Positions 1-64,000 of a stretch of DNA of 64,000 bases are shown here, piece by piece; within the stretch, counting starts at the first letter, position 1, and the number at the start of each line of letters is the position of its first letter. The notes below the pieces were generated by a model. It had not been told where the DNA came from. It ran no database searches and was given only the letters and a program-made list of their open reading frames with translations. The DNA comes from Gigantopelta aegis (lineage: Eukaryota > Mollusca > Gastropoda > Neomphalida > Peltospiridae), in assembly GCF_016097555.1 (NCBI RefSeq), contig NC_054708.1, positions 1,058,382 through 1,122,381 on the forward strand. The letters run 5' to 3'. The position numbers were made by a program, and so were the translations under genes.

Positions 1-348
1 CAGAAACCAAACAAGTTGAAAGGGAAGGGCTAAAGATTATCTTTACTGGGCATATTGTACTAAAAACATCCTAGAACATGTAGCGTGAAAGGCGTACATT
101 ATATTTATAGAAACAAATAATAACTGAATAAATATTAACACCAAATAATTATGTCTGAAGAGCATGGTTACAAAAACATCTACCAAGCGTAATCTAATGC
201 AGTATCATTTATTTTCACCTTTGTAAATTTATGACACAGCAAAAAAAAATACGGGGTAAAATATATCTAATAATTTATTTAGCCCCCACGTACATGTAGT
301 ACACATTATTTAGGCCGTGGACAAAATGTACTGGGGAAATAAAAACCC
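1..348. other. AT-rich non-coding sequence
   Basis: I see no gene, repeat array or recognisable element here. Short open frames are present but have no composition or motif that suggests coding. Confidence 0.5.
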
Positions 349-469
349 AGTGGACGAATCGTCCGGAACTGATTTTGTGTAGTGGACGAATCGTCTCGAG
401 TTCCTCAGTGGACGAATTTTCAGTGGACGAATCATCCGTGGACGAATTGTCCAGTGGACGAATCGACTG
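349..469. repeat. Short degenerate tandem repeat, about 16-bp unit
   Basis: A unit close to CAGTGGACGAATCGTC recurs about six times with small changes and one longer interruption. The minus-strand open frame across it (serine/threonine-rich) is a by-product of the repeat. Confidence 0.7.
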
Positions 470-1465
470 CTTCCCCATTATGGTTGCACTATACCAATTA
501 ATTTCCGGCTGGGTCGAAGTTCGAGGTGTACCGAACTTTTGATAGAGAAGTTAACACCACAAGTCCTGTGATTGGTTATAAATGTGAGTGTGTTGGTTGT
601 AAAAATAATTAGTTTCATCTGGGCTAAAAATGTATGCAATTTTATTTGATGTAGTACCACCGTGTCAAGTAGCCTTGTGCTTGGAACATGTATGGGGTAC
701 CTGTAAAAAAAAGTACTAAAATTTTGTGCGAAACTAGGGGTGTTGCAGAAACATCTGGTTATACCGAAAATGAGCCATGAAAGGTACCATTTTCTGCAGT
801 TAATACTTTGAGGTAGGGGTTGTAGTACTGATATTTATGGGTCACAGTTTGGTTGATATATTGCATATAGTGTTTTTAAACACAAACGTTAACATGGTCG
901 CCTATGGGATTTGAATTGGTATAGTCCAACCTTATACGACATGCTATTGCTAAAACATTCGATCGCGAAAATTCTGTTCTGAACATTTTTGGGAAATAAT
1001 TCACAAACATGAACACTAAAAAATAAATTGCAAGAGAAATTGACGCATCAACATTCTATACCCAAATACACACTCATTCAGCATACCAAAATAAAGAATA
1101 TATATGTAAAATAGTAGAAGAGATAATAATTATTATAAAATCTCACACATAAAACAGCAATGTCTTCCCAAGTGCAGGAAATAAACGCTTCCTGTGCAAT
1201 GCGCATGTGCGAGACCATATTATATTATACTACGCAAAATAATTAATTTTAAATATCACCTCGATTTTATTATGGTTACAAAATGTGTTTTGTTTAATGA
1301 CACTACTAGAGCACATTGATTTTATTATGGTTATATTTTATTATAGATTTTTATAACCACTGAAATTTAGTTTGAAAAAACAATAGGTCAAAATTGAACA
1401 AGCATTCTGGATTCTGGATTCAATTTAATTTCAGTTCATTTATTTCCATAGGGGCCTATATAAAT
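470..1465. other. Non-coding sequence
   Basis: About 1 kb of AT-rich sequence without a recognisable gene or element. Confidence 0.45.
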
Positions 1466-2225
1466 TATACAATACAATACAATACAATACAATAACTTTA
1501 TTTCCATGTTCATATATGAATAATAAAAACATAGTCTGGTTGACTAGCAAAAATAAAGTCCATAAAATATTAATCGCTAACATCAAAAAAACTAAACTAC
1601 AACTCTATCTAATAAAGTACATATAGTGTAACAGATTCTATTGTTTTTTGTCTGATCTTCAATATTCGGTAAATTAAAATAAATATTATTAAGTGGCAGG
1701 GAGTCTAGTTAGCAGAGTAGTTCGTGCTGTGTCCAAATCTGAGCAGACTTGTGCGATTGTAATGAGTTGTGTTTTAGGGCAGTTGACGATATAATAACAT
1801 TTTTCGTATTTATTTAGTGTTTGGAATATTGGGAATTCTTCTGCTCGTTTCTAGCTGTTTGCAGTCCACGAGAAAATGTGTCTCGTCTTCCACTGCCTCT
1901 TTGCAAAGCTTGCAGAGTCGGTCTTTTCTGAGAATATTGTGATACCTGCCTCTTTCGATTTCGAGGCGGTGTGCACATATTCTAAGTTTCGTTAAATGTC
2001 TCCTTAGGTTACAATTATTTAATTTTTACGAGGTATAGGGCAAGTTGATATGGTCGTACTATGTGTTTATAATATAACAGTTTTTCAGAGTCTTTTAATT
2101 TTTGTTTAAAGTATTGCCTGTAGTTGTGTTGTAGTTTTTCAGTTACTAGTTTGTTGAGTGTTGTCTTGTTCTTTGGTGTAGTGCTAATAGCTGCTATGTC
2201 GATGCAGTTTTTCTTTAGCATGTTT
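1466..2225 (-). mobile_element. 3' end of a non-LTR retrotransposon (LINE A)
   Basis: Read on the minus strand, this contains the C-terminal tail of a LINE ORF2, including a zinc knuckle C-x2-C-x8-H-x4-C (CKLCKEAVEDETHFLVDC, about 1865-1920) after a segment related to the one in LINE B next to it. It then runs through a 3' UTR into a short microsatellite of five-base units (AATAC on the plus strand, about 1468-1493), the kind of 3' end seen in several LINE clades. Stops and frame changes interrupt it and no reverse-transcriptase core is present, so it is a 5'-truncated dead copy. The clade is uncertain; an I/Nimb-type or similar element is my guess from the C-terminal arrangement. Confidence 0.75.
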
Positions 2226-2329
2226 GCTTATACAGACATGAACAATAATATCAACATCAAGAAAAAAGAAAATACATGTTATAATGGTTACAATATCCTA
2301 GCACAATTATAATTTATATACTAGTAACA

Positions 2330-4110
2330 ATATTTAACAAATGACAATGTCGTTAGGTAGGAGGTCTGGCAACTGAAAGTAGAACATGTCTTTCTTCAAA
2401 CATCTCGTAGTAATACTGCCCTATGATTGGAGCAATATGTGCTGGGCAGAGAAGTAGAAAAAATAGTTTCCCAGTGTCTGTTAATTGAATAAATGTTGGG
2501 TTTAGTTGTAGTTTTTTATATAGTATGTTTCTGCGTTTTGTAAGGCCTCGACATTTTATTAAAAAATGTAATTCATCTTCCATACCAGAGTGGCAGATTT
2601 TGCATATCCTTTTGTGTTGTTCAACATTTCTGTACCTACCAATTTCAATTTCAAGTCGGTGTGCACATATTCTTATTTTTGTTATGGCTTGCCGGAAGTT
2701 TGCATTTTTAACATTGTCAAGATATGTTGCGCGTGTGTAGGGGCGGTCAATATGTTTATAGTAAAGTAGTTTTTTTTAATGTAGATATTTTGTGATTATA
2801 GTACTGTTGGTGAGTGTTTTGTAACTGTGTTGAAATGTGATTTTTAAAATGTATGCCGTTTGTGGCCATGGGCTTTAACAGAGAAGTATCAATCCCACTT
2901 TTGTCACACATTATGTTAAAATAGTTGTGTCAACTTATTTTGTTGGCATCTATCCCTTTGCTGCATTGTAGGCTACAGCATCGATAAGAATTTTTCTGTA
3001 TTCACATAGATTTTCCAAATGTGCCCAGTATTTAATCATAGTTTTATGAATATCCACGATTAACGGGTACCTACCAAGTTCGCTTTTGCGAGCGATATTT
3101 ATTGATTTTTTTCCTCACTTGAGTGTGAATTTGCAAAATTTATTATGAAGTTTTTCGAAGGGTTCGTTTTCCATTGTATTGAAGGATTTGGTGTAATCAT
3201 GTTTCTTTATCATTCCAATGAAATTAGCTCCCCATATTTCACGATTATATAAAACAATTGGTTTTACAAGGGTATCAAATAATTTGTTGTAGATTATTGG
3301 AGGTGGTGAGCTACCCAGAAAACTGCTATTGATTTTGAAGAGAGCTTTTAAAGCTTTGTTGAAGAAGTTTGTTTTAGTATTAGTAAACTGTCCTCGGGAG
3401 TTTATGGTACTTCCCAGATACGCATATTCTTGTGTTTGATTTAGCTTGTTATCCCCACAATAGAATTTGCTATCAAGTTTTGTTTTAGTTTTTTTTGTTA
3501 TGGTCATAACGTTTGATTTCTCAATGTTTATAGTAAGATACCATTTTGAGCAAAACTCGTTCAGAGTGTTCAAACAATTCTGAAGGCCGTCTGCCGACTG
3601 TGAGAGAAGCAAAAGGTCGCCAGCCCATAGCAAGTAAGAAAGATTTTCGTTATGTAAATGAATGGGGTCACATCTTGTTGGTGAAAATGAGAGGTCATTA
3701 AGAAAAAATGTTAAAAAGGGATGGGCTAAGATTATCTCCTTGTCTAACTCCTTTGTTACAAATGAATGTGGATGTTAATCCGTTATTGCATTTTAGTGCA
3801 GTTTCATATGGACTGTACATGTTCTTAATCATGTATTAGAATTTACTACCAAACCCCTGTCGCTGTAGTTTGAGTAAAAGACCATCTCTCCACACATTAT
3901 CAAAAGCTTTGCTGAAGTCAATAAAACATAAGTGAAGTTTTTTGTCAGATATGTGAAGGTATTTATTTACAACAGTTTTCAATATAAAGAGATTATCTGA
4001 TGTCCTTCTGTCTTTTCTAAAGCCTGATTCTAGAAGTACGGTCTTTTCTAAAGCCTGATTCTGGAAGTACGGTTTCGTATCCCTTAAGTTCAAGGGCAAT
4101 AACTCTGTAA
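2330..4110 (-). mobile_element. Degenerate LINE reverse transcriptase (LINE B)
   Basis: On the minus strand, 4099-3836 encodes the RT fingers/palm start with a motif of the type IDFSKAFDNVWRDGL. Then 3633-3115 encodes the palm from the catalytic box onward, followed by thumb-like sequence and a KYWAHLEN segment near 3050. At 2583-2700 there is an IGRYRN segment and a C-x2-C-x8-H-x4-C knuckle (CKICHSGMEDELHFLIKC) matching LINE A. The catalytic box reads WAGD where active LINEs have (Y/F)ADD, so the first metal-binding aspartate is lost. A 29-bp tandem duplication lies at about 4018-4075. Frameshifts separate the blocks. It lies in the same orientation as LINE A, so these are two copies of one family or a partly duplicated one. 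Confidence 0.85.
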
Positions 4111-4700
4111 ACCAAAAGAAAACTAAATCGCCATGAAACTCAAACTTGATCTGTAACAGTTCATGACAACGTTATACAAAACATTCCAGCTCAATATAGT
4201 CAGGCATTGGGAAGAAGAAATCCTTCAAGGACGATAATAAGGTAAATTGCCATGAAAGTCAAAACATCCTCAGTTTACTGGACCTGAAAACACTGTGTGT
4301 CGTTTGTCAAATAATCAGAATGATGATTGAATGCAACCTTTAAATTGTGACTGGTATTTTGGGGTGAACTTCAGTTTTGTGCAATGCTTGGAAACAACAC
4401 AGACACATTAACTGAATATATACTGATTAGAAGATAGAGGAAACACAAATATTAACAGCAAATATTGTCTGCACACAGAACCATCATACACAGTATGAGT
4501 ATGAGGAACTGAACTATGTTACTGGCCGTCAATCTCACTCTACTGGCACTGAATCCCACATAACACCTCTCTTTTTATGTAGTCGTAACTACTCGAGAAG
4601 TGAATTAAATTTGGTATCAAATAGCATGTTCCTTTTTTTTTTTCATTCAGTATATATTTTTCTAAATTGCCTGAGATTTGTTAAAATTAATATACTTTAC
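4111..4700. other. Non-coding sequence
   Basis: No gene or clear repeat seen. This may be further decayed LINE 5' sequence. Confidence 0.4.
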
Positions 4701-4707
4701 CGATTTG

Positions 4708-4870
4708 AAGGTAGTTATATACTTCAGGTGATCTTAGCGCTAAGATTGCTTCGTAAAACGAGGTGCAGCTATTTACCTCATTAATCTGTCCCTTTGAACC
4801 CAATCTAATTAAAATTAGCTCCACTGGTTAATTACTATGACCAGTCGAGCTAATTTTAATCAGATTGCTT
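4708..4870. mobile_element. Fragments of two small palindromic MITEs
   Basis: The segment at 4730-4775 (GGTGATCTTAGCGCTAAGAT and the following CTTCGTAAAACGAGG) matches the right half of the small element at 60071-60182. Immediately after it, 4803-4866 is a foldback: CTAATTAAAATTAGCTC and its near-complement GAGCTAATTTTAATCAG flank a short loop. Both are typical decayed miniature inverted-repeat elements. Confidence 0.6.
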
Positions 4871-5721
4871 TGGACTATGCAGTGTGTGAAAAAAAGGAAA
4901 AAGAAAGAAAGAAAAAGAGCCATCTAAACACCAAATTACGTAGGCCTACGTGTCAAATATCACGAATCGGTCCTTCGCACTTTTGGCATGAACTTAAAAC
5001 ACCGAAGACATGTCCCATTTTTCTTTTGAATTGGATTCAAAAATTTCTTAAAGGGGAACTAAACTCAAATATGAGCCTTATGTGTTGGAAAGATGCATAC
5101 CCGGACCACCAACACATACTGACACTTTAACCAATGAATCAGAAAAACGCGTAATTTTAGAGTAATAAAACACCGTGATTATTCCTGCTAATTGGGGGCA
5201 GCCATTTTCAATTCGTCCGGTATTCTAACGTGGGTAAGTTCAGTCAACCGCTTGTCGCTAATGTCTGTATGCAGTGTAAACAAATGCAGTAATTTACGAC
5301 AAGGCGCTTCGCTTTCTTCAAACTGACTTGTAAAATGCATTGGTAATATAATAAACTATTTAACTAAATATATTTCAATTTGCATTAATAGAACGAATTG
5401 GGGTTATGGTATTTTTCTCTGTTAAAAAATCCATAGAAAAAATGCATACTATTAGGCCTATTGGAGCAAAAAGACCACTCAAGATGCCCAAGTGATAATG
5501 TTCTTTTCTTTGGATCTACATAATCGGACAGTCCTGTGATTTTAGATGGGGAAAGTCTACTTAATCAGGAGTTTTGCAGAATGATTTACAGTAATACAGA
5601 ATGACGGCTGATAATGTCCATTACCATTTTACGTGTGGCAGGTATATACCATGTGATGTTTAAAAGAAAAGAAAAAAAAAAAAACCCCGCCTGTACGTAA
5701 TTTTGTTTTGGATTTACCACA
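4871..5721. other. Non-coding sequence
   Basis: No gene recognised. The open frame spanning 4837-5130 has no motif and overlaps the foldback, so I do not call it. Confidence 0.4.
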
Positions 5722-5770
5722 GTTGACACCTAATAGCCGATGCATTTTTCGTGCTGGGGTGTTGTTAAAA
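5722..5770 (+). mobile_element. SINE tail fragment ('TAATAGCCGATG' module)
   Basis: The run GACACCTAATAGCCGATG, then TTTTTCGTGCTGGGGTG and GTTGTTAAA, matches the 3' module seen more completely at 25510-25570. Only this module is present. Confidence 0.7.
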
Positions 5771-6399
5771 ATCTATTCTAGCCGTCTATCCTTTAAGAAT
5801 CCATACAAGGAGATATACATTGTAGTGTTAAGTATATGCATCATCAAATCCTTTCTGAAAGACTGACAATTATCCTGATCACTATCATGTATGGCCGTTA
5901 TTAGGTATTGTCAAAAAGTCTTTGAGACAAGTAATCACGTGGATTCTAAAAAATTCCATGATATGCTGGACTTGTTCATTGACATGTCATATTTGGGGAT
6001 AGGACATGTAGACAGGAAATAAAGAGTCTGCTTCTTTACTCTCATTTATTGAATCTCTACATTTGGAGACTACATCTACCAAACACAATAAAAATGATGG
6101 CTGATGCTAATCCATATTTTAAACTCATGCATACCTTTCAATTTCTTTGATGAAACTTGTGCACGTTTCTTTTTTTTCGACTCTACAGCTGTGGGGCAGG
6201 ATATGGTCATCTTTCACAAACACCTGATATCATCAGTTTTGACAGTGATGAATTTTTTTTTTTTTTTTTTTTTTTTTCTTCAAATTCTTTATTATCCCCA
6301 GAAAATAGGTCATGTCAAGGTTGGGGAGCCCTGAATCATCACCTTACAATAATCTCACCAACACTGGGAATAGAACATTTGGCAATTGAATTAATTAAA
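5771..6399. other. Non-coding sequence with poly-T tract
   Basis: It contains a long T tract at about 6250-6278 and nothing else recognisable. Confidence 0.4.
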
Positions 6400-8990
6400 A
6401 CAAATTTTTTTTTTTTTTTTTTTTCAGACACACATGTAAACAAGACAAACATACATCCAGTCATTCACACATAATCCCATATTACAATTGACAGTTTCCA
6501 CTCATGCCTTTGCATACTCATGTATATTATATACATATTATTCATGCAGATGATCCTCAGAAGTTTGTACCTTCTCATACTGTACTCTTTTTTTGAAAAA
6601 GTGTTGCATATTTTGACCATTTTTGATATCGAAATCAGCTTTTCTACATTTAGTGAAGAAGAATACTTTTCAATTTGGTATATTATGTGCAATTCATTCT
6701 TTAAATGTTCAATGTTTGGCAAGATATTTTTCACTTTGCTTTTATAAATAAAGAATTTGGAAAACAAGATTAAAAAATCCAGACCTACATCTGTTTTAGT
6801 TGTTTTTTGTATATCAAATAAAATGAATTCTGCATTTAATTTGAGATTCTCAACATGAAGACTGTTTGTTTTAATCCATTTTAAAAGTTGCGACCAAAAG
6901 ATACTGACAATAGGGCAATCCCAATAAAGTTTGGTTTCGCTGGTGGTCCTGAAGGGATGCAAGAAAAACTTATTCCAATCAGTATCGCAATTGAACTCAT
7001 TTTCCCATTTTGCTTTAGCTTTCCATTGAGCAGTAGAATTAAGTAACACAAAATATGTCGCTTTGGAACCTTTCTTGATTGATGTCAGACTGGAGATTGC
7101 AACACGTTGATCCAAGGCTAAGTTTGTCATTTCTTTTTTAATGCTCAATTTTTTCAGATACAATCTAATAGAAGAAATAATGCCGAAAAATTCTACAAAG
7201 GGAATAACCTTTGTACTTATGTAGGAAAATTCTTCATAAGACATAAAGGATCCATCCCTATTTATTAAATCACAGATTTGTAAAAACCCAGCATCTATCC
7301 AATGTTTCCAAAATACCGACTTCTTGGCAATTCTTATATTATCATTATAGAATACGGGTTCAGTTATAAAGGCTTGAAACGAGTCCGCTGGTACTTTCTT
7401 TACATATTCCACATATGCTTCCGAACAGTCTTTCCAGAAAGGATTAGTTAAATCTGTTAGTATTTTAGAAATAAAATAATTCCCAAATAAATCCATTTGT
7501 TACAATAAAGGGAAATTTGACAAAAGCAACTGCTTCCATAGCACATTATTTTTATCTGATGTGATTAATTTTCTAATCCACATAACTTTTAAAGATTTTA
7601 CAAAACTTACTACATTAATCATACTCAGGCCTCCTTTAATAGATCAGCAAATTATATTTCGATTAATTCGGTCTGGCTTCTGATCCCATAAAAAGGTAAA
7701 AAATATTTTATGCAATTCTTTCAGAAACTGATCTGAAGGATTTGGGAGAGTCAGGAGAAGATAATTAAGCTTTGATATTAATAAAGCCTTTATGACTGTA
7801 ATTGTAAAGGAGTAATACTTCTCTTCATCCATGTGCTTATTAATTGTTTAATTTCATAGATTTTTTATTTATAATCGAGTTCAACCATATCTGTAACATT
7901 TGTTGTAAAAATAATGCCCAGAATCTTGAAAGTTGGGAGGATTCCACTTTATATTGAGACCTGGTGCATATCTAATGTCACAATCTGCTTTAGATCCAAT
8001 CCAAACAACTTCAGATTTGTCATAATTTATTTTTAACCCAGACAAGTTAAAAGATAATCCTAATGTTTCAATTGTAGCATCAAAAGAGTTTTTACTTCCA
8101 TCAAGTATGAATTCTGTATCATCAGAAATTCTATATTGTTTACCTCAATACCTTTAATTTTTTGGTTATTCCTTATTAGTATTGACAAAACCTCAGCACA
8201 AAGGAGAAAGATATACGGACTAAGAGGGTCACCTTGGCGACAACCACGGTTGATCTGAAACTACGAAGTAACTCTGCCATTTACAACAACACAAGATTGC
8301 ATGTTATTGTAAAAAATATTTACCTATCTTTTGATATTCTCACCAAAACCAAACAAATCCAATGTTTTTTGTATAAACGACCATGCCACAGAGTCAAAGG
8401 CTTTCTCAAAAGCTGGTATTTTTTAGTGTGGTAAATAATATCATATAAACTACGATTATTATTACCAATATAGCGGTTAGCCATAAACCCAGTTTGATTA
8501 TCATTTATTATTTCAGGAAGAACAGCCTTTATTCTTTCTGTAATACATGAAGAAATTAGTTTATAAGTTACATTTAGAAGTGAGATGGGTCACCAATTTG
8601 TTATAAATTTCTTTGGCTTGCCTGGTTTCGGAATGCACGTAATAATTCCTTGTTTTTGGGGTAATGGAAAGCTCACCCTTTTCAAAGGCATAGTTAACAG
8701 AATTAAAAAGGAAATATCCTAAATCTTTCCAAAATAATTTTAAAAATTCTGTTGAAAAACCACAAAGAACCCAGACTTTTGTTGTTATTCATTCTTTTAA
8801 GTGCCTTTGACAGTTCATTGTAGCTTAATGGATTTTCTAAAGTTCTTGACAAATCTGAATTTAATGTTGGATATTCATAATCTGCTAGTAACTCCTTGAT
8901 ATTGCTATTGTCAATGTACTTTTCATGAGAACGGTACAAGTTTTGATAAAAGTGAGTGATGAATTTTATCACAGCTATATTTATTCCAAT
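6400..8990 (-). mobile_element. Tx1/L1-like LINE, degenerate (LINE C)
   Basis: It reads on the minus strand. Blocks in order are an N-terminal RT segment with FYQNLY (8972-8703); a palm segment at about 8150-7930, with RISDDTEFILDG and GLKINYDKSEVVWIG; a segment ITVIKALLISKLNYLLLTLP with FLWDQKPDRI (7832-7644); and a 343-residue C-terminal block (7496-6465) with WKAKAKWENEFN and ETKLYWDCPIVSIFW. This order and wording are those of Tx1/L1-clade ORF2. The catalytic box keeps DD, but the residues that normally precede it (QYA) appear deleted. The copy ends in a T tract at about 6404-6424, a poly-A tail on the minus strand. Frame breaks between blocks show it is dead. Confidence 0.85.
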
Positions 8991-9195
8991 GAACTCTGTC
9001 TGTCCTGTGCTGGTCTTGTTTTAGTAAACTAGTCTGGAAGTGGCAGTCCTCTTAAAATGGTGCAGGATGCATTGTCAGTAAAAGATTTCCCCTGGAGTAG
9101 CTGTCCTATAGAGATTCATGGAATCGACCACTATTTTGCCAAATGCCCATTCAATGCATTGTGCTGATACAGTCTTGATTGCAAATAACAATTTT
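8991..9195. other. Non-coding sequence
   Basis: Nothing recognised between LINE C and the degenerate repeat that follows. Confidence 0.35.
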
Positions 9196-9640
9196 GTCAT
9201 TCAGATTCAGAACTATTCTATAAAAATTCTAAAACAGACTTTTAAAGTTATGTTAAATTTCTATTTAAAATGTTTATTTTTAATAAAAATTCACAAATTC
9301 AAAATTTCCTAAATATCTATCCATCAGTTTATGAAGACTGCCAAGTTTCAGAACTATCTGATCAAAACTCTGAATAAGACTTTTAAATTTTCAATGGTAA
9401 ATTTCTATTTAAAATGTTTAAATTGAATAAAAATTCACAAATTCAAAATATCTTTCTATTAGTATGTGAAGATTGATCAAGAAAATAATAAAACCAAGTT
9501 TTAGAACAATTTTCAATGTAAATTTTTAAATTTTAAAAATAACAATTTCCAGAATATCTCTCTATATTAGTTTGCGTAAAGTGTACCAGTGGACCATTGC
9601 ACCAAGTTTAAGAACAATTCAATCAAAACTGCAGGAGAAG
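9196..9640. repeat. Degenerate tandem repeat, about 145-150-bp period
   Basis: Three to four diverged copies share the order 'CA(A)GTTT(C/T)AGAAC', 'GACTTTTAAA', 'AAATTTCTATTTAAAATGTTT', 'AAAATTCACAAATTC', 'ATCT(T/A)TCTAT', starting near 9200, 9340, 9490 and 9600. The copies shorten and decay towards the right. Confidence 0.55.
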
Positions 9641-9799
9641 ATAGATTTCAAAGGAAAGTTGATGGATGGCCAGACGAACTGAGGGACGGATGCCAAATAA
9701 ATCAGTATGAGAAAAGCTCCGATGATGAACATCACATAGCAGAGCTAAAAATGTCATTAACAATATTCACCCATTTAATAAAATAACAAAAACATCATT

Positions 9800-10990
9800 A
9801 TTTTTTTTGTATTTTAAAACATTTTTTTATTCACTAATAGCAAATTGTTTTGATCAAAGCAATTACATACTAAATATCATTCTAGGAAAACTATAAATCA
9901 TAACTCTATTGAACAATTTCACATATTAGAATATAATTGATCCTACTTTTCAACCATCTGATCCAGTACTTTTCACATACCAAAATGAATATCAACCAGT
10001 CATGTGCTTAGTGTACAAGGACTAAACATAATGACATCATCAAATATGACAACAAATTACAATACCAAAACTCACATATCTCGTAACTTCCAAAGAATTC
10101 TATTCCACAAACACCATAGTGTCGACAAGATGTTTTATACAGACAAAAACATTTTTCAGTCAAGCTATTTCCAGTGGAGTATTTCAATGATTTAAGCAAA
10201 ACAAATGTGATGAAATAAATTTGAGAAAACATGTTTTCAACAATCGATATCCAAGGGTTCTTTGCTTGTAAAAAATAATAATAATAATAACAATAAAAAA
10301 TAAACAGAATTTTGAAGTCACCATTTTCAAGATGTCTAAACTGTAAGTGAAGATCTACCACTCTTTCAAATATTTCACTCACAGCAAAAAACTTAACTTC
10401 ATAAAGAAACGAAGATGAATGATAATATAATATACACTCCTTCACCCATCTCAACTAGAGACAAGGCTGACAGTAGTCCATAAAAAACTTAATTTAATTT
10501 GATTGTTTACAAATCAGTACGACCAGTACCACATGATACGCATGTCATAGCTATGACGCCATGCTGTCTCTTGTTCTCAACTTGCAAACTTGTTTTTAAT
10601 GACAGTCATATTGTATGAAAATCTTCCATAAAATGATAAAGATTGATAATGGGTAATAAATAGAATACACAACTCGCTACTTGGCAATACCGTTTATCTT
10701 GCACTTGTGAATTGTTGTAGTCCTTCCCTCGCCGTTGACTCGGGAAGGACCAGATAAATTCATCCGGAATTGCTGAGTAGCTAGTTGAGTATCCTCTAAA
10801 GCCAACACCGTTTAACACAGATTAGAAAAACAACAATATGAACACAGAAACATACAGAATACACTTAATTATTTTTACTATCTACGAATAATTATAACTT
10901 TTAAATATTATTTTATTGACAAAGAAACAAATGAAGTATTTTGTCTAAAATTAATGCGAACAAACTGATGGGTGACCGAATACATTAAAT
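9800..10990 (-). other. Probable 3' UTR of the minus-strand zinc-finger gene
   Basis: The sequence downstream of the stop at 10991 has no coding features. Possible AATAAA signals on the minus strand lie at about 10911-10916 and 9826-9831. I cannot tell which is used; the true end of transcription needs RNA evidence. Confidence 0.4.
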
Positions 10991-11500
10991 CTAAGTTTTG
11001 GTCAATTTTCTTCCTCTCCGTGCCTTCTGGACTCGACCCCGCCCGCGACCCCTGGGAGAAACCTGCGTCTTCATGATCTCCTCGGTCGTCGATTTCGACT
11101 CGTCACTTTTCACATCATCTTCCTTCGCTTCAACTCCGGTAGAGCTAGCACTTTCTTCTTCAGCATCCGATTCAACAGAATCAACGATTTTGTAATTCTC
11201 CATGTCTTGTTCTTCGCCCGATGTCAATGTTTCCGATTCTTTTTTATTTTCTGTCTTTGATATTTCTTGCTCAATCTCCATCTTTGGTTTGGTTTTGTCA
11301 ACTTCCACGCTCAGCTTCTCTTGAGGCGGTTTGTTTGGAGTGGAATGATCAGCCTGCTGCTTGGCTTCTAGTGCATCATCTGTGCTGATAACCTTCTTGG
11401 CCGTTTTTACTTCTACTGCCAACTCTTTAGTGTTAGTACTTGGGGTCTTTCTCAAGTTCTCTTCACTTTCAGATTCCTTTATCAGTTTCAGTTCATTTTC
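10991..11500 (-). CDS. Exon 14: acidic tail and RGRG basic C-terminus
   Basis: 169 codons plus TAG, acceptor GTTTTGCAG. It encodes an E/K/S/T-rich disordered tail starting ENELKLIKESESEENLRK and containing acidic runs (SDAEEE, EAKEDDVKSDE). It ends with SPRGRGRGRVQKARRGRK and LTKT. The RGRG segment is a likely RNA-binding or arginine-methylation site and the basic end a second possible NLS. Base composition is balanced and codon-like, in contrast to the AT-rich flanks. Confidence 0.9.
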   Translation of the reverse strand, partial: ENELKLIKESESEENLRKTPSTNTKELAVEVKTAKKVISTDDALEAKQQADHSTPNKPPQEKLSVEVDKTKPKMEIEQEISKTENKKESETLTSGEEQDMENYKIVDSVESDAEEESASSTGVEAKEDDVKSDESKSTTEEIMKTQVSPRGRGRGRVQKARRGRKLTKT

Positions 11501-14500
11501 CTGCAAAACAGAGCAATTCTAAATGTCACTATTTTATGAACAAACAAAAAGCTAAAATCAGACATGAGATCAGTGATTTTCAAAATTCATTAGCCCTTAC
11601 TAAAAACAGACAAAACTTACAACATAATTATAATGTGGCCAAAATACTTGATAATAAGTAATATGTAAATCTGTTTTTTGGTGCAAGTACCATTAACTAT
11701 TCGCAATACATTAATATACTTTTATTTAATGCTATGCAGTGTACACAAGAAGTTAAAACCAGAATAGGGTATAAAAATAAAAATAATAATTCTTACTTTC
11801 GGTACAAATGAAAGTGGCTAATAAACATATTCTTTAAATCTCAGCCCATTTTCTTGAAAGCAGTCAAAATGTACAGAGCCACAAATTTTCATGTGCTTGT
11901 TGATAGACTGCTAAGCAGCTTGTATCAGTCTCATTAACAAATGTTATCATTATCAGAAAATTTATTGGGCGTAATGCAACCTAAAATGTTAAATGATCAT
12001 ATGGTGACTATTTGCATTAAGGTAGCAATCCATGTGTATGTAGTGCGTATTGCATAACGGGTAATGTGTAAACTACAGTTAAAATAGAAATCAATTGAAG
12101 TGCAATGTTAATTCTCAAACTCCTTGGTGATTGTTCCAATAGAGGAAGTAGGAAAATCAGGCATGATTTCACTGTAAGTAAAAGGCAAACATTTTATAAA
12201 CAAAAAACAGCATCCAACTAAAATATAAATTGGGGGGTGGGGGTGGGGGGTGGGTATAGTCTGTGCATGTATCATGCATTTTAGTATACTTTGGATTACT
12301 GTAGGTGCACTTTTTAAAAGTTGCCCCCACCCCGTCCATAAAACAAAAATCACACATCCGCCCCAGATATGATACTTCTGACATTTATTAATGTTACATG
12401 TGTTATAGAATCATAATTCTAGGTATTTTACATTTGTTTTATTTGTAATGTTAAAAAAGCAGGTAGATAATACCAGTCTATTCCTTTTTGTAATCTTCCT
12501 CCTAAAGGACAAACTTCACACACATTAACATATACATATATATGGAAACGGTTAAAACGCAGTACGCAATACGCATCGTATGCACATGGATTCCTAGCTT
12601 TATGCTTAAAATGTGTTGCACATTTTAATACATTTTTGAGTCTGTTCAACTTTCATATATTTATATATTTGAATAAAACTAAAAATGCAAGTACATTAAT
12701 TTTAAAATGGTTGAAAACTGATGAAAAATATATTAGATTTTGCATATGAATTAGGTAAACAAAACCACTTACTTCTCATGTTTGTTTTTTCACTAGTTGT
12801 TAACCTGACGTTACAAAAACACTAGCCATATGCTGGCATATTGTAGAAGCCCTCTTCAGATAATCAAATGGTGATGGAAACAAATAACACTAACACAAGA
12901 ATTACAAATTTAAGACTTTGTTATAAAGCTCCATACTGGACTTTCCAGCACTGTAAACAAATTTCTTATTGCACTGACCGAGACTAAATTCACGTAACAT
13001 TTTCATTCCTGTAATGTATGGGACCTACCTTCCAGTGATCATAATGTTGGGGACCTACCTGCCAGTGATCATAATGTTGGGGACCTACCTTCCAGTGATC
13101 ATAATGTTGGGGACCTACCTTCCAGTGATCATAATGTTGGGGACCTACCTTCCAGTGATCATAATGTTGGGGACCTACCTTCCAGTGATCATAATGTAGG
13201 GGACCTACCTTCCAGTAATCATAATGTAGGGGACCTACCTTCCAATGATCATGTTGGGGACCTACCTTCCAGTGATCATAATGTTGGGGACCTACCTTCC
13301 AGTGATCATAATGCTGCTCCAACTTAATGTTGGGGACCTACCTTCCAGTGATCATAATGCTGCTCCAACTTAATGTTGGGGACCTACCTTCCAGTGGTCA
13401 TGTTACTCTGACTTAATGTTGGGACCTACCTTCCAGTGATCATAATGCTGCTCTGAATTAATGTCGGGGACCTACCTTCCAGTGATCATAATGTTAGGGA
13501 CCTACCTTCCAGTGATCATAATGTTGCTCTGACTTAATGCTGGGATCTACCTTCCAGTGATCATAATGCTGCTTTGACTTAATGTTGGGACCTACCTTCC
13601 AGTGATCATAATGTTAGGGCCTACCTTCCAGTGATCATAATGTTGGGGCCTACCTTCCAGTGATCATGTTGCTCTGACTTAATGTTGAGGACCTACCTTC
13701 CAGTGATCATAATGCTGCTCTGACTTGCAGTGGTCAACTCTGGCAGACTGCTCAGACAAATAGAACTTGCGGTTTTTCTGACACAGCTGACAAGCATACC
13801 CCTGAGAAGGAATCACAAATTCCACCCCTGTGTGATAAACAAATAAGAAAACTATACAATACAATGTTTATGGTATTTTAACACATGTTTTTATTAGGTG
13901 AAAAAAATAATGTTAAAGTTCTAGTCACAAAACCTAACAGTATAGACTTCAAAACCAGACAGTGAAACTTACCAAAGGCTTTTCCAGAAACAAATGCAGG
14001 AATTTCAGTCTGAAAACAAGAAGCCATTATTAGTCAAACAGTCACAAAAAGTAATAACTAAAATCACTGGCAGTCAGTTATAAACAGTAACGTTGAAAGA
14101 CCATCACCGAGACGTGGAATGGTAGTTACTTGGAAAAAGCTGCATTTTGTAATAAGAATAAATATGAGAAATTTATTAAGAAATGGAAATTATGGAATCA
14201 TACTTTTTAGCAGACTCAATCCTGATGGGCGACAAAATAGTTCTGCACTAGGTAAAAACAGAGAATGTTTTGGTTTTTTGACTATTTTCATAAACAAGGA
14301 AAAACTGCATCATAAAAGACTGAAAAAAACAACAACTTCTATATAGTAACCTTTTATATAACAAGCTTAGTATATGAAAAACTCTCAAGTGTGTATTGGC
14401 TTATATTCTACTTTTCGTACAATGTGTAAATGTATGTGTGGCACTATAATACTTGTATATTGTGAAAATGGCGGGAAAAAGATTACTTGGTGTTTAACAC

Positions 14501-17500
14501 TGTGTGGCACGTGCTTACAAAACTTTTAAGAGTCCAGACTCAATCTCAAATGATGCCACATGCATACAACTTGTATGGCGTTGTCATAACATTAGTGTCT
14601 CAGACTCTATTAGAGTCTTAAGTCTACTCTAAAAGTTTTATAAGTACCAGGCCTGGAGTCAATATAAGAAATGAAATATGCTGCTACCAAATAGCTGACT
14701 CCTACCAAGTACCAGTAAGGGATGTTTCCAATACACAAGAAAACACATAAGCTGTTTGGCATACCACTCATGGGACACTGGTTTGGACAATGAAAAGCCT
14801 CACCAAGTCCACCAAGGAGGATTGATCCTGGAATTCAGCGGACCTCAGGTGAGGACTCCATACCAATGATCTGCATCCCGCCCACATTTACAAGTGAATA
14901 AATAAACTTATTTCCAACCTGGTCCAATGGTAATCCTCACTAAACAGGCATACTCAAAGCAAATTCGTCAACTTAAACATGTACCTTTTCAGAATTATTG
15001 GCAAGTCTGCTTGGATAAAAAAAAAAAAAAAATCTTCAAAAAATGCATTTGCTCATTGATTATCTTAAAAGAGCTACACACTAGAAAATATTAATTTTTA
15101 AAGCAGCCCACAACACAACTCACCTCTGATTTAAACTGCATCAAGTGATCATCGATTGTCTTTTTTATCAAGGCTTCTTTCTTGTCATTTACACACTGTT
15201 GATGGAAACAAAAAATATTTTACATCTAGCTTGTTTTAGTTCTTTTTCAAAATTAACATATGAAGGTGGGGTGTAGCATGAGTTTGTCTAACTCCAAGAA
15301 CAGAATAAAATTAAAATAAAATAGTTTAATGTAATGTCTAACAAAAACAGCTTAATCTCCAAGAATAACAAGAATATTTTATTTCAAGAGGTGTTAATAA
15401 ATGTTTAGTGTGCATTAAAAGACAATTAAACGAGGACAGTGATTAGCATAAAGAGTAATGTAGAGTAAATGTATTTACTTTTGAATGTTGCAGACTGGCT
15501 CTGTGTTTGTCCAGCTCTTTACCACTGGTGAAGGATGAAATCTTACATGCAGCACATCCTTGTTTTACAGCCTTCTCTCGCGCCTACAGACAGATAAGTC
15601 GCATTTCAATACAAATATAAGGGATGTCACACACAGCACATCCTTGTTTTACAGCCTTCTCACGCGCCTACAGACAGATAAGTCGCATTTCAATACAAAT
15701 ATAAGGGATGTCACACACAGCACATCCTTGTTTTACAGCCTTCTCACGCACCTACAGACAGATAAGTCGCATTTCAATACAAATATAAGGGATGTCACAC
15801 ACAGCACATCCTTGTTTTACAGCCTTCTCACGCGCCTACAGACAGATAAGTCGCATTTCAATACAAATATAAGGGATGTCACACACAGCACATCCTTGTT
15901 TTACAGCCTTCTCACGCACCTACAGACAGATAAGTCGCATTTCAATACAAATATAAGGGATGTCACACACAGCACATCCTTGTTTTACAGCCTTCTCACG
16001 CACCTACAGACAGATAAGTCGCATTTCAATACAAATATAAGGGATGTCACACACAGCACATCCTTGTTTTACAGCCTTCTCACGCGCCTACAGACAGATA
16101 AGTCGCATTTCAATACAAATATAAGGGATGTCACACACAGCACATCCTTGTTTTACAGCCTTCTCTCGCGCCTACAGACACAGCACATCCTTGTTTTACA
16201 GCCTTCTCACGCGCCTACAGACAGATAAGTCGCATTTCAATACAAATATAAGGGATGTCACACACAGCACATCCTTGTTTTACAGCCTTCTCTCGTGCCT
16301 ACAGACACAGCACATCCTTGTTTTACAGCCTTCTCACGCACCTACAGACAGACACAGCACATCCTTGTTTTACAGCCTTCTCTCGCGCTTACAGACAGAT
16401 AAGTCCCATTTCAATACAAATATAAGGGATGTCACACACAGCACATCCTTGTTTTACAGCCTTCTCACGCACCTACAGACAGATAAGTCGTATTTCAATA
16501 CAAATATAAGGGATGTCACACACAGCACATCCTTGTTTTACAGCCTTCTCACGCACCTACAGACAGATAAGTCGCATTTCAATACAAATATAAGGGATGT
16601 CACACACAGCACATCCTTGTTTTACAGCCTTCTCTCGCGCCTACAGACACAGCACATCCTTGTTTACAGCCTTCTCACGCGCCTACAGACAGATGTCGCA
16701 TTTCAATACAAATATAAGGGATGTCACACACAGCACATCCTTGTTTTACAGCCTTCTCTCGCGCCTACAGACACAGCACATCCTTGTTTTACAGCCTTCT
16801 CACGCGCCTACAGACAGACACAGCACATCCTTGTTTTACAGCCTTCTCTCGCGCTTACAGACAGATAAGTCGCATTTCAATACAAATATAAGGGATGTCA
16901 CACACAGCACATCCTTGTTTTACAGCCTTCTCTCGCGCCTACAGACACAGCACATCCTTGTTTACAGCCTTCTCACGCGCCTACAGACAGATGTCGCATT
17001 TCAATACAAATATAAGGGATGTCACACACAGCACATCCTTGTTTTACAGCCTTCTCTCGCGCCTACAGACACAGCACATCCTTGTTTTACAGCCTTCTCA
17101 CGCGCCTACAGACAGACACAGCACATCCTTGTTTTACAGCCTTCTCTCGCGCTTACAGACAGATAAGTCCCATTTCAATACAAATATAAGGGATGTCACA
17201 CACAGCACATCCTTGTTTTACAGCCTTTTCAAGCGCCCACAGACAGATAAGTCGCATATTTATATATATATAGTTACAGAGGTAGTTTTTACAGAGCGCT
17301 ATCTACTCCGGCTGACATTTGGAATTTAATATAAGAATCTTTCAGTTACGGAATAGATGACCCTATTGACAACATACCAATTGTTGGTGATTTTAATGCA
17401 AACGTATTTGAATACTTTAACTCAAAGATAAATCATTTGTGTACTCGATTTCAGTTGATACAACTAATCGACAAGCCAACAAGAATCACTTTAGACCTGA

Positions 17501-20500
17501 CATTTATTTCCTGTCCCCAACATGTAAAATACTTTAAACATGCTGAGCCCTTTCTGTAGTGACCACTCGTCAGTCTCTATTCAGCTTGGTAACAATGGTA
17601 ATCACAATGCAAACCACAGATTCTGACGAAGCATATGGGATTATTCCCTTGCAGCTACCTGCAGTTTAAAACCATTCTTCGCTGAGTTCGATTAGGAGCA
17701 CATTTTTGTAACAACTCAGTCGGTAACATTGTCACTAAACTAACAGATATTATCTTAAATGCAGCGAACTGATTTATCACATACAAAAACGTTTCAGCGA
17801 GCCTGTTACACCGTTATCGAACCGAGCCAAATAACCACGATTTCAAAACGTGATATTTTTTTTTATCAAAAGTGGTATTTAAACTCTTGATTTGATCGTG
17901 TAGAAACTACTTCCGGAAGTCGGACAATAGCAGGTGCCCAAAAGCATCGTGGGAATGGCATAGCCAACCTAAAAGTTATGTGTTTTCAAATTTTAAATAA
18001 AATACTTTGATTATATGTCTGTTGTGTCACATTACAATTTTTGTATCTTTTCTGTGAAAGTAAACTCAGGTGTGTGACCCAAAGAAGATCTATGTACATT
18101 ACTGACTGTGACGTCAATAGACAAAACCACATATATGTAGTTTTGTATTTATTACATACCCTAAACTGGAATTTTGTTTCTAAATAACAGTTCAAAAATT
18201 TAACACTGCTAGCTAATGACGGGGATTTCTAAATTTACACGACTAGGTCAGCTGTGTTACTATGCGGACCGATGAACCACCAATTATTACACATAGGAAT
18301 GTAGTTTTATTTAAACAATAAACAGAAATAAGAAAGAACGCGTGAAAAGTTACCTATAATTTTAATGATATTGTTTGAAATGCCTTTTAAAGACAATGTA
18401 ATAGCTAAAATTCACGAACAATATAATATTTAATTTGCTCGTAATATGTCAAAAAACCTTCAGCGTGCCAGTTTTATCAACAAAGAAAAATGTCAAGAAT
18501 TGTTCACTCAATGTCTGTGTCATCATCGGTGTTTTCTTTTATTCATGGAATTATTCGTTGCTGAAAAGTTTAAGTTTATATTAAATGTGCGTGAGGAGAC
18601 GGTGCACGTCCTTGTTGCTGAAGTTGACGAGAGTCACTTTTCGCACCCTTGTTTTGGCTTCGTACACAATAAATATAGCATATCTTATCGTAATTTCACT
18701 AGAAATCCATATTTCGTAAAAGGTACACTTTTTTAATCACAAGATTTTGTTCAAACACATTCAGGTGCATTAGTAATGTTAAAAAAAAAATTCAAAAAAA
18801 GTTCAATAGCAATTTTACAATGGAATTTTTCCAAAAAGAAAACGTCATGTACCCAGTTTATGGTTATTGTAAGGAGATGCAAAGTGACGTCATTGGAATA
18901 CTGACGTCATTTAAATTCAAAATTAGCTGTATTATTACAATGCTTCGCCACATTAAAATAAAAACTAGTCTACTAACCGTGACCCCTATCAAATTCCTAT
19001 AACAAGCAGACAATGCTGTTTACAGGTCAGTATTTTTTTTTTTTTTCATAATTCTGGACAAAATATTAATTTGAAATTTTAAAAGATGAAAGAAATAAAA
19101 AGTACCTTTTGTAAAATATATCATATCACAAATTTACAGTTGGAGATGTTTTATTTATTGTGTACGAAGCCTAAACAAGGGTCCAAAAAGTGACTATCGT
19201 CGACCGTAACTATCGTGGATTAAAAGCTCGTTAGTAGTGTTCCCGTCTCAAGGTTTGATATCGCGCTCATTAAATTGTAAATATTTGTCACCATTTTTGT
19301 CTGTTTTCAGTTCAAAATAGCATTTTAAAAATGCATAACAGTTAACTGCTTTACTAGGCAATTCAAACCAAGCACCAACTTTGTTTACATATCGCGAAGG
19401 GCATTCCCCGTAACCATGTGCTATAAATAGTAGCGTTGAATATGGTATAGTTCCGGCAGTTGAGTTGAATACAGAAAAGTGTATTTCATTTTTGTATTCA
19501 GGACTATATTTATATAGTAAGATTTAACGGGTATGTAATAAAACGCTGTTCCCAATGTAAACATTTTTTGCTGGAAGCTACCTGCTTTTTTGTTTAATTA
19601 AAAACACTGGCTAGTTCCGAATGGGAGCGAATAGTGGAAAATTGAAAAATAAAAGGCAATTTGATGTTGCAGGAAGTGTAAATGTTATATTTATTTATGC
19701 AGTTCCACAATTATTGCTGGAAATGGATGTTTGAAAAAATTAGCAACCAAAGCATGGTCATTGGCAGAATTCATTTCCTAGTAACATGAACTCAGACTTA
19801 GAACATATACATGACTGGGCAAAACGTTGGCTCGTCTAATTCAGTCCCTTAAAAACTGAAACTATGACATTTCTAAAAAAAAGATGCCAGGGGTGCACAA
19901 ATCGGTTGTCCGCGTGCCCAGGACAACCAAAATATGTTGTGGGCAACCATTCTTTGTCAAACAGTTGCCCCGACGGGCAACCAAGAAAATCATAAAACAA
20001 GTAAAATGAAAAACAAAATTTCCCGACACTCAGACAGTCACGGGCAATTCAAAAGTATCGAAACTGATAACTTGACTGACAGGCAATATAAATATGCACC
20101 CTAACGCTGCCATCCACTCAGCGTCCACCGTGCATAATTTTGACGAGTTCAATGCAGACAGATACGTTTCAGAATGGTGGCTATTAGCAAAGGGCACAAG
20201 ACATGTGAAAGGTCACAAACTACACCAACAAGCATCCAGTTCTGAGCTAAAAATTTGGCTAAGCCATTTTCTATCTTCCGATGTGAACAATCGGTTACAT
20301 AATCTATTCGACACCTAACATATAATAATAATACCAAATATTAACAGGGATCTCGCGACTGGTAACGAGAAGCGGTGTCATAAAAAATTCAGCATAACAA
20401 TGTTTGCTTATTTTAATAATCAGTTATTAATTTTAACGGTAACATGTATGCAAGCGTGTTATTTTAATTCTGTAAAGTCTTTGAGCCAAAGTAATAAAAA

Positions 20501-23500
20501 CGGACTGAAATTGCGTGTCAGTTTCAATACACATGCCAGTTCAGGGCCAAAGACAAGTAGGCTAGGGCCGAGTTCAGGTAGACCAAGCAAAACAAAAACG
20601 TTAACTAAACTGGTTTATGCGCTTCATGTTAAACCCAATGTCCATGTCGGGAACCAATCGCATAGTTCGCGAACGTTTGGAAAACGTTCGTTGGCTGTTC
20701 TCAGTGTGCATATAGGTCACGCTTGACAGTCAGCCGAGACTTGCACGTGTCAAAAGACATTGTTGCAGACATTAAACAATACGATTACACGCAAGTAAAT
20801 CTTGATGTAAATTTGTGAGAAAAAACCCCACCACCAAATAGTTGTTCGCATTAATGAATACTTAATTGCTGTTTCGTTTGTTTATTTCCGTTGTCTTTGT
20901 TAATTTCGCACTCATGCATTTCACGATCGCGGAAAAGGAACATGCAGTATTTATACAAATTGCGGTTAAACGTACACTGAATACAATTAGTTTACAATAA
21001 TCATGCTATTTGTTATATAAAATATTACATAAATTTGTTGACTGTGAGGTGACATCTCAAAAGTTAGCTAGATTTTAAAAAGACCGCAAAATTTGAATTC
21101 ATTATCTTTTTAATCAAAACCTTTTAACATAAATGAACAGTTGTCATAACGTGAAGTCAGCATTCTTAGGCTACGTATTTTACAAGCTGAAATCAACAAC
21201 AAGCATTTAACACGACGCAGAAATCACCAAAATGGCGCAAATTACGAAACTGTTGGGGTGTGGAATAGATGGGTTATTTTAAAATACAATTAAAAACAGT
21301 TAAAACCAAAATAAAGATTGCTATTTTACAGAAATAATGAGCACAGTTTAAAAAAAGAAGAAGAGTATTGGCTCTCAGATTTTTATTAATGCCATAGGCC
21401 TTAGAATTTTGAGTGTGTTTGCAGAGGGCATTGGCTTCCAACTCTGCATATCTCCCCTCACCCACTGAAAAATCAAAGTAATATATTAACTGCCCCTACC
21501 CCCATTGCTGTCTTTGATTTTGATCGGGGATAATTTTGTTATTCAGATGTATTCCAGTTTGTACATAATTAGCTGAAAAGATACAAGTTTCATATTCATA
21601 TATAAATACTCTATACAGTACTACACAAAACATTTTTGGCTAAAACATTTTCATTATGGCAAATAAAAATCCCATTTGGCAATTTTTTTGGCAATAGGTA
21701 TTTTTAATCTTGGATGAGCCCTGAGTTCATCAAGTATTATGATTGTGACAGCCCAAGCAAAATCAAACCACCTCTGTGGATCCATTCAGCTGATTGGCTT
21801 GTTTCTCGTTCCAACCAGTGCACAACAACCGGACAAAGGCTGTGGTATGTGCCTTCCTGTCTGTGGGAAAGTGCATATAAAAGATCCCTTGCTGCATTAG
21901 GAAAAATGTAGCAGGTTTCCTATGATGACCACGAGTCAGAATTACTAAATGTTTGACATCCAATAGCCGATGATTAATTAATCAGTGTGCTCCAGTGGTG
22001 TCGTTAAACAAAACAAACTTTTTTTCAGCCTAAGCGAAGATGAGCTGTAGATAAATAATGTTAAAAAAGAAATAAAACTAAACTAATAAGTAATGATAAT
22101 AATAAAAACATTTTAAATTTCAGTTTCATTTTAAAGAAAGTTCAAAATTATATTCATAAAACGTTTTATGAAATATGTGGGCAACCAAGAGATGATGTTG
22201 GGCAACCAAACTTCAGCTACTGGTTGCCCACCGGGCAACTATCACAATTTCACATTTGTGCACCCCTATATGCCCTTAATAAAACCTAAATTGTACCTAG
22301 ATAACGTTACTGTGAAAGAAACTGACCATCACAAACATTTAGGATTAACATTCCAAAACAGTGACGAATGGTATCTTCATATCCAGAACATTATAGAAAA
22401 AACAATCAAATTTTCTCCACTTGCTAAAATACTGGCTCTCTAGAAAGTCGCTAGAAAAAATATATTGTTCATTTATTCTTCCAGTCTTTGATTATGCTGA
22501 CATAATTTGGGATAACTGTACCCTTTATCTATCAGAACAGTTAGAAAATATCCAGCTTGATGCTTTACGCATTATCTGTAGGGCTGTTCGTGGGGCATCT
22601 TACCAATCGCTGTACAAAGAAACAGGACTTACACTGAGGAGGAGGAGGAGACACAAAGTATGTATGATGTACAGAATATGTAACAGTCGCTCTCCTAGAT
22701 ATTTGTCCATCCAACTACCTCGAACTGTCGGTCAAATAAACAGATATTCCCTGCACATTAAATCATATCGATGTCGTTCAAAATTATATTCTGAATCTTT
22801 CTTCCCATCTAGCATTAATTTAAGAAACAATTTGTCAATAAATATTAAAAATTCTACATCGATCAGTTCTTTCAAGAAAAAATTAAAAGCAAAAGATTTG
22901 GCAGTCCTTGCACATTTTTATGACGGCAACAGAAAGCTACAAATACTGCACTGCAGACTTTGATTAGGAATAGTTATGGCCACAAATTTACACACTTCGT
23001 TGGAGATAATCCACATTGTACCTGTGGTCATCACGTTGAAGACTGAACATTTCCGGTTATTTTGCCCTCTATATAATAGAGCGCCAGTCCTACTTACCTA
23101 GGTTAAATCATTTAAATTTAAATATCAACACATTATTAACACAACAAGAAAACAGTCTCATCTGCAAAGCAATTCACAATTTCATTACTGAAAGCAAACA
23201 TTTTGACTGATAAAACCGTTCACTTTCTCCTTTATTCTTCTTGTTTCTCTGTTCTAATCTATATACAATTATTTATATTTTGACAGATTAAATTTACAAT
23301 AGGTTTACATTCTTCAACACTAAATGCATATCCTGTAGTTTCTAAAATGTCCATGTTGACCAGTTAATATTTCAATTGTATAATGTAAGGAAATGTCTTT
23401 ATATAGGCTATGCCTGTTGACCAATCCCATCTGTTAATATAAACAGAAATAAATATTGTTTCAACCAAATTACATATTAATACAAATACAACAACTGAAA

Positions 23501-26500
23501 CTAAACTAACCAAACAAGTACACAACAAGATCTGCCTCTGATTGAGCCCCTGGCCTCTCAGAGGCCAAACCCTGGGGTGGACATGCTCAAAACATTCGTG
23601 GTATATGAGTATGTTAAAGCATTACGCACGCACAAAACAAGTAAAACATTTCTTATATATTAATCATAATGACTGAAGCCAGATCTTTTCAGCATTACAA
23701 GTCTGTGTGAGGAGTTTCATTCTGCATCAGCAAGTAAACCCGAATGAATGTGAAAACTACCTTATGTGAGGCCAGCTGATGGTGAACCTCCAACGAAGAG
23801 TCAGTTCTCACATTGCAGATGTCACACAGTGACGGGCTGAAATGACAAACAAGTATTGTCTCATGGTCAACATTTAACTAATAACCAGTGAAAAGACAAA
23901 CAAGTACAGTTCATTACTAATCACTTGTCTCATTATAAACATGTAACTAGTTATAACCAGTGTGATTACTTTCAAGCTACCATTGGAACTGAAATGTTTG
24001 GGGTTTTCTCACCTAATTGTCTTTATTAACCAACAAAATGTAAAAGATCAGGTTATGTATACGAAACAAAAGTAATACATGAAACAATTAGCTCTGTGGT
24101 CTAGTTGATAAGCTGCTGGACAATCAAGATGACGACAGTGGTTCAAATCCCGTCAAAGCTGGCTCACACTTTCATTCATCTTTCTCATCTATCACCCTCT
24201 GCCTATCATTCTCATTATCTTAATATAATTACAAACTTTCCGAATTTATACGATTTACTGTATTCTGATTGGCTGACGTCACTAAAAAACCAAGCGTTAT
24301 CCTTCCATAAACCTCATAAAAATACGTCATCACGGAAGACCAAGATCGATTGGAACTATTTTTAGCTGGATGGGCGAGAAGCCCAATGACCCAGTTCGGT
24401 GATCGCTTTAAAAATAGAACAAGGAAGTGACCTGTTTTCTCGATTAAAAAAATAAGGGAAACTGGATGAGATATTCATGTTATAAATAAAAAAAATTTAC
24501 AATATATTTTTTATTTGTTTTTATTCTGTTAAAAAAAAACCCCAAAACATCCAATAGTATGTATACATGTATTCCTACGCTTATTTACAGAACATGGCTG
24601 ACGGTAAGAACGAAAGAAATTATTTTTGAGTGTTTTAAGGTACACTTCTTGTACTGTTTGTAATTATAAGAATTGTTTCTCATTTTTTAGGAATTTATCG
24701 ATGTATAAGTCACAAATGTAGTCTTATATAAAAAAGTTTCTAATTTCTCCTACGATTTCAATTTGTTTCAACCCTGTCTGTCACTTTCCTCTGACTCGGT
24801 CTTCTGAGCTGTCCACACCATACACTGTCTACATGTCCTCCACAGATGCAGTCTCTATGTACCTCCCTATATCCATCTGGCATCCTCGTCCTCTGTCGCT
24901 AATAAAGTCGATCTGACCCATGGCTCTAACTAATGAACACCGGTAGTAGGGGAGCACAGTAGGTGGTTACAAGTATCTCTTAACAATGCCAAAAGTAACT
25001 ACTGAACACTCTCCGAAGTGCTCAGACTAAGCCCCTCAACTAAAAGCTGATGGGACATGGCAGGTGGGTTACATGGATAGTCACAAGAGACCAGCACCTG
25101 TTGCGGATGGAGGACTGGGATGTGGAGGTGGACAGTGAAAGACGTTGAAAGCTAGGAGCTGGCAGATCGGGAAGAAATTAGGTGGAAGTCAAAGGAGAGA
25201 AAGGAAAGGGGGCAGTGGGATAAAAAAGAAAAAAAAGAAAAAAACTATTACAACCATTTAGTAAAATACTATGCTATGAAATTATTTTGCCAATTAAACC
25301 AACCTGTGTTTCTGCACTTCTGGAGTTTTTGGCTTCTTCAAAACATTCAGCAACTGGAATAAAACAGTAAATAATAATATATTTAATGCATTCTGCAATA
25401 AAACTGAATCTAATACCCGACACAGGTTTCATCAGAGTTAGACCCAAGTGACTGGTATTGTGCTACTGTAAAACTGAATGATCACCTTATTTGCTTGCTT
25501 AACCATAGTTTGACACCCAATAGCCGAGGTATTTTTCGTGCTGGGGTGTCGTTTAACATTCATTCATTCATCTCACAGACAGGGTAGTACATACCTCGGC
25601 CTTTGATATACCAGTCGTGGTGCACTGGCTGGAACAAGAAATAGCTCAATGGGCCCACCGACGGGATCGATTCCACACTGACCGCTCATCGAGCGAGCGC
25701 TGTACCACTGGGCTACATCATGCCCCACACACCGTCAGAAGACACGGACAGTGCTCACACTGAGGTGGAGGATCTTTCTTCAAGATAAATGAATGAGTCA
25801 AGTAAGTATGACCAATTCGAGCACGACACAAGACAATTTCATCCTTCCTGCACTGCCTATAGGAGGAATGCCACTCTCCCGACTGGCTTGACAGCATGAA
25901 CCTTGTTCATAATCACACCATCCCAACCATGTTGCCAAGTCGAAAGGCAAATCCAAAGCAGACTTGGCAGCTGAATCTGTCTTCTCATTACCCCTGATGC
26001 CAACATGGCTGGGCACCCAACCTATAAAACTGAGTCTAATAACCTTCTGGTGTTGCAAGCTGGCTTGATGCTTGTCAAGTTCTTTACCGTCGGCGAACGA
26101 TGAAACAATGCACAGTTCACAGCCCTTCTTTATGGCATTCACTCGATTCTACAAATGAAAGGAATATTTGCTCTGAATCCAATAAATAGAGACTTCCCAA
26201 ACATGTTGGGCAGGCATGTGTGCAAAGTTAGAGTGAAACAATTTTTCTTTCTGTTTGTGTATGTATATATTCTAGTTTGAAATCAAATTAAATGACATTC
26301 CTTTATGATAATCAACTTCCTGTTAGTTTTTGTAGTATCCTTTTTCTAATAAGAAACATATGTGTTTGTCATCATTATGTAATTCTTATAAGTGCACCAA
26401 CCTCAGTGAACACATACCCGACTGCACTGTGGGGCAATATGTCCCGTCCATATAGTGATATTCATTGTGAGCGCTTGTATAAAACTTTCCTCAGTGTAAA

Positions 26501-29500
26501 ACACACAAAACAGGACGCTATTGCTGGCATTTGCGACTAGATGCTATGACCTACAAAGCGTATGTGCACTCTATCAGTAAACTATATCCTATATCTTACT
26601 CCACACATTTGAAAGATGTTTTACGTCAAGCACAAAGTGTCTGTGGATAAAAATGAGTTAACTCTCCGACTAACTAAAACCAAAATCGATTAGTACCTCA
26701 TGTTGTTTTAGTGCATTGTGATATTCCAAGGGTCCTTTGACTTTAAAATTACACGCCTCACAGTAAAACATCCTGGAATATAAATCATATCATTAGTACC
26801 GAATACTGACGATTCAGTCACTTTTCCTTACATTTATAAATGATATTCATAACAAAACTTTAAATAGTAAGATATTACAAATTAAAAACCACCGTCTCGC
26901 ACAATAATATAATCATATGATATCCTGTGTTTTTATACTGACAACAGGTGAACAACATTTGATTGAGACCCCAAGCGTCAAGTGTGTCAAAGTGTGCACC
27001 AATTATCACAAGGTTACAAACAAATCTCAGGTCACCTATGTGCATGATTTATATCAGTTAATTTAGTTGTCCTCAAAATCATTTTCAATGCTTACATTGG
27101 GTTATGTAAATGTAAAACAGAATGTCACAGGGCTTCTAGATTATGGTAGCCCCACTTCCATGGTTAACGATATTCAATGTTGGGCTAGTAAAAAACTACT
27201 ACTGCCATGTTCAATGACTAGTGAAAAAAACTTGTCAAATGCTGCATGCAAGTCTATTTTGTAAATACGAATATCCTAACCCCACTCCCGCCCCTACTCT
27301 TAGTGTTGTTAAGCTCCATCTCCCTCTTTAGGTGACATATCTGATTATTACTATTGGTAAAATTGTATTTATTTGAAGTAAAGTAGGGCTGGTGGAATTT
27401 TAATTGTGGCCAGTAAATTTTAAAAATTACTGATCCCATGGCTAATGAATTTTATAAAAATTATAGAAGCCCTGGTGTTAGTAAGCTAGAGCCCGTTTTA
27501 TCACTGATAATACCTTGTGTAAATGTAAACAGGGTGTTAGTAAGCTAGAGCCCGTTTTATCACTGATAATACCGTGTGTAAATGTAAACAGGGTGTTAGT
27601 AAGGCAGAGCCCGTTTTATCACTGATAATACCTTGTGTAAATGTAAACAGGGTGTTAGTAAGGCAGAGCCCGTTTTATCACTGATAATACCTTGTGTAAA
27701 TGTAAACAGGGTGTTAGTAAGGCAGAGCCCGTTTTATCACTGATAATACCTTGTGTAAATGTAAACAGGGTGTTAGTAAGGCAGAGCCCGTTTTATCACT
27801 GATAATACCTTGTGTAAATGTAAACAGGGTGTTAGTAAGGCAGAGCCCGTTTTATCACTGATAATACCTTGTGTAAATGTAAACAGGGTGTTAGTAAGCT
27901 AGAGCCCGTTTTATCACTGATAATACCTTGTGTAAATGTAAACAGGGTGTTAGTAAGGCAGAGCCCGTTTTATCACTGATAATACCTTGTGTAAATGTAA
28001 ACAGGGTGTTAGTAAGGCAGAGCCCGTTTTATCACTGATAATACCTTGTGTAAATGTAAACAGGGTGTTAGTAAGGCAGAGCCTGTTTTATCACTGATAA
28101 TACCTTGTGTAAATGTAAACAGGGTGTTAGTAAGCTAGAGCCCGTTTTATCACTGATAATACCTTGTGTAAATGTAAACAGGGTGTTAGTAAGGCAGAGC
28201 CCGTTTTATCACTGATAATACCTTGTGTAAATGTAAACAGGGTGTTAGTAAGGCAGAGCCCGTTTTATCACTGATAATACCTTGTGTAAATGTAAACAGG
28301 GTGTTAGTAAGCCAGAGCCCGTTTTATCACTGATAATACCTTGTGTAAATGTAAACAGGGTGTTAGTAAGCCAGAGCCCGTTTTATCACTGATAATACTG
28401 TGTGTAAACGTACGTAAACTCTAATATCATACTCACTCAGCATTCTTCGCATGCAGACTTTCTTGCTGCTTCACTTTATTCTAAATGAGAGTTAAAAAAC
28501 AAAGCAATTCTAGATAGGTAATCATGACATACAAAGAAGGTAAATCAATTACTTTGTTCATCAAGATATGCATCAACCTAGTGAAGGTTTATTTTACTTA
28601 TTGAAAAATATAGTTGAGGTTTATTTTAATGTTCAGCTACCAAGTTCTACAAATGGTACCATCTTAGAATCACTGCAATATAACATTAAACAAGTCTGTT
28701 CATTTTATAAGCTTTTACAGGTGAACTCTGTTGAGCAATTAATAACAAAAATACATAAATACAAAAAGATCACCAATTCTGTATTGCAAGTAATACCTGT
28801 GGTACATTTTTACACTTGTGTAAGACCAGGACAAATGCTTAGTAGTACATTCCCCTTGATCATCAAGTCAGGTTTATCGCACGTTGTCCAGCATGTACCA
28901 TGTCATTACTGATTATAGAAGTTTAGGGTTTATATTGCTTATCATATTACGATGTGTTAAAAAACCCAAGTAACGTTAGCTAACTTGAAAAACTCTACCT
29001 TGTGTGAGATTGACAGAATGTGCTGCTTGAATGGCACAGAAATGTCTGTGCTGCAAACATCACAATGCACTGGGCTGGAAAACAAGTAGATTCAAATGTT
29101 AAACACCAACATGAAAACAATACCTCAGCTTCCGAAGTAAAGTTTTAGAAAGGTTCTTACTAGTGTATGTGTCCAATATGTTTACAACACAAACAGTATT
29201 TATAGGATATTAAACGAGCTTCCATTTCGTATCATGTTTATGTCCCGAGTGAAATAATTTTTAATTATCACGAGCTTTAGTGAGTGACAATGAAAATTAT
29301 TTCAAGAGGGCCATAAACATGATATGAAATGGCAGCGAGTTTAATATCCTATTTATTACCCATAATCGATCTTAATTTATATCACTCATCTCGTTTCGTC
29401 GATGTTCCTGTAAGGTTGTGCGCCAATTGATGACGTCATCATGTAATGTCAAAAGTGTTATGTCTCACTTGGCGTTCTAGTGGAATGTATCACTTTGATA

Positions 29501-32500
29501 TGTATCAAGATATTTTTAACCATATGGGCAATATTGAAGAATATGCTACAACTGGACTAGAATCAGTTTACCAATAAAGCACTGTAATTGATTCTGTACA
29601 CATTTTCATAGTTGTTTAGTAATACAACAGTGGTGGTAGATTCAGGACAAATGGGAGGAGTCCACAGAAAAAACTATCAGTCACATTTGGATTGTTTTGA
29701 GAAATATTGATTTTAAAGGTTGCCCAAATGTGTTCAGATGCACGTCTCATAAACAACGTTGAATACTTTACTGATGTTACTGATGAACATGTTACATTTT
29801 TGTTGATTTTATTTTTTAAATATAATATTATGGAATTTATTTAATTTATTTAGTCTTGTGGACATTGATAATTATTTTCTTAACGTAAATATGTTTTTCA
29901 GCAATGAAGGCTAGCAGAATTGTTTACTGGGAGAACAACATAACAATTTTAACTTGCTTCACAAGTACCCAATGAAACCATACAGTCGATAAATTAGAAT
30001 AGTGAAAATAATCTCTATTTTATAAAAATGTGATTTGGATAATTTTTCCCATGGACTCTTCATATACTTACTAACAAAATAATCTCTATAAGAGTACAAT
30101 TTTTTTTAAAATTACTAACACTTTTCCTGGGCTTTCTGCAGACACATTCCGTTTTCTGTCACGCTGCAAAAAAGAAAGAGTCAACAATATATCATCAACA
30201 TCCAATATCAAGTTATAATACCAGTCATTAAAACAGTACTCAGCTGTAAGAGTACTAAGACCAGTCAGTTAAATAGTACTCAGCTGTAAGACCAGTCATT
30301 AAAACAGTACTCAGCTGTAAGACCAGTCAATTAAAACAGTACTCAGCTGTAAGACCAGTCATTAAAACAGTATTCAGCTGTAAGACCAGTCATTAAAACA
30401 GTACTCAGCTGTAAGACCAGTCAATTAAATAGTACTGAGAACGTGACTTATTTGTTGAAGTTATCCATTGCTTTAAAATTAACCTTTTCAACTGAATTTC
30501 GTTTACTATTTTAAAACAGACTGATGCTCTGTTTATTTTTTACTTTTTGACTGAAGACATTGACTATTTCAATTTTTTTGACCGATGCTGTTTAGTATTT
30601 TAAAACTAACCTTTTTTCAACTGATGTTCTGTTTAACAATTGTTTTAAACAAACCTTTTTTTTTTTTTACCGATGCTGTTTAATATTTTTAAACCAATCT
30701 TGTTTTGACCGATGCTGTTAAGTAATTTAATTTTTAAACCCTCAGTTTACTATTTAGAAAAACACTTACTGACGTTTACTATTTTAAAACAAACCTTTTC
30801 GACTGATGCTCTGCGTTTTCTTGGCAGTCCTCGATCACTTCTGACACCACGAGCAACATTCCGGTTTCTGAGCAAGCGTGACTAAAATGTAAGCAGTCAG
30901 GTTAACAATGTCTAAAGTATCAGCTCACCAGACTTTTACTGATGATGTAAAACAGAATACCAATTCTGAACCAACCAGATGTTTAGCAGTGTTGTGAACA
31001 GAAATGGCTTTTCTTGAGTCTACCATTAAACTGTCAGAAACTTGTTTTCTAGGCAAGATTAACACCAAAGCTACCGGTATATTTCCCCTCCCATGGTGTT
31101 AAATTTGAGGTTTTTTCAAAAAGACACGAATAGTCCCTGTTCTCATGTGATGATAACCTGAGACATGTGATGACCACATAAAATAGGTATAGAGCCAAAA
31201 TGAAAACCTGAATTCAACATGGAATGCAGCCCTGTAAATGTATTTTTTTCTTCTTTTTTTTCCAAGAATGCTGTAGTTGAAACTGTTAATAAAATGTGAA
31301 GACATCAGATGTACTCTGCTATGTAAGCCGACCAGGAATATCTCAGGAGTTAGACATTACAACTGATACCAACCTATTAGTGACCGATAATGGAATTAGA
31401 GCCACATTACTGACAATCCAACATCAGTATCCTAAAACAGCAATGTCCAAATTTCAGGCTGCCTTTTATGTGACACTTCAAAAGTGACAGCGAATCTTTT
31501 AAATATCTCTTAGAAGACATGATCCTTATCGTTACACACTGTCTGAATTATGTTCAGTGTTGTCGCTGCACACGACTCTCCCACCATACACTGTGAATTG
31601 ATACTGCTGTAGCAGTAGTGTGAACTGATATACCAGATAAATAATGTATTATCCGACATTACCATATCACATACTGTGTGGCTGATCCTGCCAAACTAAA
31701 AATTTATAAATCGACACTGCTTTATCAGATACAGTGTGGCCGATATAACAATACCACATTGTGTTAAATGGCCAATATAGCAATACCATGTTGTGTTAAA
31801 TGGCCGATATAGCAATACCACGTTGTGTTAAATGGCCGATACAGCAATACCACGTTGTGTTAAATGGCCGATACAGCAATACCACGTTGTGTTAAATGGC
31901 CGATACAGCAATACCACGTGGTGTTAAATGGCCGATACAGCAATACCACGTTGTATTAAATGGCCGATACAGCAATACCACGTGGTGTTAAATGGCCGAT
32001 ATAGCAATACCACGTGGTGTTAAATGGCCGATACAGCAATACCACGTTGTGTTAAATGGTCAATACTGCAATACCAGATATCGTGTGAACTAAGTTAGCA
32101 TATTAGAAGGTGTGTTAACTCCAATTCATGACATATCAAATATTGGGTTAAATCGAGGGATCGAAAATATACACTATTCTGCTATTTGGCAAATATCGAG
32201 TTTTAAAATCAAATCTTCCAGCATCCCATCATGAAACTTGCAATACAACACGGAATTTGAAAAATTCATACATGGCTATTCCATCTTCACTTGCTTATCT
32301 TCCTGCATCCCATCATGAAACTTGCAATACAACACGGAATTTGAAAAATTCATACATGGCTATTCCATCTTCACTTGCTGCGCTCTTACGCTAGTCTTGA
32401 AACCTTTTTTTTTCTTTTTGTTTTTTTTACGAATCAAACAACTTTACTGAATTAAAGTAATGTGCTGGGTGCATTCGATTCTAGTTCTCATTGGAACATA

Positions 32501-35500
32501 TATTGAGTCACACTCACTTGATCGTTGTGCCGTTTTGTGTTGCGCAACATAAGGTAACTGGTTAAGCGAGCAGTGTTGTACATGCCTAGTTATTTTGCCG
32601 TGCAATTTATATGGGATAGAAATAGTGTTTCTTAAAATTCACTATTCCGTTGGAATACTGGTAAAAAACCCACCTAAATTTCAACCCTGAAACCAAGAAT
32701 GACCGTGGTATTCCAAACACTCTCTAAACTGTCCTTGGCGTAACAAACATTACGTGTATTAATACTCACAAATAAGTGTGAATTAACACTGGTATACTAT
32801 TGGCAAATGAGATACTGTCTGAACAAACACTGGTATTCCAGATACAGTGTGCAATGACATTGCCATACCACATACTGGGTCAACTGACATTTTACACATT
32901 TCCAGTTCACGCTCATCTATTGTAGACTGTAAAGTGTCAACATATGCCAATGACATCGCACGATTTAACAAATATACGAATATTAGGGCTCACCCTGTCC
33001 ATTGCCAAATTAGCCATTTGCTAATTTTATACAAAGTGGCTACAACCTTTAGTCTTTGGCTAGTAAAATGCTCCTTAAATCAACCACATTTTAATAATTT
33101 TCCAGGAAATCCTCTATATATCTGAAAGTTGGCTAAACCAAAATGTGTTCCAGTGTGAGCCCTGGCTATGTCAGCAGTTTTCCATTTACTGCCAACTTGT
33201 TTTCAAATTATCAACATATCATCTTTTGACTTGACAAAGGGAGTAATACATTTTTTGCATCCAATTCTTAAAAAAATATTAATGCATGTGAGTGTATTTA
33301 CACAGTCAGGTTAATGTATGAATATATGGGGTGTTAGCAGTGCCAATATTAAAAACGTGATCAGTGGAAGTAATCAAATCATATCCACTAAAGTAGCTGT
33401 TCTTTGTAAGCACTAGACCAGTGTTTGAAATAAGCACTTGTCCATTTGTCCAAACTGAAAATCTGCTTGGACAAACAAATTTTACCTTAATGGTTGTGCT
33501 ATGGACAAGTAAAAAAATTTCAATGCAGTTTCATTTTGAGAAGTAAAAAACATTGTCTTTGCACTTAATGAAACAAACCATTTATTTGGACAAGTGAAAA
33601 TATTGGCGAACAAGTAGATTTCTAGATGTACTTGATCGGTGGACTAGTCAACAGTTTTGCTTATTTCTATCACTGTAGACATTAAATCTTGTCTGTGACC
33701 ATGAAATTAAAAGGTTCACATTTGAGAAAAATCCAAAGAGAACCATTTTCATACTTGTGATAATGACAAAACAAATACGTAATCAAGAGAAACCATCCAT
33801 ACATTGGAAGCGACTTTTGTCCACCATGTATCCTTTCAGAATATGCAGATCCCATGTACTACAAGAAGCACTTGACCATTAGTGAGTCTGATCTCAACTT
33901 GACTGACATGGTCATGGTAAATCATACGGAGCCTCTACATCACTCACTCTTCAAGCTTGTTTTCAACAACATAATAAACTAAATTCTTACCCTTATTTCC
34001 AAACTGCGTCTTTGAGTTTCAAGCAGTCTTGCTCGGTCTTTTAATCGCTGGCTCATTGTACGAACCAGAGAACTGCTATGGAGCCGAGTCTGAGCTCGGG
34101 TTCGTAAGTTCTGGCTCAACATTTGTCGCTTCCTCATAAGTTCTGCAATCTGACGCTGCCGCTTCATCAAAGTGGCTTGCATTAAGATGGTTTTCTCCTG
34201 AGCCTGCTGTTTGGCAATGGTCACTTGATTTTTCAAAGCCATTGCTCGAGCTTCTTTCTCTATCAACTGCTTGCGTGCTACTTCCTGTTCCATCTTTAAC
34301 TTGCCAATTTGCCTCAATTCTTCCTGTTTTTTTCGATCTTCCATCATTCTCTGTTGACTGCTCAGTGCTGAAAGGTGTCCTTGATCAATGTTCTGCTCTG
34401 GCATCATTCTACGGTTACTTCTTAGCATTTCAAGGCTTCTTGTACTGCGCAGTGGTCTGAAATCTTTTCTTGTTTCTTTGAAACCATGTCTTCCTCGGTC
34501 GTCTTCTTCACTTATCATTTCTATATCTCTTAGCAGGGGACGTCCCATGCCTCTCATCTCCTGGCGTTTCTTAAAAAAAAATTGCTTATTTCCTTCTCGT
34601 TCTTGCTGTCGCACAATCTGTCTCTTAAACATGCTACCTTCCTTAACCATGCTCCTCACGTCTTGTCGTCTGGTATCAAAACCCATTTGTTTCCGTGGTA
34701 ACGAGTCTTCTTGTACAAACATTTCTGGCCTATTTGATTTCTGTGTAAAATAACTTTCGAGCTGCATGTCTTGTCTGCTTGGACTCTTTGCAAACAATCC
34801 CTCTTGTCGCCCTTGACTTCTTGATCGCATCTGACTAGCATTCTGATTTTGGTTGAAAGCTGACACATTTCCAACAAAATCCATATTCCTGATCTGACCT
34901 CTAGAGGCAACTACCTTGGAGTCGTCGTCAGTGAAATCTTCATCAGTATTTCTTCGAATGACATAATCCAGTCTGCTGGTTAAGTTTGATCTCCACACAT
35001 TATCGTCCTCGTTCATGCGATCACCACCTCTATTGTAACTGTCCACTCGCCGACTTCTTCTTTCTAAGACACTCTTGAAGTCGGTCGGCTTATTCGACGT
35101 ACTGTAGCTGTCAATGTTTTGAAAATTAAGCATCTTCGAGGAGTTACTACCAAATGTGCTGCGGTTATCAAAGGTACTCCCAGTGCCACCCTGAAAGTTA
35201 TATTTATCCAGTGGCTTGTCATAATTTCTGTTCGTGCCCTTGTTATAATAGTCACTGCGAGAATCCTGTGTACCTGAATATCTAGGGGAATCGTACGTCT
35301 GCGTGTTCAAAGCTGGCCTACTGTATGTGCTTTGAGACAAAATCGGTTTGCTCATCAGTCTATGGCTATCTGATGTTTGGTACCTTTCCGTTTTGCCGAA
35401 TGAAGTGAAACTACTGGAAGTGCCTCCAGTGGTAGTTCGGTAACTATCAATGTCTACTTTAGTTCTACTTAACAAACTCTCATATGGCTCTTCATCCAAC

Positions 35501-36005
35501 CAGTTCTTGTGAGACCGATTCTCAGAGGTTCTATAGCTGTCCAGATCATCATAGCTTCTACTCTGGTCCTTCCTACCGTAACTCCTATTTCTGTCCGAGT
35601 CTCGGTTTTCAAAACCTTGAGAGGAAGTCTGGTAACTATCGAAGCGTATGTCCCCACCCCTGTCAAAGTCTCCTTCACCAAGCCGGTCTTGAGTTCGTTC
35701 GTACGAGTCAACAAATTCTTTTTTTGGTACGAAAGCGGCAACATCATGCTGCCTACTTTCTCGCTTTTGGAAGCCACGATCCAAGGACCTACTGCCCCAT
35801 TCGGGTGAATCAAGTAATGCAGTGCTTGCCCGGCTAGAGGACTTGTATTCACGAGCAACTGATGTGCCATGCCCAAAAGGCATATTTCTTATGCTGGGGT
35901 TGCCTTCATTAATAAAAGCACCACCCCGCTGTTGAGTAGTTCGTCCATACGGTTGGTACCTGGAACCAACCTTGCCATAACCAGAACCCCGGTTCTGCAT
36001 GATCT
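10991..36005 (-). CDS. Matrin-type multi-zinc-finger nuclear protein, 14 coding exons (whole gene)
   Basis: The coding exons in order are 36000-33991, 30881-30795, 30163-30120, 29074-28999, 28480-28437, 26772-26697, 26148-26044, 25353-25304, 23836-23761, 15583-15479, 15195-15124, 14009-13973, 13827-13697 and 11500-10991. Every junction is GT-AG and the phases fit throughout, giving 3423 nt and about 1140 residues. Domain order: Arg/Gly/Ser/Tyr-rich disordered region (1-540), coiled coil (about 550-665), basic NLS-like stretch (671-699), five zf-met/U1-like fingers (about 715-891), a matrin-type finger (928-971), an acidic tail and an RGRG basic end. The last finger with its preceding GVEFVIP..GYACQLC resembles the C-terminal finger of matrin-3 and CIZ1, which supports a nuclear, RNA- or chromatin-associated role. 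I cannot assign an exact orthologue. Four introns begin GTT, a weak donor. Extra phase-0 exons could have been missed. Confidence 0.85.
11501..13012 (-). other. Intron 13 (distal part)
   Basis: Non-coding. It holds a G-rich tract at 12230-12255 on the plus strand (runs of 3-6 G split by T), able in principle to form a G-quadruplex. No gene is seen. Confidence 0.5.
13018..13705 (-). repeat. Minisatellite that has amplified the exon 13 donor splice site
   Basis: The unit (plus strand GGACCTACCTTCCAGTGATC followed by ATAATGTTGG) is 30 bp in the distal half. In the half nearer the exon it often reaches about 46 bp, with extra GCTGCTCTGACTTAATG-like sequence. The minus strand reads exon-13 codons for (SEQ)HYDHWK and then GTAGGTCC, i.e. 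the exon's 3' end plus its 5' splice site. I count 20 copies; nearly all keep AAG|GTAGGT, with one GTAGAT and two GTAGGC variants. At 13320-13020 the repeats also stay open as a ten-residue HYDHWKVGPQ repeat. Confidence 0.95.
13697..13827 (-). CDS. Exon 13: matrin-type zinc finger, with amplified donor downstream
   Basis: 131 nt, phase 1 to 0, acceptor TTATCACACAG. It encodes GVEFVIPSQGYACQLC and then FYLSEQSARVDHCKSEQHYD, HWK: C-x2-C-x16-H-x5-H. The lead-in VIPxxGYxCxLC and the HCKSxxHY end match the matrin-type finger at the C-terminus of matrin-3 and CIZ1. The first donor met is AAG|GTAGGTCC at 13691-13696. The last bases of the exon and this donor are repeated downstream about 20 times (13020-13705). 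Failure to splice here leads quickly to a stop (VGPQH then TAA). Confidence 0.9.
13973..14009 (-). CDS. Exon 12: short linker leading into the matrin-type domain
   Basis: 37 nt, phase 0 to 1, acceptor TGTTTTCAG, donor TTTG|GTAAGT. It encodes TEIPAFVSGKAF plus one base. Confidence 0.75.
14020..15115 (-). other. Intron 11 (exon 11 to exon 12)
   Basis: About 1.1 kb, non-coding, with an A tract at about 15018-15032. No gene or clear transposable element is seen. Confidence 0.5.
15124..15195 (-). CDS. Exon 11: linker
   Basis: 72 nt, 24 codons, phase 0 to 0, acceptor CATCAACAG, donor GAG|GTGAGT. It encodes a charged helical stretch (CVNDKKEALIKKTIDDHLMQ then FKSE) between finger 5 and the matrin-type finger. 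Confidence 0.75.
15479..15583 (-). CDS. Exon 10: zinc finger 5, with amplified acceptor upstream
   Basis: 105 nt, 35 codons, phase 0 to 0, acceptor CTGTCTGTAG, donor AAA|GTAAAT. The finger is C-x2-C-x13-H-x5-H, with cores GCAACKISSFTSGKELDKHR and ASLQHSK. The first 36 coding bases and the acceptor are repeated many times upstream (15584-17260). I choose the acceptor at 15584, the last one reached by the transcript, because exons started at any earlier copy meet an in-frame TAG within 28 codons. Confidence 0.85.
15568..17260 (-). repeat. Minisatellite that has amplified the exon 10 acceptor splice site
   Basis: The 84-bp unit contains (minus strand) a spacer, CTGTCTGTAG, and the first 36 coding bases of exon 10 (AREKAVKQGCA..). 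Sixteen units carry the spacer; further shorter units lack it, so the acceptor-like motif occurs about 25 times. In the exon frame each unit reads AREKAVKQGCAVCD and ends, 28 codons later, in the TAG of the next acceptor. Two 298-bp blocks (16597-16894 and 16895-17192) are near-identical, a higher-order duplication. The 84-bp period leaves the plus strand open in long repetitive frames, which are not genes. Confidence 0.95.
17335..17640 (+). mobile_element. Endonuclease part of a jockey/CR1-like LINE (LINE D, 5' piece)
   Basis: The plus strand encodes IVGDFNANVFEYF, then LIDKPTRIT, LDLTFIS and SDHSSVSIQL, the order of the apurinic-like endonuclease domain of jockey/CR1-type LINEs (GDFN and SDH catalytic motifs). 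It has stops and frame breaks. The rest of the element lies at 19782-23075. Confidence 0.75.
17641..18622. other. Non-coding sequence between LINE D fragments
   Basis: No gene seen. It may hold decayed LINE D sequence or another element; I recognise nothing specific. Confidence 0.4.
18623..19207. mobile_element. TIR element, about 0.58 kb (copy 1)
   Basis: Terminal inverted repeats of about 50 bp: left from about 18623 with AGTCACTTTT, then CACCCTTGTTTTGGCTTCGT and ACACAATAAATA; right is the complement, ending near 19207. There is no coding capacity. Copy 2 lies inverted at 40818-41385 and matches along the interior (GTACTTTTTATTTCTTTCAT, TGTGGCGAAGCATTGTAATA in copy-2 orientation). Confidence 0.85.
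19208..19780. other. Non-coding sequence
   Basis: No gene or element recognised. Confidence 0.35.
19888..22268. mobile_element. hAT-like non-autonomous element, 2.4 kb, inside LINE D
   Basis: The ends are CAGGGGTGCACAAAT at 19888 and ATTTGTGCACCCCTA at 22268, with subterminal GGGCAACC/GGTTGCCC boxes at both ends. Flanks GATGC (left) and TATGC (right) suggest a 5-bp target duplication with one change. There is no recognisable transposase. The interior 20458-20830 is homologous, inverted, to 50330-50710 inside another element. A SINE lies near its right end. Confidence 0.8.
21779..22020 (+). mobile_element. SINE family 1, head degraded, nested in the hAT-like element
   Basis: The core GTTTCTCGTTCCAACCAGTG, then CTGTGGTATGTGCCTTCCTG, GTGCATATAAAAGATCCCTT and the tail CCAATAGCCGATGATTAATT match the other family-1 copies. 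The tRNA-derived head is lost or badly eroded. It is the third level of nesting here: SINE in hAT-like element in LINE in intron. Confidence 0.85.
23076..23755 (-). other. Intron 9, part next to exon 9
   Basis: Non-coding. Nothing is recognised apart from the decayed LINE D tail at its left edge. Confidence 0.4.
23761..23836 (-). CDS. Exon 9: zinc finger 4
   Basis: 76 nt, phase 2 to 0, acceptor CATTTCAG, donor AAG|GTAGTT. It encodes PSLCDICNVRTDSSLEVHHQ followed by LASHK, a C-x2-C-x10-H-x5-H finger. The following intron, about 8.2 kb to exon 10, is the largest after exon 1 and is filled by nested transposable elements and the acceptor-site minisatellite. Confidence 0.85.
24085..24165 (+). 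mobile_element. tRNA-like SINE head
   Basis: CTCTGTGGTCTAGTTGATAAG resembles a pol III A box with D arm and GGTTCAAATCCC is a near-perfect B box 30-odd bases later. The acceptor stem does not pair properly and the sequence runs into CT-rich repeat-like DNA, so I read it as a SINE head, not a working tRNA gene. The body could extend towards 24250. Confidence 0.5.
24250..25300. other. Intron 8 sequence, unassigned
   Basis: The part at 24740-25230 is less AT-rich and looks like an old repeat, but I cannot place it. No coding exon is seen. Confidence 0.35.
25304..25353 (-). CDS. Exon 8: 50-nt linker exon
   Basis: Acceptor TTATTCCAG, encoding LLNVLKKPKTPEVQKH plus two bases, donor GTTGGT. Phase 0 to 2, as in exons 3 and 5. 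Confidence 0.7.
25510..25570 (+). mobile_element. SINE tail module with (CATT)n end
   Basis: GACACCCAATAGCCGAGGTA, then TTTTTCGTGCTGGGGTGTCG and a CATTCATTCATTCAT run. Same module as at 5722. It abuts an oppositely oriented SINE head. Confidence 0.8.
25571..25727 (-). mobile_element. SINE family 1, head and core, minus strand
   Basis: Minus strand: TAGCCCAGTGGTACAGCGCT (A box), GTGTGGAATCGATCCCGTCG (B box) and TTTCTTGTTCCAGCCAGTGC (core), ending at CTGTCTGTGAGA. It lacks the usual 3' tail and stops where the plus-strand CATT repeat begins. Confidence 0.85.
26044..26148 (-). CDS. Exon 7: zinc finger 3
   Basis: 105 nt, 35 codons, phase 0 to 0, acceptor TTTGTAG, donor AAG|GTTATT. It encodes a C-x2-C-x13-H-x5-H finger with the cores GCELCIVSSFADGKELDKHQ and ASLQHQK. 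It is the close paralogue of exon 10, sharing SSF..GKELDKH.ASLQH at the same length and phase. Confidence 0.85.
26697..26772 (-). CDS. Exon 6: zinc finger 2
   Basis: 76 nt, phase 2 to 0, acceptor ATATTCCAG, donor GAG|GTACTA. It encodes MFYCEACNFKVKGPLEYHNA followed by LKQHE, a C-x2-C-x10-H-x5-H finger with the same spacing as exons 4 and 9. Confidence 0.85.
26780..27126 (-). other. Intron 5, part next to exon 6
   Basis: Non-coding. No element recognised. Confidence 0.35.
27128..27474. mobile_element. TIR element, about 350 bp
   Basis: The ends are CAGGGCTTCTAGATTATGG and its near complement ATTATAGAAGCCCTG. There is no coding capacity and no clear target duplication. Its right end directly meets the first unit of the 59-bp satellite. 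Confidence 0.65.
27475..28425. repeat. Intronic minisatellite, 59-bp unit, about 16 copies
   Basis: The unit is GTGTTAGTAAGGCAGAGCCC, GTTTTATCACTGATAATACC, TTGTGTAAATGTAAACAGG. Copies are nearly identical, with AAGCTAG/AAGGCAG/AAGCCAG variants in an irregular order. It sits in the intron between exons 5 and 6, starting about 20-30 bp past the exon 5 donor. On the gene's strand each unit contains ACAAGGTATT, which resembles a 5' splice site. Confidence 0.95.
28437..28480 (-). CDS. Exon 5: 44-nt linker exon
   Basis: Acceptor ATTTAG, encoding NKVKQQESLHAKNA plus two bases, strong donor GTGAGT. Phase 0 to 2. An intronic minisatellite starts within about 20-30 bp of its donor. Confidence 0.75.
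28500..28990 (-). other. Intron 4
   Basis: Short intron with no element seen. No 105-nt finger exon is found here, although the module order elsewhere would place one. Confidence 0.45.
28999..29074 (-). CDS. Exon 4: zinc finger 1
   Basis: 76 nt, phase 2 to 0, acceptor TTTTCCAG, donor AAG|GTAGAG. It encodes PVHCDVCSTDISVPFKQHIL followed by SISHK, a C-x2-C-x10-H-x5-H finger. The five-residue gap between the histidines is typical of U1-like/zf-met fingers that bind structured or double-stranded RNA. Confidence 0.85.
29203..29352. mobile_element. Palindromic foldback element, about 150 bp
   Basis: AGGATATTAAACGAGCTTCC with ATTTCGTATCATGTTTATG pairs with CATAAACATGATATGAAAT and GCGAGTTTAATATCCT, giving two arms of about 45 bp around a short centre that itself pairs (AAATAATTTTTAATTATC against GAAAATTATTTC). 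A MITE or a strong hairpin within intron 3. Confidence 0.7.
29360..30110 (-). other. Intron 3, remaining part
   Basis: AT-rich, no gene or repeat recognised. Confidence 0.4.
30120..30163 (-). CDS. Exon 3: 44-nt linker exon
   Basis: Acceptor TTTTTTGCAG, encoding RDRKRNVSAESPGK plus two bases, donor GTTAGT. Phase 0 to 2. It has the same length and phases as exon 5 and is close to exon 8, so it looks like the linker part of the duplicated finger module. Confidence 0.75.
30205..30437. repeat. Intronic minisatellite, about 30-bp unit, about 7 copies
   Basis: The unit is AAAACAGTACTCAGCTGTAA then GACCAGTCATT. It lies in intron 2 about 40 bp upstream of the exon 3 acceptor. On the gene's strand each unit reads GGTCTTACAGCTGAG, an acceptor-like motif. 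Confidence 0.9.
30795..30881 (-). CDS. Exon 2: basic linker, NLS-like
   Basis: 29 codons, phase 0 to 0, with acceptor CATTTTAG and donor AAG|GTTTGT. It encodes a very basic stretch, with RLLRNRN near its start and PRKRR near its end, which could be a nuclear localisation signal. It joins exon 1 without a frame change. Confidence 0.75.
30890..31738 (-). other. Intron 1, part next to exon 2
   Basis: No gene recognised. The open frame at 31296-31487 on the plus strand has no recognisable motif. Confidence 0.35.
31738..32070. repeat. Intronic minisatellite, about 31-bp unit, about 10-11 copies
   Basis: The unit is GCCGATACAGCAATACCACG then TTGTGTTAAATG, with TTG/TGG variants. It is in intron 1. 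Confidence 0.9.
32218..32388. repeat. Tandem duplication, two copies of about 85 bp
   Basis: TTCCAGCATCCCATCATGAA onward and TTCCTGCATCCCATCATGAA onward are almost identical through to CCATCTTCACTTGCT. A recent local duplication. Confidence 0.9.
32400..32985 (-). other. Intron 1 sequence
   Basis: No gene or element recognised. Confidence 0.35.
32986..33163. mobile_element. Small TIR element, about 178 bp
   Basis: The ends are AGGGCTCACCCTG and CAGTGTGAGCCCT. No coding capacity and no clear target duplication. Confidence 0.55.
33419..33675. mobile_element. TIR element with 5-bp target duplication, 257 bp
   Basis: The ends are CAGTGTTTGAAATAAGCA and TGCTTATTTCTATCACTG, flanked on both sides by TAGAC. 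Internal GGACAAGT/ACTTGTCC boxes are present. This is a hAT-like MITE of the short-duplication type. Confidence 0.8.
33991..36005 (-). CDS. Exon 1 (first coding): disordered RGSY-rich region and coiled coil
   Basis: I start at the ATG at 36000 (MQNRGSGYGK), because TTTTTCAG just upstream at 36006-36013 is a good 3' splice site, leaving a 5-nt leader in this exon and placing the rest of the 5' UTR upstream. It holds 670 codons. Residues 1-540 are rich in R, S, G, Y, D and Q, with six DSY boxes (98-100, 121-123, 154-156, 185-187, 297-299, 320-322), several followed by (R/Q)T(T/S). Residues about 550-630, possibly to 668, form a long K/R/E/Q/M helix (RKKQEELRQIGKLKMEQEVA) predicted to be coiled coil. 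The donor is AAGG|GTAAGA. Such a low-complexity region followed by a coiled coil fits a nuclear RNP scaffold. Confidence 0.9.
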
Positions 36006-36480
36006 CTGAAAAATACAATGCACGTGTTCAAAGCACATACTTTTATGTATACACATGATTCCACGTTAGTGTATGTGGCATTCACACTACCGACAGCTCA
36101 GTTCACCAAACATACAAGTTGTTTGTTCCATTCTCATAACGAGCATGCATATTAATATTGATGCTTCACTGCTTGATATATTACAAGACCACTGAGATTT
36201 TAAGATTGCTTTTAAAACAATTGCAATATATTTTACACCATTTTATAGACTTTGTCTTAGTATCCAGTTCCAAACATCAGCTTGGATCCTATCTATGACG
36301 TTAGGCCGATACATTACAGTATGATTTAATCAATACTCACTCCACCAAGTATCCTATCAGTGGGTTTAGTAACAGATCTATACTAACACCCTGAACAGAA
36401 TCAAACCATGTAACCATCATCAGCTTTTGTTTGTTGTATTCTTGTATTACAGCACTTTTCTTATTACTGAGCCCAGGCTT
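36006..36480 (-). other. 5' UTR intron region of the minus-strand gene
   Basis: A 3' splice site at 36006-36013 implies a leader exon further up. No exon or promoter motif can be fixed here. Confidence 0.4.
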
Positions 36481-36482
36481 TG

Positions 36483-36778
36483 TACTAGGTGTCTAATATA
36501 GCTACCAGGTGTCTAATTAGCAGTAGACACATTGTCTATAGCTCTAGTGGCTACTAGGTGTCTAATATAGCAGTAGACACATTGTCTATAGCTCTAGTGG
36601 CTACTAGGTGTCTAATATAGCTACTAGGTGTCTAATATAGCATTAGATGCATTTGTTATAGCTCCAGTGGCTACTAGGTGTCTAATATAGCATTAGACGC
36701 ATTTGTTATAGCTCTAGTGGCTACTAGGTGTCTAATATAGCAGTAGACACATTGTTTATAGTTCTAGTGGCTACTGTA
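36483..36778. repeat. Tandem repeat, about 60-bp unit with internal 20-bp repeats
   Basis: CTACTAGGTGTCTAATATAG and CAGTAGACACATTGTCTATA then GCTCTAGTGG recur five to six times with small changes. Confidence 0.85.
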
Positions 36779-37250
36779 TTATAATTTTATTTTTATTAAA
36801 AAAAAATTCTGGCTTTGAATCCGCGACTCTGCATCAGCTGTGCAAGAATTCCAAAACATTTGTTTTAGGATGATGTCGAAATACACAATACATGCACCAC
36901 ATTGCCAATAGATGATGACTTCGAAGTTCTGAACTGCGCAAGAGCGACATTCCGGAAACGGGATATGGCGAAAATGGAAACTGGACAAAACGGAACCTAG
37001 CATTGGATGAAACGGCACCACAATGTTAATCTATGGCTATGTGGCTAAAACAGAACAAAAAAAAAAAATGTATGGCTAAAACAGTATCATTACAAGTTGT
37101 GAAAGATGATATCTTCAATAAAACAGCAGCATTTACATTAATCATTTATTATTTTGTTTTTTTAATTTTATGTCTATATAGGTCAGAAGTATTAGCAGCT
37201 AGCTAGAAGTCAGTGAAATGCAATCAATTTCACCAATACACTGAAATGCA
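36779..37250 (-). promoter_or_regulatory. Upstream block homologous (inverted) to 51605-51870; possible promoter or leader exon
   Basis: On the minus strand, 37250-37185 carries GCATTTCAGTGTATTGGTGA then AATTGATTGCATTTCAC, and 36970-36800 carries TTTCCGGAATGTC, TTGGCAATGTGGTGCATGTA and TTTTGGAATTCTTGCACAGC. The same blocks occur in the same order on the plus strand before the divergent gene. Here they are separated by about 210 bp that includes a repeat with AAACGGAACC motifs. Each copy ends about 0.7-0.8 kb before a start codon, suggesting a shared leader or promoter. A repeated element is the alternative. Confidence 0.5.
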
Positions 37251-37309
37251 GCTACAATTAATAAAAAAACCCAAACAATTTAAAATCTCATTTTCGTCAT
37301 TATAATGAG

Positions 37310-37850
37310 GTGTTGTTATAGCCAAATCGGTTCCGTTTTCGCCAACATAAATGATTCCGTTTTGATAGTGGTTCCGATTTAGCCTAATTCCCAGGAAACA
37401 GGGTCTGTCAAAGGTCAATAATTCCTAAAAATTATTTGTGTTTTGAATATATATTTTCTATTAAATACTTGCAATACGTCACTTGAATTTTGTAAATCTA
37501 TATGAAAGAAATGTGAATAACGTAGTCGTGATCATAATATATCAACATGTATTGATTTGTCAATCAAGATTTGGGGTTTGATTTCGTTCATTTGTCACGT
37601 GCTGCTGATAACTTACCAAGTGTCCTTAATGTTTTTGTCATTAAATATATATGTATGTATGTGTGTCTGTGTGTGTGTATATATATATAGCGAAAATGGA
37701 AATTGGACAAAATGGAATCTAGCGTTGCCGAAACATATACATACATACATTGACGTAGGAAGGTGACAAAAAGTGGTGGGCACATACACATATATATATA
37801 TAAACCATCGCTGCTGCTGCTACTAGATTAACAAAAGTGTGTGTGTCGGA
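37310..37850. repeat. GGTTCCGTTTT-motif repeat fragments and CA/TA microsatellites
   Basis: The motifs GGTTCCGTTTTCGCC and ATTCCGTTTTG at 37336-37380 and AAAATGGAA-type units at 37690-37720 belong with 36950-37060 and 46615-46765. TG/TA runs lie at 37645-37690 and 37785-37802. No gene. Confidence 0.6.
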
Positions 37851-37857
37851 GGGGGCC

Positions 37858-37905
37858 AGTGATATAGATATAGATATAGATATAGATATAGATAGATAGA
37901 TATTA
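37858..37905. repeat. (GATATA)n/(GATA)n microsatellite
   Basis: Runs of GATATA then GATAGATA. Confidence 0.95.
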
Positions 37906-37949
37906 TTATTTTTTTAAAATACTGCTAAACAAAAGTATATTTTTTATAA

Positions 37950-38046
37950 GCTGGCGGACTAGTAGAAATTCTGGCGGGCTAGTAGATTTTAGTTGGTTCT
38001 GGTCCTGCGGGCTAGTGAAATATTTTCCATTTCTGCACCCCTGCCG
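37950..38046 (-). mobile_element. End fragment of a hAT-like element
   Basis: On the minus strand it begins AGGGGTGCAGAAATGGAAAA and continues with CACTAGCCCGCAGGACC and further GCTAGTCCGCC-like boxes. Only one end is present. Confidence 0.5.
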
Positions 38047-38171
38047 ACACATCTCACCTAGATAATAAGAAATAAAACAACCTACTGCTACAACATCAGT
38101 TATGCTTCCTGTGAGTACAAATTAATTTTATATGCATTTTCCTAAACAGAAATGGCTGATCTATGGTCTTA

Positions 38172-40706
38172 TATATGGGCAATTCCACGGTAACGGAATT
38201 ACGAGTTGGAGAGATATTTCAGGCATTAAACTCAGCTAGTCAACATAAGAAAAATTATCATAATGATGTAACTATGTAATACGCTAGTACTGCACTAGTG
38301 CTTGTCATGGGCAGAAGTGAGACTCCCTACTGCAAGGTGTAGTGCATGAGTACTTAATTAAAGTTTGGTAACGGAATTACGTAAAAACGGACACCATTTT
38401 TACAGGCACCGCAAAACATCAACAAACTCTGTGAAGTATGATGAAATAATTATTTATCTTCATGATGGAATGATGACCTAATGACTTGTGATTAACAAAA
38501 TAGAAATTATATTACAAATTATCTTTTCATAATTTTGTTGTACAACATTGAATGCCGGTAACTGAATTACACAGTTCGGTAACGGAATTACCGCTCTGAA
38601 TTTACTGTTGAAAAACAATATTTATTTACTTTAAATTTGATTTGCAAATATGTTGCATAATTTTATAAGTTAAATAATAATTCAGTATACTTGTTTTAAG
38701 CATTCATATTAATATTTCAAATAATAACTAGTTTCAATATCGGTAACATGTACACGTACATGTATATGAGTGGAGATTTAAACTAGCGCTAAACTGTGTA
38801 CATACTACATAGTAAATGTTTAAAATGTTTGACAGCAATTGAAAAAAATTATTAAACAGTGACATTGTTAATAACAAAGAGAATTACACCAGGTCAAAGG
38901 AACACAGGCCAATTAAAATTATATAGACGGACCGTCAAACATCTAGATTGTATTACGATAAGTGAAAGATATTATGCCTAATAATAAAATAATATGGTAA
39001 CATACATGACAACATTCAAAACACCAGTATTTTCTTCTTTGGCCAACCAAACATGCCATCTTTCCATTTTAAGAATTTTACTCAGATTAGATTTCCTTGT
39101 AAAGACAGGATTAACACTATAAAACGGTTGCTTTCTTTTTGCCCATTATATACATTTAAAAGCATAATGTTGGTAATTAGAATGATACTTTCCATTTTCT
39201 GGATATCCTGTAATTTAAATATAAATTATTAAATACATGTACAGTCAATAAATGCCTTTGGATAAAGTAACATTAAAGTTTGCTTCAAGTAGATATGTTA
39301 TGTTACATTTCCACTTTCTGTCCCCTATATATGTTTAAAGATATATGTACAGGGCTTGAAATAGTGGCCTGTAAAAAGTGAAAAGAAGTCTATTTTTAAA
39401 TCTTGCAAGTGAAATAACCTGCTAAAATTAACTCAAAATCGCGTCATTTTTCAAAAAACAGATGTACATACGATCATCTCAACTTCTATTTAGCTGAGGC
39501 CGAGCTCATAATTCTGTTACATTCTAATTTTATAATGCTCTAAACTACACATCAGAGGTCCTAATTTTCCACACATTGTCCCAAACCCTACATTCACGTT
39601 GTGCTGTCTTATTTACAGCAGGCCATTTTTGTTTCAGAACAAGCCATATTTCTTGTTTTGGCATGCTATTTAAAAAAAATCATAATGGCAGGCCATATTT
39701 TACTTCATATTTTGAGCCCCAATATAATTCTAGCAGATTTCGATTATAACTTGAATTTTGTCATGGATATTGCAGATGTTTAGTCAGCATAATGAAGCTT
39801 TTAAGTAGTACTGTTAATTTCTTTATTTCTATATTGCCCATGACGAGTCTCACTTCTGCCCATGACAAGCACTAGTGCAGTACTAGCGTATTACATAGTT
39901 ACATCATTATGATAATTTCTATATTGTTAATGGATGACATTTATATTTGCTATGGGTGTTCTGCAAATGCATTTGGAGCCACTACTAGTACTATTACCAT
40001 ATGGATTTTTAAAAAAGATTTTGTATATCTTCCTATTGTTACATCACTTGATGTATTGGTGTATATGGATAAGAGTGTAGCATTTTAGTACTATGTAGGT
40101 TTATATTAAAGTGTTTCTTGACAATATATAGCAAAGACGGTAACGGAATTACATACCTATGGTAACGGAATTACATATGTTTACAGCTATATAATTTTAC
40201 TAATAATGTATGAATTTGAAAGTAAATGTGTCTGATTATGTACATTAACATATACTCAGAGAATATGAGTTGATTCCTTGATTACATATAAATGAATAAT
40301 ACAGTCTAACTTTTTGTTTGTTTTCGGTAACGGAATTACAAACTGATTCTATGTTTTCTAATTTCCCCTAAATCTAAAAAAATAATTTTGTTCATTAAAG
40401 TGGATTATGAAGTGTAGTACTTTGTTAGTGGTAAAACAAAAACACTTATAAAAAGAATATTACTTTCAATTACATGGCTGCTGTACATAAATTCATAGTG
40501 TGTATTACGGAAGTGTCATATTTTTAGTGTGACGGTATCCTCATAAAATAGCTAAAGTCAAACACATCCATTTATTTTACAATATTTTACTTATCAGATT
40601 TGGATTCTCCAGACATTTTTACATTGAAAACAATCTTAATATATAAGGAATAATATGATTTGATTTTTTCACTCCATGTCCACTTTAGCGTGGAATTGCC
40701 CATATA
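38172..40706. mobile_element. 2.5-kb TIR element with a recurring 14-bp motif and internal stem
   Basis: The ends are TATGGGCAATTCCACG and CGTGGAATTGCCCATA, flanked by TA on both sides. GGTAACGGAATTAC recurs at about 38190, 38368, 38577, 40139, 40161 and 40326, plus a variant at 38552, all on the plus strand and clustered near the two ends. An inner inverted repeat pairs 38250-38335 with 39838-39925 over about 80 bp with few mismatches. No transposase is recognisable. A copy of the GGGCTTGAAATA element (39352-39725) is nested inside. Confidence 0.8.
39352..39725. mobile_element. GGGCTTGAAATA element, nested copy
   Basis: The left end is CAGGGCTTGAAATAGTGG and the right end near TTTTGAGCCCC. 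The interior is related, inverted, to 52164-52492 (e.g. TTAGGACCTCTGA and GTTTGGGACAATGTG on the complement). It also carries GGCAGGCCAT-type boxes. Confidence 0.6.
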
Positions 40707-40817
40707 GTTAGCAAACTAATGTTCAATTAACGTTTGTTGAATGTTTTTTACATATAGATCATTCCTAGGAATTGTTAAAAAAACCACCCTAATTTTAAAG
40801 TATAACTGCATACTAAG

Positions 40818-41385
40818 GTCGACAACATGCAGTCACTTTTCGGACCATTGTTTTGGCTTCGTACACAACAAATAAAATATGTACAACGGTAATTTTTTGA
40901 TATGGTATATTTGACAAAAGGTACTTTTTATTTCTTTCATCCTTTAAAACTTAAAATTAATATTTTGTCCAGAATTATGAAAAATAAAAAATACTGTTTA
41001 ATGTTATAGAAATTTCACAGGGGTCAAGGTTAGTAGACCAGTTTTATTTTAATGTGGCGAAGCATTGTAATAATATAGCTAATTTTGAATAAATTTGAAT
41101 GATGTCAGTATTCCTATGACATCACTTTGCATATCCTTAAAATAAACTGGGTTCATGACATTTCCATTTTAACAATGCTGGAAAAATTCCAAAGCAAAAT
41201 TGCTATTAAAGTTTTTTTGTTTTAACATTACTAATGCACCTGGATGTATTTGAAGAAAATCTTGTGATTAACAAATTGTACCTTTTACGAAATGTGGATT
41301 TCAAGTGAAATTACGGTAAGATATGCTATATTTATTGTGTATGAAGCCAAAACAAGGGTGCAAAGAATGACTAACAGTTGTCAAA
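40818..41385. mobile_element. TIR element, about 0.57 kb (copy 2, inverted to 18623-19207)
   Basis: Left end with AGTCACTTTTCGGACC and GTTTTGGCTTCGTACACAAC; right end the complement (GTGTATGAAGCCAAAACAAG). The interior aligns in reverse with copy 1 along its length. Confidence 0.85.
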
Positions 41386-41740
41386 CATAATCACATCTGA
41401 ACATATTTAAAGGTATACAGCCACAGATTTACAGGAATTTATTTCTTTAAATATGGATTATAAATGACAATTACATTCATTCGAGATACCAAACCTCACT
41501 ATTGTATCACCCAAAACATTTTAAATGAAGCATGATGGAGGGACTCCCATGGCAACTCTTGATCAAATTTCATTTTTAAATCTTGGAACTCTTTTATGGA
41601 AAGTATAAAACATATGGCGAAAGGATTAGACATGAGGTTACATATATTGGGCCTATACGGTGGCAATATAATATAAGAATATAAGAATCTATTTGCATCA
41701 CACCCCTATATGGACAGAGCAAAAAACCAACAGGGTGAGA
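41386..41740. other. Non-coding sequence
   Basis: No gene or element recognised. Confidence 0.35.
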
Positions 41741-42760
41741 GCCTACTTAAAAGACCAACTATACCATCGACGTCCTAAACTGCGTTCACCTAACAACAAA
41801 AACACAAATATGATATTTACGGAAATACTATTATTATTCTCCATTTTTCAGTTACAATACGTGAAACAAAATAGATTGCAAATAGTTAATGTAAAACAAA
41901 TCAACAATGTGGACATAAAACAAATACATTCCAGTAAAAAAAAAAGTGAAGCACTCTCCAGGAAACAAGGAGTGAAACGTTTCTAACTGCATTCAGGCAC
42001 ATTTATTTGCAAAAAGTATCGTACCGTGCATGTGCGGTTCATCATTTTCCATTTTTAAGGCCATTTCTGAAATATGTACAGTTGACGAAAACGGTTACAT
42101 ATTTTTTTTAAAGGATAAATTCAGTTTATCAAGCAATGTGGTCCGGTCCGTGTTTTAACAACACCCATCGCCAAAAGTTGATGTCAAAGACAGATATGCA
42201 TTACGTTCATACCAGTGAATAGATTGTAAAATATAAATTTTCAAATGAACTGTTTTGTAATTAAAACAATTTAAACACTCAAAATTATTTACAATTGTTA
42301 CAAATGGATTATCAGTACTATTCACTACAGTAGAGGTACAAAAGTGAAGCATACCTTTTGCAGATTGAATTTCAAATTGAACTTTGAAGACAAATTCTAA
42401 CAATAGGGGGCTTAAAAATCATTGAAATTAAATGATTTAGCCTTGATCTGGCACATATGAGGTCATGTGACACGGACCGAATGTTACTTCATCTTCATCC
42501 ATTTCAACTCAATTTCTACGAGTCCACTGGACCCGATATCGGTAATTTTAAGGAATAAACAAAAACGACTTCGTAAAATTAATAGTTTTGGGTTTGTAAA
42601 GTTTTGTATTGAGATACTTACTTGTCTGAACTTTGTTAATGAAAATGTTCATGAACTGTAAGAAAAACCTCACAAATGAACAAGCAGCCAACAAATTGGA
42701 TGTTGATTGCACGAACCGCGCACTGCACGAGAAAACCGAACGCAGTTGGAAGTATAATAG
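41741..42760 (-). mobile_element. TIR unit of the 42-46 kb cluster, copy A (inverted)
   Basis: The complement of the copy B sequence: the outer end reads ATACCATCGACGTCC then TAAACTGCGTTCACC, the inner end has CGAACGCAGTTGGAAG. Shared landmarks are CCCGATATCGGTAATTTTAA, AAGTAAGTATCT and GGTCCGGTCCGTG. No protein-coding capacity is recognisable. Confidence 0.8.
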
Positions 42761-43084
42761 CACACTGGGCACATTATGTCAATACTTTTCTTAACATGCA
42801 AATGAGTTGCTTCCCTCTATGTAGCATATTTAAAGTGGCAGGGGGCTTTCGACGGTTGTCGTTGGAAGATTTATTTTGTTAATAATGACACAAGTACTTC
42901 AATCAGGATTTACTCATTTAGTGCGCACGGTAGGTTAGACAAATTCTTGGTTTGTGGGTCCATTTGTTGCACTATTTCGTTTGAGAAATGTTTGAAACAT
43001 GGTGCCACAAGTTTTGAATACCAGCTACATACAGGGTATATAACAAGATTTGGATGTAGAAGAATCACACATTCTACGTCCCTT
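42761..43084. other. Spacer between inverted copies
   Basis: Sequence unique to this position, ending in a perfect-looking hairpin partner (TAACGCAGTTAGGGACATTG) that leads into copy B. Confidence 0.5.
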
Positions 43085-44070
43085 CGGACTGGATGCATAA
43101 CGCAGTTAGGGACATTGACGGCATATATTGTCAACATCCCTAACTGTGTTATGCTTCAAATTCTGTTCATTTTGTTTTCTCGTGAACAGTTCGCGCAATC
43201 AACATCTGATATGTTGTCATTGGCATGTTGTTCATTTATGAGGTTTTTCTTCACAGTTCAGGAACATTTTCATAAACAATAAAGTTCAGACAAGTAAGTA
43301 TCTAAACACAAAACTTTACAAACCCCTAAAACATTAATTTTATCAAGTCGTTTTTGTTTATTCCTTAAAATTACCGATATCGGGTCCACATGACTTGTAG
43401 AAATTGATTTAAAATGGAGAAAGATGAATTAACATTCGGTGCGTGCCACATGACCTCACACGTGCCAGTTCAACAAGGCCAAAGCATTTAATTTTTACGA
43501 TTCTTAAGACCCATGTTGTTAGAATTTGTAAATAATTTTGAGTGTATAAATTGTGTTAATTATGAATCAATTAATGAAAAAAATTATATTTTACAAACTA
43601 TTCACTGGTATAAATGTAATGCCTATCAGTATCGACATCAAGTTTTAGCGATGTGTGTTGATAAAGCACGGACCGGACCAGAACGCTTGACAAATTGAAT
43701 TTTTCCTTTAAAAAAAATATTAAACCGAGTGTTCGTCAACTGTGCATAGTTAAGATACATATATTTTTTCATGTATAGGCCTTAAAAATAAAAAATGACG
43801 AACCGCACATGCGTGTTACGATACTTTTTGTAAACGCATGCGCCAGAACGCAGTTAGAAACGTTGAACTCTTTCCTGTTTACCGGAGGGTGTTTCACTTT
43901 TGTTTACTAGAATGGATTTGTTTTACATCCACATTGTTGATTTTTTTACGTTAATTGATTGCAATCTGTTTTGTTTCACGTATCTTAGCTGAAAAATGTA
44001 GAATACTATTTCCGTAAATACTGTATTCGTGTTTTTGTCGTTAGGTGAACGCAGTTTGGGACATCGATGG
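43085..44070 (+). mobile_element. TIR unit of the 42-46 kb cluster, copy B
   Basis: It opens with a hairpin formed by TAACGCAGTTAGGGACATTG and CAACATCCCTAACTGTGTTA, then runs through the landmarks of copy A and ends GGTGAACGCAGTTTGGGACA then TCGATGGTAT. Copy C follows without a gap. The unit is about 1 kb. Confidence 0.8.
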
Positions 44071-45755
44071 TATCATCAACGTCCCTAACTGCGTTATGCT
44101 TCCAATTCCGTTCACTTTGTTTTCTCGTGTACGATTCACGCAATCAACATCCGATTTGTTGTCATCGGCATGTCGTTCATTTATGAGATTTTTCTTCACA
44201 GTTCAGGAACATTTTTATAAACAATAAAGTTGAGAAAAGTAAGTATCTAAATACAAAACTTTACAAACCCCTAAAACCATTAATTTTACTAAGTCGTTTT
44301 TGTTTATTCCTTAAAATTACCGATATCGGGTCCACATGACTCGTAGAAATTGACTTAAAATGGAGAAAGATGAATTAACATTCGGTGCGTGTCACATGAT
44401 CTCACACGTGCCAGATCAACAAGGCCAAAGAATTTAGTTTTGACGATTTTTAAGACCCGTTGTTAGAATTTGTTTTCAATTATTGTATTCGATCTGCAAA
44501 AGGTATGCTACATTTTTGTATCTCTATTGTAATGAATAGTATTCATAATCCATTCATAACAGTTGTAAATAATTTCGAGTATATAAGTTTTATTAATTTA
44601 GAATCAATTCATTAAAAATTTTATATTTTACAAACTATTCGCAGGTATGAACATAATGCCTTTCAGTATTCACATTGAGTTATGTGTGTTGATAAAACGC
44701 GGACCGGACCATAACGCTTGACAAATTGAATTTTTCCTTTTAAAAAATTAAGTGTTCGGTAACTGTGCATAATTAAGAAACATATATTTTTTCATGCAGT
44801 TTCCTTAAAAATAGAAAATGATGAACCGCACATGCGCAGCACGATACTTTTTGCAAACACATGCGCCTGAACGCAGTTATTGTCCGAACCAAATTGTTAA
44901 CAACTACGAAAAATTACTCTCCTACCTTTAATTGCCGTTAGATTTTCTCCAAAGTTTGTCCAGACACAAATCTTGAAAAAACCATTACAATGACACAGAT
45001 TCCACATACCAGATGATAACCATGTCACCTATATCGACTTCGCTGAGAGCGCATAGGGAAAAAAGCATGTAATTTTGTATCAGCTGCCATTTTGACTTTT
45101 TATGGAATATTCTTCAAGAGGGGTGAAAGGATAGGACTTAATCTAACAACGTCATAACATGTTATGATATAAAAGCAAACGTGATGACGTCACATTATTA
45201 TTATTTTTTTTATTATTATTATTATTTTAATGATACCACTAGAGATCATCAATTTCGTATTAATTGTGTCACATTATTTGGAGGCTTTCACCCCTCTTGA
45301 AGAGTATTCCATAAACAAGTAACATGGCAGACGGCAGAAAACTGCATGTATTTTTCCCTATGCATTCTCGACAAAGACAATATCGGCGACATCGTTGCAG
45401 TCTCGTGTGTGGAATCTGTATATTTGTAGTGGATTTTTTGCGATTTGTGTCTGGACAAACTTTGGAGGAAATCTAACGGCAATTAAAGGTAGGAGAGTAA
45501 TTTTTTGTAGTTGTTAACAATTTGGTTCGGACAATAGAAACGTTGCACCCTTTCCTGGTTACCGGAGGGCGTTTCACTTTTATTTATCAGAATGGATTTG
45601 TTTTACGTCCACATTGTTGATTTTTTACGTTACTTGGCTGCAATTTATTTTGTTTCACGTATTGTAGCTCAAAAATGTAAACTAGTAATTCCGTAAGTAT
45701 CTATTCGTGTTTTTGTCGTTAGGTGAACAGTTTGGGACGTCGATGGTATATATGG
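44071..45755 (+). mobile_element. TIR unit of the 42-46 kb cluster, copy C, with insertion
   Basis: Starts CATCAACGTCCCTAACTGCG directly after copy B and ends AGGTGAACAGTTTGGGACGT then CGATGGTAT. It is longer than copy B because a TA-flanked element (44880-45534) sits inside the AACGCAGTTA/GAAACG sequence that is intact in copy B near 43855. Confidence 0.8.
44880..45534. mobile_element. Tc1/mariner-type MITE, 655 bp, inside copy C
   Basis: The ends TTGTCCGAACCAAATTGTTA and TAACAATTTGGTTCGGACAA belong to inverted repeats extending about 100 bp and more (through TTTAATTGCCGTTAGATTT, CAAAGTTTGTCCAGACACAA). It is flanked by TA on both sides, and copy B shows the empty site with a single TA. No transposase. 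Confidence 0.9.
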
Positions 45756-45759
45756 CAAA

Positions 45760-46360
45760 TCATTCAAAATAAATGTTATAAACAATTAAACTTTAATTAT
45801 CCATAAAACATTTCTAAAGGTTAATAAATAACGCCAACACCAAATCTCCTGAAGCAACAGTATACAGGACACGACTGGAGTTTTCTACGATGTATTTTGG
45901 ATGTTTATTGCGGTAATTAATCGGACCGGTCGTCCAAAAGACACAATAATCTAGATATTTAAAATAATTTTTAGAAAGCTTACGTTGAAAAATAAAGCAG
46001 GTTTACTGATAATATAATAACTCTTTGAAAGAGTACAATATTATAATATGAAGTTAACAAAATACAAATGCATAAATCGCAAAATCAAACAGAAAATTAT
46101 TCAGCGTCTCCGTTTCAGATCTTTTCACTTCCGGTATATTTATTTACCGAGGAGAGTTGCAAACTATCACGATGTGTATTAAAGGTCCACAATCATGGCA
46201 CATTATTAATACACAGTATATAAAAAAAAATACTTTAAGATTACATTATTAACCATAAAAAAACTAAAATACCACCCCAATTATTAATAAAGCGACTTTT
46301 TGTAAAACGCTTGGGGAAAAAACACTGATCCAGTCGATTTAACTCGCATCTGACCTATGA
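45760..46360. other. Non-coding sequence
   Basis: No gene or element recognised. Confidence 0.35.
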
Positions 46361-46365
46361 CGTAG

Positions 46366-46535
46366 GTTCAACAAAGGCCATGGTTTGTGCTATCCTACCT
46401 GTGGGAATCGCAAATGAAAGATTTCTTGCTGCCTATCATAAAAGAGTTGCATATGTGGCAACAGCGGGTTTTCTCTAAAAACTGTGTCAGAATGACCATA
46501 TGTTTGACGTCCAATAGCCGATAACACACTAACAA
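46366..46535 (+). mobile_element. SINE family 1, 5'-truncated
   Basis: CAAAGGCCATGGTTTGTGCT, GCAAATGAAAGATTTCTTGC, GCAACAGCGGGTTTTCTCT and GTTTGACGTCCAATAGCCGA follow the family-1 order. The tRNA head is missing. Confidence 0.8.
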
Positions 46536-46614
46536 CAAAGTTAACAAGATAAAAACATTTTAAGTTGTTTTATTGGGTTTTTTTGTCTTATTTACTATTC
46601 TTCAAATAAAATTC

Positions 46615-46765
46615 AATTATGGTGCCGTTTTAGCCATCGTAGGTTCCGTTTTAGCCATAAATGTCGGTGCCGTTTTAGCCAACGTAGGTTCCGTTTTGTC
46701 CAATTTGGTTCCGTTTTCGCTTGGTGCCGTTTTGGCACGGTTCCGTTTTAGCTATAACCCCTTAA
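46615..46765. repeat. Repeat of the GG(T)TCCGTTTTAGCC motif
   Basis: Seven or eight GGTGCCGTTTT / GGTTCCGTTTT units, most followed by AGCC or GTCC. Related motifs occur complementarily at 36950-37060 and at 37330-37380, so this looks like part of a dispersed element. Confidence 0.7.
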
Positions 46766-46978
46766 CTATCAGTTTGAACCGTAGTACACCGACGATGAAC
46801 CGTCGAGCCAAATGCGGTCAGCCTATTTGCAGCCGGGAGCCCGGACGTCCACTTGTCTATGTCGGATACATATAACTTGTATTTATTTACAACATACAAC
46901 ATGAAAAAATAGCACACAAAATATATTACCAAACATAGTTAATACAAAAACATTCAAGTGTCTCACACGTGTCTAAAA

Positions 46979-47522
46979 CATTTAATGTCTAAATACGTTG
47001 TTCACATAGGGACATCTTGGAGAGAGTCTGTAATGTTCCATCACTGGGTCGTCTGTCTTCTTCCATCGGAAGACGCAAAGTCCACAACAGTAACAAGTGA
47101 TGGCATCGTGGTCTCCCGTGTAACAGAAACCGGCCTTGGCTAGTTCCTTTGGTTTTTTACTCATCTGGATGGGCCACCGAGCATACGTCAGCATCCGGGC
47201 ATAGAAATTTCTTGTTTTGGGACAATAACAGAACAAATAACGTCTCGAATACCAGTCATCCTCATGGGCAGAATTTGTGGCATACTCACGAGCTGCATCT
47301 GTCAATTCGTAAAAAGTAGCCTATGTGGCTACAGCGGGTTTCCTCTAAAAATCTGTGTGGTCCTTGACCATATGTCTGACGCCATATAACCGTAAATAAA
47401 ATGTGTTGAGTGCGCCGTTAAATAAAACATTTCTTTCTTTCTGTCAATTGGTCTTCATCTTCAGCATCGTAGAACACATTTTCTTCGTTCCAAATAGAGT
47501 GCAACAAAAAACAAAAATGTTA
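46979..47522 (-). pseudogene. BIR-domain (IAP-like) ORF, interrupted by a SINE
   Basis: The minus-strand frame from 47307 to a TAA near 46979 encodes a complete BIR domain: an arginine/tryptophan lead (ARWP), AGFCYTGDHDAITCYCC, then a tryptophan, DDP, EH and a final cysteine, which gives the zinc set C-x2-C..H-x6-C. The frame also continues on the far side of a SINE: 47449-47520 encodes an acidic stretch (EENVFYDAEDEDQLTD), and the two parts join in frame when the SINE (47308-47440) and one copy of its 9-bp target repeat CTGTCAATT are disregarded. No ATG is found before a stop at about 47522. BIR proteins bind caspases or act in cell division; both host genes and molluscan DNA viruses carry them. 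Here it looks like a retrocopy, or a fragment of a mobile or viral element. Confidence 0.75.
47308..47440 (+). mobile_element. SINE family 1, 3' half, with 9-bp target duplication
   Basis: It carries GGCTACAGCGGGTTTCCTCT, TGTGTGGTCCTTGACCATAT and the tail TAAATAAAACATTTCTTTC. CTGTCAATT flanks both sides (47299-47307 and 47441-47449). Inserted into the BIR frame. Confidence 0.9.
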
Positions 47523-47589
47523 GAATCATAAAACACGTCTACTCTCTATGACAGTCATAAAACAAATGACGTTTATATCACAAACCACT

Positions 47590-47915
47590 TTTTATAGCCA
47601 ACAATGTCTGTTACCACTGATGACACTCGCTCGTGTTGCAGAAGTTACACTGAAGAAATACCATCTGGTTTTGATGGTCGTCTTGCATGGCATAGGGCAC
47701 AATCGATTTCAGCTTTGATACAATGTCACACATAACTGAAACAGCCTTTCAGTTTCTTCCATTGTGGTAGAGAAAGGAATTTTCCTTTCCTCTATGGCTT
47801 CACGGATTTAGTTTCTTCACACCACCGCCACTGTCGTACGTCCACACCAGGGATGTTCTTGTCCACACTACTCCTGACGATATACATGGTGACATGGTGA
47901 TTTTGCATTAGTAAA
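47590..47915 (-). pseudogene. Degraded coding-like segment upstream of the BIR frame
   Basis: On the minus strand, 47905-47740 encodes VDVRQWRWCEETKSVKP, a stop, then RKGK and a helical stretch. The layout VDVRxW....(E)xxxPxxKG recalls the PC4/p15 single-strand-binding coactivator fold, but the match is short and the frame has stops. It may belong to the same old element or transcript as the BIR frame. Confidence 0.3.
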
Positions 47916-47969
47916 AAACCCAACTTTATTTAGTATGTTACTATTTAGTTACAAATCATGAGAATCTTG

Positions 47970-48118
47970 TCTGATAATCACCAGTGTGTGTATGTGTATG
48001 TGTGTGTGTGTGTGCGTGTGCGTGTGCGTGTGTGTGTGTGCGTGTGTGTGTTGCTCTACCCATATATACGGGTGTTATCAATCAATAATTTATTTCCATA
48101 TATATATATATATATTCA
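47970..48118. repeat. (TG)n/(CG)n and (TA)n microsatellites
   Basis: TG-rich run at 47970-48053 with interspersed CG, and a TA run at 48098-48114. Confidence 0.95.
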
Positions 48119-48414
48119 TATGAACAGTATAATTGAGTTGTCACGTATTGTGGTCCTTTAACAAACAAAATAATATGACACGGATAGAGATCGCAATTCG
48201 TTAAATCATAGGATTATATCTAGGCCTACTATTGAATAATAGTCAAACGAGCACATTGGTAGTAATTAAATGTAGATACACTCTGATATCAATCAAGACT
48301 GAATGACTTTTTATTGCCCTTAATGTCAACATGGTTGGGTACCCAACAAAATATAACATCTTGCAATGGTTACAATGGTTATGCAATAGCCTAGCATTCT
48401 TCTTCATCAATACT

Positions 48415-48770
48415 TATACCTCAATACTACTCAATAGGTAGGTATAAGACCACTACACTCTCTTCTCTCTCCCAACTAACCCACTGTCCTGGACAGACAG
48501 CCTAGATAGGTATATGCACAGGACAGCGCAGGGCCGTAGCTAGGATTTTTTGTTTCGGGGGGGGGGGGGGGGGCAACTGAGTAGTTAATAGTCTAAAACT
48601 CCTTTTCTTTAAGTTTCTATAATGCTTTTCGAAATTTTTCGGGGTGGGGGGCACCCTGCTTGCCCCCCTGCTAGCTACGGTCCTGCAGCGTGCTTGAACC
48701 TTAATTGGATATAAGCATAAAAATAAGTTGAAATGAAATGAAATGAAAAATAGTTCCTTTGCATATTTTT
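48415..48770 (+). mobile_element. SINE family 2, 5'-truncated, split by a MITE
   Basis: The body (AACTAACCCACTGTCCTGGA) and tail (GTGCTTGAACCTTAATTGGA, then AAGTTGAAATGAAATGAAAT) match the full copy at 61476-61752. The MITE at 48529-48685 separates them. Confidence 0.8.
48529..48685. mobile_element. TIR element with 5-bp target duplication, 157 bp
   Basis: The ends are CAGGGCCGTAGCTAG and CTAGCTACGGTCCTG, one mismatch. CAGCG flanks it on both sides, and the SINE copy at 61.5 kb shows the uninterrupted site. The interior has a G tract of about 18 and a C-rich partner. Confidence 0.9.
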
Positions 48771-49284
48771 CTGTCAACATCGGTAGTTTAATGGACCCAA
48801 AAGACGGCGCTGCGGCTTAACTGAGGTTATTGTCTACGTGTTGTTAAACTTTAACTTTTAGTTTCATCATAGTTCCGGCTCTGAATTTAGTTAGTAATTT
48901 TGTTGTGCATTATAAGATAATGTATTCAGGCTACGTCCATAATTTTTTTTTCATTATGCTTAAATTTTACATTTGTTGATATTATTACTAGTAATATTAG
49001 CGACCGCGTAGGCCTACACTTTTCTGCGTTCACTATTTAGAATATGACGAATGGTAATGTTTTATTCTGTCTTGCTGTGATGATGGAATTCCTTTAAAAG
49101 AATACTTTAAAACCATTTATGGAAGGACTTTCCTTTGGCACTGTCACTAACCCTAACTCCAACCCTGATTTATTATAAGTATTTATAATGTTTTTTTATA
49201 CTGACCGTGCCAAAGGAAAGTCCTACCACAATGTGAATGTTAGCCCCAGTACTCTGACTGTGAGAGAGCTAAACAGACATTAGC
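48771..49284. other. Non-coding sequence
   Basis: No gene recognised. Inverted GGAAGGACTTTCCTTTGGCA (49121) and TGCCAAAGGAAAGTCC (49208) form a 100-bp foldback, possibly a small MITE. Confidence 0.5.
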
Positions 49285-49285
49285 C

Positions 49286-49588
49286 CTTATGCACTCAACA
49301 CATTTTATTTACATTTATGCGGTGTCAGACATATGGTTAAGGACCACACATATATTAAGAAAGGAAACCTGCTGTCTCCACTTCATGGGCTACTCTTTTC
49401 AGTTAGCAGCAAGGGATCTTTTATATGCACCATCCCACAGACAGGATAGCACATACCACAGCCTTTTATGTACCAGTCGTGGTGCACTGGATGGAGCGAG
49501 AAATAGCCCAATGGGCCCACTGACAGGGATCAATCCCAGACTGACCGTGCATCAAGCGAAGGCTTTACGACTGGGCTACGTCCCGCCC
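49286..49588 (-). mobile_element. SINE family 1, near full length
   Basis: Minus strand: GGGCGGGACGTAGCCCAGTC (A box), a B box near GGGATTGATCCC, GGGCCCATTGGGCTATTTCT, GTGCATATAAAAGATCCCTT and the 3' tail with GTGTTGAGTGCATAAGGGC. It contains all parts from the tRNA-derived head to the tail. Confidence 0.9.
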
Positions 49589-49680
49589 TTTAAATTAATT
49601 GAGGTCACAACACTAGGTTTATTGAATTTAAGCAAACGTACTAGGGTAACACTCCATAATTGATGTATGCATTCATAGTC

Positions 49681-51097
49681 CAGGCCTTTCCCCAGGATTT
49701 TTTTAAGGCGCTTACATATTTAGCATCATTATAACACAAAAATCAAGCCAAAAGAAGTGGGGTAGTGAGTTGAAAACAGTTAAGTGTTTGTCTTCAATCC
49801 ATCAAATCATGTTGGGGTTTTTGTGTGGGAGGGGGGGGGGGGGACTTTTTTCTAAAAAACCCATCAATTCCCCACCCCCAACAACTTCATAATTTGCCTC
49901 ATGTTGTTGTTGTTGATTTCAGCGTCGTGTTAAATGCTTGTTGTGATTTCTGCTTGTAAAATACCTAAGCTAAGAATGCTGACTTCACAGTATATTCCAT
50001 TTATAAAAAAAAACTACCAAAAACCCCCCAAAATGTTAATAAAATTAAATTTTACTTTTTAAAAAAGATCCAGCTAACTTATTAAATGTCATCTCACAGT
50101 TTAACAAATATATATCTAGCATTATCTAACAAATATGATTATTGTAAACTAATTCAGTGTACGTTTAACTGCAATTTGTATAAATACTGCACGCACATTT
50201 CCCGCGATCGCGATCTCAGTGCGTGCTCTCGACCATAGGTACAAAATTAACAAAGACAAAGGAAATAACGAAACTGCAGTTAGGTATTCATTGATGCAAA
50301 CAACTATTGTTTTTCTACACATTTACATCAAGATTTACTCCTGTGTAATCGTATTGTTCATGTCCGCAACGATATCTCTTGACACGTGGGTGTCAGTTGA
50401 CTCTGAAGCGTGACGTATATTACGCCGAGAGCTTTCCTCAGTTCAGCCAACGAACGTTTTTCCTAACGTTCGCGAACTACTTGATTGGTGTCCGTCGTGT
50501 CCATTTGGTTTAACGTGAAGCGCTTAAAACAGTGTAGCGAACGTTTTGTTTCCGCTCGGTCTGGCTGAACTCAGCCCTTGGGATAGCCGACATGTCGTTC
50601 GGCCCTGAACTGGCATGTGTATTCAAATTGACATGCATTGTCGGTTTGTTTTTATTACTTCGGTTCAAAGACTTTACAAAATTAAAATAGCAAGTTACAT
50701 ATCTTCCAGACATTGAATTGCCGTCACATTGCTGTCATACATGTCGAATGCATGCGTTAAAATTAATAACCTTGATTATTAAAATTAGCAAACATCATAA
50801 GGCATACGCTGTATTCTGGTTAACACCGTTTCTCGTTACCGGTCGCGAGATCGCTATTATGCTAATTGAATATGTGGTATTATTATGTTTGTGGTGTCGA
50901 ATAGATTATGTAACCGTTTGTTCACATCAGAAGATAGAAAATGAAGTTACGGATCACAGCTCCATTGTTTTGTATACATGTTACAAATTAAGTCGACACG
51001 GTCCTGCAGTTAAGGCGCTTACCAGACATGAAGGCGCTTACTTGGCTGGCTAAGGGAGCACGGGCCGTGTCGGCTTATCGCTCTAGGGAAACCCCTG
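49681..51097. mobile_element. TIR element, 1.4 kb, 5-bp target duplication
   Basis: The ends are CAGGCCTTTCCCCAG and CTAGGGAAACCCCTG, flanked by TAGTC on both sides. AAGGCGCTTAC occurs near both ends in direct orientation. The interior (about 50330-50710) is homologous, inverted, to 20458-20830 in the element at 19888-22268. No transposase is recognised. Confidence 0.75.
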
Positions 51098-51604
51098 TAG
51101 TCATCAAATAAAAACATTTCAATAGCAATTTTACAATGAGCGTTCAGAAAACAAAAACATTAAGCACTTGTTTATTTTGATGTAAGTACATCCAAAATGA
51201 TGTCATTCGAGTTTGACATCATTTCCATTAAAAAAGACACTGCTCCACATATTCTTACATTATTGGAATATCTAGTAATGGCAGACTGGAATTAAAGTTG
51301 CTTGTTCAGTTTACAAAAACACATTGTATTAAGTATGAGATTATATGATAAAGAGGATATTACCCTCGTGTGTTTCGGCATTGTCATTATCATATATTAG
51401 AAATAAAAATAATGTATTATGGTTGCCAGAGGTTCGCATAATACAATTTTTATTCCTAATATGTATTGACGATACCGAAAAATACTCTGGTAATAACCTC
51501 TCTCTCTATATATATATAGAGAGGTTGTTATATAATATATGTATGTAGTGTATTTATTTATTTAGTGCCAAAAACATCAATAAGAACACGTAAGTTATCA
51601 ACAT
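51098..51604. other. Non-coding sequence
   Basis: Nothing recognised apart from CT/TA runs near 51505. Confidence 0.35.
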
Positions 51605-51870
51605 CTTTTTAGCTGATACAGCATTTCAGTGTATTGGTGAAATTGATTGCATTTCACCGACTCTTAACTAGCTGCTTATACTTCTTATGTTTTTGGATTG
51701 TTTCATTTTCACAATAACCAGTTTCCGGAATGTCTCGGAACTCCAAAGTTGTCTGTTGGCAATGCGGTGCATGTATTGTTGTGTATTTTAACATCATTCG
51801 GAACCGTTTATTTCAATGGTTTGGAATTCTGGCATGGCTGATGCGGAGTTGCTGATTCAATGCAAAAAAT
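51605..51870 (+). promoter_or_regulatory. Upstream block homologous (inverted) to 37250-36779; possible promoter or leader exon
   Basis: GCATTTCAGTGTATTGGTGA then AATTGATTGCATTTCAC at 51620-51660, and GTTTCCGGAATGTC, GGCAATGCGGTGCATGTATT and GGTTTGGAATTCTGGCATGG at 51720-51840 match the block before the minus-strand gene. It ends about 680 bp before the ATG at 52553. No TATA box or start site can be assigned. Confidence 0.5.
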
Positions 51871-52163
51871 TAAACAAAAACTAAATAAATAAATGATTTT
51901 TTTTTTATATTACATTAGAATAAAGTTACTTACAGTTCATTGCCCATGGCGAGTTGACCATGGATTGGGGTGAAGTGATAACTTTTTGTTAACATGAGAA
52001 ACTGCTTTGTAAATTGTTATATGTTATTTTTTCTGCTTGAGCAAATTTTCACTTTTTAGCACAGACAGACTTATTTACTTGGAAAACTGACTATTAACAA
52101 ACGTTATGGTGGATACCGCAGGTGTTAACTACAAAAATATGAGCTTAACCTGATATGTATGTA

Positions 52164-52492
52164 CAGGGCTCCAAATAGGATGACAGCCTGTTCAAGATAG
52201 CAGTCCAACAGAAAAATGTCCTGCTAAGAAAAAATATGGACTGTTTGAGATCAGACTGCATGTGGTTTGGGATAGTGTTAGAAAAACTAGGACCTCTGAA
52301 ATGTGAACATTGTGGCATTGAAATATAACAAAATCTTGAGCTAAATGCCAGATGAGATAATCATACTCAGTTTGTTTTTTAAAATTAAAAAGGAACTGTA
52401 ATTTCTTTGTGGTTTTAGCAGGTGACTTTCTATTTCACCTGCTTTATCTAAACAAATGGACTGCTTTTCGCAGGCTGCCATTTCAAGCCCTA
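52164..52492. mobile_element. GGGCTTGAAATA element, about 330 bp
   Basis: The ends are CAGGGCTCCAAATAGG and CCATTTCAAGCCCTA. Interior GGTTTGGGATAGTGTTAG and ACTAGGACCTCTGA match, inverted, the copy at 39352-39725. It lies in the leader region of the plus-strand gene. Confidence 0.7.
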
Positions 52493-52546
52493 GTACACGT
52501 ACATTAAGACTTTAAAAACTTATTTCTCTGTACATTCCTCTTTCAG

Positions 52547-52734
52547 AAAAGTATGGCGAATCGAAATAGGAACATGATGAACAACTCGAGAAGATGGGGC
52601 GGAGGGAGAAACTACGGTGGATTTCAGAATAAAAACACCAATTTCTCATCAACGAACAGATACAGGTCGGATGTTAACACCAGGATGTCCTACGACTCGG
52701 GTGACCGCAGGAGGATGGTGGATGACGATTTCAG
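52547..52734 (+). CDS. Plus-strand gene, first coding exon: Arg/Asn/Gly-rich N-terminus
   Basis: TTCCTCTTTCAG is a good acceptor before 52547 and the ATG is at 52553 after a 6-nt leader. The exon encodes MANRNRNMMNNSRRWGGGRN, then YGGFQNKN and a Y/R/D-rich end (MSYDSGDRRRMVDDDF), 60 codons plus two bases, with donor TTCAG|GTAAGG. Its layout (short leader, start codon within a few bases of an acceptor, MxNR start, RG/NR-rich) parallels exon 1 of the divergent gene. The product is probably a nuclear RNA-associated protein; the family is not recognised from this part. Confidence 0.85.
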
Positions 52735-52739
52735 GTAAG

Positions 52740-53035
52740 GCTCATAACTGAAGAGAGAAAACAAAGCACTGTTGTTGCTAATTGCTATATGTTTTTGTTA
52801 TATAATTTTAGGTTATTCTAATAAACAGAAAGAAAATTTTTAAGCATGTGTAAGTTTCTCATTGTCGAGTCGTGTTTACAACTAACCTGTAACTACCTTA
52901 TACGGGTTAGGTGATATAGTTTACACTAAGTCATTTTTATTATTATTATTTTTTTTGCCACATCTTTAATTTGCTGAGTATTTAATTATGAAGGATAAAA
53001 AAAATTCCAGTCGGGATGTTACTATTTTTATGGTG
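52740..53035 (+). other. Intron 1 of the plus-strand gene, first part
   Basis: Non-coding, with a T tract near 52945. Confidence 0.5.
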
Positions 53036-53038
53036 TTG

Positions 53039-53488
53039 ACTAGAGCTGTAACTATATGGAAAGTCGAGATACAATACATATCCCAATACAATACAAATTT
53101 AAGACATGACACAAGCTGTATTACCTGACAATAAACTGAAATTAAAATGTTTCGAAATACAAATGGGAAATCTTGAGAAAAATTAACATAACATGCTTGT
53201 TCAGTGCAGTTGAAAATAAACCTATGGTGTACATGACAATATCAACATCAAGGACTATTAATAGACACCTCAAATGGTGGGGAATTCCAGCAACTGAATG
53301 TCGAAATTACGTTTTCATTGCTCTACTGTGCGTGTTCATAAGTTTGTAAATTTCTTCAACTATTTTACCAAACGGTATTAAAACATGAATGTATTGTATT
53401 GTATCAGCTGTCCTGAATCAATGTTTCTTATCATGGCCCTCATATATCGGAATACGATACTGTATCGCCATATTGTTACTTCTCTAGT
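53039..53488. mobile_element. TIR element, about 450 bp, hAT-like
   Basis: The left end is ACTAGAGCTGTAACTATATG; the right end complement is ACTAGAGAAGTAACAATATG. Both continue into GATAC..TAT motifs. Flanks GTTG/GTTA are too short to prove a target duplication. Confidence 0.65.
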
Positions 53489-54047
53489 GTTAACCGTATT
53501 ATATGCTTTTGAAAACTCGTTCCTTGTTCACTAATATTGATTAGTTGTTGTATATTGTCAATATTTAGGACGATTTTCATAACTGATTAATGCTTTAGTA
53601 CTAGACATTGCACAGTTACTTTTTAATGAGATTGTGATACTCATCATACTGTTTGCTGCTATTTTAGGATTAAATGATGTGTGTCTCACCCAAAGTTGAA
53701 ATTGTGGGGAAATTTAATTAATAACTATGATTACATGTGCAATACTTGATTTGTCATTCTTCTGCTGGCTTTTAAATATGATTTTGAGTTCTCTGAGAAT
53801 TCAAAAGTTTGCATATTAACTATTTATTGATTATGTCAAAGATTTTACAGGTACTTTTAACGTAAATATTTCTCAGAATGCACTGGTGCACCTAAATTAG
53901 TGAGACCTAAAGGTCTGCACAGTACTAATGTATAGTGCACATGAAAACTGGGTTATAGAAAAATTAATGTGTGACTGACAACTATCACCACCGCATGTTT
54001 CAGAGGCTTGATTTGATGGTGTGTTTTGTTCAATTCCTTTACAACAG

Positions 54048-54372
54048 GTCGCGTCAAAACATTTCCTCAAGTGACCTACTTGGTGGCCGACGCTCGTTGC
54101 TAGGTAACGACAGCCTGTACAACGATCCGCTTTCGATCCATGATCAGCTGTCTCTGCGCGAGAGTCAGCTGGCGGCTGCAAGTGACCTGCTCAAACGTCA
54201 GAGTGACCTGATTGCGGAGGTCGGCCTCATGGGCATGTCTGGCATTGGACTGAGTGGGTCTGACATGAGGACGGGTGGACTGCGCAGTCGGAGTCGGGAG
54301 GAAGACCTGCTGGGAAAGCGTCAGAGTGGAAGTTTTGATCTGGATGGCAAGAGGAGGCGAACAGACTCTCGG
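54048..54372 (+). CDS. Plus-strand gene, second coding exon
   Basis: 325 nt, phase 2 to 0, acceptor TTTACAACAG, donor CGG|GTAGGT. It encodes SRQNISSSDLLGGRRSLLGN, an amphipathic helix (DQLSLRESQLAAASDLLKRQ then SDLIAEV), a G/M-rich stretch (GLMGMSGIGLSG) and a charged end (SRSREEDLLGKRQ, DGKRRRTDSR) with an NLS-like KRRR. The GC content and codon-like composition stand out from the flanks. Confidence 0.85.
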
Positions 54373-54517
54373 GTAGGTTACAAAGTAATTATTTTCACAC
54401 AAACATCTATACACAACAGTAATATACACTGTTTTACATTGTAAACATTTCAGTTGTAAGCTCTAATAATTGAAAATTATTAACATACTTATTTTTGATT
54501 TAATTATTTTCGGTGGA

Positions 54518-54672
54518 ATGGAGGATGTAGGCCAATGGTAAAGTACTCATGTGATGGTCTAGGGTCGATCCCCATTGGGCTAATTCTTTTTCCAGCCAGT
54601 GCTCCACAACTGGTATAACAAAGGCCTTGGTGTTTGCTGTCCTGTCTGTGGGATGGTGCATCACCTCCATAA
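54518..54672 (+). mobile_element. SINE family 1, 5' part, degraded
   Basis: TAGGCCAATGGTAAAGTACT (A box region), GGTCGATCCCCATTGGGCTA (B box), TTTTTCCAGCCAGTGCTCCA, and CTGTCCTGTCTGTGGGATGG. The 3' half is absent. Confidence 0.8.
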
Positions 54673-54797
54673 CACAAAAACCCCATTCCATTCATTTCAG
54701 GATTATGGTAGATTCAAATTCATTTAGATGGCTTGCACACCCCCACCCTGTAAAATGTGGACCTAGCTTTCTTTGATGTTTGTATAAATGACTATAC

Positions 54798-55534
54798 CAG
54801 GCCCTAATCTTACTAGTGTAATTAGCGTTTTCTTCGCCGAGAGTCGACTCAAGTCGCTGTAATATTTTGTACCTAATCCTATTTCAAAAAAAAATCATAC
54901 AGCAGACATCAAAATCCTGACTTGTTTATTGTCATAGCTCACTTGGCACCTTGTCGCGAACCTGCCTATTAACAAGAAATGGTTTCTGCACATTGTAATG
55001 ACCGATTGATTTGATGAAATAATGTTTTACCTTGATCAATTTATTATCAAAATCAACCAACAAATGTTAATACTGATGCCAGTTTCTGCTGTAAAGAGAT
55101 GACATGTAATGTTGACATTCTTCAGATACACCTGTAACTGGGCTATTGTTTCTCAAAGTGATGCGCAGTGTGCTGTGAACAGTCAAGCATTGTTAATCCT
55201 CAGCCACATTCATTTCAGGAATGCCAGAAAATACTAATTAATACTAAATTTTAGCATAACGGCATATTATCAACAACTTAATAATAACACATTGTTAATG
55301 AAACTTATAACTGTTTTGTTTAAACTTTATTACCGGAAATGGTATTTTATATCAAAATATTACGATTAGAACCATGTGTAAAATTCTGACGTTTTCTGAT
55401 TGAATGCAGAAACTAGCAAAACGTTACAAAATGTACCGATAAATGTTCACTTGGCCTATTTTTATCAAACTTTTCCCCTTTCTTTTGGGAAGGGAGAAGT
55501 CACTTCTACTTTTTCAATTCTAGATTAGGGCCTG
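54798..55534. mobile_element. TIR element with 6-bp target duplication, 737 bp
   Basis: The ends are CAGGCCCTAATCT and AGATTAGGGCCTG, flanked by CTATAC on both sides. The interior has no long open frame. Confidence 0.85.
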
Positions 55535-55699
55535 CTATACCACTTGAAGATGTTACCACTGTAAAATATTAAAAAAAAAAAAATAGCCAAGCAGCATGAA
55601 CTTCTAATCTACACAGTTATTGATCTGTGCAAGGGTAATTAATTACTGAAGGCTACTTAATTATCAAAAGAGCAAAATTCACCCTGCTAATGTCCAATG

Positions 55700-56332
55700 T
55701 AGAGGCACTGATTTTCCGCAATCGCTGAATCGAGGAAATGCCTATCTGAAACGGAATTCCCGATTTTTTTCCAAAACATTATTTAACTTTAAATAGCGCA
55801 TTTGATTAATTAAAATTTATTTTTCGAACTAGAAACTATAGACACCGACATCTGCCTGTGCTACGCTATGACACTAGTACCTTTGTATGTTATGCCAAAT
55901 GTTTGATGTAGAGTATCTAGACATTTTACCAGTCGTGATTTCTTCGCTTATTCCCAGCGATTTAACGGGAAAAACCGAACATTGTGAGCTAAAATTGTCC
56001 GATATTTACTCAAGTGAAAGATATATTATGTTATGTTTGCTTATTAATTTTTAACATTTGCAGCATTGCCATATTTCCGATCTCACAAAGGAATGCAGTA
56101 ATTGCATATTGTATGCCAGGCTTTGTTCAAAATAAATTATATAAGGGAAGTGGTTTATAGTGTGATCGTTTGTAATTATTTTCTCGATCATATCGTAAAG
56201 AAAACCAAAAATGTCCGAAGTCTGTGTGAAACAAAAACAGAATTTGTTTAATACTGAAACGGAAAACCCCAGAATTTGTAACATTATGAAACGGAAAAGG
56301 GAAAAATCTGAAACGGAAAATCAGTGCCTCTA
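55700..56332. mobile_element. TIR element with 6-bp target duplication, 633 bp
   Basis: The ends are TAGAGGCACTGATTTTCCG and CGGAAAATCAGTGCCTCTA, a perfect 19-bp match, flanked by CCAATG on both sides. CTGAAACGGAA boxes occur near both ends. No transposase is recognised. Confidence 0.9.
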
Positions 56333-56339
56333 CCAATGT

Positions 56340-57790
56340 TACAATGTACCTAACATGTACTTATTTTGCACAATGAGCTTTGTTCCGATTGCAGTAGTCC
56401 CTGTATGAAGTGACAGTAATCTTGTCAAACAAAGTGAAATGAGTTGGATGTGTCAGAGCAGTTCTAATTCATCTTTTGTGCTATTTATTTACAGATGGTG
56501 AAATTGTCCTTTTTACTTTATTTTATCAGCATGTTTGTGTGAAAGAACAGTTAGATATAGTACAGAATAACTAGTTAATGATGTAGCATATCAACTTCAT
56601 CCTGTGAACAGGATCAAGCAGTATACTATGTCATTAACTAATTATTATTTTTATCCTGCAGTCTATAAAAATTAAGAGGAAAAGCTATTATTTCTGCTAT
56701 TTCAGCTACATTATACGATAACCTAGAGGTCAAATTAGTGATTTTGTAATGTAGCTATGCATGTGACGTTAAGTCACCAGCATGACTTCAAATAGTATAC
56801 GTTTATGACTTTGCTTTAATTAGTCATCATAATCAGTCGATAGAAGCAGTGGTTGCAGGATAAAATGCCATAAACATGTTATTAATCACTGCTCTAATCT
56901 ATGGATGAGTTAACTTACTAAACATATGATTGGCAATATACATGTGATTTTATTTCAATTTTTTTTTTGTTTTTTTTTAGCTTAGCTGCTAGTCTTTTCA
57001 ATATTTGGTGGAGAATCATTTTAAATTCAAATTGTGTAAATATTTGTAGAGTAGAGTTTGTATGTGTGTGTGTGATCTGAAAATTCATCCATTATAAAGT
57101 ATTGTAAAGTACTTCTCAGGTAAGTCATTGTTTGGTTCTGCAGGTAGGTGGATTGTACGTCAGGCATACAATGTTATTGTCTTCAGTCATTTGAGAAAAT
57201 ACGAAACATATTACTTGAATCATGAATTGTGGTTAAAAGCAGACTCCTTTTATTTAGACCATTTTAAATTTCAATTTAAAATAAAAGGTAACAAAAATTA
57301 ACAACAGTTTTTGTTTGATGATATTAAGAAGTGACAGTCCATCTAAAAAAGCTTATCCCGAAATAAATTTCAGGTTTATCTTAATTCAGTTTTTCCAAAT
57401 TATACGGTTAGCTTTTAAATAAGAGCACAACTTTGACATTAAAGTAAGGATCTGAAATAAGTATCAAAATTGTTAGTGCGAGCATGGTCGACACTGACTA
57501 AAGAAGTTTTGTGGATTGATAACAAATCCATTGCCTATAGTTGTGGCAGTAGCTGTTTTGAAGATGCGTCTGAGACGTGAACTGCAGGGAAGGTGGTTGT
57601 GTTGATGTAGGACACTGATATGTTGAGAGCGGCTAGCATGAGCACGGACGAGTGTTAAAATGGGGAGAGAGAGAATGGACAGCTGAGTTGGTGAATACAT
57701 AGACCTGCACAGATACTGTGGCCGTAGATTGCCACACATCCAGCAGGAGATTGGGTTGCCTATAGATGAAGAATCAAGGCTGGTGGGTTT
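56340..57790 (+). other. Intron 2 of the plus-strand gene, middle part
   Basis: AT-rich to 57470. The stretch 57470-57790 is more GC-balanced and minus-strand open but has no recognisable motif; it could be an old element. Confidence 0.4.
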
Positions 57791-57804
57791 ACAATGTATA
57801 ATAG

Positions 57805-57985
57805 CCTGATTCTGTAAATGACAGAATAAACAAGTAAATAAGAGCTGGGAGGGGCTCTTGATGCTCTGCGTTACAGCTGACTGGTGCTGGGATTCTACAT
57901 CAGAATAAACAGGTAAATGTGCCGGTCATGAGACTGGGAGGGGATCTACGTTACAGCTGACTGGTGCTGGTATTCAGCGTCTGAA
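57805..57985. repeat. Imperfect tandem duplication, about 75-85 bp apart
   Basis: CAGAATAAACA(A/G)GTAAAT, CTGGGAGGGG and GTTACAGCTGACTGGTGCTG occur twice in the same order. Confidence 0.75.
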
Positions 57986-58086
57986 GACGAGACCTTCCAC
58001 CGTGTTTGATCCTGCCAGTGTGCCATGATACGAGGGCCGCTGCTTTATCACTTGTTTCTGCACTGTTGAAATTTGAATGGTTTCAG

Positions 58087-58201
58087 TCGCCCCTGCGAGG
58101 GAGTCGGAAAGTTCCACGACGCGGCCGGCCCCAGCACGACGCATCAGGTGGACGAAGAATGAGTGTTGGGCGGAGTCGACTCGATCAGCGACCTTATCCA
58201 G
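58087..58201 (+). CDS. Plus-strand gene, third coding exon
   Basis: 115 nt, phase 0 to 1, acceptor TGGTTTCAG, donor CCAG|GTAACA. It encodes SPLRGSRKVPRRGRPQHDAS then GGRRMSVGRSRLDQRPYP: RG-, RS- and proline-containing, strongly basic, consistent with an RNA-associated nuclear protein. It joins the previous exon in frame (..RRRTDSR/SPLRG). The gene continues to the right. Confidence 0.75.
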
Positions 58202-58209
58202 GTAACACC

Positions 58210-60065
58210 ACTGAACGTTCGCTCAACTCCCTTACTAGACCAGCTCAATGGTAGGTCATGGCAAGCAATGTTATTTTGTTGCTGTTTGAATCAGCCCAAC
58301 CGACGACTGAATTACCACACAGATGTGTATGAAACAATACTGCAGTTGAAGGCAGTAAGAAGTTGGGTCAAATTTATTTGAAAAATCCCCATTCCTTAAT
58401 TTGAAGAACAGCAATACAATAATAGTAAAATGTTTATTTGAGTTCTTGAGTCAAACGCCATTGGGTTGTTACTATAACAATGCTGTGTTTATTATGTTAC
58501 TGGTTAAATAACAATACAAATGGGATAAATTTGCTCAACTTATTTAATGTTAATTTATGCCAGGTTCTACTGATGTTTCTTTCAATAAATAATTTTCTAA
58601 ACTGCTCTTTTAAGAAAATGTTTACACATGTTTTTATGTTATTGAGGTACAAATCATAATTAATCAGTTAATATCTTTTATTACTTGATCAGTCCAGTTT
58701 TGTAGTTATCTATTCCTAAAATTACAAGTGCAACTTTTTTTTTTTTTTTTTAATTGAACATAAATTATAAATTTAATCTGTTTATTTGCAATTATCTCAA
58801 ACTAATGTGCATCTTGTTCAACATTGTAATATTTCTTACTACCTTTCTGAAGAGTTTAATATAATATTGTGACAAATAGGCCTGGTCTGGAATTTGTTGA
58901 ATTTAGTTTTTACATAAATATTACAAACTGCATTATATAGGATAACACTAATAGGTTTAGTTTGTTTCTTCAAGTCCCATTGATTATAATAACTTGTCAA
59001 ATTAGTATTTTTTTATATTAAAAGCGTGATATCAATATGTATTCAGTATTTCAGTGATTACAAAATTAAAAAAAAACCCAACATGCATGCCAAAAAAAGA
59101 AACATTTCATCCTTTACCCTCACTTATTGCCTACTCTTGGCAAGTTCATCGACAGCAATGAGTGACCACTAACTAGAAAGCTTATCTTTCAGATTATTAC
59201 ATGGACGCATAAACTTTTGTTTTACTGTCATCACAATATTCTAGTCAGAAATCAGTGCATTCTAACAGCTTATTCACAGATTGGCTTATAATTCTCAACA
59301 AATGAAATTTATTGGAGTTGTGGACTTTTCAATACCTTCCAGTTTTTAGATGTCTTGCAGAAATTCAAGAATGGTCTTTAATTGTGACATGAAGGATCTA
59401 CGGGAAAAACTTGCCATGTCACTCTTGATATATTCAGATAATTGAATTTTAAACAACCCTTAATCTATAATTATAGATTTTATTTTATTGTGTCCTAGGT
59501 TTATTTTATTAACCTTGAGCATGGTTAAACTACTGTTGTCCAACTGATATTTGTCAGTCAACATAACCATGGGCTGGAAGATATGTTAACCTGTCATGCC
59601 ATCGGAATGGCAATTATTATATTTTTTTACTTAAAAATTAGCTAGCGTGGCATTCTTTATAAATATATTATAGGTATGCTTATACGGTGTGAATGAGCAT
59701 GCTATATTACTGCAGCACTTGCAGTTAAAAAGAACATAATTGAAAAATATGTGAAATTTTTAATGTTAAATCATTGGTTTTCCCATGGTCCCTTTATGTA
59801 TAAATCAGTTAGCTTGAACACACCCAGCAATCCCCCACCCACCCCATACACACACTGATGTTAACTTTAAACATACATGATTTACTTGCATCTTGTGATG
59901 GCTTAGTTGTTACCTGTATTTTGGCTAATGAGAGAACATAAGAACTGGCATAGATTTGGGGTTTAAGCCTGACACCAACATGTGTTCAGTATTGTAGTTG
60001 TTACAAAATTAACAAAATTAGGCAGTCTTTTCACTTGCATATTCTTAGACTACAAAAGTACCAGA
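58210..60065 (+). other. Intron 3 of the plus-strand gene
   Basis: AT-rich, with T tracts near 58736 and no exon that I can support. Confidence 0.45.
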
Positions 60066-60070
60066 TCAGG

Positions 60071-60182
60071 ACCCTGTTCCACAAAGCAGTCATAGCCCTA
60101 AGATCACCTTAAGTGCGTAAGATAGGTATACATTTACGGTGATCTTAGAGCTAAGATCGCTTCATAGAATGGGTCCTAGTAT
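60071..60182. mobile_element. Small palindromic MITE, about 110 bp
   Basis: CAGGACCCTGTTCCACAAAG and GATCACCTTAAG on the left pair with GGTGATCTTAGAGCTAAGAT and GAATGGGTCCT on the right. A half copy is at 4730-4775. Confidence 0.75.
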
Positions 60183-60189
60183 ATCAAAT

Positions 60190-61325
60190 AATTGACTTCA
60201 TGAGAGCTGGTTTGTTTACAGTGAGGATTAATTTCCTTGTTGATTGATTGTTTGTTCACTCACCTCGACGCTAGCTTTAGGACGCTGTGCTAACAACATT
60301 GATTATGTTCTCTCGTTTTGTTTGAAACATGGCTCGTTACCTCAGCATTTCATTGATGCATGTTGTGTGCTTTGAACCACAGGTTCGGCTTGTTTTCGCA
60401 AACTTTAGTACTCACTGTTACTTCAGCGACACGCTTTCTTGCAATGTTTCGTTTATTTTCGGTTGGGCGATATAATCAAGATTTTGTTTAACAATTGAAA
60501 CAGTTCACCATACGTTAAAGGTAATATCCTTAGTAGAACATACATATTTATGTTGTCTGGGATTTAAGACTAGTGTAGCGTGTTTGAACCCTTAGATGTT
60601 AATACCTACTAAACAATTAAGACCGTTGTTTTATTAACAAAACGGTTGTCTTGCTTTGACTTTTGTTTTATGTCTTTACAGGATCATGAATGTTTCACAA
60701 AGAAAATAATGTCAGTATTGTAGACTACATCATACACTCACAAATTAAGATAAAGAACAATATTTTTTTGGTCACAATATTGAAAATAAAAACTCCCTTA
60801 TGGCAAAAGGCATTACTAAACCACAAGATTGATATGGGTTGTTCTTTAAAAATGGTGCCTTATAATGTAACATAGGTACTAGTCCAGAAGGCACAGTCCC
60901 ACAACAATGGTGGTTATTCAATACATGCTATGAAATTGTGCTGTTCAGATTGACATAAAATAAACATTCATGGGCCTGATTTTCTAAATAAAAACATTCA
61001 CATAACAAAGCTAAAAGAAGGACATGAAAAATATCTGACGTCTGTTTTTAAATATTTTTATTTCTATGATGAGCATTTCAACAAGAATGCATATATTAAA
61101 TTGCTTACAAATCTGACCATGTAGCACAATAAATTCCTAGTTAACTTTGCTAAAACTGTCTAGTTCCCAATATAATTGAATGAACGCCTCTGGTTACATA
61201 TGGAATCCTAACCAGATGCATCACAATCGTAAACAAAAATAAGTTTTAGCTAATTATTTTGGAAAATTTTAGATTTCAGTTTTTTAGGGGTCTGTCCTAG
61301 ATTAATTTTTCATATCTTTTTCACT
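60190..61325 (+). other. Intron 3, continued
   Basis: No exon or element recognised. The AG at 60680 is followed at once by a stop in the needed frame, so it is not an exon. Confidence 0.45.
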
Positions 61326-61329
61326 TATA

Positions 61330-62590
61330 CCCATTCTGGCCTGTTGGTCTATATTTAAGTAAACAGAAAGTAGATTGGTCACCATTCTGGCGGGTTGTCT
61401 GTATTTAATTAAACAAAGTGGATTTGGTCACCCTTCTGGCCTGTTGTCAGTATTTAATTAAATAGAAAGTAGATTTCATTTCATTTCAACTTATTTTAGT
61501 GCTTATATCAAATTAAGATTCAAGCACACTATCCTGGACACACATCTTAGCTATAGTGGCTATCTGTCCCGGACAGTGGGTTAGTTATTAGTTGGTTAGT
61601 GGTTAGTGAGAGAGAAGAGGGTGTACTGGCCTTACACCTACCCATTGAGCCCTTAAGAACTCGCTCTGGGTTGGAGCTGATACCGGGCTGCAAACCCTGT
61701 ACCTACCAGCCTGTAGTCTGATGGCTTAACCACTGCGTCACCGAGGCCGGTCGAAAGTGGATTGGTCCCCGTTCTGGTCTGTTGTTTGTATTTAAAAAGA
61801 AAGTAGATTGGTCACCATTCTGGCCTGTTGTCTCTAGTTAATTAAATAGAAAGTAGATTGGTCACCATTCTGACATGTCTCATTAATTAAACAGAAAGTA
61901 GATTGGTCACAATTCTAGCCTGTTGTGTCTATTTAAACAAAGTTTATTGGTAATCATTCTGGCCTGTTATTTAATTAAATAGAAAATAGATAGGTCATCA
62001 TTCTGGCCTGTTGTGTGTATTTAAACAAAGTTTACTGGTAATCATTCTGGCCTGTTATTTAATTAAACAGAAAGTAGATTGGTCACCACTCTGACTTGTC
62101 TCTTTAATTAAACAGAAAGTAGATTGGTCACCATTCTTACTTATCTCTTTAATTAAACAGAAAGTAGATTGGTCACCATTCTGACTTGTTGTCTCTTTAA
62201 TTAAACAGAAAGTAGATTGGTCATCATTCTGGCCTGCTGTGTGTATTTAAACAAAGTTTACTGGTAATCATTCTGGCCTGTTATTTAATTAAACAGAAAG
62301 TAGATTGGTCACCATTCTGACTTGTCTCTTTAACTAAACAGAAAGTAGATTTGTCATCATTCTGACTTGTTGTCTCTTTAATTAAACAGAAAATAGATTG
62401 GTCATCATTCTGGCCTGTTTTGTGTATTTAAACAGTTTACTGGTAATCTTTCTGGCCTGTTATTTAATTAAACAAAAATTCGATAACATATCATTCTGGC
62501 CTGTTGTTTCTATTTAATTAATTAGAAAGTAGATTATAGTCACCATTTGGCCTGTTTTCTATATTTAATTAACTAGAGAAATTGGTTATT
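61330..62590. repeat. Degenerate tandem repeat field, about 45-55-bp unit
   Basis: The consensus AAACAGAAAGTAGATTGGTC, ACCATTCTGGCCTGTTGT, (CTGT)ATTTAATT recurs about 20 times with length variation and subtypes (GACTTGTCTCTTTAATT; GTATTTAAACAAAGTTTACT). A SINE is inserted at 61476-61752. Confidence 0.9.
61476..61752 (-). mobile_element. SINE family 2, full length, with 11-bp target duplication
   Basis: Minus strand: CGGCCTCGGTGACGCAGTGG then TTAAGCC (A box), TACAGGGTTTGCAGCCCGG (B box), then the body with GACAGATAGCC and the AAGTTGAAATGAAATGAAA tail. GAAAGT(A/G)GATT flanks both sides (61465-61475 and 61753-61763). Confidence 0.9.
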
Positions 62591-62639
62591 ATTCTGAGGT
62601 AGGTTTTTTTTTGTGTGGGTTGTTTTTGTGTGCTTTTAA

Positions 62640-62968
62640 GGGCGAGATATAGCCCAGTGGTACAGTGCTCGCTCGATGCGCGGCTGGTGTGGGATCGATC
62701 CCTGTCGGTGGGCCCATTGGGCTATTTCTCGTTCCAGCCAGTGCACCAAGACTGGTATATCAAAGGCCGTGGTATGTGCTATTCTGTCTGTGGGATAGTG
62801 CATATAAAAGATCCCTTGCTGCTAATCGAAAAGAGTAGCCCATGAAGGGGTGACAGCGGGTTTCCTCTCTCAATATCTGTGTGGTCCTTAATCATATGTC
62901 TGATGCCATATAACCGTAAATAAAATGTGTTGAGTGCATCTTTAAATAAAACATTTCTTTCTTTCTTT
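62640..62968 (+). mobile_element. SINE family 1, full length, with 12-13-bp target duplication
   Basis: GGGCGAGATATAGCCCAGTG (A box), GTGTGGGATCGATCCCTGTC (B box), core TATTTCTCGTTCCAGCCAGT, GTGCATATAAAAGATCCCTT, GGGTGACAGCGGGTTTCCTC and tail TAAATAAAACATTTCTTTCT. GTGTGCTTTT(T)AA flanks both sides (62628-62639 and 62969-62981). The best-preserved reference copy of this family in the window. Confidence 0.95.
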
Positions 62969-62984
62969 GTGTGCTTTTTAAAAA

Positions 62985-63974
62985 TCCTGTTTTATTGTTG
63001 ATGGTGCCAGATGAGTTTTCCTGTGAACACAAACACACTGGGCACCAATACCACATTTGCTGGTGCTCATTCAAAGTGCTATGGTAACCTAACCAGCAAA
63101 AATAAGTAAAATATTTAAAAAAAGAAGAGTTTTTAAAAGAGTAAAAACTTGGTAAATACATTGTTGGTAATTATTAACATTTACTATTATAGGAATTTGA
63201 TGGCTATACATGTGCCTATATATTGCATGGATTTTAAAACTAAAAGGCAAGTCTAAAAAATATATGTATATGATTGGCTGTGTGACTGTACAGTAATGTA
63301 AATATTCTGTTCTATAAGTGTATGAGGCAAAAAAATTAGATATTCAGTCAACAGTGTGCTAACCTAAGACCTTTTTACTATGTAGTTCCATCATTCTACT
63401 ATGCAGAATTAATTGTAATATATTATTTATATATATATATATATTATTTATATATATATATATATGGTTCAAGCTAGGCTAGAAAAACAGGGAGAAGTGA
63501 CTTCTCCCTCTAGACACATTAAGGAGAAGTGAGAAATTTGGTGATGGAGAAATGGGAGAGTTTGAACTGTACCCTACTATATCAAAGGCTCTAACACTAA
63601 CACTAACCCTAGCCATTGAAGAAATGGGGGGGGGGGGGGGGGGGGTAATGGGTTGAACTCATGCTGATAAAGAAGACAGTCTGAATTAAAAAGAAGTCTG
63701 ATTTAAATCTTTGGCAAACAATTGTACCACTTCCACTTGATCAAAGCCAACGTTGAAAAAACATAATCAATCATATTTTAAGCATCTATAGTCCTTCCGT
63801 GAGAGAGTGAGTGAGTGAGTGAGTGAGTGTGTGTGTGTGAGAGTGAGAGTGAGTGAGTGAGTGTGTGTGAGTGAATGTGAGTGAGTGTGTGAGTGTGAGT
63901 CAGTGTTTATTGTGAACTGTTTCAAACTGATGCGTACATAAGCGCTACTTAATAGTTACTTGCATTCATTGTAG
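62985..63974 (+). repeat. Non-coding stretch with microsatellites
   Basis: It holds (TA)n with TTATT interruptions at 63424-63466, a G tract of about 18 at 63626-63643, and a (GTGA)n/(GT)n run at 63800-63903. No gene is seen. Confidence 0.85.
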
Positions 63975-64000
63975 CCGTGACCGGCGTCGTGGTATGTATG
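63975..64000 (+). CDS. Possible start of a further exon of the plus-strand gene, cut by the window end
   Basis: TTCATTGTAG is a fair acceptor, and one frame after it reads RDRRRGMY, in keeping with the basic product. That frame needs a preceding phase-2 exon, while the known third exon ends in phase 1, so at least one more exon would have to lie between. Weak. Confidence 0.25.

What the first reader, a model, noticed from the sequence alone, without database searches (positions are those of the whole stretch)
13018..13705. A second minisatellite has multiplied the 5' splice site of the matrin-finger exon about 20 times
The 30/46-bp unit contains the last codons of exon 13 (HYDHWK) and GTAGGTCC. 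About 20 copies keep an AAG|GTAGGT donor, stronger than several genuine donors of this gene, which begin GTT. The proximal donor gives the modelled protein, and reading past it hits a stop. The distal units form a ten-residue open repeat, so they could be exonised as a pseudo-exon only if a new acceptor arose. Competing U1 sites in tandem are an unusual arrangement.
Basis: partly seen in the sequence, partly recalled or inferred. Interest (0 to 1): 0.85.

Follow-up and report, generated by a model that had tools for sequence, protein, structure and literature searches.

The report
Snail minisatellite copying a splice donor
In a vent-snail gene, the end of one exon and the start of the next intron have been copied 20 times in a row; the annotated protein fits use of the first copy, as in the 'mirages' known from amphioxus genes, and related genes nearby show the same kind of copying at other exon edges.

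Summary
The window is from the vent snail Gigantopelta aegis; the gene (LOC121384462, multi-zinc-finger, minus strand) has 14 coding exons. The array at 13012-13726 holds 20 copies of the exon-13 donor: 16 AAG|GTAGGT, 1 CAG|GTAGGT, 2 AAG|GTAGGC, 1 AAG|GTAGAT. The NCBI protein is letter-identical to the first-donor model. Each of the other 19 donors meets the same stop (976 instead of 1140 aa); for 17 it lies 83-650 nt before the last junction, so NMD is expected. Donor columns are not significantly more conserved than the rest. This is a 'mirage', a minisatellite duplication of an exon/intron boundary, a kind described in amphioxus. Most likely exon definition pairs the first donor with the exon's acceptor and the extra copies become intron (inferred; no RNA seen). 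Other arrays copy the exon-10 acceptor of this gene and a paralogue's donor (43 motifs). In three annotated paralogues 9 of 25 arrays lie within 50 nt of an exon (1.6-2.0 expected; post hoc). Against a general link, genome-wide tandem donor triplets are no commoner than a reversed control, and two chaperonin-family loci hold no array.

The parts
10991..36005 (-). Span of the 14 coding exons of host gene LOC121384462 (multi-zinc-finger protein, 1140 aa)
   Evidence: Spliced model letter-identical to NCBI protein P0001
13697..13827 (-). Exon 13, zinc-finger exon (matrin/U1-like by resemblance), 131 nt; acceptor cacacag|GG, donor AAG|gtaggt
   Evidence: homologous finger exons at six other places of the fetched genome stretches
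13012..13726 (-). Boundary-spanning minisatellite of 27-46 bp units; 20 donor copies, the first being the donor of exon 13 (last exonic base 13697), the last with last exonic base 13029
13679..13681 (-). In-frame TAA met when the first donor is read through; shared by all 19 distal-donor products
12990..13337 (-). 115-aa stop-to-stop frame over the distal units, mostly repeating HYDHWKVGPQ; no evidence that it is translated
11501..13696 (-). Intron 13, 2196 nt; donors 2 to 20 lie in its first 668 nt
10991..11500 (-). Exon 14 (last coding exon), acceptor gttttgcag|GAAAAT
15550..17257 (-). Second boundary-spanning minisatellite of the same gene: multiplies the acceptor of exon 10 (12 decoy acceptors within 2 bits of the real one)
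15479..15583 (-). Exon 10, whose first 34 bases are part of the acceptor array

Best explanation
This is a 'mirage': a small tandem duplication spanning the exon-13/intron-13 boundary that grew into a 20-unit minisatellite. Shown: the units are copies of the last codons of exon 13 plus the first intron bases; the annotated protein uses the first donor; all 19 downstream donors give the same early stop. Inferred: birth by a 30-bp duplication between two CATTA copies, one in the exon and one in the intron, 30 bp apart, followed by unequal exchange that also made 46-bp units. Inferred: splicing stays correct because exon 13 (131 nt, upstream intron 145 nt, downstream intron 2196 nt) is recognised by exon definition, which pairs its acceptor with the nearest donor; the 19 others are then removed with the intron. 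Inferred: rare slips to a distal donor give transcripts subject to NMD. The array is thus mostly splice-neutral intron growth, and the same rule would make the acceptor array of exon 10 harmless.
For: 20 donor copies in register with the exon end. The NCBI protein equals the first-donor model; the paralogue whose donor lies in an array with 43 AAGGT motifs is also annotated through its first donor, HYHLWK|KSQVQK. 19 of 19 distal donors give 976 aa, with the stop 25 and 54 nt (donors 2 and 3) and 83-650 nt (donors 4-20) before the last junction. Donor columns vary in 4 of 180 cells, other columns with at least 10 residues in 22 of 413, Fisher p=0.125, so no clear constraint on the decoys. The CATTA spacing equals the 30-bp unit. 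In five exon-defined minigenes with two equal donors the upstream one was used exclusively, and for human exons with a short upstream (<250 nt) and long downstream intron the upstream preference was heightened among near-equal donors (PMC9225289, abstract, Results part 1 and passages). Amphioxus mirages are reported not to disturb regular splicing (PMC3087553 and PMC3902484, passages).
Against: No RNA was examined; the NCBI model may rest partly on ab initio prediction. Exon definition is taken from human data, not shown for a snail. In the same human data downstream donors were preferred in about 60% of events before donor strength was equalised. Five-base direct repeats across the donor within 40 nt occur at 12 of the gene's 13 donors, so the CATTA pair proves little. 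The constraint test is weak: 20 units, cells not independent.
Confidence: 0.8

Rival explanations
1. The distal donors are used in a regulated way, so that donor choice sets the level of productive mRNA through NMD (alternative-splicing switch).
For: 15 of the 19 distal donors equal the first in their nine bases, and 17 of 19 place the stop 83-650 nt before the last junction; the protein has several zinc fingers, and autoregulation by NMD is common in RNA-binding proteins (recalled).
Against: The one protein returned for this gene, with one member sequence, has no read-through (that search drew on residues 665-900 only and would not list untranslated NMD transcripts); decoy donors show no significant constraint; exon-size and proximity rules favour the first donor.
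Confidence: 0.1
2. The array is kept because many U1 sites just inside the intron strengthen recognition of the first donor or protect the transcript from premature polyadenylation.
For: 17 of 20 units match U1 at 7 or 8 of 9 positions; four of seven homologous exons have GTTTGT donors, while both exons with donor arrays have GTAGGT or GTGGGC.
Against: No significant conservation of donor columns over the rest of the unit; tandem donor triplets are not enriched genome-wide over the reversed pattern; a third homologous exon has a strong GTAAGT donor without a donor array.
Confidence: 0.06
3. Intron or exon gain in progress: a unit becomes an exon, or a new intron arises between units.
For: A mostly ten-residue open repeat runs through the distal units; such a route is proposed for amphioxus globin genes (PMC3087553, passages).
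Against: No acceptor-like site within the array scores above 5.4, weaker than 13 of 14 genuine acceptors; the annotated protein contains no repeat.
Confidence: 0.04
4. The array is an assembly or collapse artefact.
For: Tandem arrays are prone to misassembly; copy number cannot be checked here.
Against: Units differ from each other and come in 27, 29, 30, 42, 43, 45 and 46-bp forms; arrays of other sequence occur at several other exon edges.
Confidence: 0.02

Closest known systems
Amphioxus 'mirages' (Adh3, globins BflGb6 and BflGb9, TnC, PGBD5)
   Same: Minisatellite-like tandem duplication spanning an exon/intron boundary, at donors and acceptors; units of 10-160 bp; many but not all units keep AG/GT signals; regular splicing reported not disturbed (passages of PMC3087553 and PMC3902484).
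   Different: Here in a gastropod, with 20 copies (43 donor motifs in a paralogue). Allelic and somatic instability, described there, could not be tested. No RNA seen here.
Human IFI6 (6-16) minisatellite with multiple splice donors (Turri et al. 1995; paper not held; cited in PMC4526556, passages)
   Same: A minisatellite offers several donor copies in tandem.
   Different: In IFI6 two downstream repeat units are used as donors and give further isoforms; here every downstream donor leads to a stop.
Internal tandem repeats at exon-intron boundaries of human genes in segmental duplications (PMC2812944, passages)
   Same: Minisatellite units at exon-intron boundaries in duplicated genes.
   Different: There they change coding exons or form new introns; here the annotated protein is unchanged.
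Intron gain by tandem duplication of AG|GT proto-splice sites (Rogers; discussed in PMC3087553, passages)
   Same: The unit contains AAG|GTAGGT, so AG and GT are duplicated together.
   Different: Needs a usable acceptor between copies; the best one here is weaker than 13 of 14 genuine acceptors.

Membership tests
Mirage (boundary-spanning minisatellite) | Repeat unit contains both exon and intron sequence of one splice junction | tested here: met
   46-bp units carry AAGTCAGAGCAGCATTATGATCACTGGAAG of exon 13, with substitutions in some, plus about 16 nt of intron
Mirage (boundary-spanning minisatellite) | Many units keep the splice signal | tested here: met
   20 of 20 keep AG|GTAG; 16 of 20, the real donor included, are AAG|GTAGGT
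Mirage (boundary-spanning minisatellite) | Authentic boundary unit used, regular mRNA | tested here: inconclusive
   Annotated protein equals the first-donor model; no RNA examined
Mirage (boundary-spanning minisatellite) | Copy-number instability between alleles or tissues | not testable with these tools
   Only one assembly is held
IFI6-type multiple used donors | Downstream repeat donors give further protein isoforms | tested here: not met
   Donors 2-20 all lead to the same stop, 976 aa
Intron gain by proto-splice duplication | Usable acceptor between duplicated donors | tested here: inconclusive
   Best acceptor-like site in the array scores 5.4 against genuine 3.5-11.9, weaker than 13 of 14, by a crude recalled matrix
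Recursive (ratchet) splice site | Polypyrimidine tract followed by AG|GT | tested here: not met
   Upstream of most AG|GT is ATTATGATCACTGGA, not a pyrimidine tract

The most novel reading that the evidence does not exclude
In this snail, minisatellites are born preferentially at exon edges, so that donors and acceptors are repeatedly copied into arrays while exon definition keeps splicing unchanged: a targeted, splice-neutral route of intron growth, and a mutational source for new splice isoforms, outside cephalochordates.
Probability: 0.25. Interest if true: 0.72.

Novelty: new member of a known kind. Interest (0 to 1): 0.45.

Why it matters
It extends mirages from amphioxus to a mollusc, in one gene with both an acceptor array and a donor array and in a paralogue with a donor array. 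Such natural multi-donor exons let the exon-definition proximity rule, tested in the paper I read with paired donors, be tested with 20 or more near-identical donors in order. The clustering of arrays at exon edges, if it holds beyond this gene family, would point to a link between tandem duplication and exon position; one conceivable cause is break repair, since programmed meiotic breaks are over-represented near exons in humans and insertions are favoured in tandem repeats at hotspots (PMC7615360, passages). Searches of the held library for minisatellites at splice sites in molluscs or gastropods listed no such report: 12 of 76 papers listed; 2 of 2, of which I saw passages. That is not proof that none exists.

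Tried and rejected
Selection on decoy donors: 4 of 180 variable donor cells against 22 of 413 in other columns with at least 10 residues, p=0.125, and cells are not independent, so not claimed.

Chance of boundary overlap in this gene: 2 of 26 boundaries lie in arrays. The answer depends on the null. For seven homologous finger exons, 4 of 14 boundaries lie in or within 3 nt of an array, expected 1.34, P=0.033; without the one that is only adjacent, 3 of 14, P=0.14. Over three annotated paralogues, arrays that overlap an exon edge: 3 of 25, expected 0.99, P=0.077.

Arrays near exon edges (post hoc, one gene family, arrays of 60 bp or more): 9 of 25 within 50 nt; expected 2.13 by random placement, P=0.0002; expected 1.56, or 2.00 after masking 23% of the cluster as dispersed repeats, P=1.2e-5 and 8.4e-5, by uniform birth points. 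If the null share were doubled, P=0.002; at a share of 0.2, P=0.047. Leaving out the three boundary arrays that prompted the question: 6 of 22, P=0.002, 0.006 or 0.047 by null share. Per gene: P0001 P=0.007, P0002 P=0.053, P0004 P=0.004. Incomplete masking is a real confounder if mobile elements avoid exon edges, as a title on mammalian introns suggests (PMC3088655, listing only).

Donor-like content of arrays: of 38 of 59 arrays (period 20 or more, 4 copies or more), 5 had shuffle p<=0.05, KS p=0.46, so no general enrichment. Of seven arrays whose edges I looked at, none showed an obvious exon end there; one later proved, by eye, to resemble an exon-1 donor 320 nt away.

Genome-wide donor triplets AGGTRAGT x3: 2010+2221 hits against the reversed control 2240+2260, no enrichment. 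Hits overlap, so long arrays weigh heavily (one array gives 74 of the listed hits), and simple repeats are hit too.

Two Cpn60/TCP1-family loci, one of them part of a gene (17.6 kb, 12 exon segments by family match): no array at the same TRF settings.

Pfam gave no domain above its cut-off for the fingers tested; weak matches were to zf-met, zf-C2H2_jaz and zf-U1 in paralogues, and the paralogue P0002 carries precomputed zf-met and jaz domains. PDB gave no match.

Full report
What was found. The window is C10:1058382-1122381 of a 1.149-Gb genome. The protein LOC121384462 of Gigantopelta aegis, which the window encodes letter for letter, lies on a contig of nearly the same length (91,665,651 against 91,664,263), and the published genome is 1.15 Gb in 15 pseudo-chromosomes (PMC7895826, passages). 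G. aegis is a gastropod of order Neomphalida.

Gene. I built a 14-exon model on the minus strand, 36005 to 10991; its translation is letter-identical to the 1140-aa NCBI protein. Four of the exons entered my model only after that protein was seen, so the identity is an agreement, not a blind test; the exon 13-exon 14 junction was in my model before. It encodes a finger that resembles matrin/U1-type fingers; no Pfam model passes its cut-off. A Haliotis homologue found through a paralogue is named 'zinc finger protein on ecdysone puffs-like'.

The array. TRF gives 13012-13726. There are 20 donor copies: 16 AAG|GTAGGT, 1 CAG|GTAGGT, 2 AAG|GTAGGC, 1 AAG|GTAGAT. The 46-bp units hold 30 nt of exon 13 and about 16 nt of intron; the 30-bp units lack the first exon part. 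Units 14-20 are nearly identical, proximal ones more diverged, which suggests recent growth at the far end. With the array taken out, exon and intron each hold CATTA, 30 bp apart, which would give the 30-bp unit in one step; such 5-base repeats are common at donors, so this is weak.

Consequences of donor choice. The first donor gives 1140 aa. Donors 2-20 all give 976 aa ending HYDHWKVGPQH, with the stop 25 and 54 nt (donors 2, 3) and 83-650 nt (donors 4-20) before the last junction; by the usual 50-55-nt rule (recalled), at least 17 of 19 are NMD substrates. By a recalled matrix the first donor is second of 13 in the gene, and four genuine donors begin GTT. The best acceptor-like site within the array is weaker than 13 of 14 genuine acceptors.

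Why splicing can stay correct. In a human data set, exons with near-equal donors and long downstream introns favour the upstream donor, and in five exon-defined minigenes it was used exclusively (PMC9225289; abstract, Results part 1 and passages). Exon 13 is 131 nt with a 145-nt upstream and a 2196-nt downstream intron; with that paper's cut-off of 250 nt it falls in the short-long class, in which the upstream bias was heightened. Before donor strength was equalised, about 60% of human events favoured the downstream donor. The abstract states the matching rule for acceptors, which would cover exon 10: its acceptor is copied at 15550-17257, with 12 decoys within 2 bits, and use of any of these 12 gives an in-frame stop at 883 aa. 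This step is inference; no RNA was seen.

Paralogues. The finger exon has homologues at six other places. In the neighbouring gene (P0002, 599 aa) the donor of the homologous exon is copied in an array of different intron sequence, C10:1133507-1135460, with 43 AAGGT motifs including the first, and the annotated protein again continues from the first donor. At C10:1031072-1032461 the acceptor side of another homologue is copied. In the gene of P0004 an array 320 nt inside the intron after its first coding exon repeats, by eye, that exon's donor. By eye these arrays share no intron part, so they arose separately (inference). In one of four 10-kb stretches taken without regard to genes (C3), a 5 x 102-bp array repeats what looks like an exon end with CAG|GTAGGT; that exon has no confirmed homology.

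Is it general? In three annotated paralogues 9 of 25 arrays lie within 50 nt of an exon, against 1.56-2.13 expected; this was tested after the fact, in one gene family, with incomplete repeat masking, and weakens as the null is made harsher. True overlap with an exon edge, 3 of 25, is not significant (P=0.077). Against generality: tandem donor triplets are not enriched genome-wide, arrays in the sampled stretches are not donor-rich overall, and two Cpn60/TCP1-family loci hold no array. Array coverage is 15.7% in the 184-kb cluster, 1.3% in 80 kb around two distant paralogues and 3534 of 40000 bases in the four other stretches.

Known or new. Amphioxus 'mirages' are the same kind; the original Adh paper is not held. 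The human IFI6 minisatellite is the closest case with used distal donors (the 1995 paper itself not held). The present case is a new member, in a mollusc. The novel part, clustering at exon edges, remains open.

Noticed in passing
window 15550-17257 (-): A second boundary-spanning minisatellite in the same gene copies the acceptor of exon 10; 12 decoy acceptors are within 2 bits of the real one, and each of the 12 would bring in an in-frame stop.
   Followed up: yes
L022/L007; C10:1133507-1135460 (+): Paralogous gene (P0002) has an array of different intron sequence copying the donor of the homologous finger exon, with 43 AAGGT motifs.
   Followed up: yes
L016; C10:1009530-1010246 (-): A 33-bp x 21.7 array repeats, by eye, the donor (ATG|GTGAGT) of the first coding exon of the P0004 gene but lies 320 nt inside the intron.
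   Followed up: partly
L018; C10:1031072-1032461 (-): Array copying the acceptor and first codons of another homologous finger exon.
   Followed up: partly
L026; C10:50540882-50541118 (+): A 37-bp x 5.8 array ends 3 nt before the finger exon of a distant paralogue, over its pyrimidine tract.
   Followed up: partly
L033:7349-7868: In a stretch of C3 taken without regard to genes, a 5 x 102-bp array repeats a likely exon end with CAG|GTAGGT and an acceptor-like CTGTCTAG|G, so a unit could look like exon plus mini-intron.
   Followed up: partly
C1:719698-722732 (-), not fetched: Long array of about 32-34-bp units, most ending in CAG|GTGAGT; 74 of the listed pattern hits fall here.
   Followed up: no
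window 27474-28412 (-): A 59-bp x 15.9 array begins 24 nt after the donor of exon 5 without copying it.
   Followed up: partly
window 46982-47320 (-): Open frame that by eye resembles a BIR (IAP-type) zinc-binding domain; not tested with any library.
   Followed up: no
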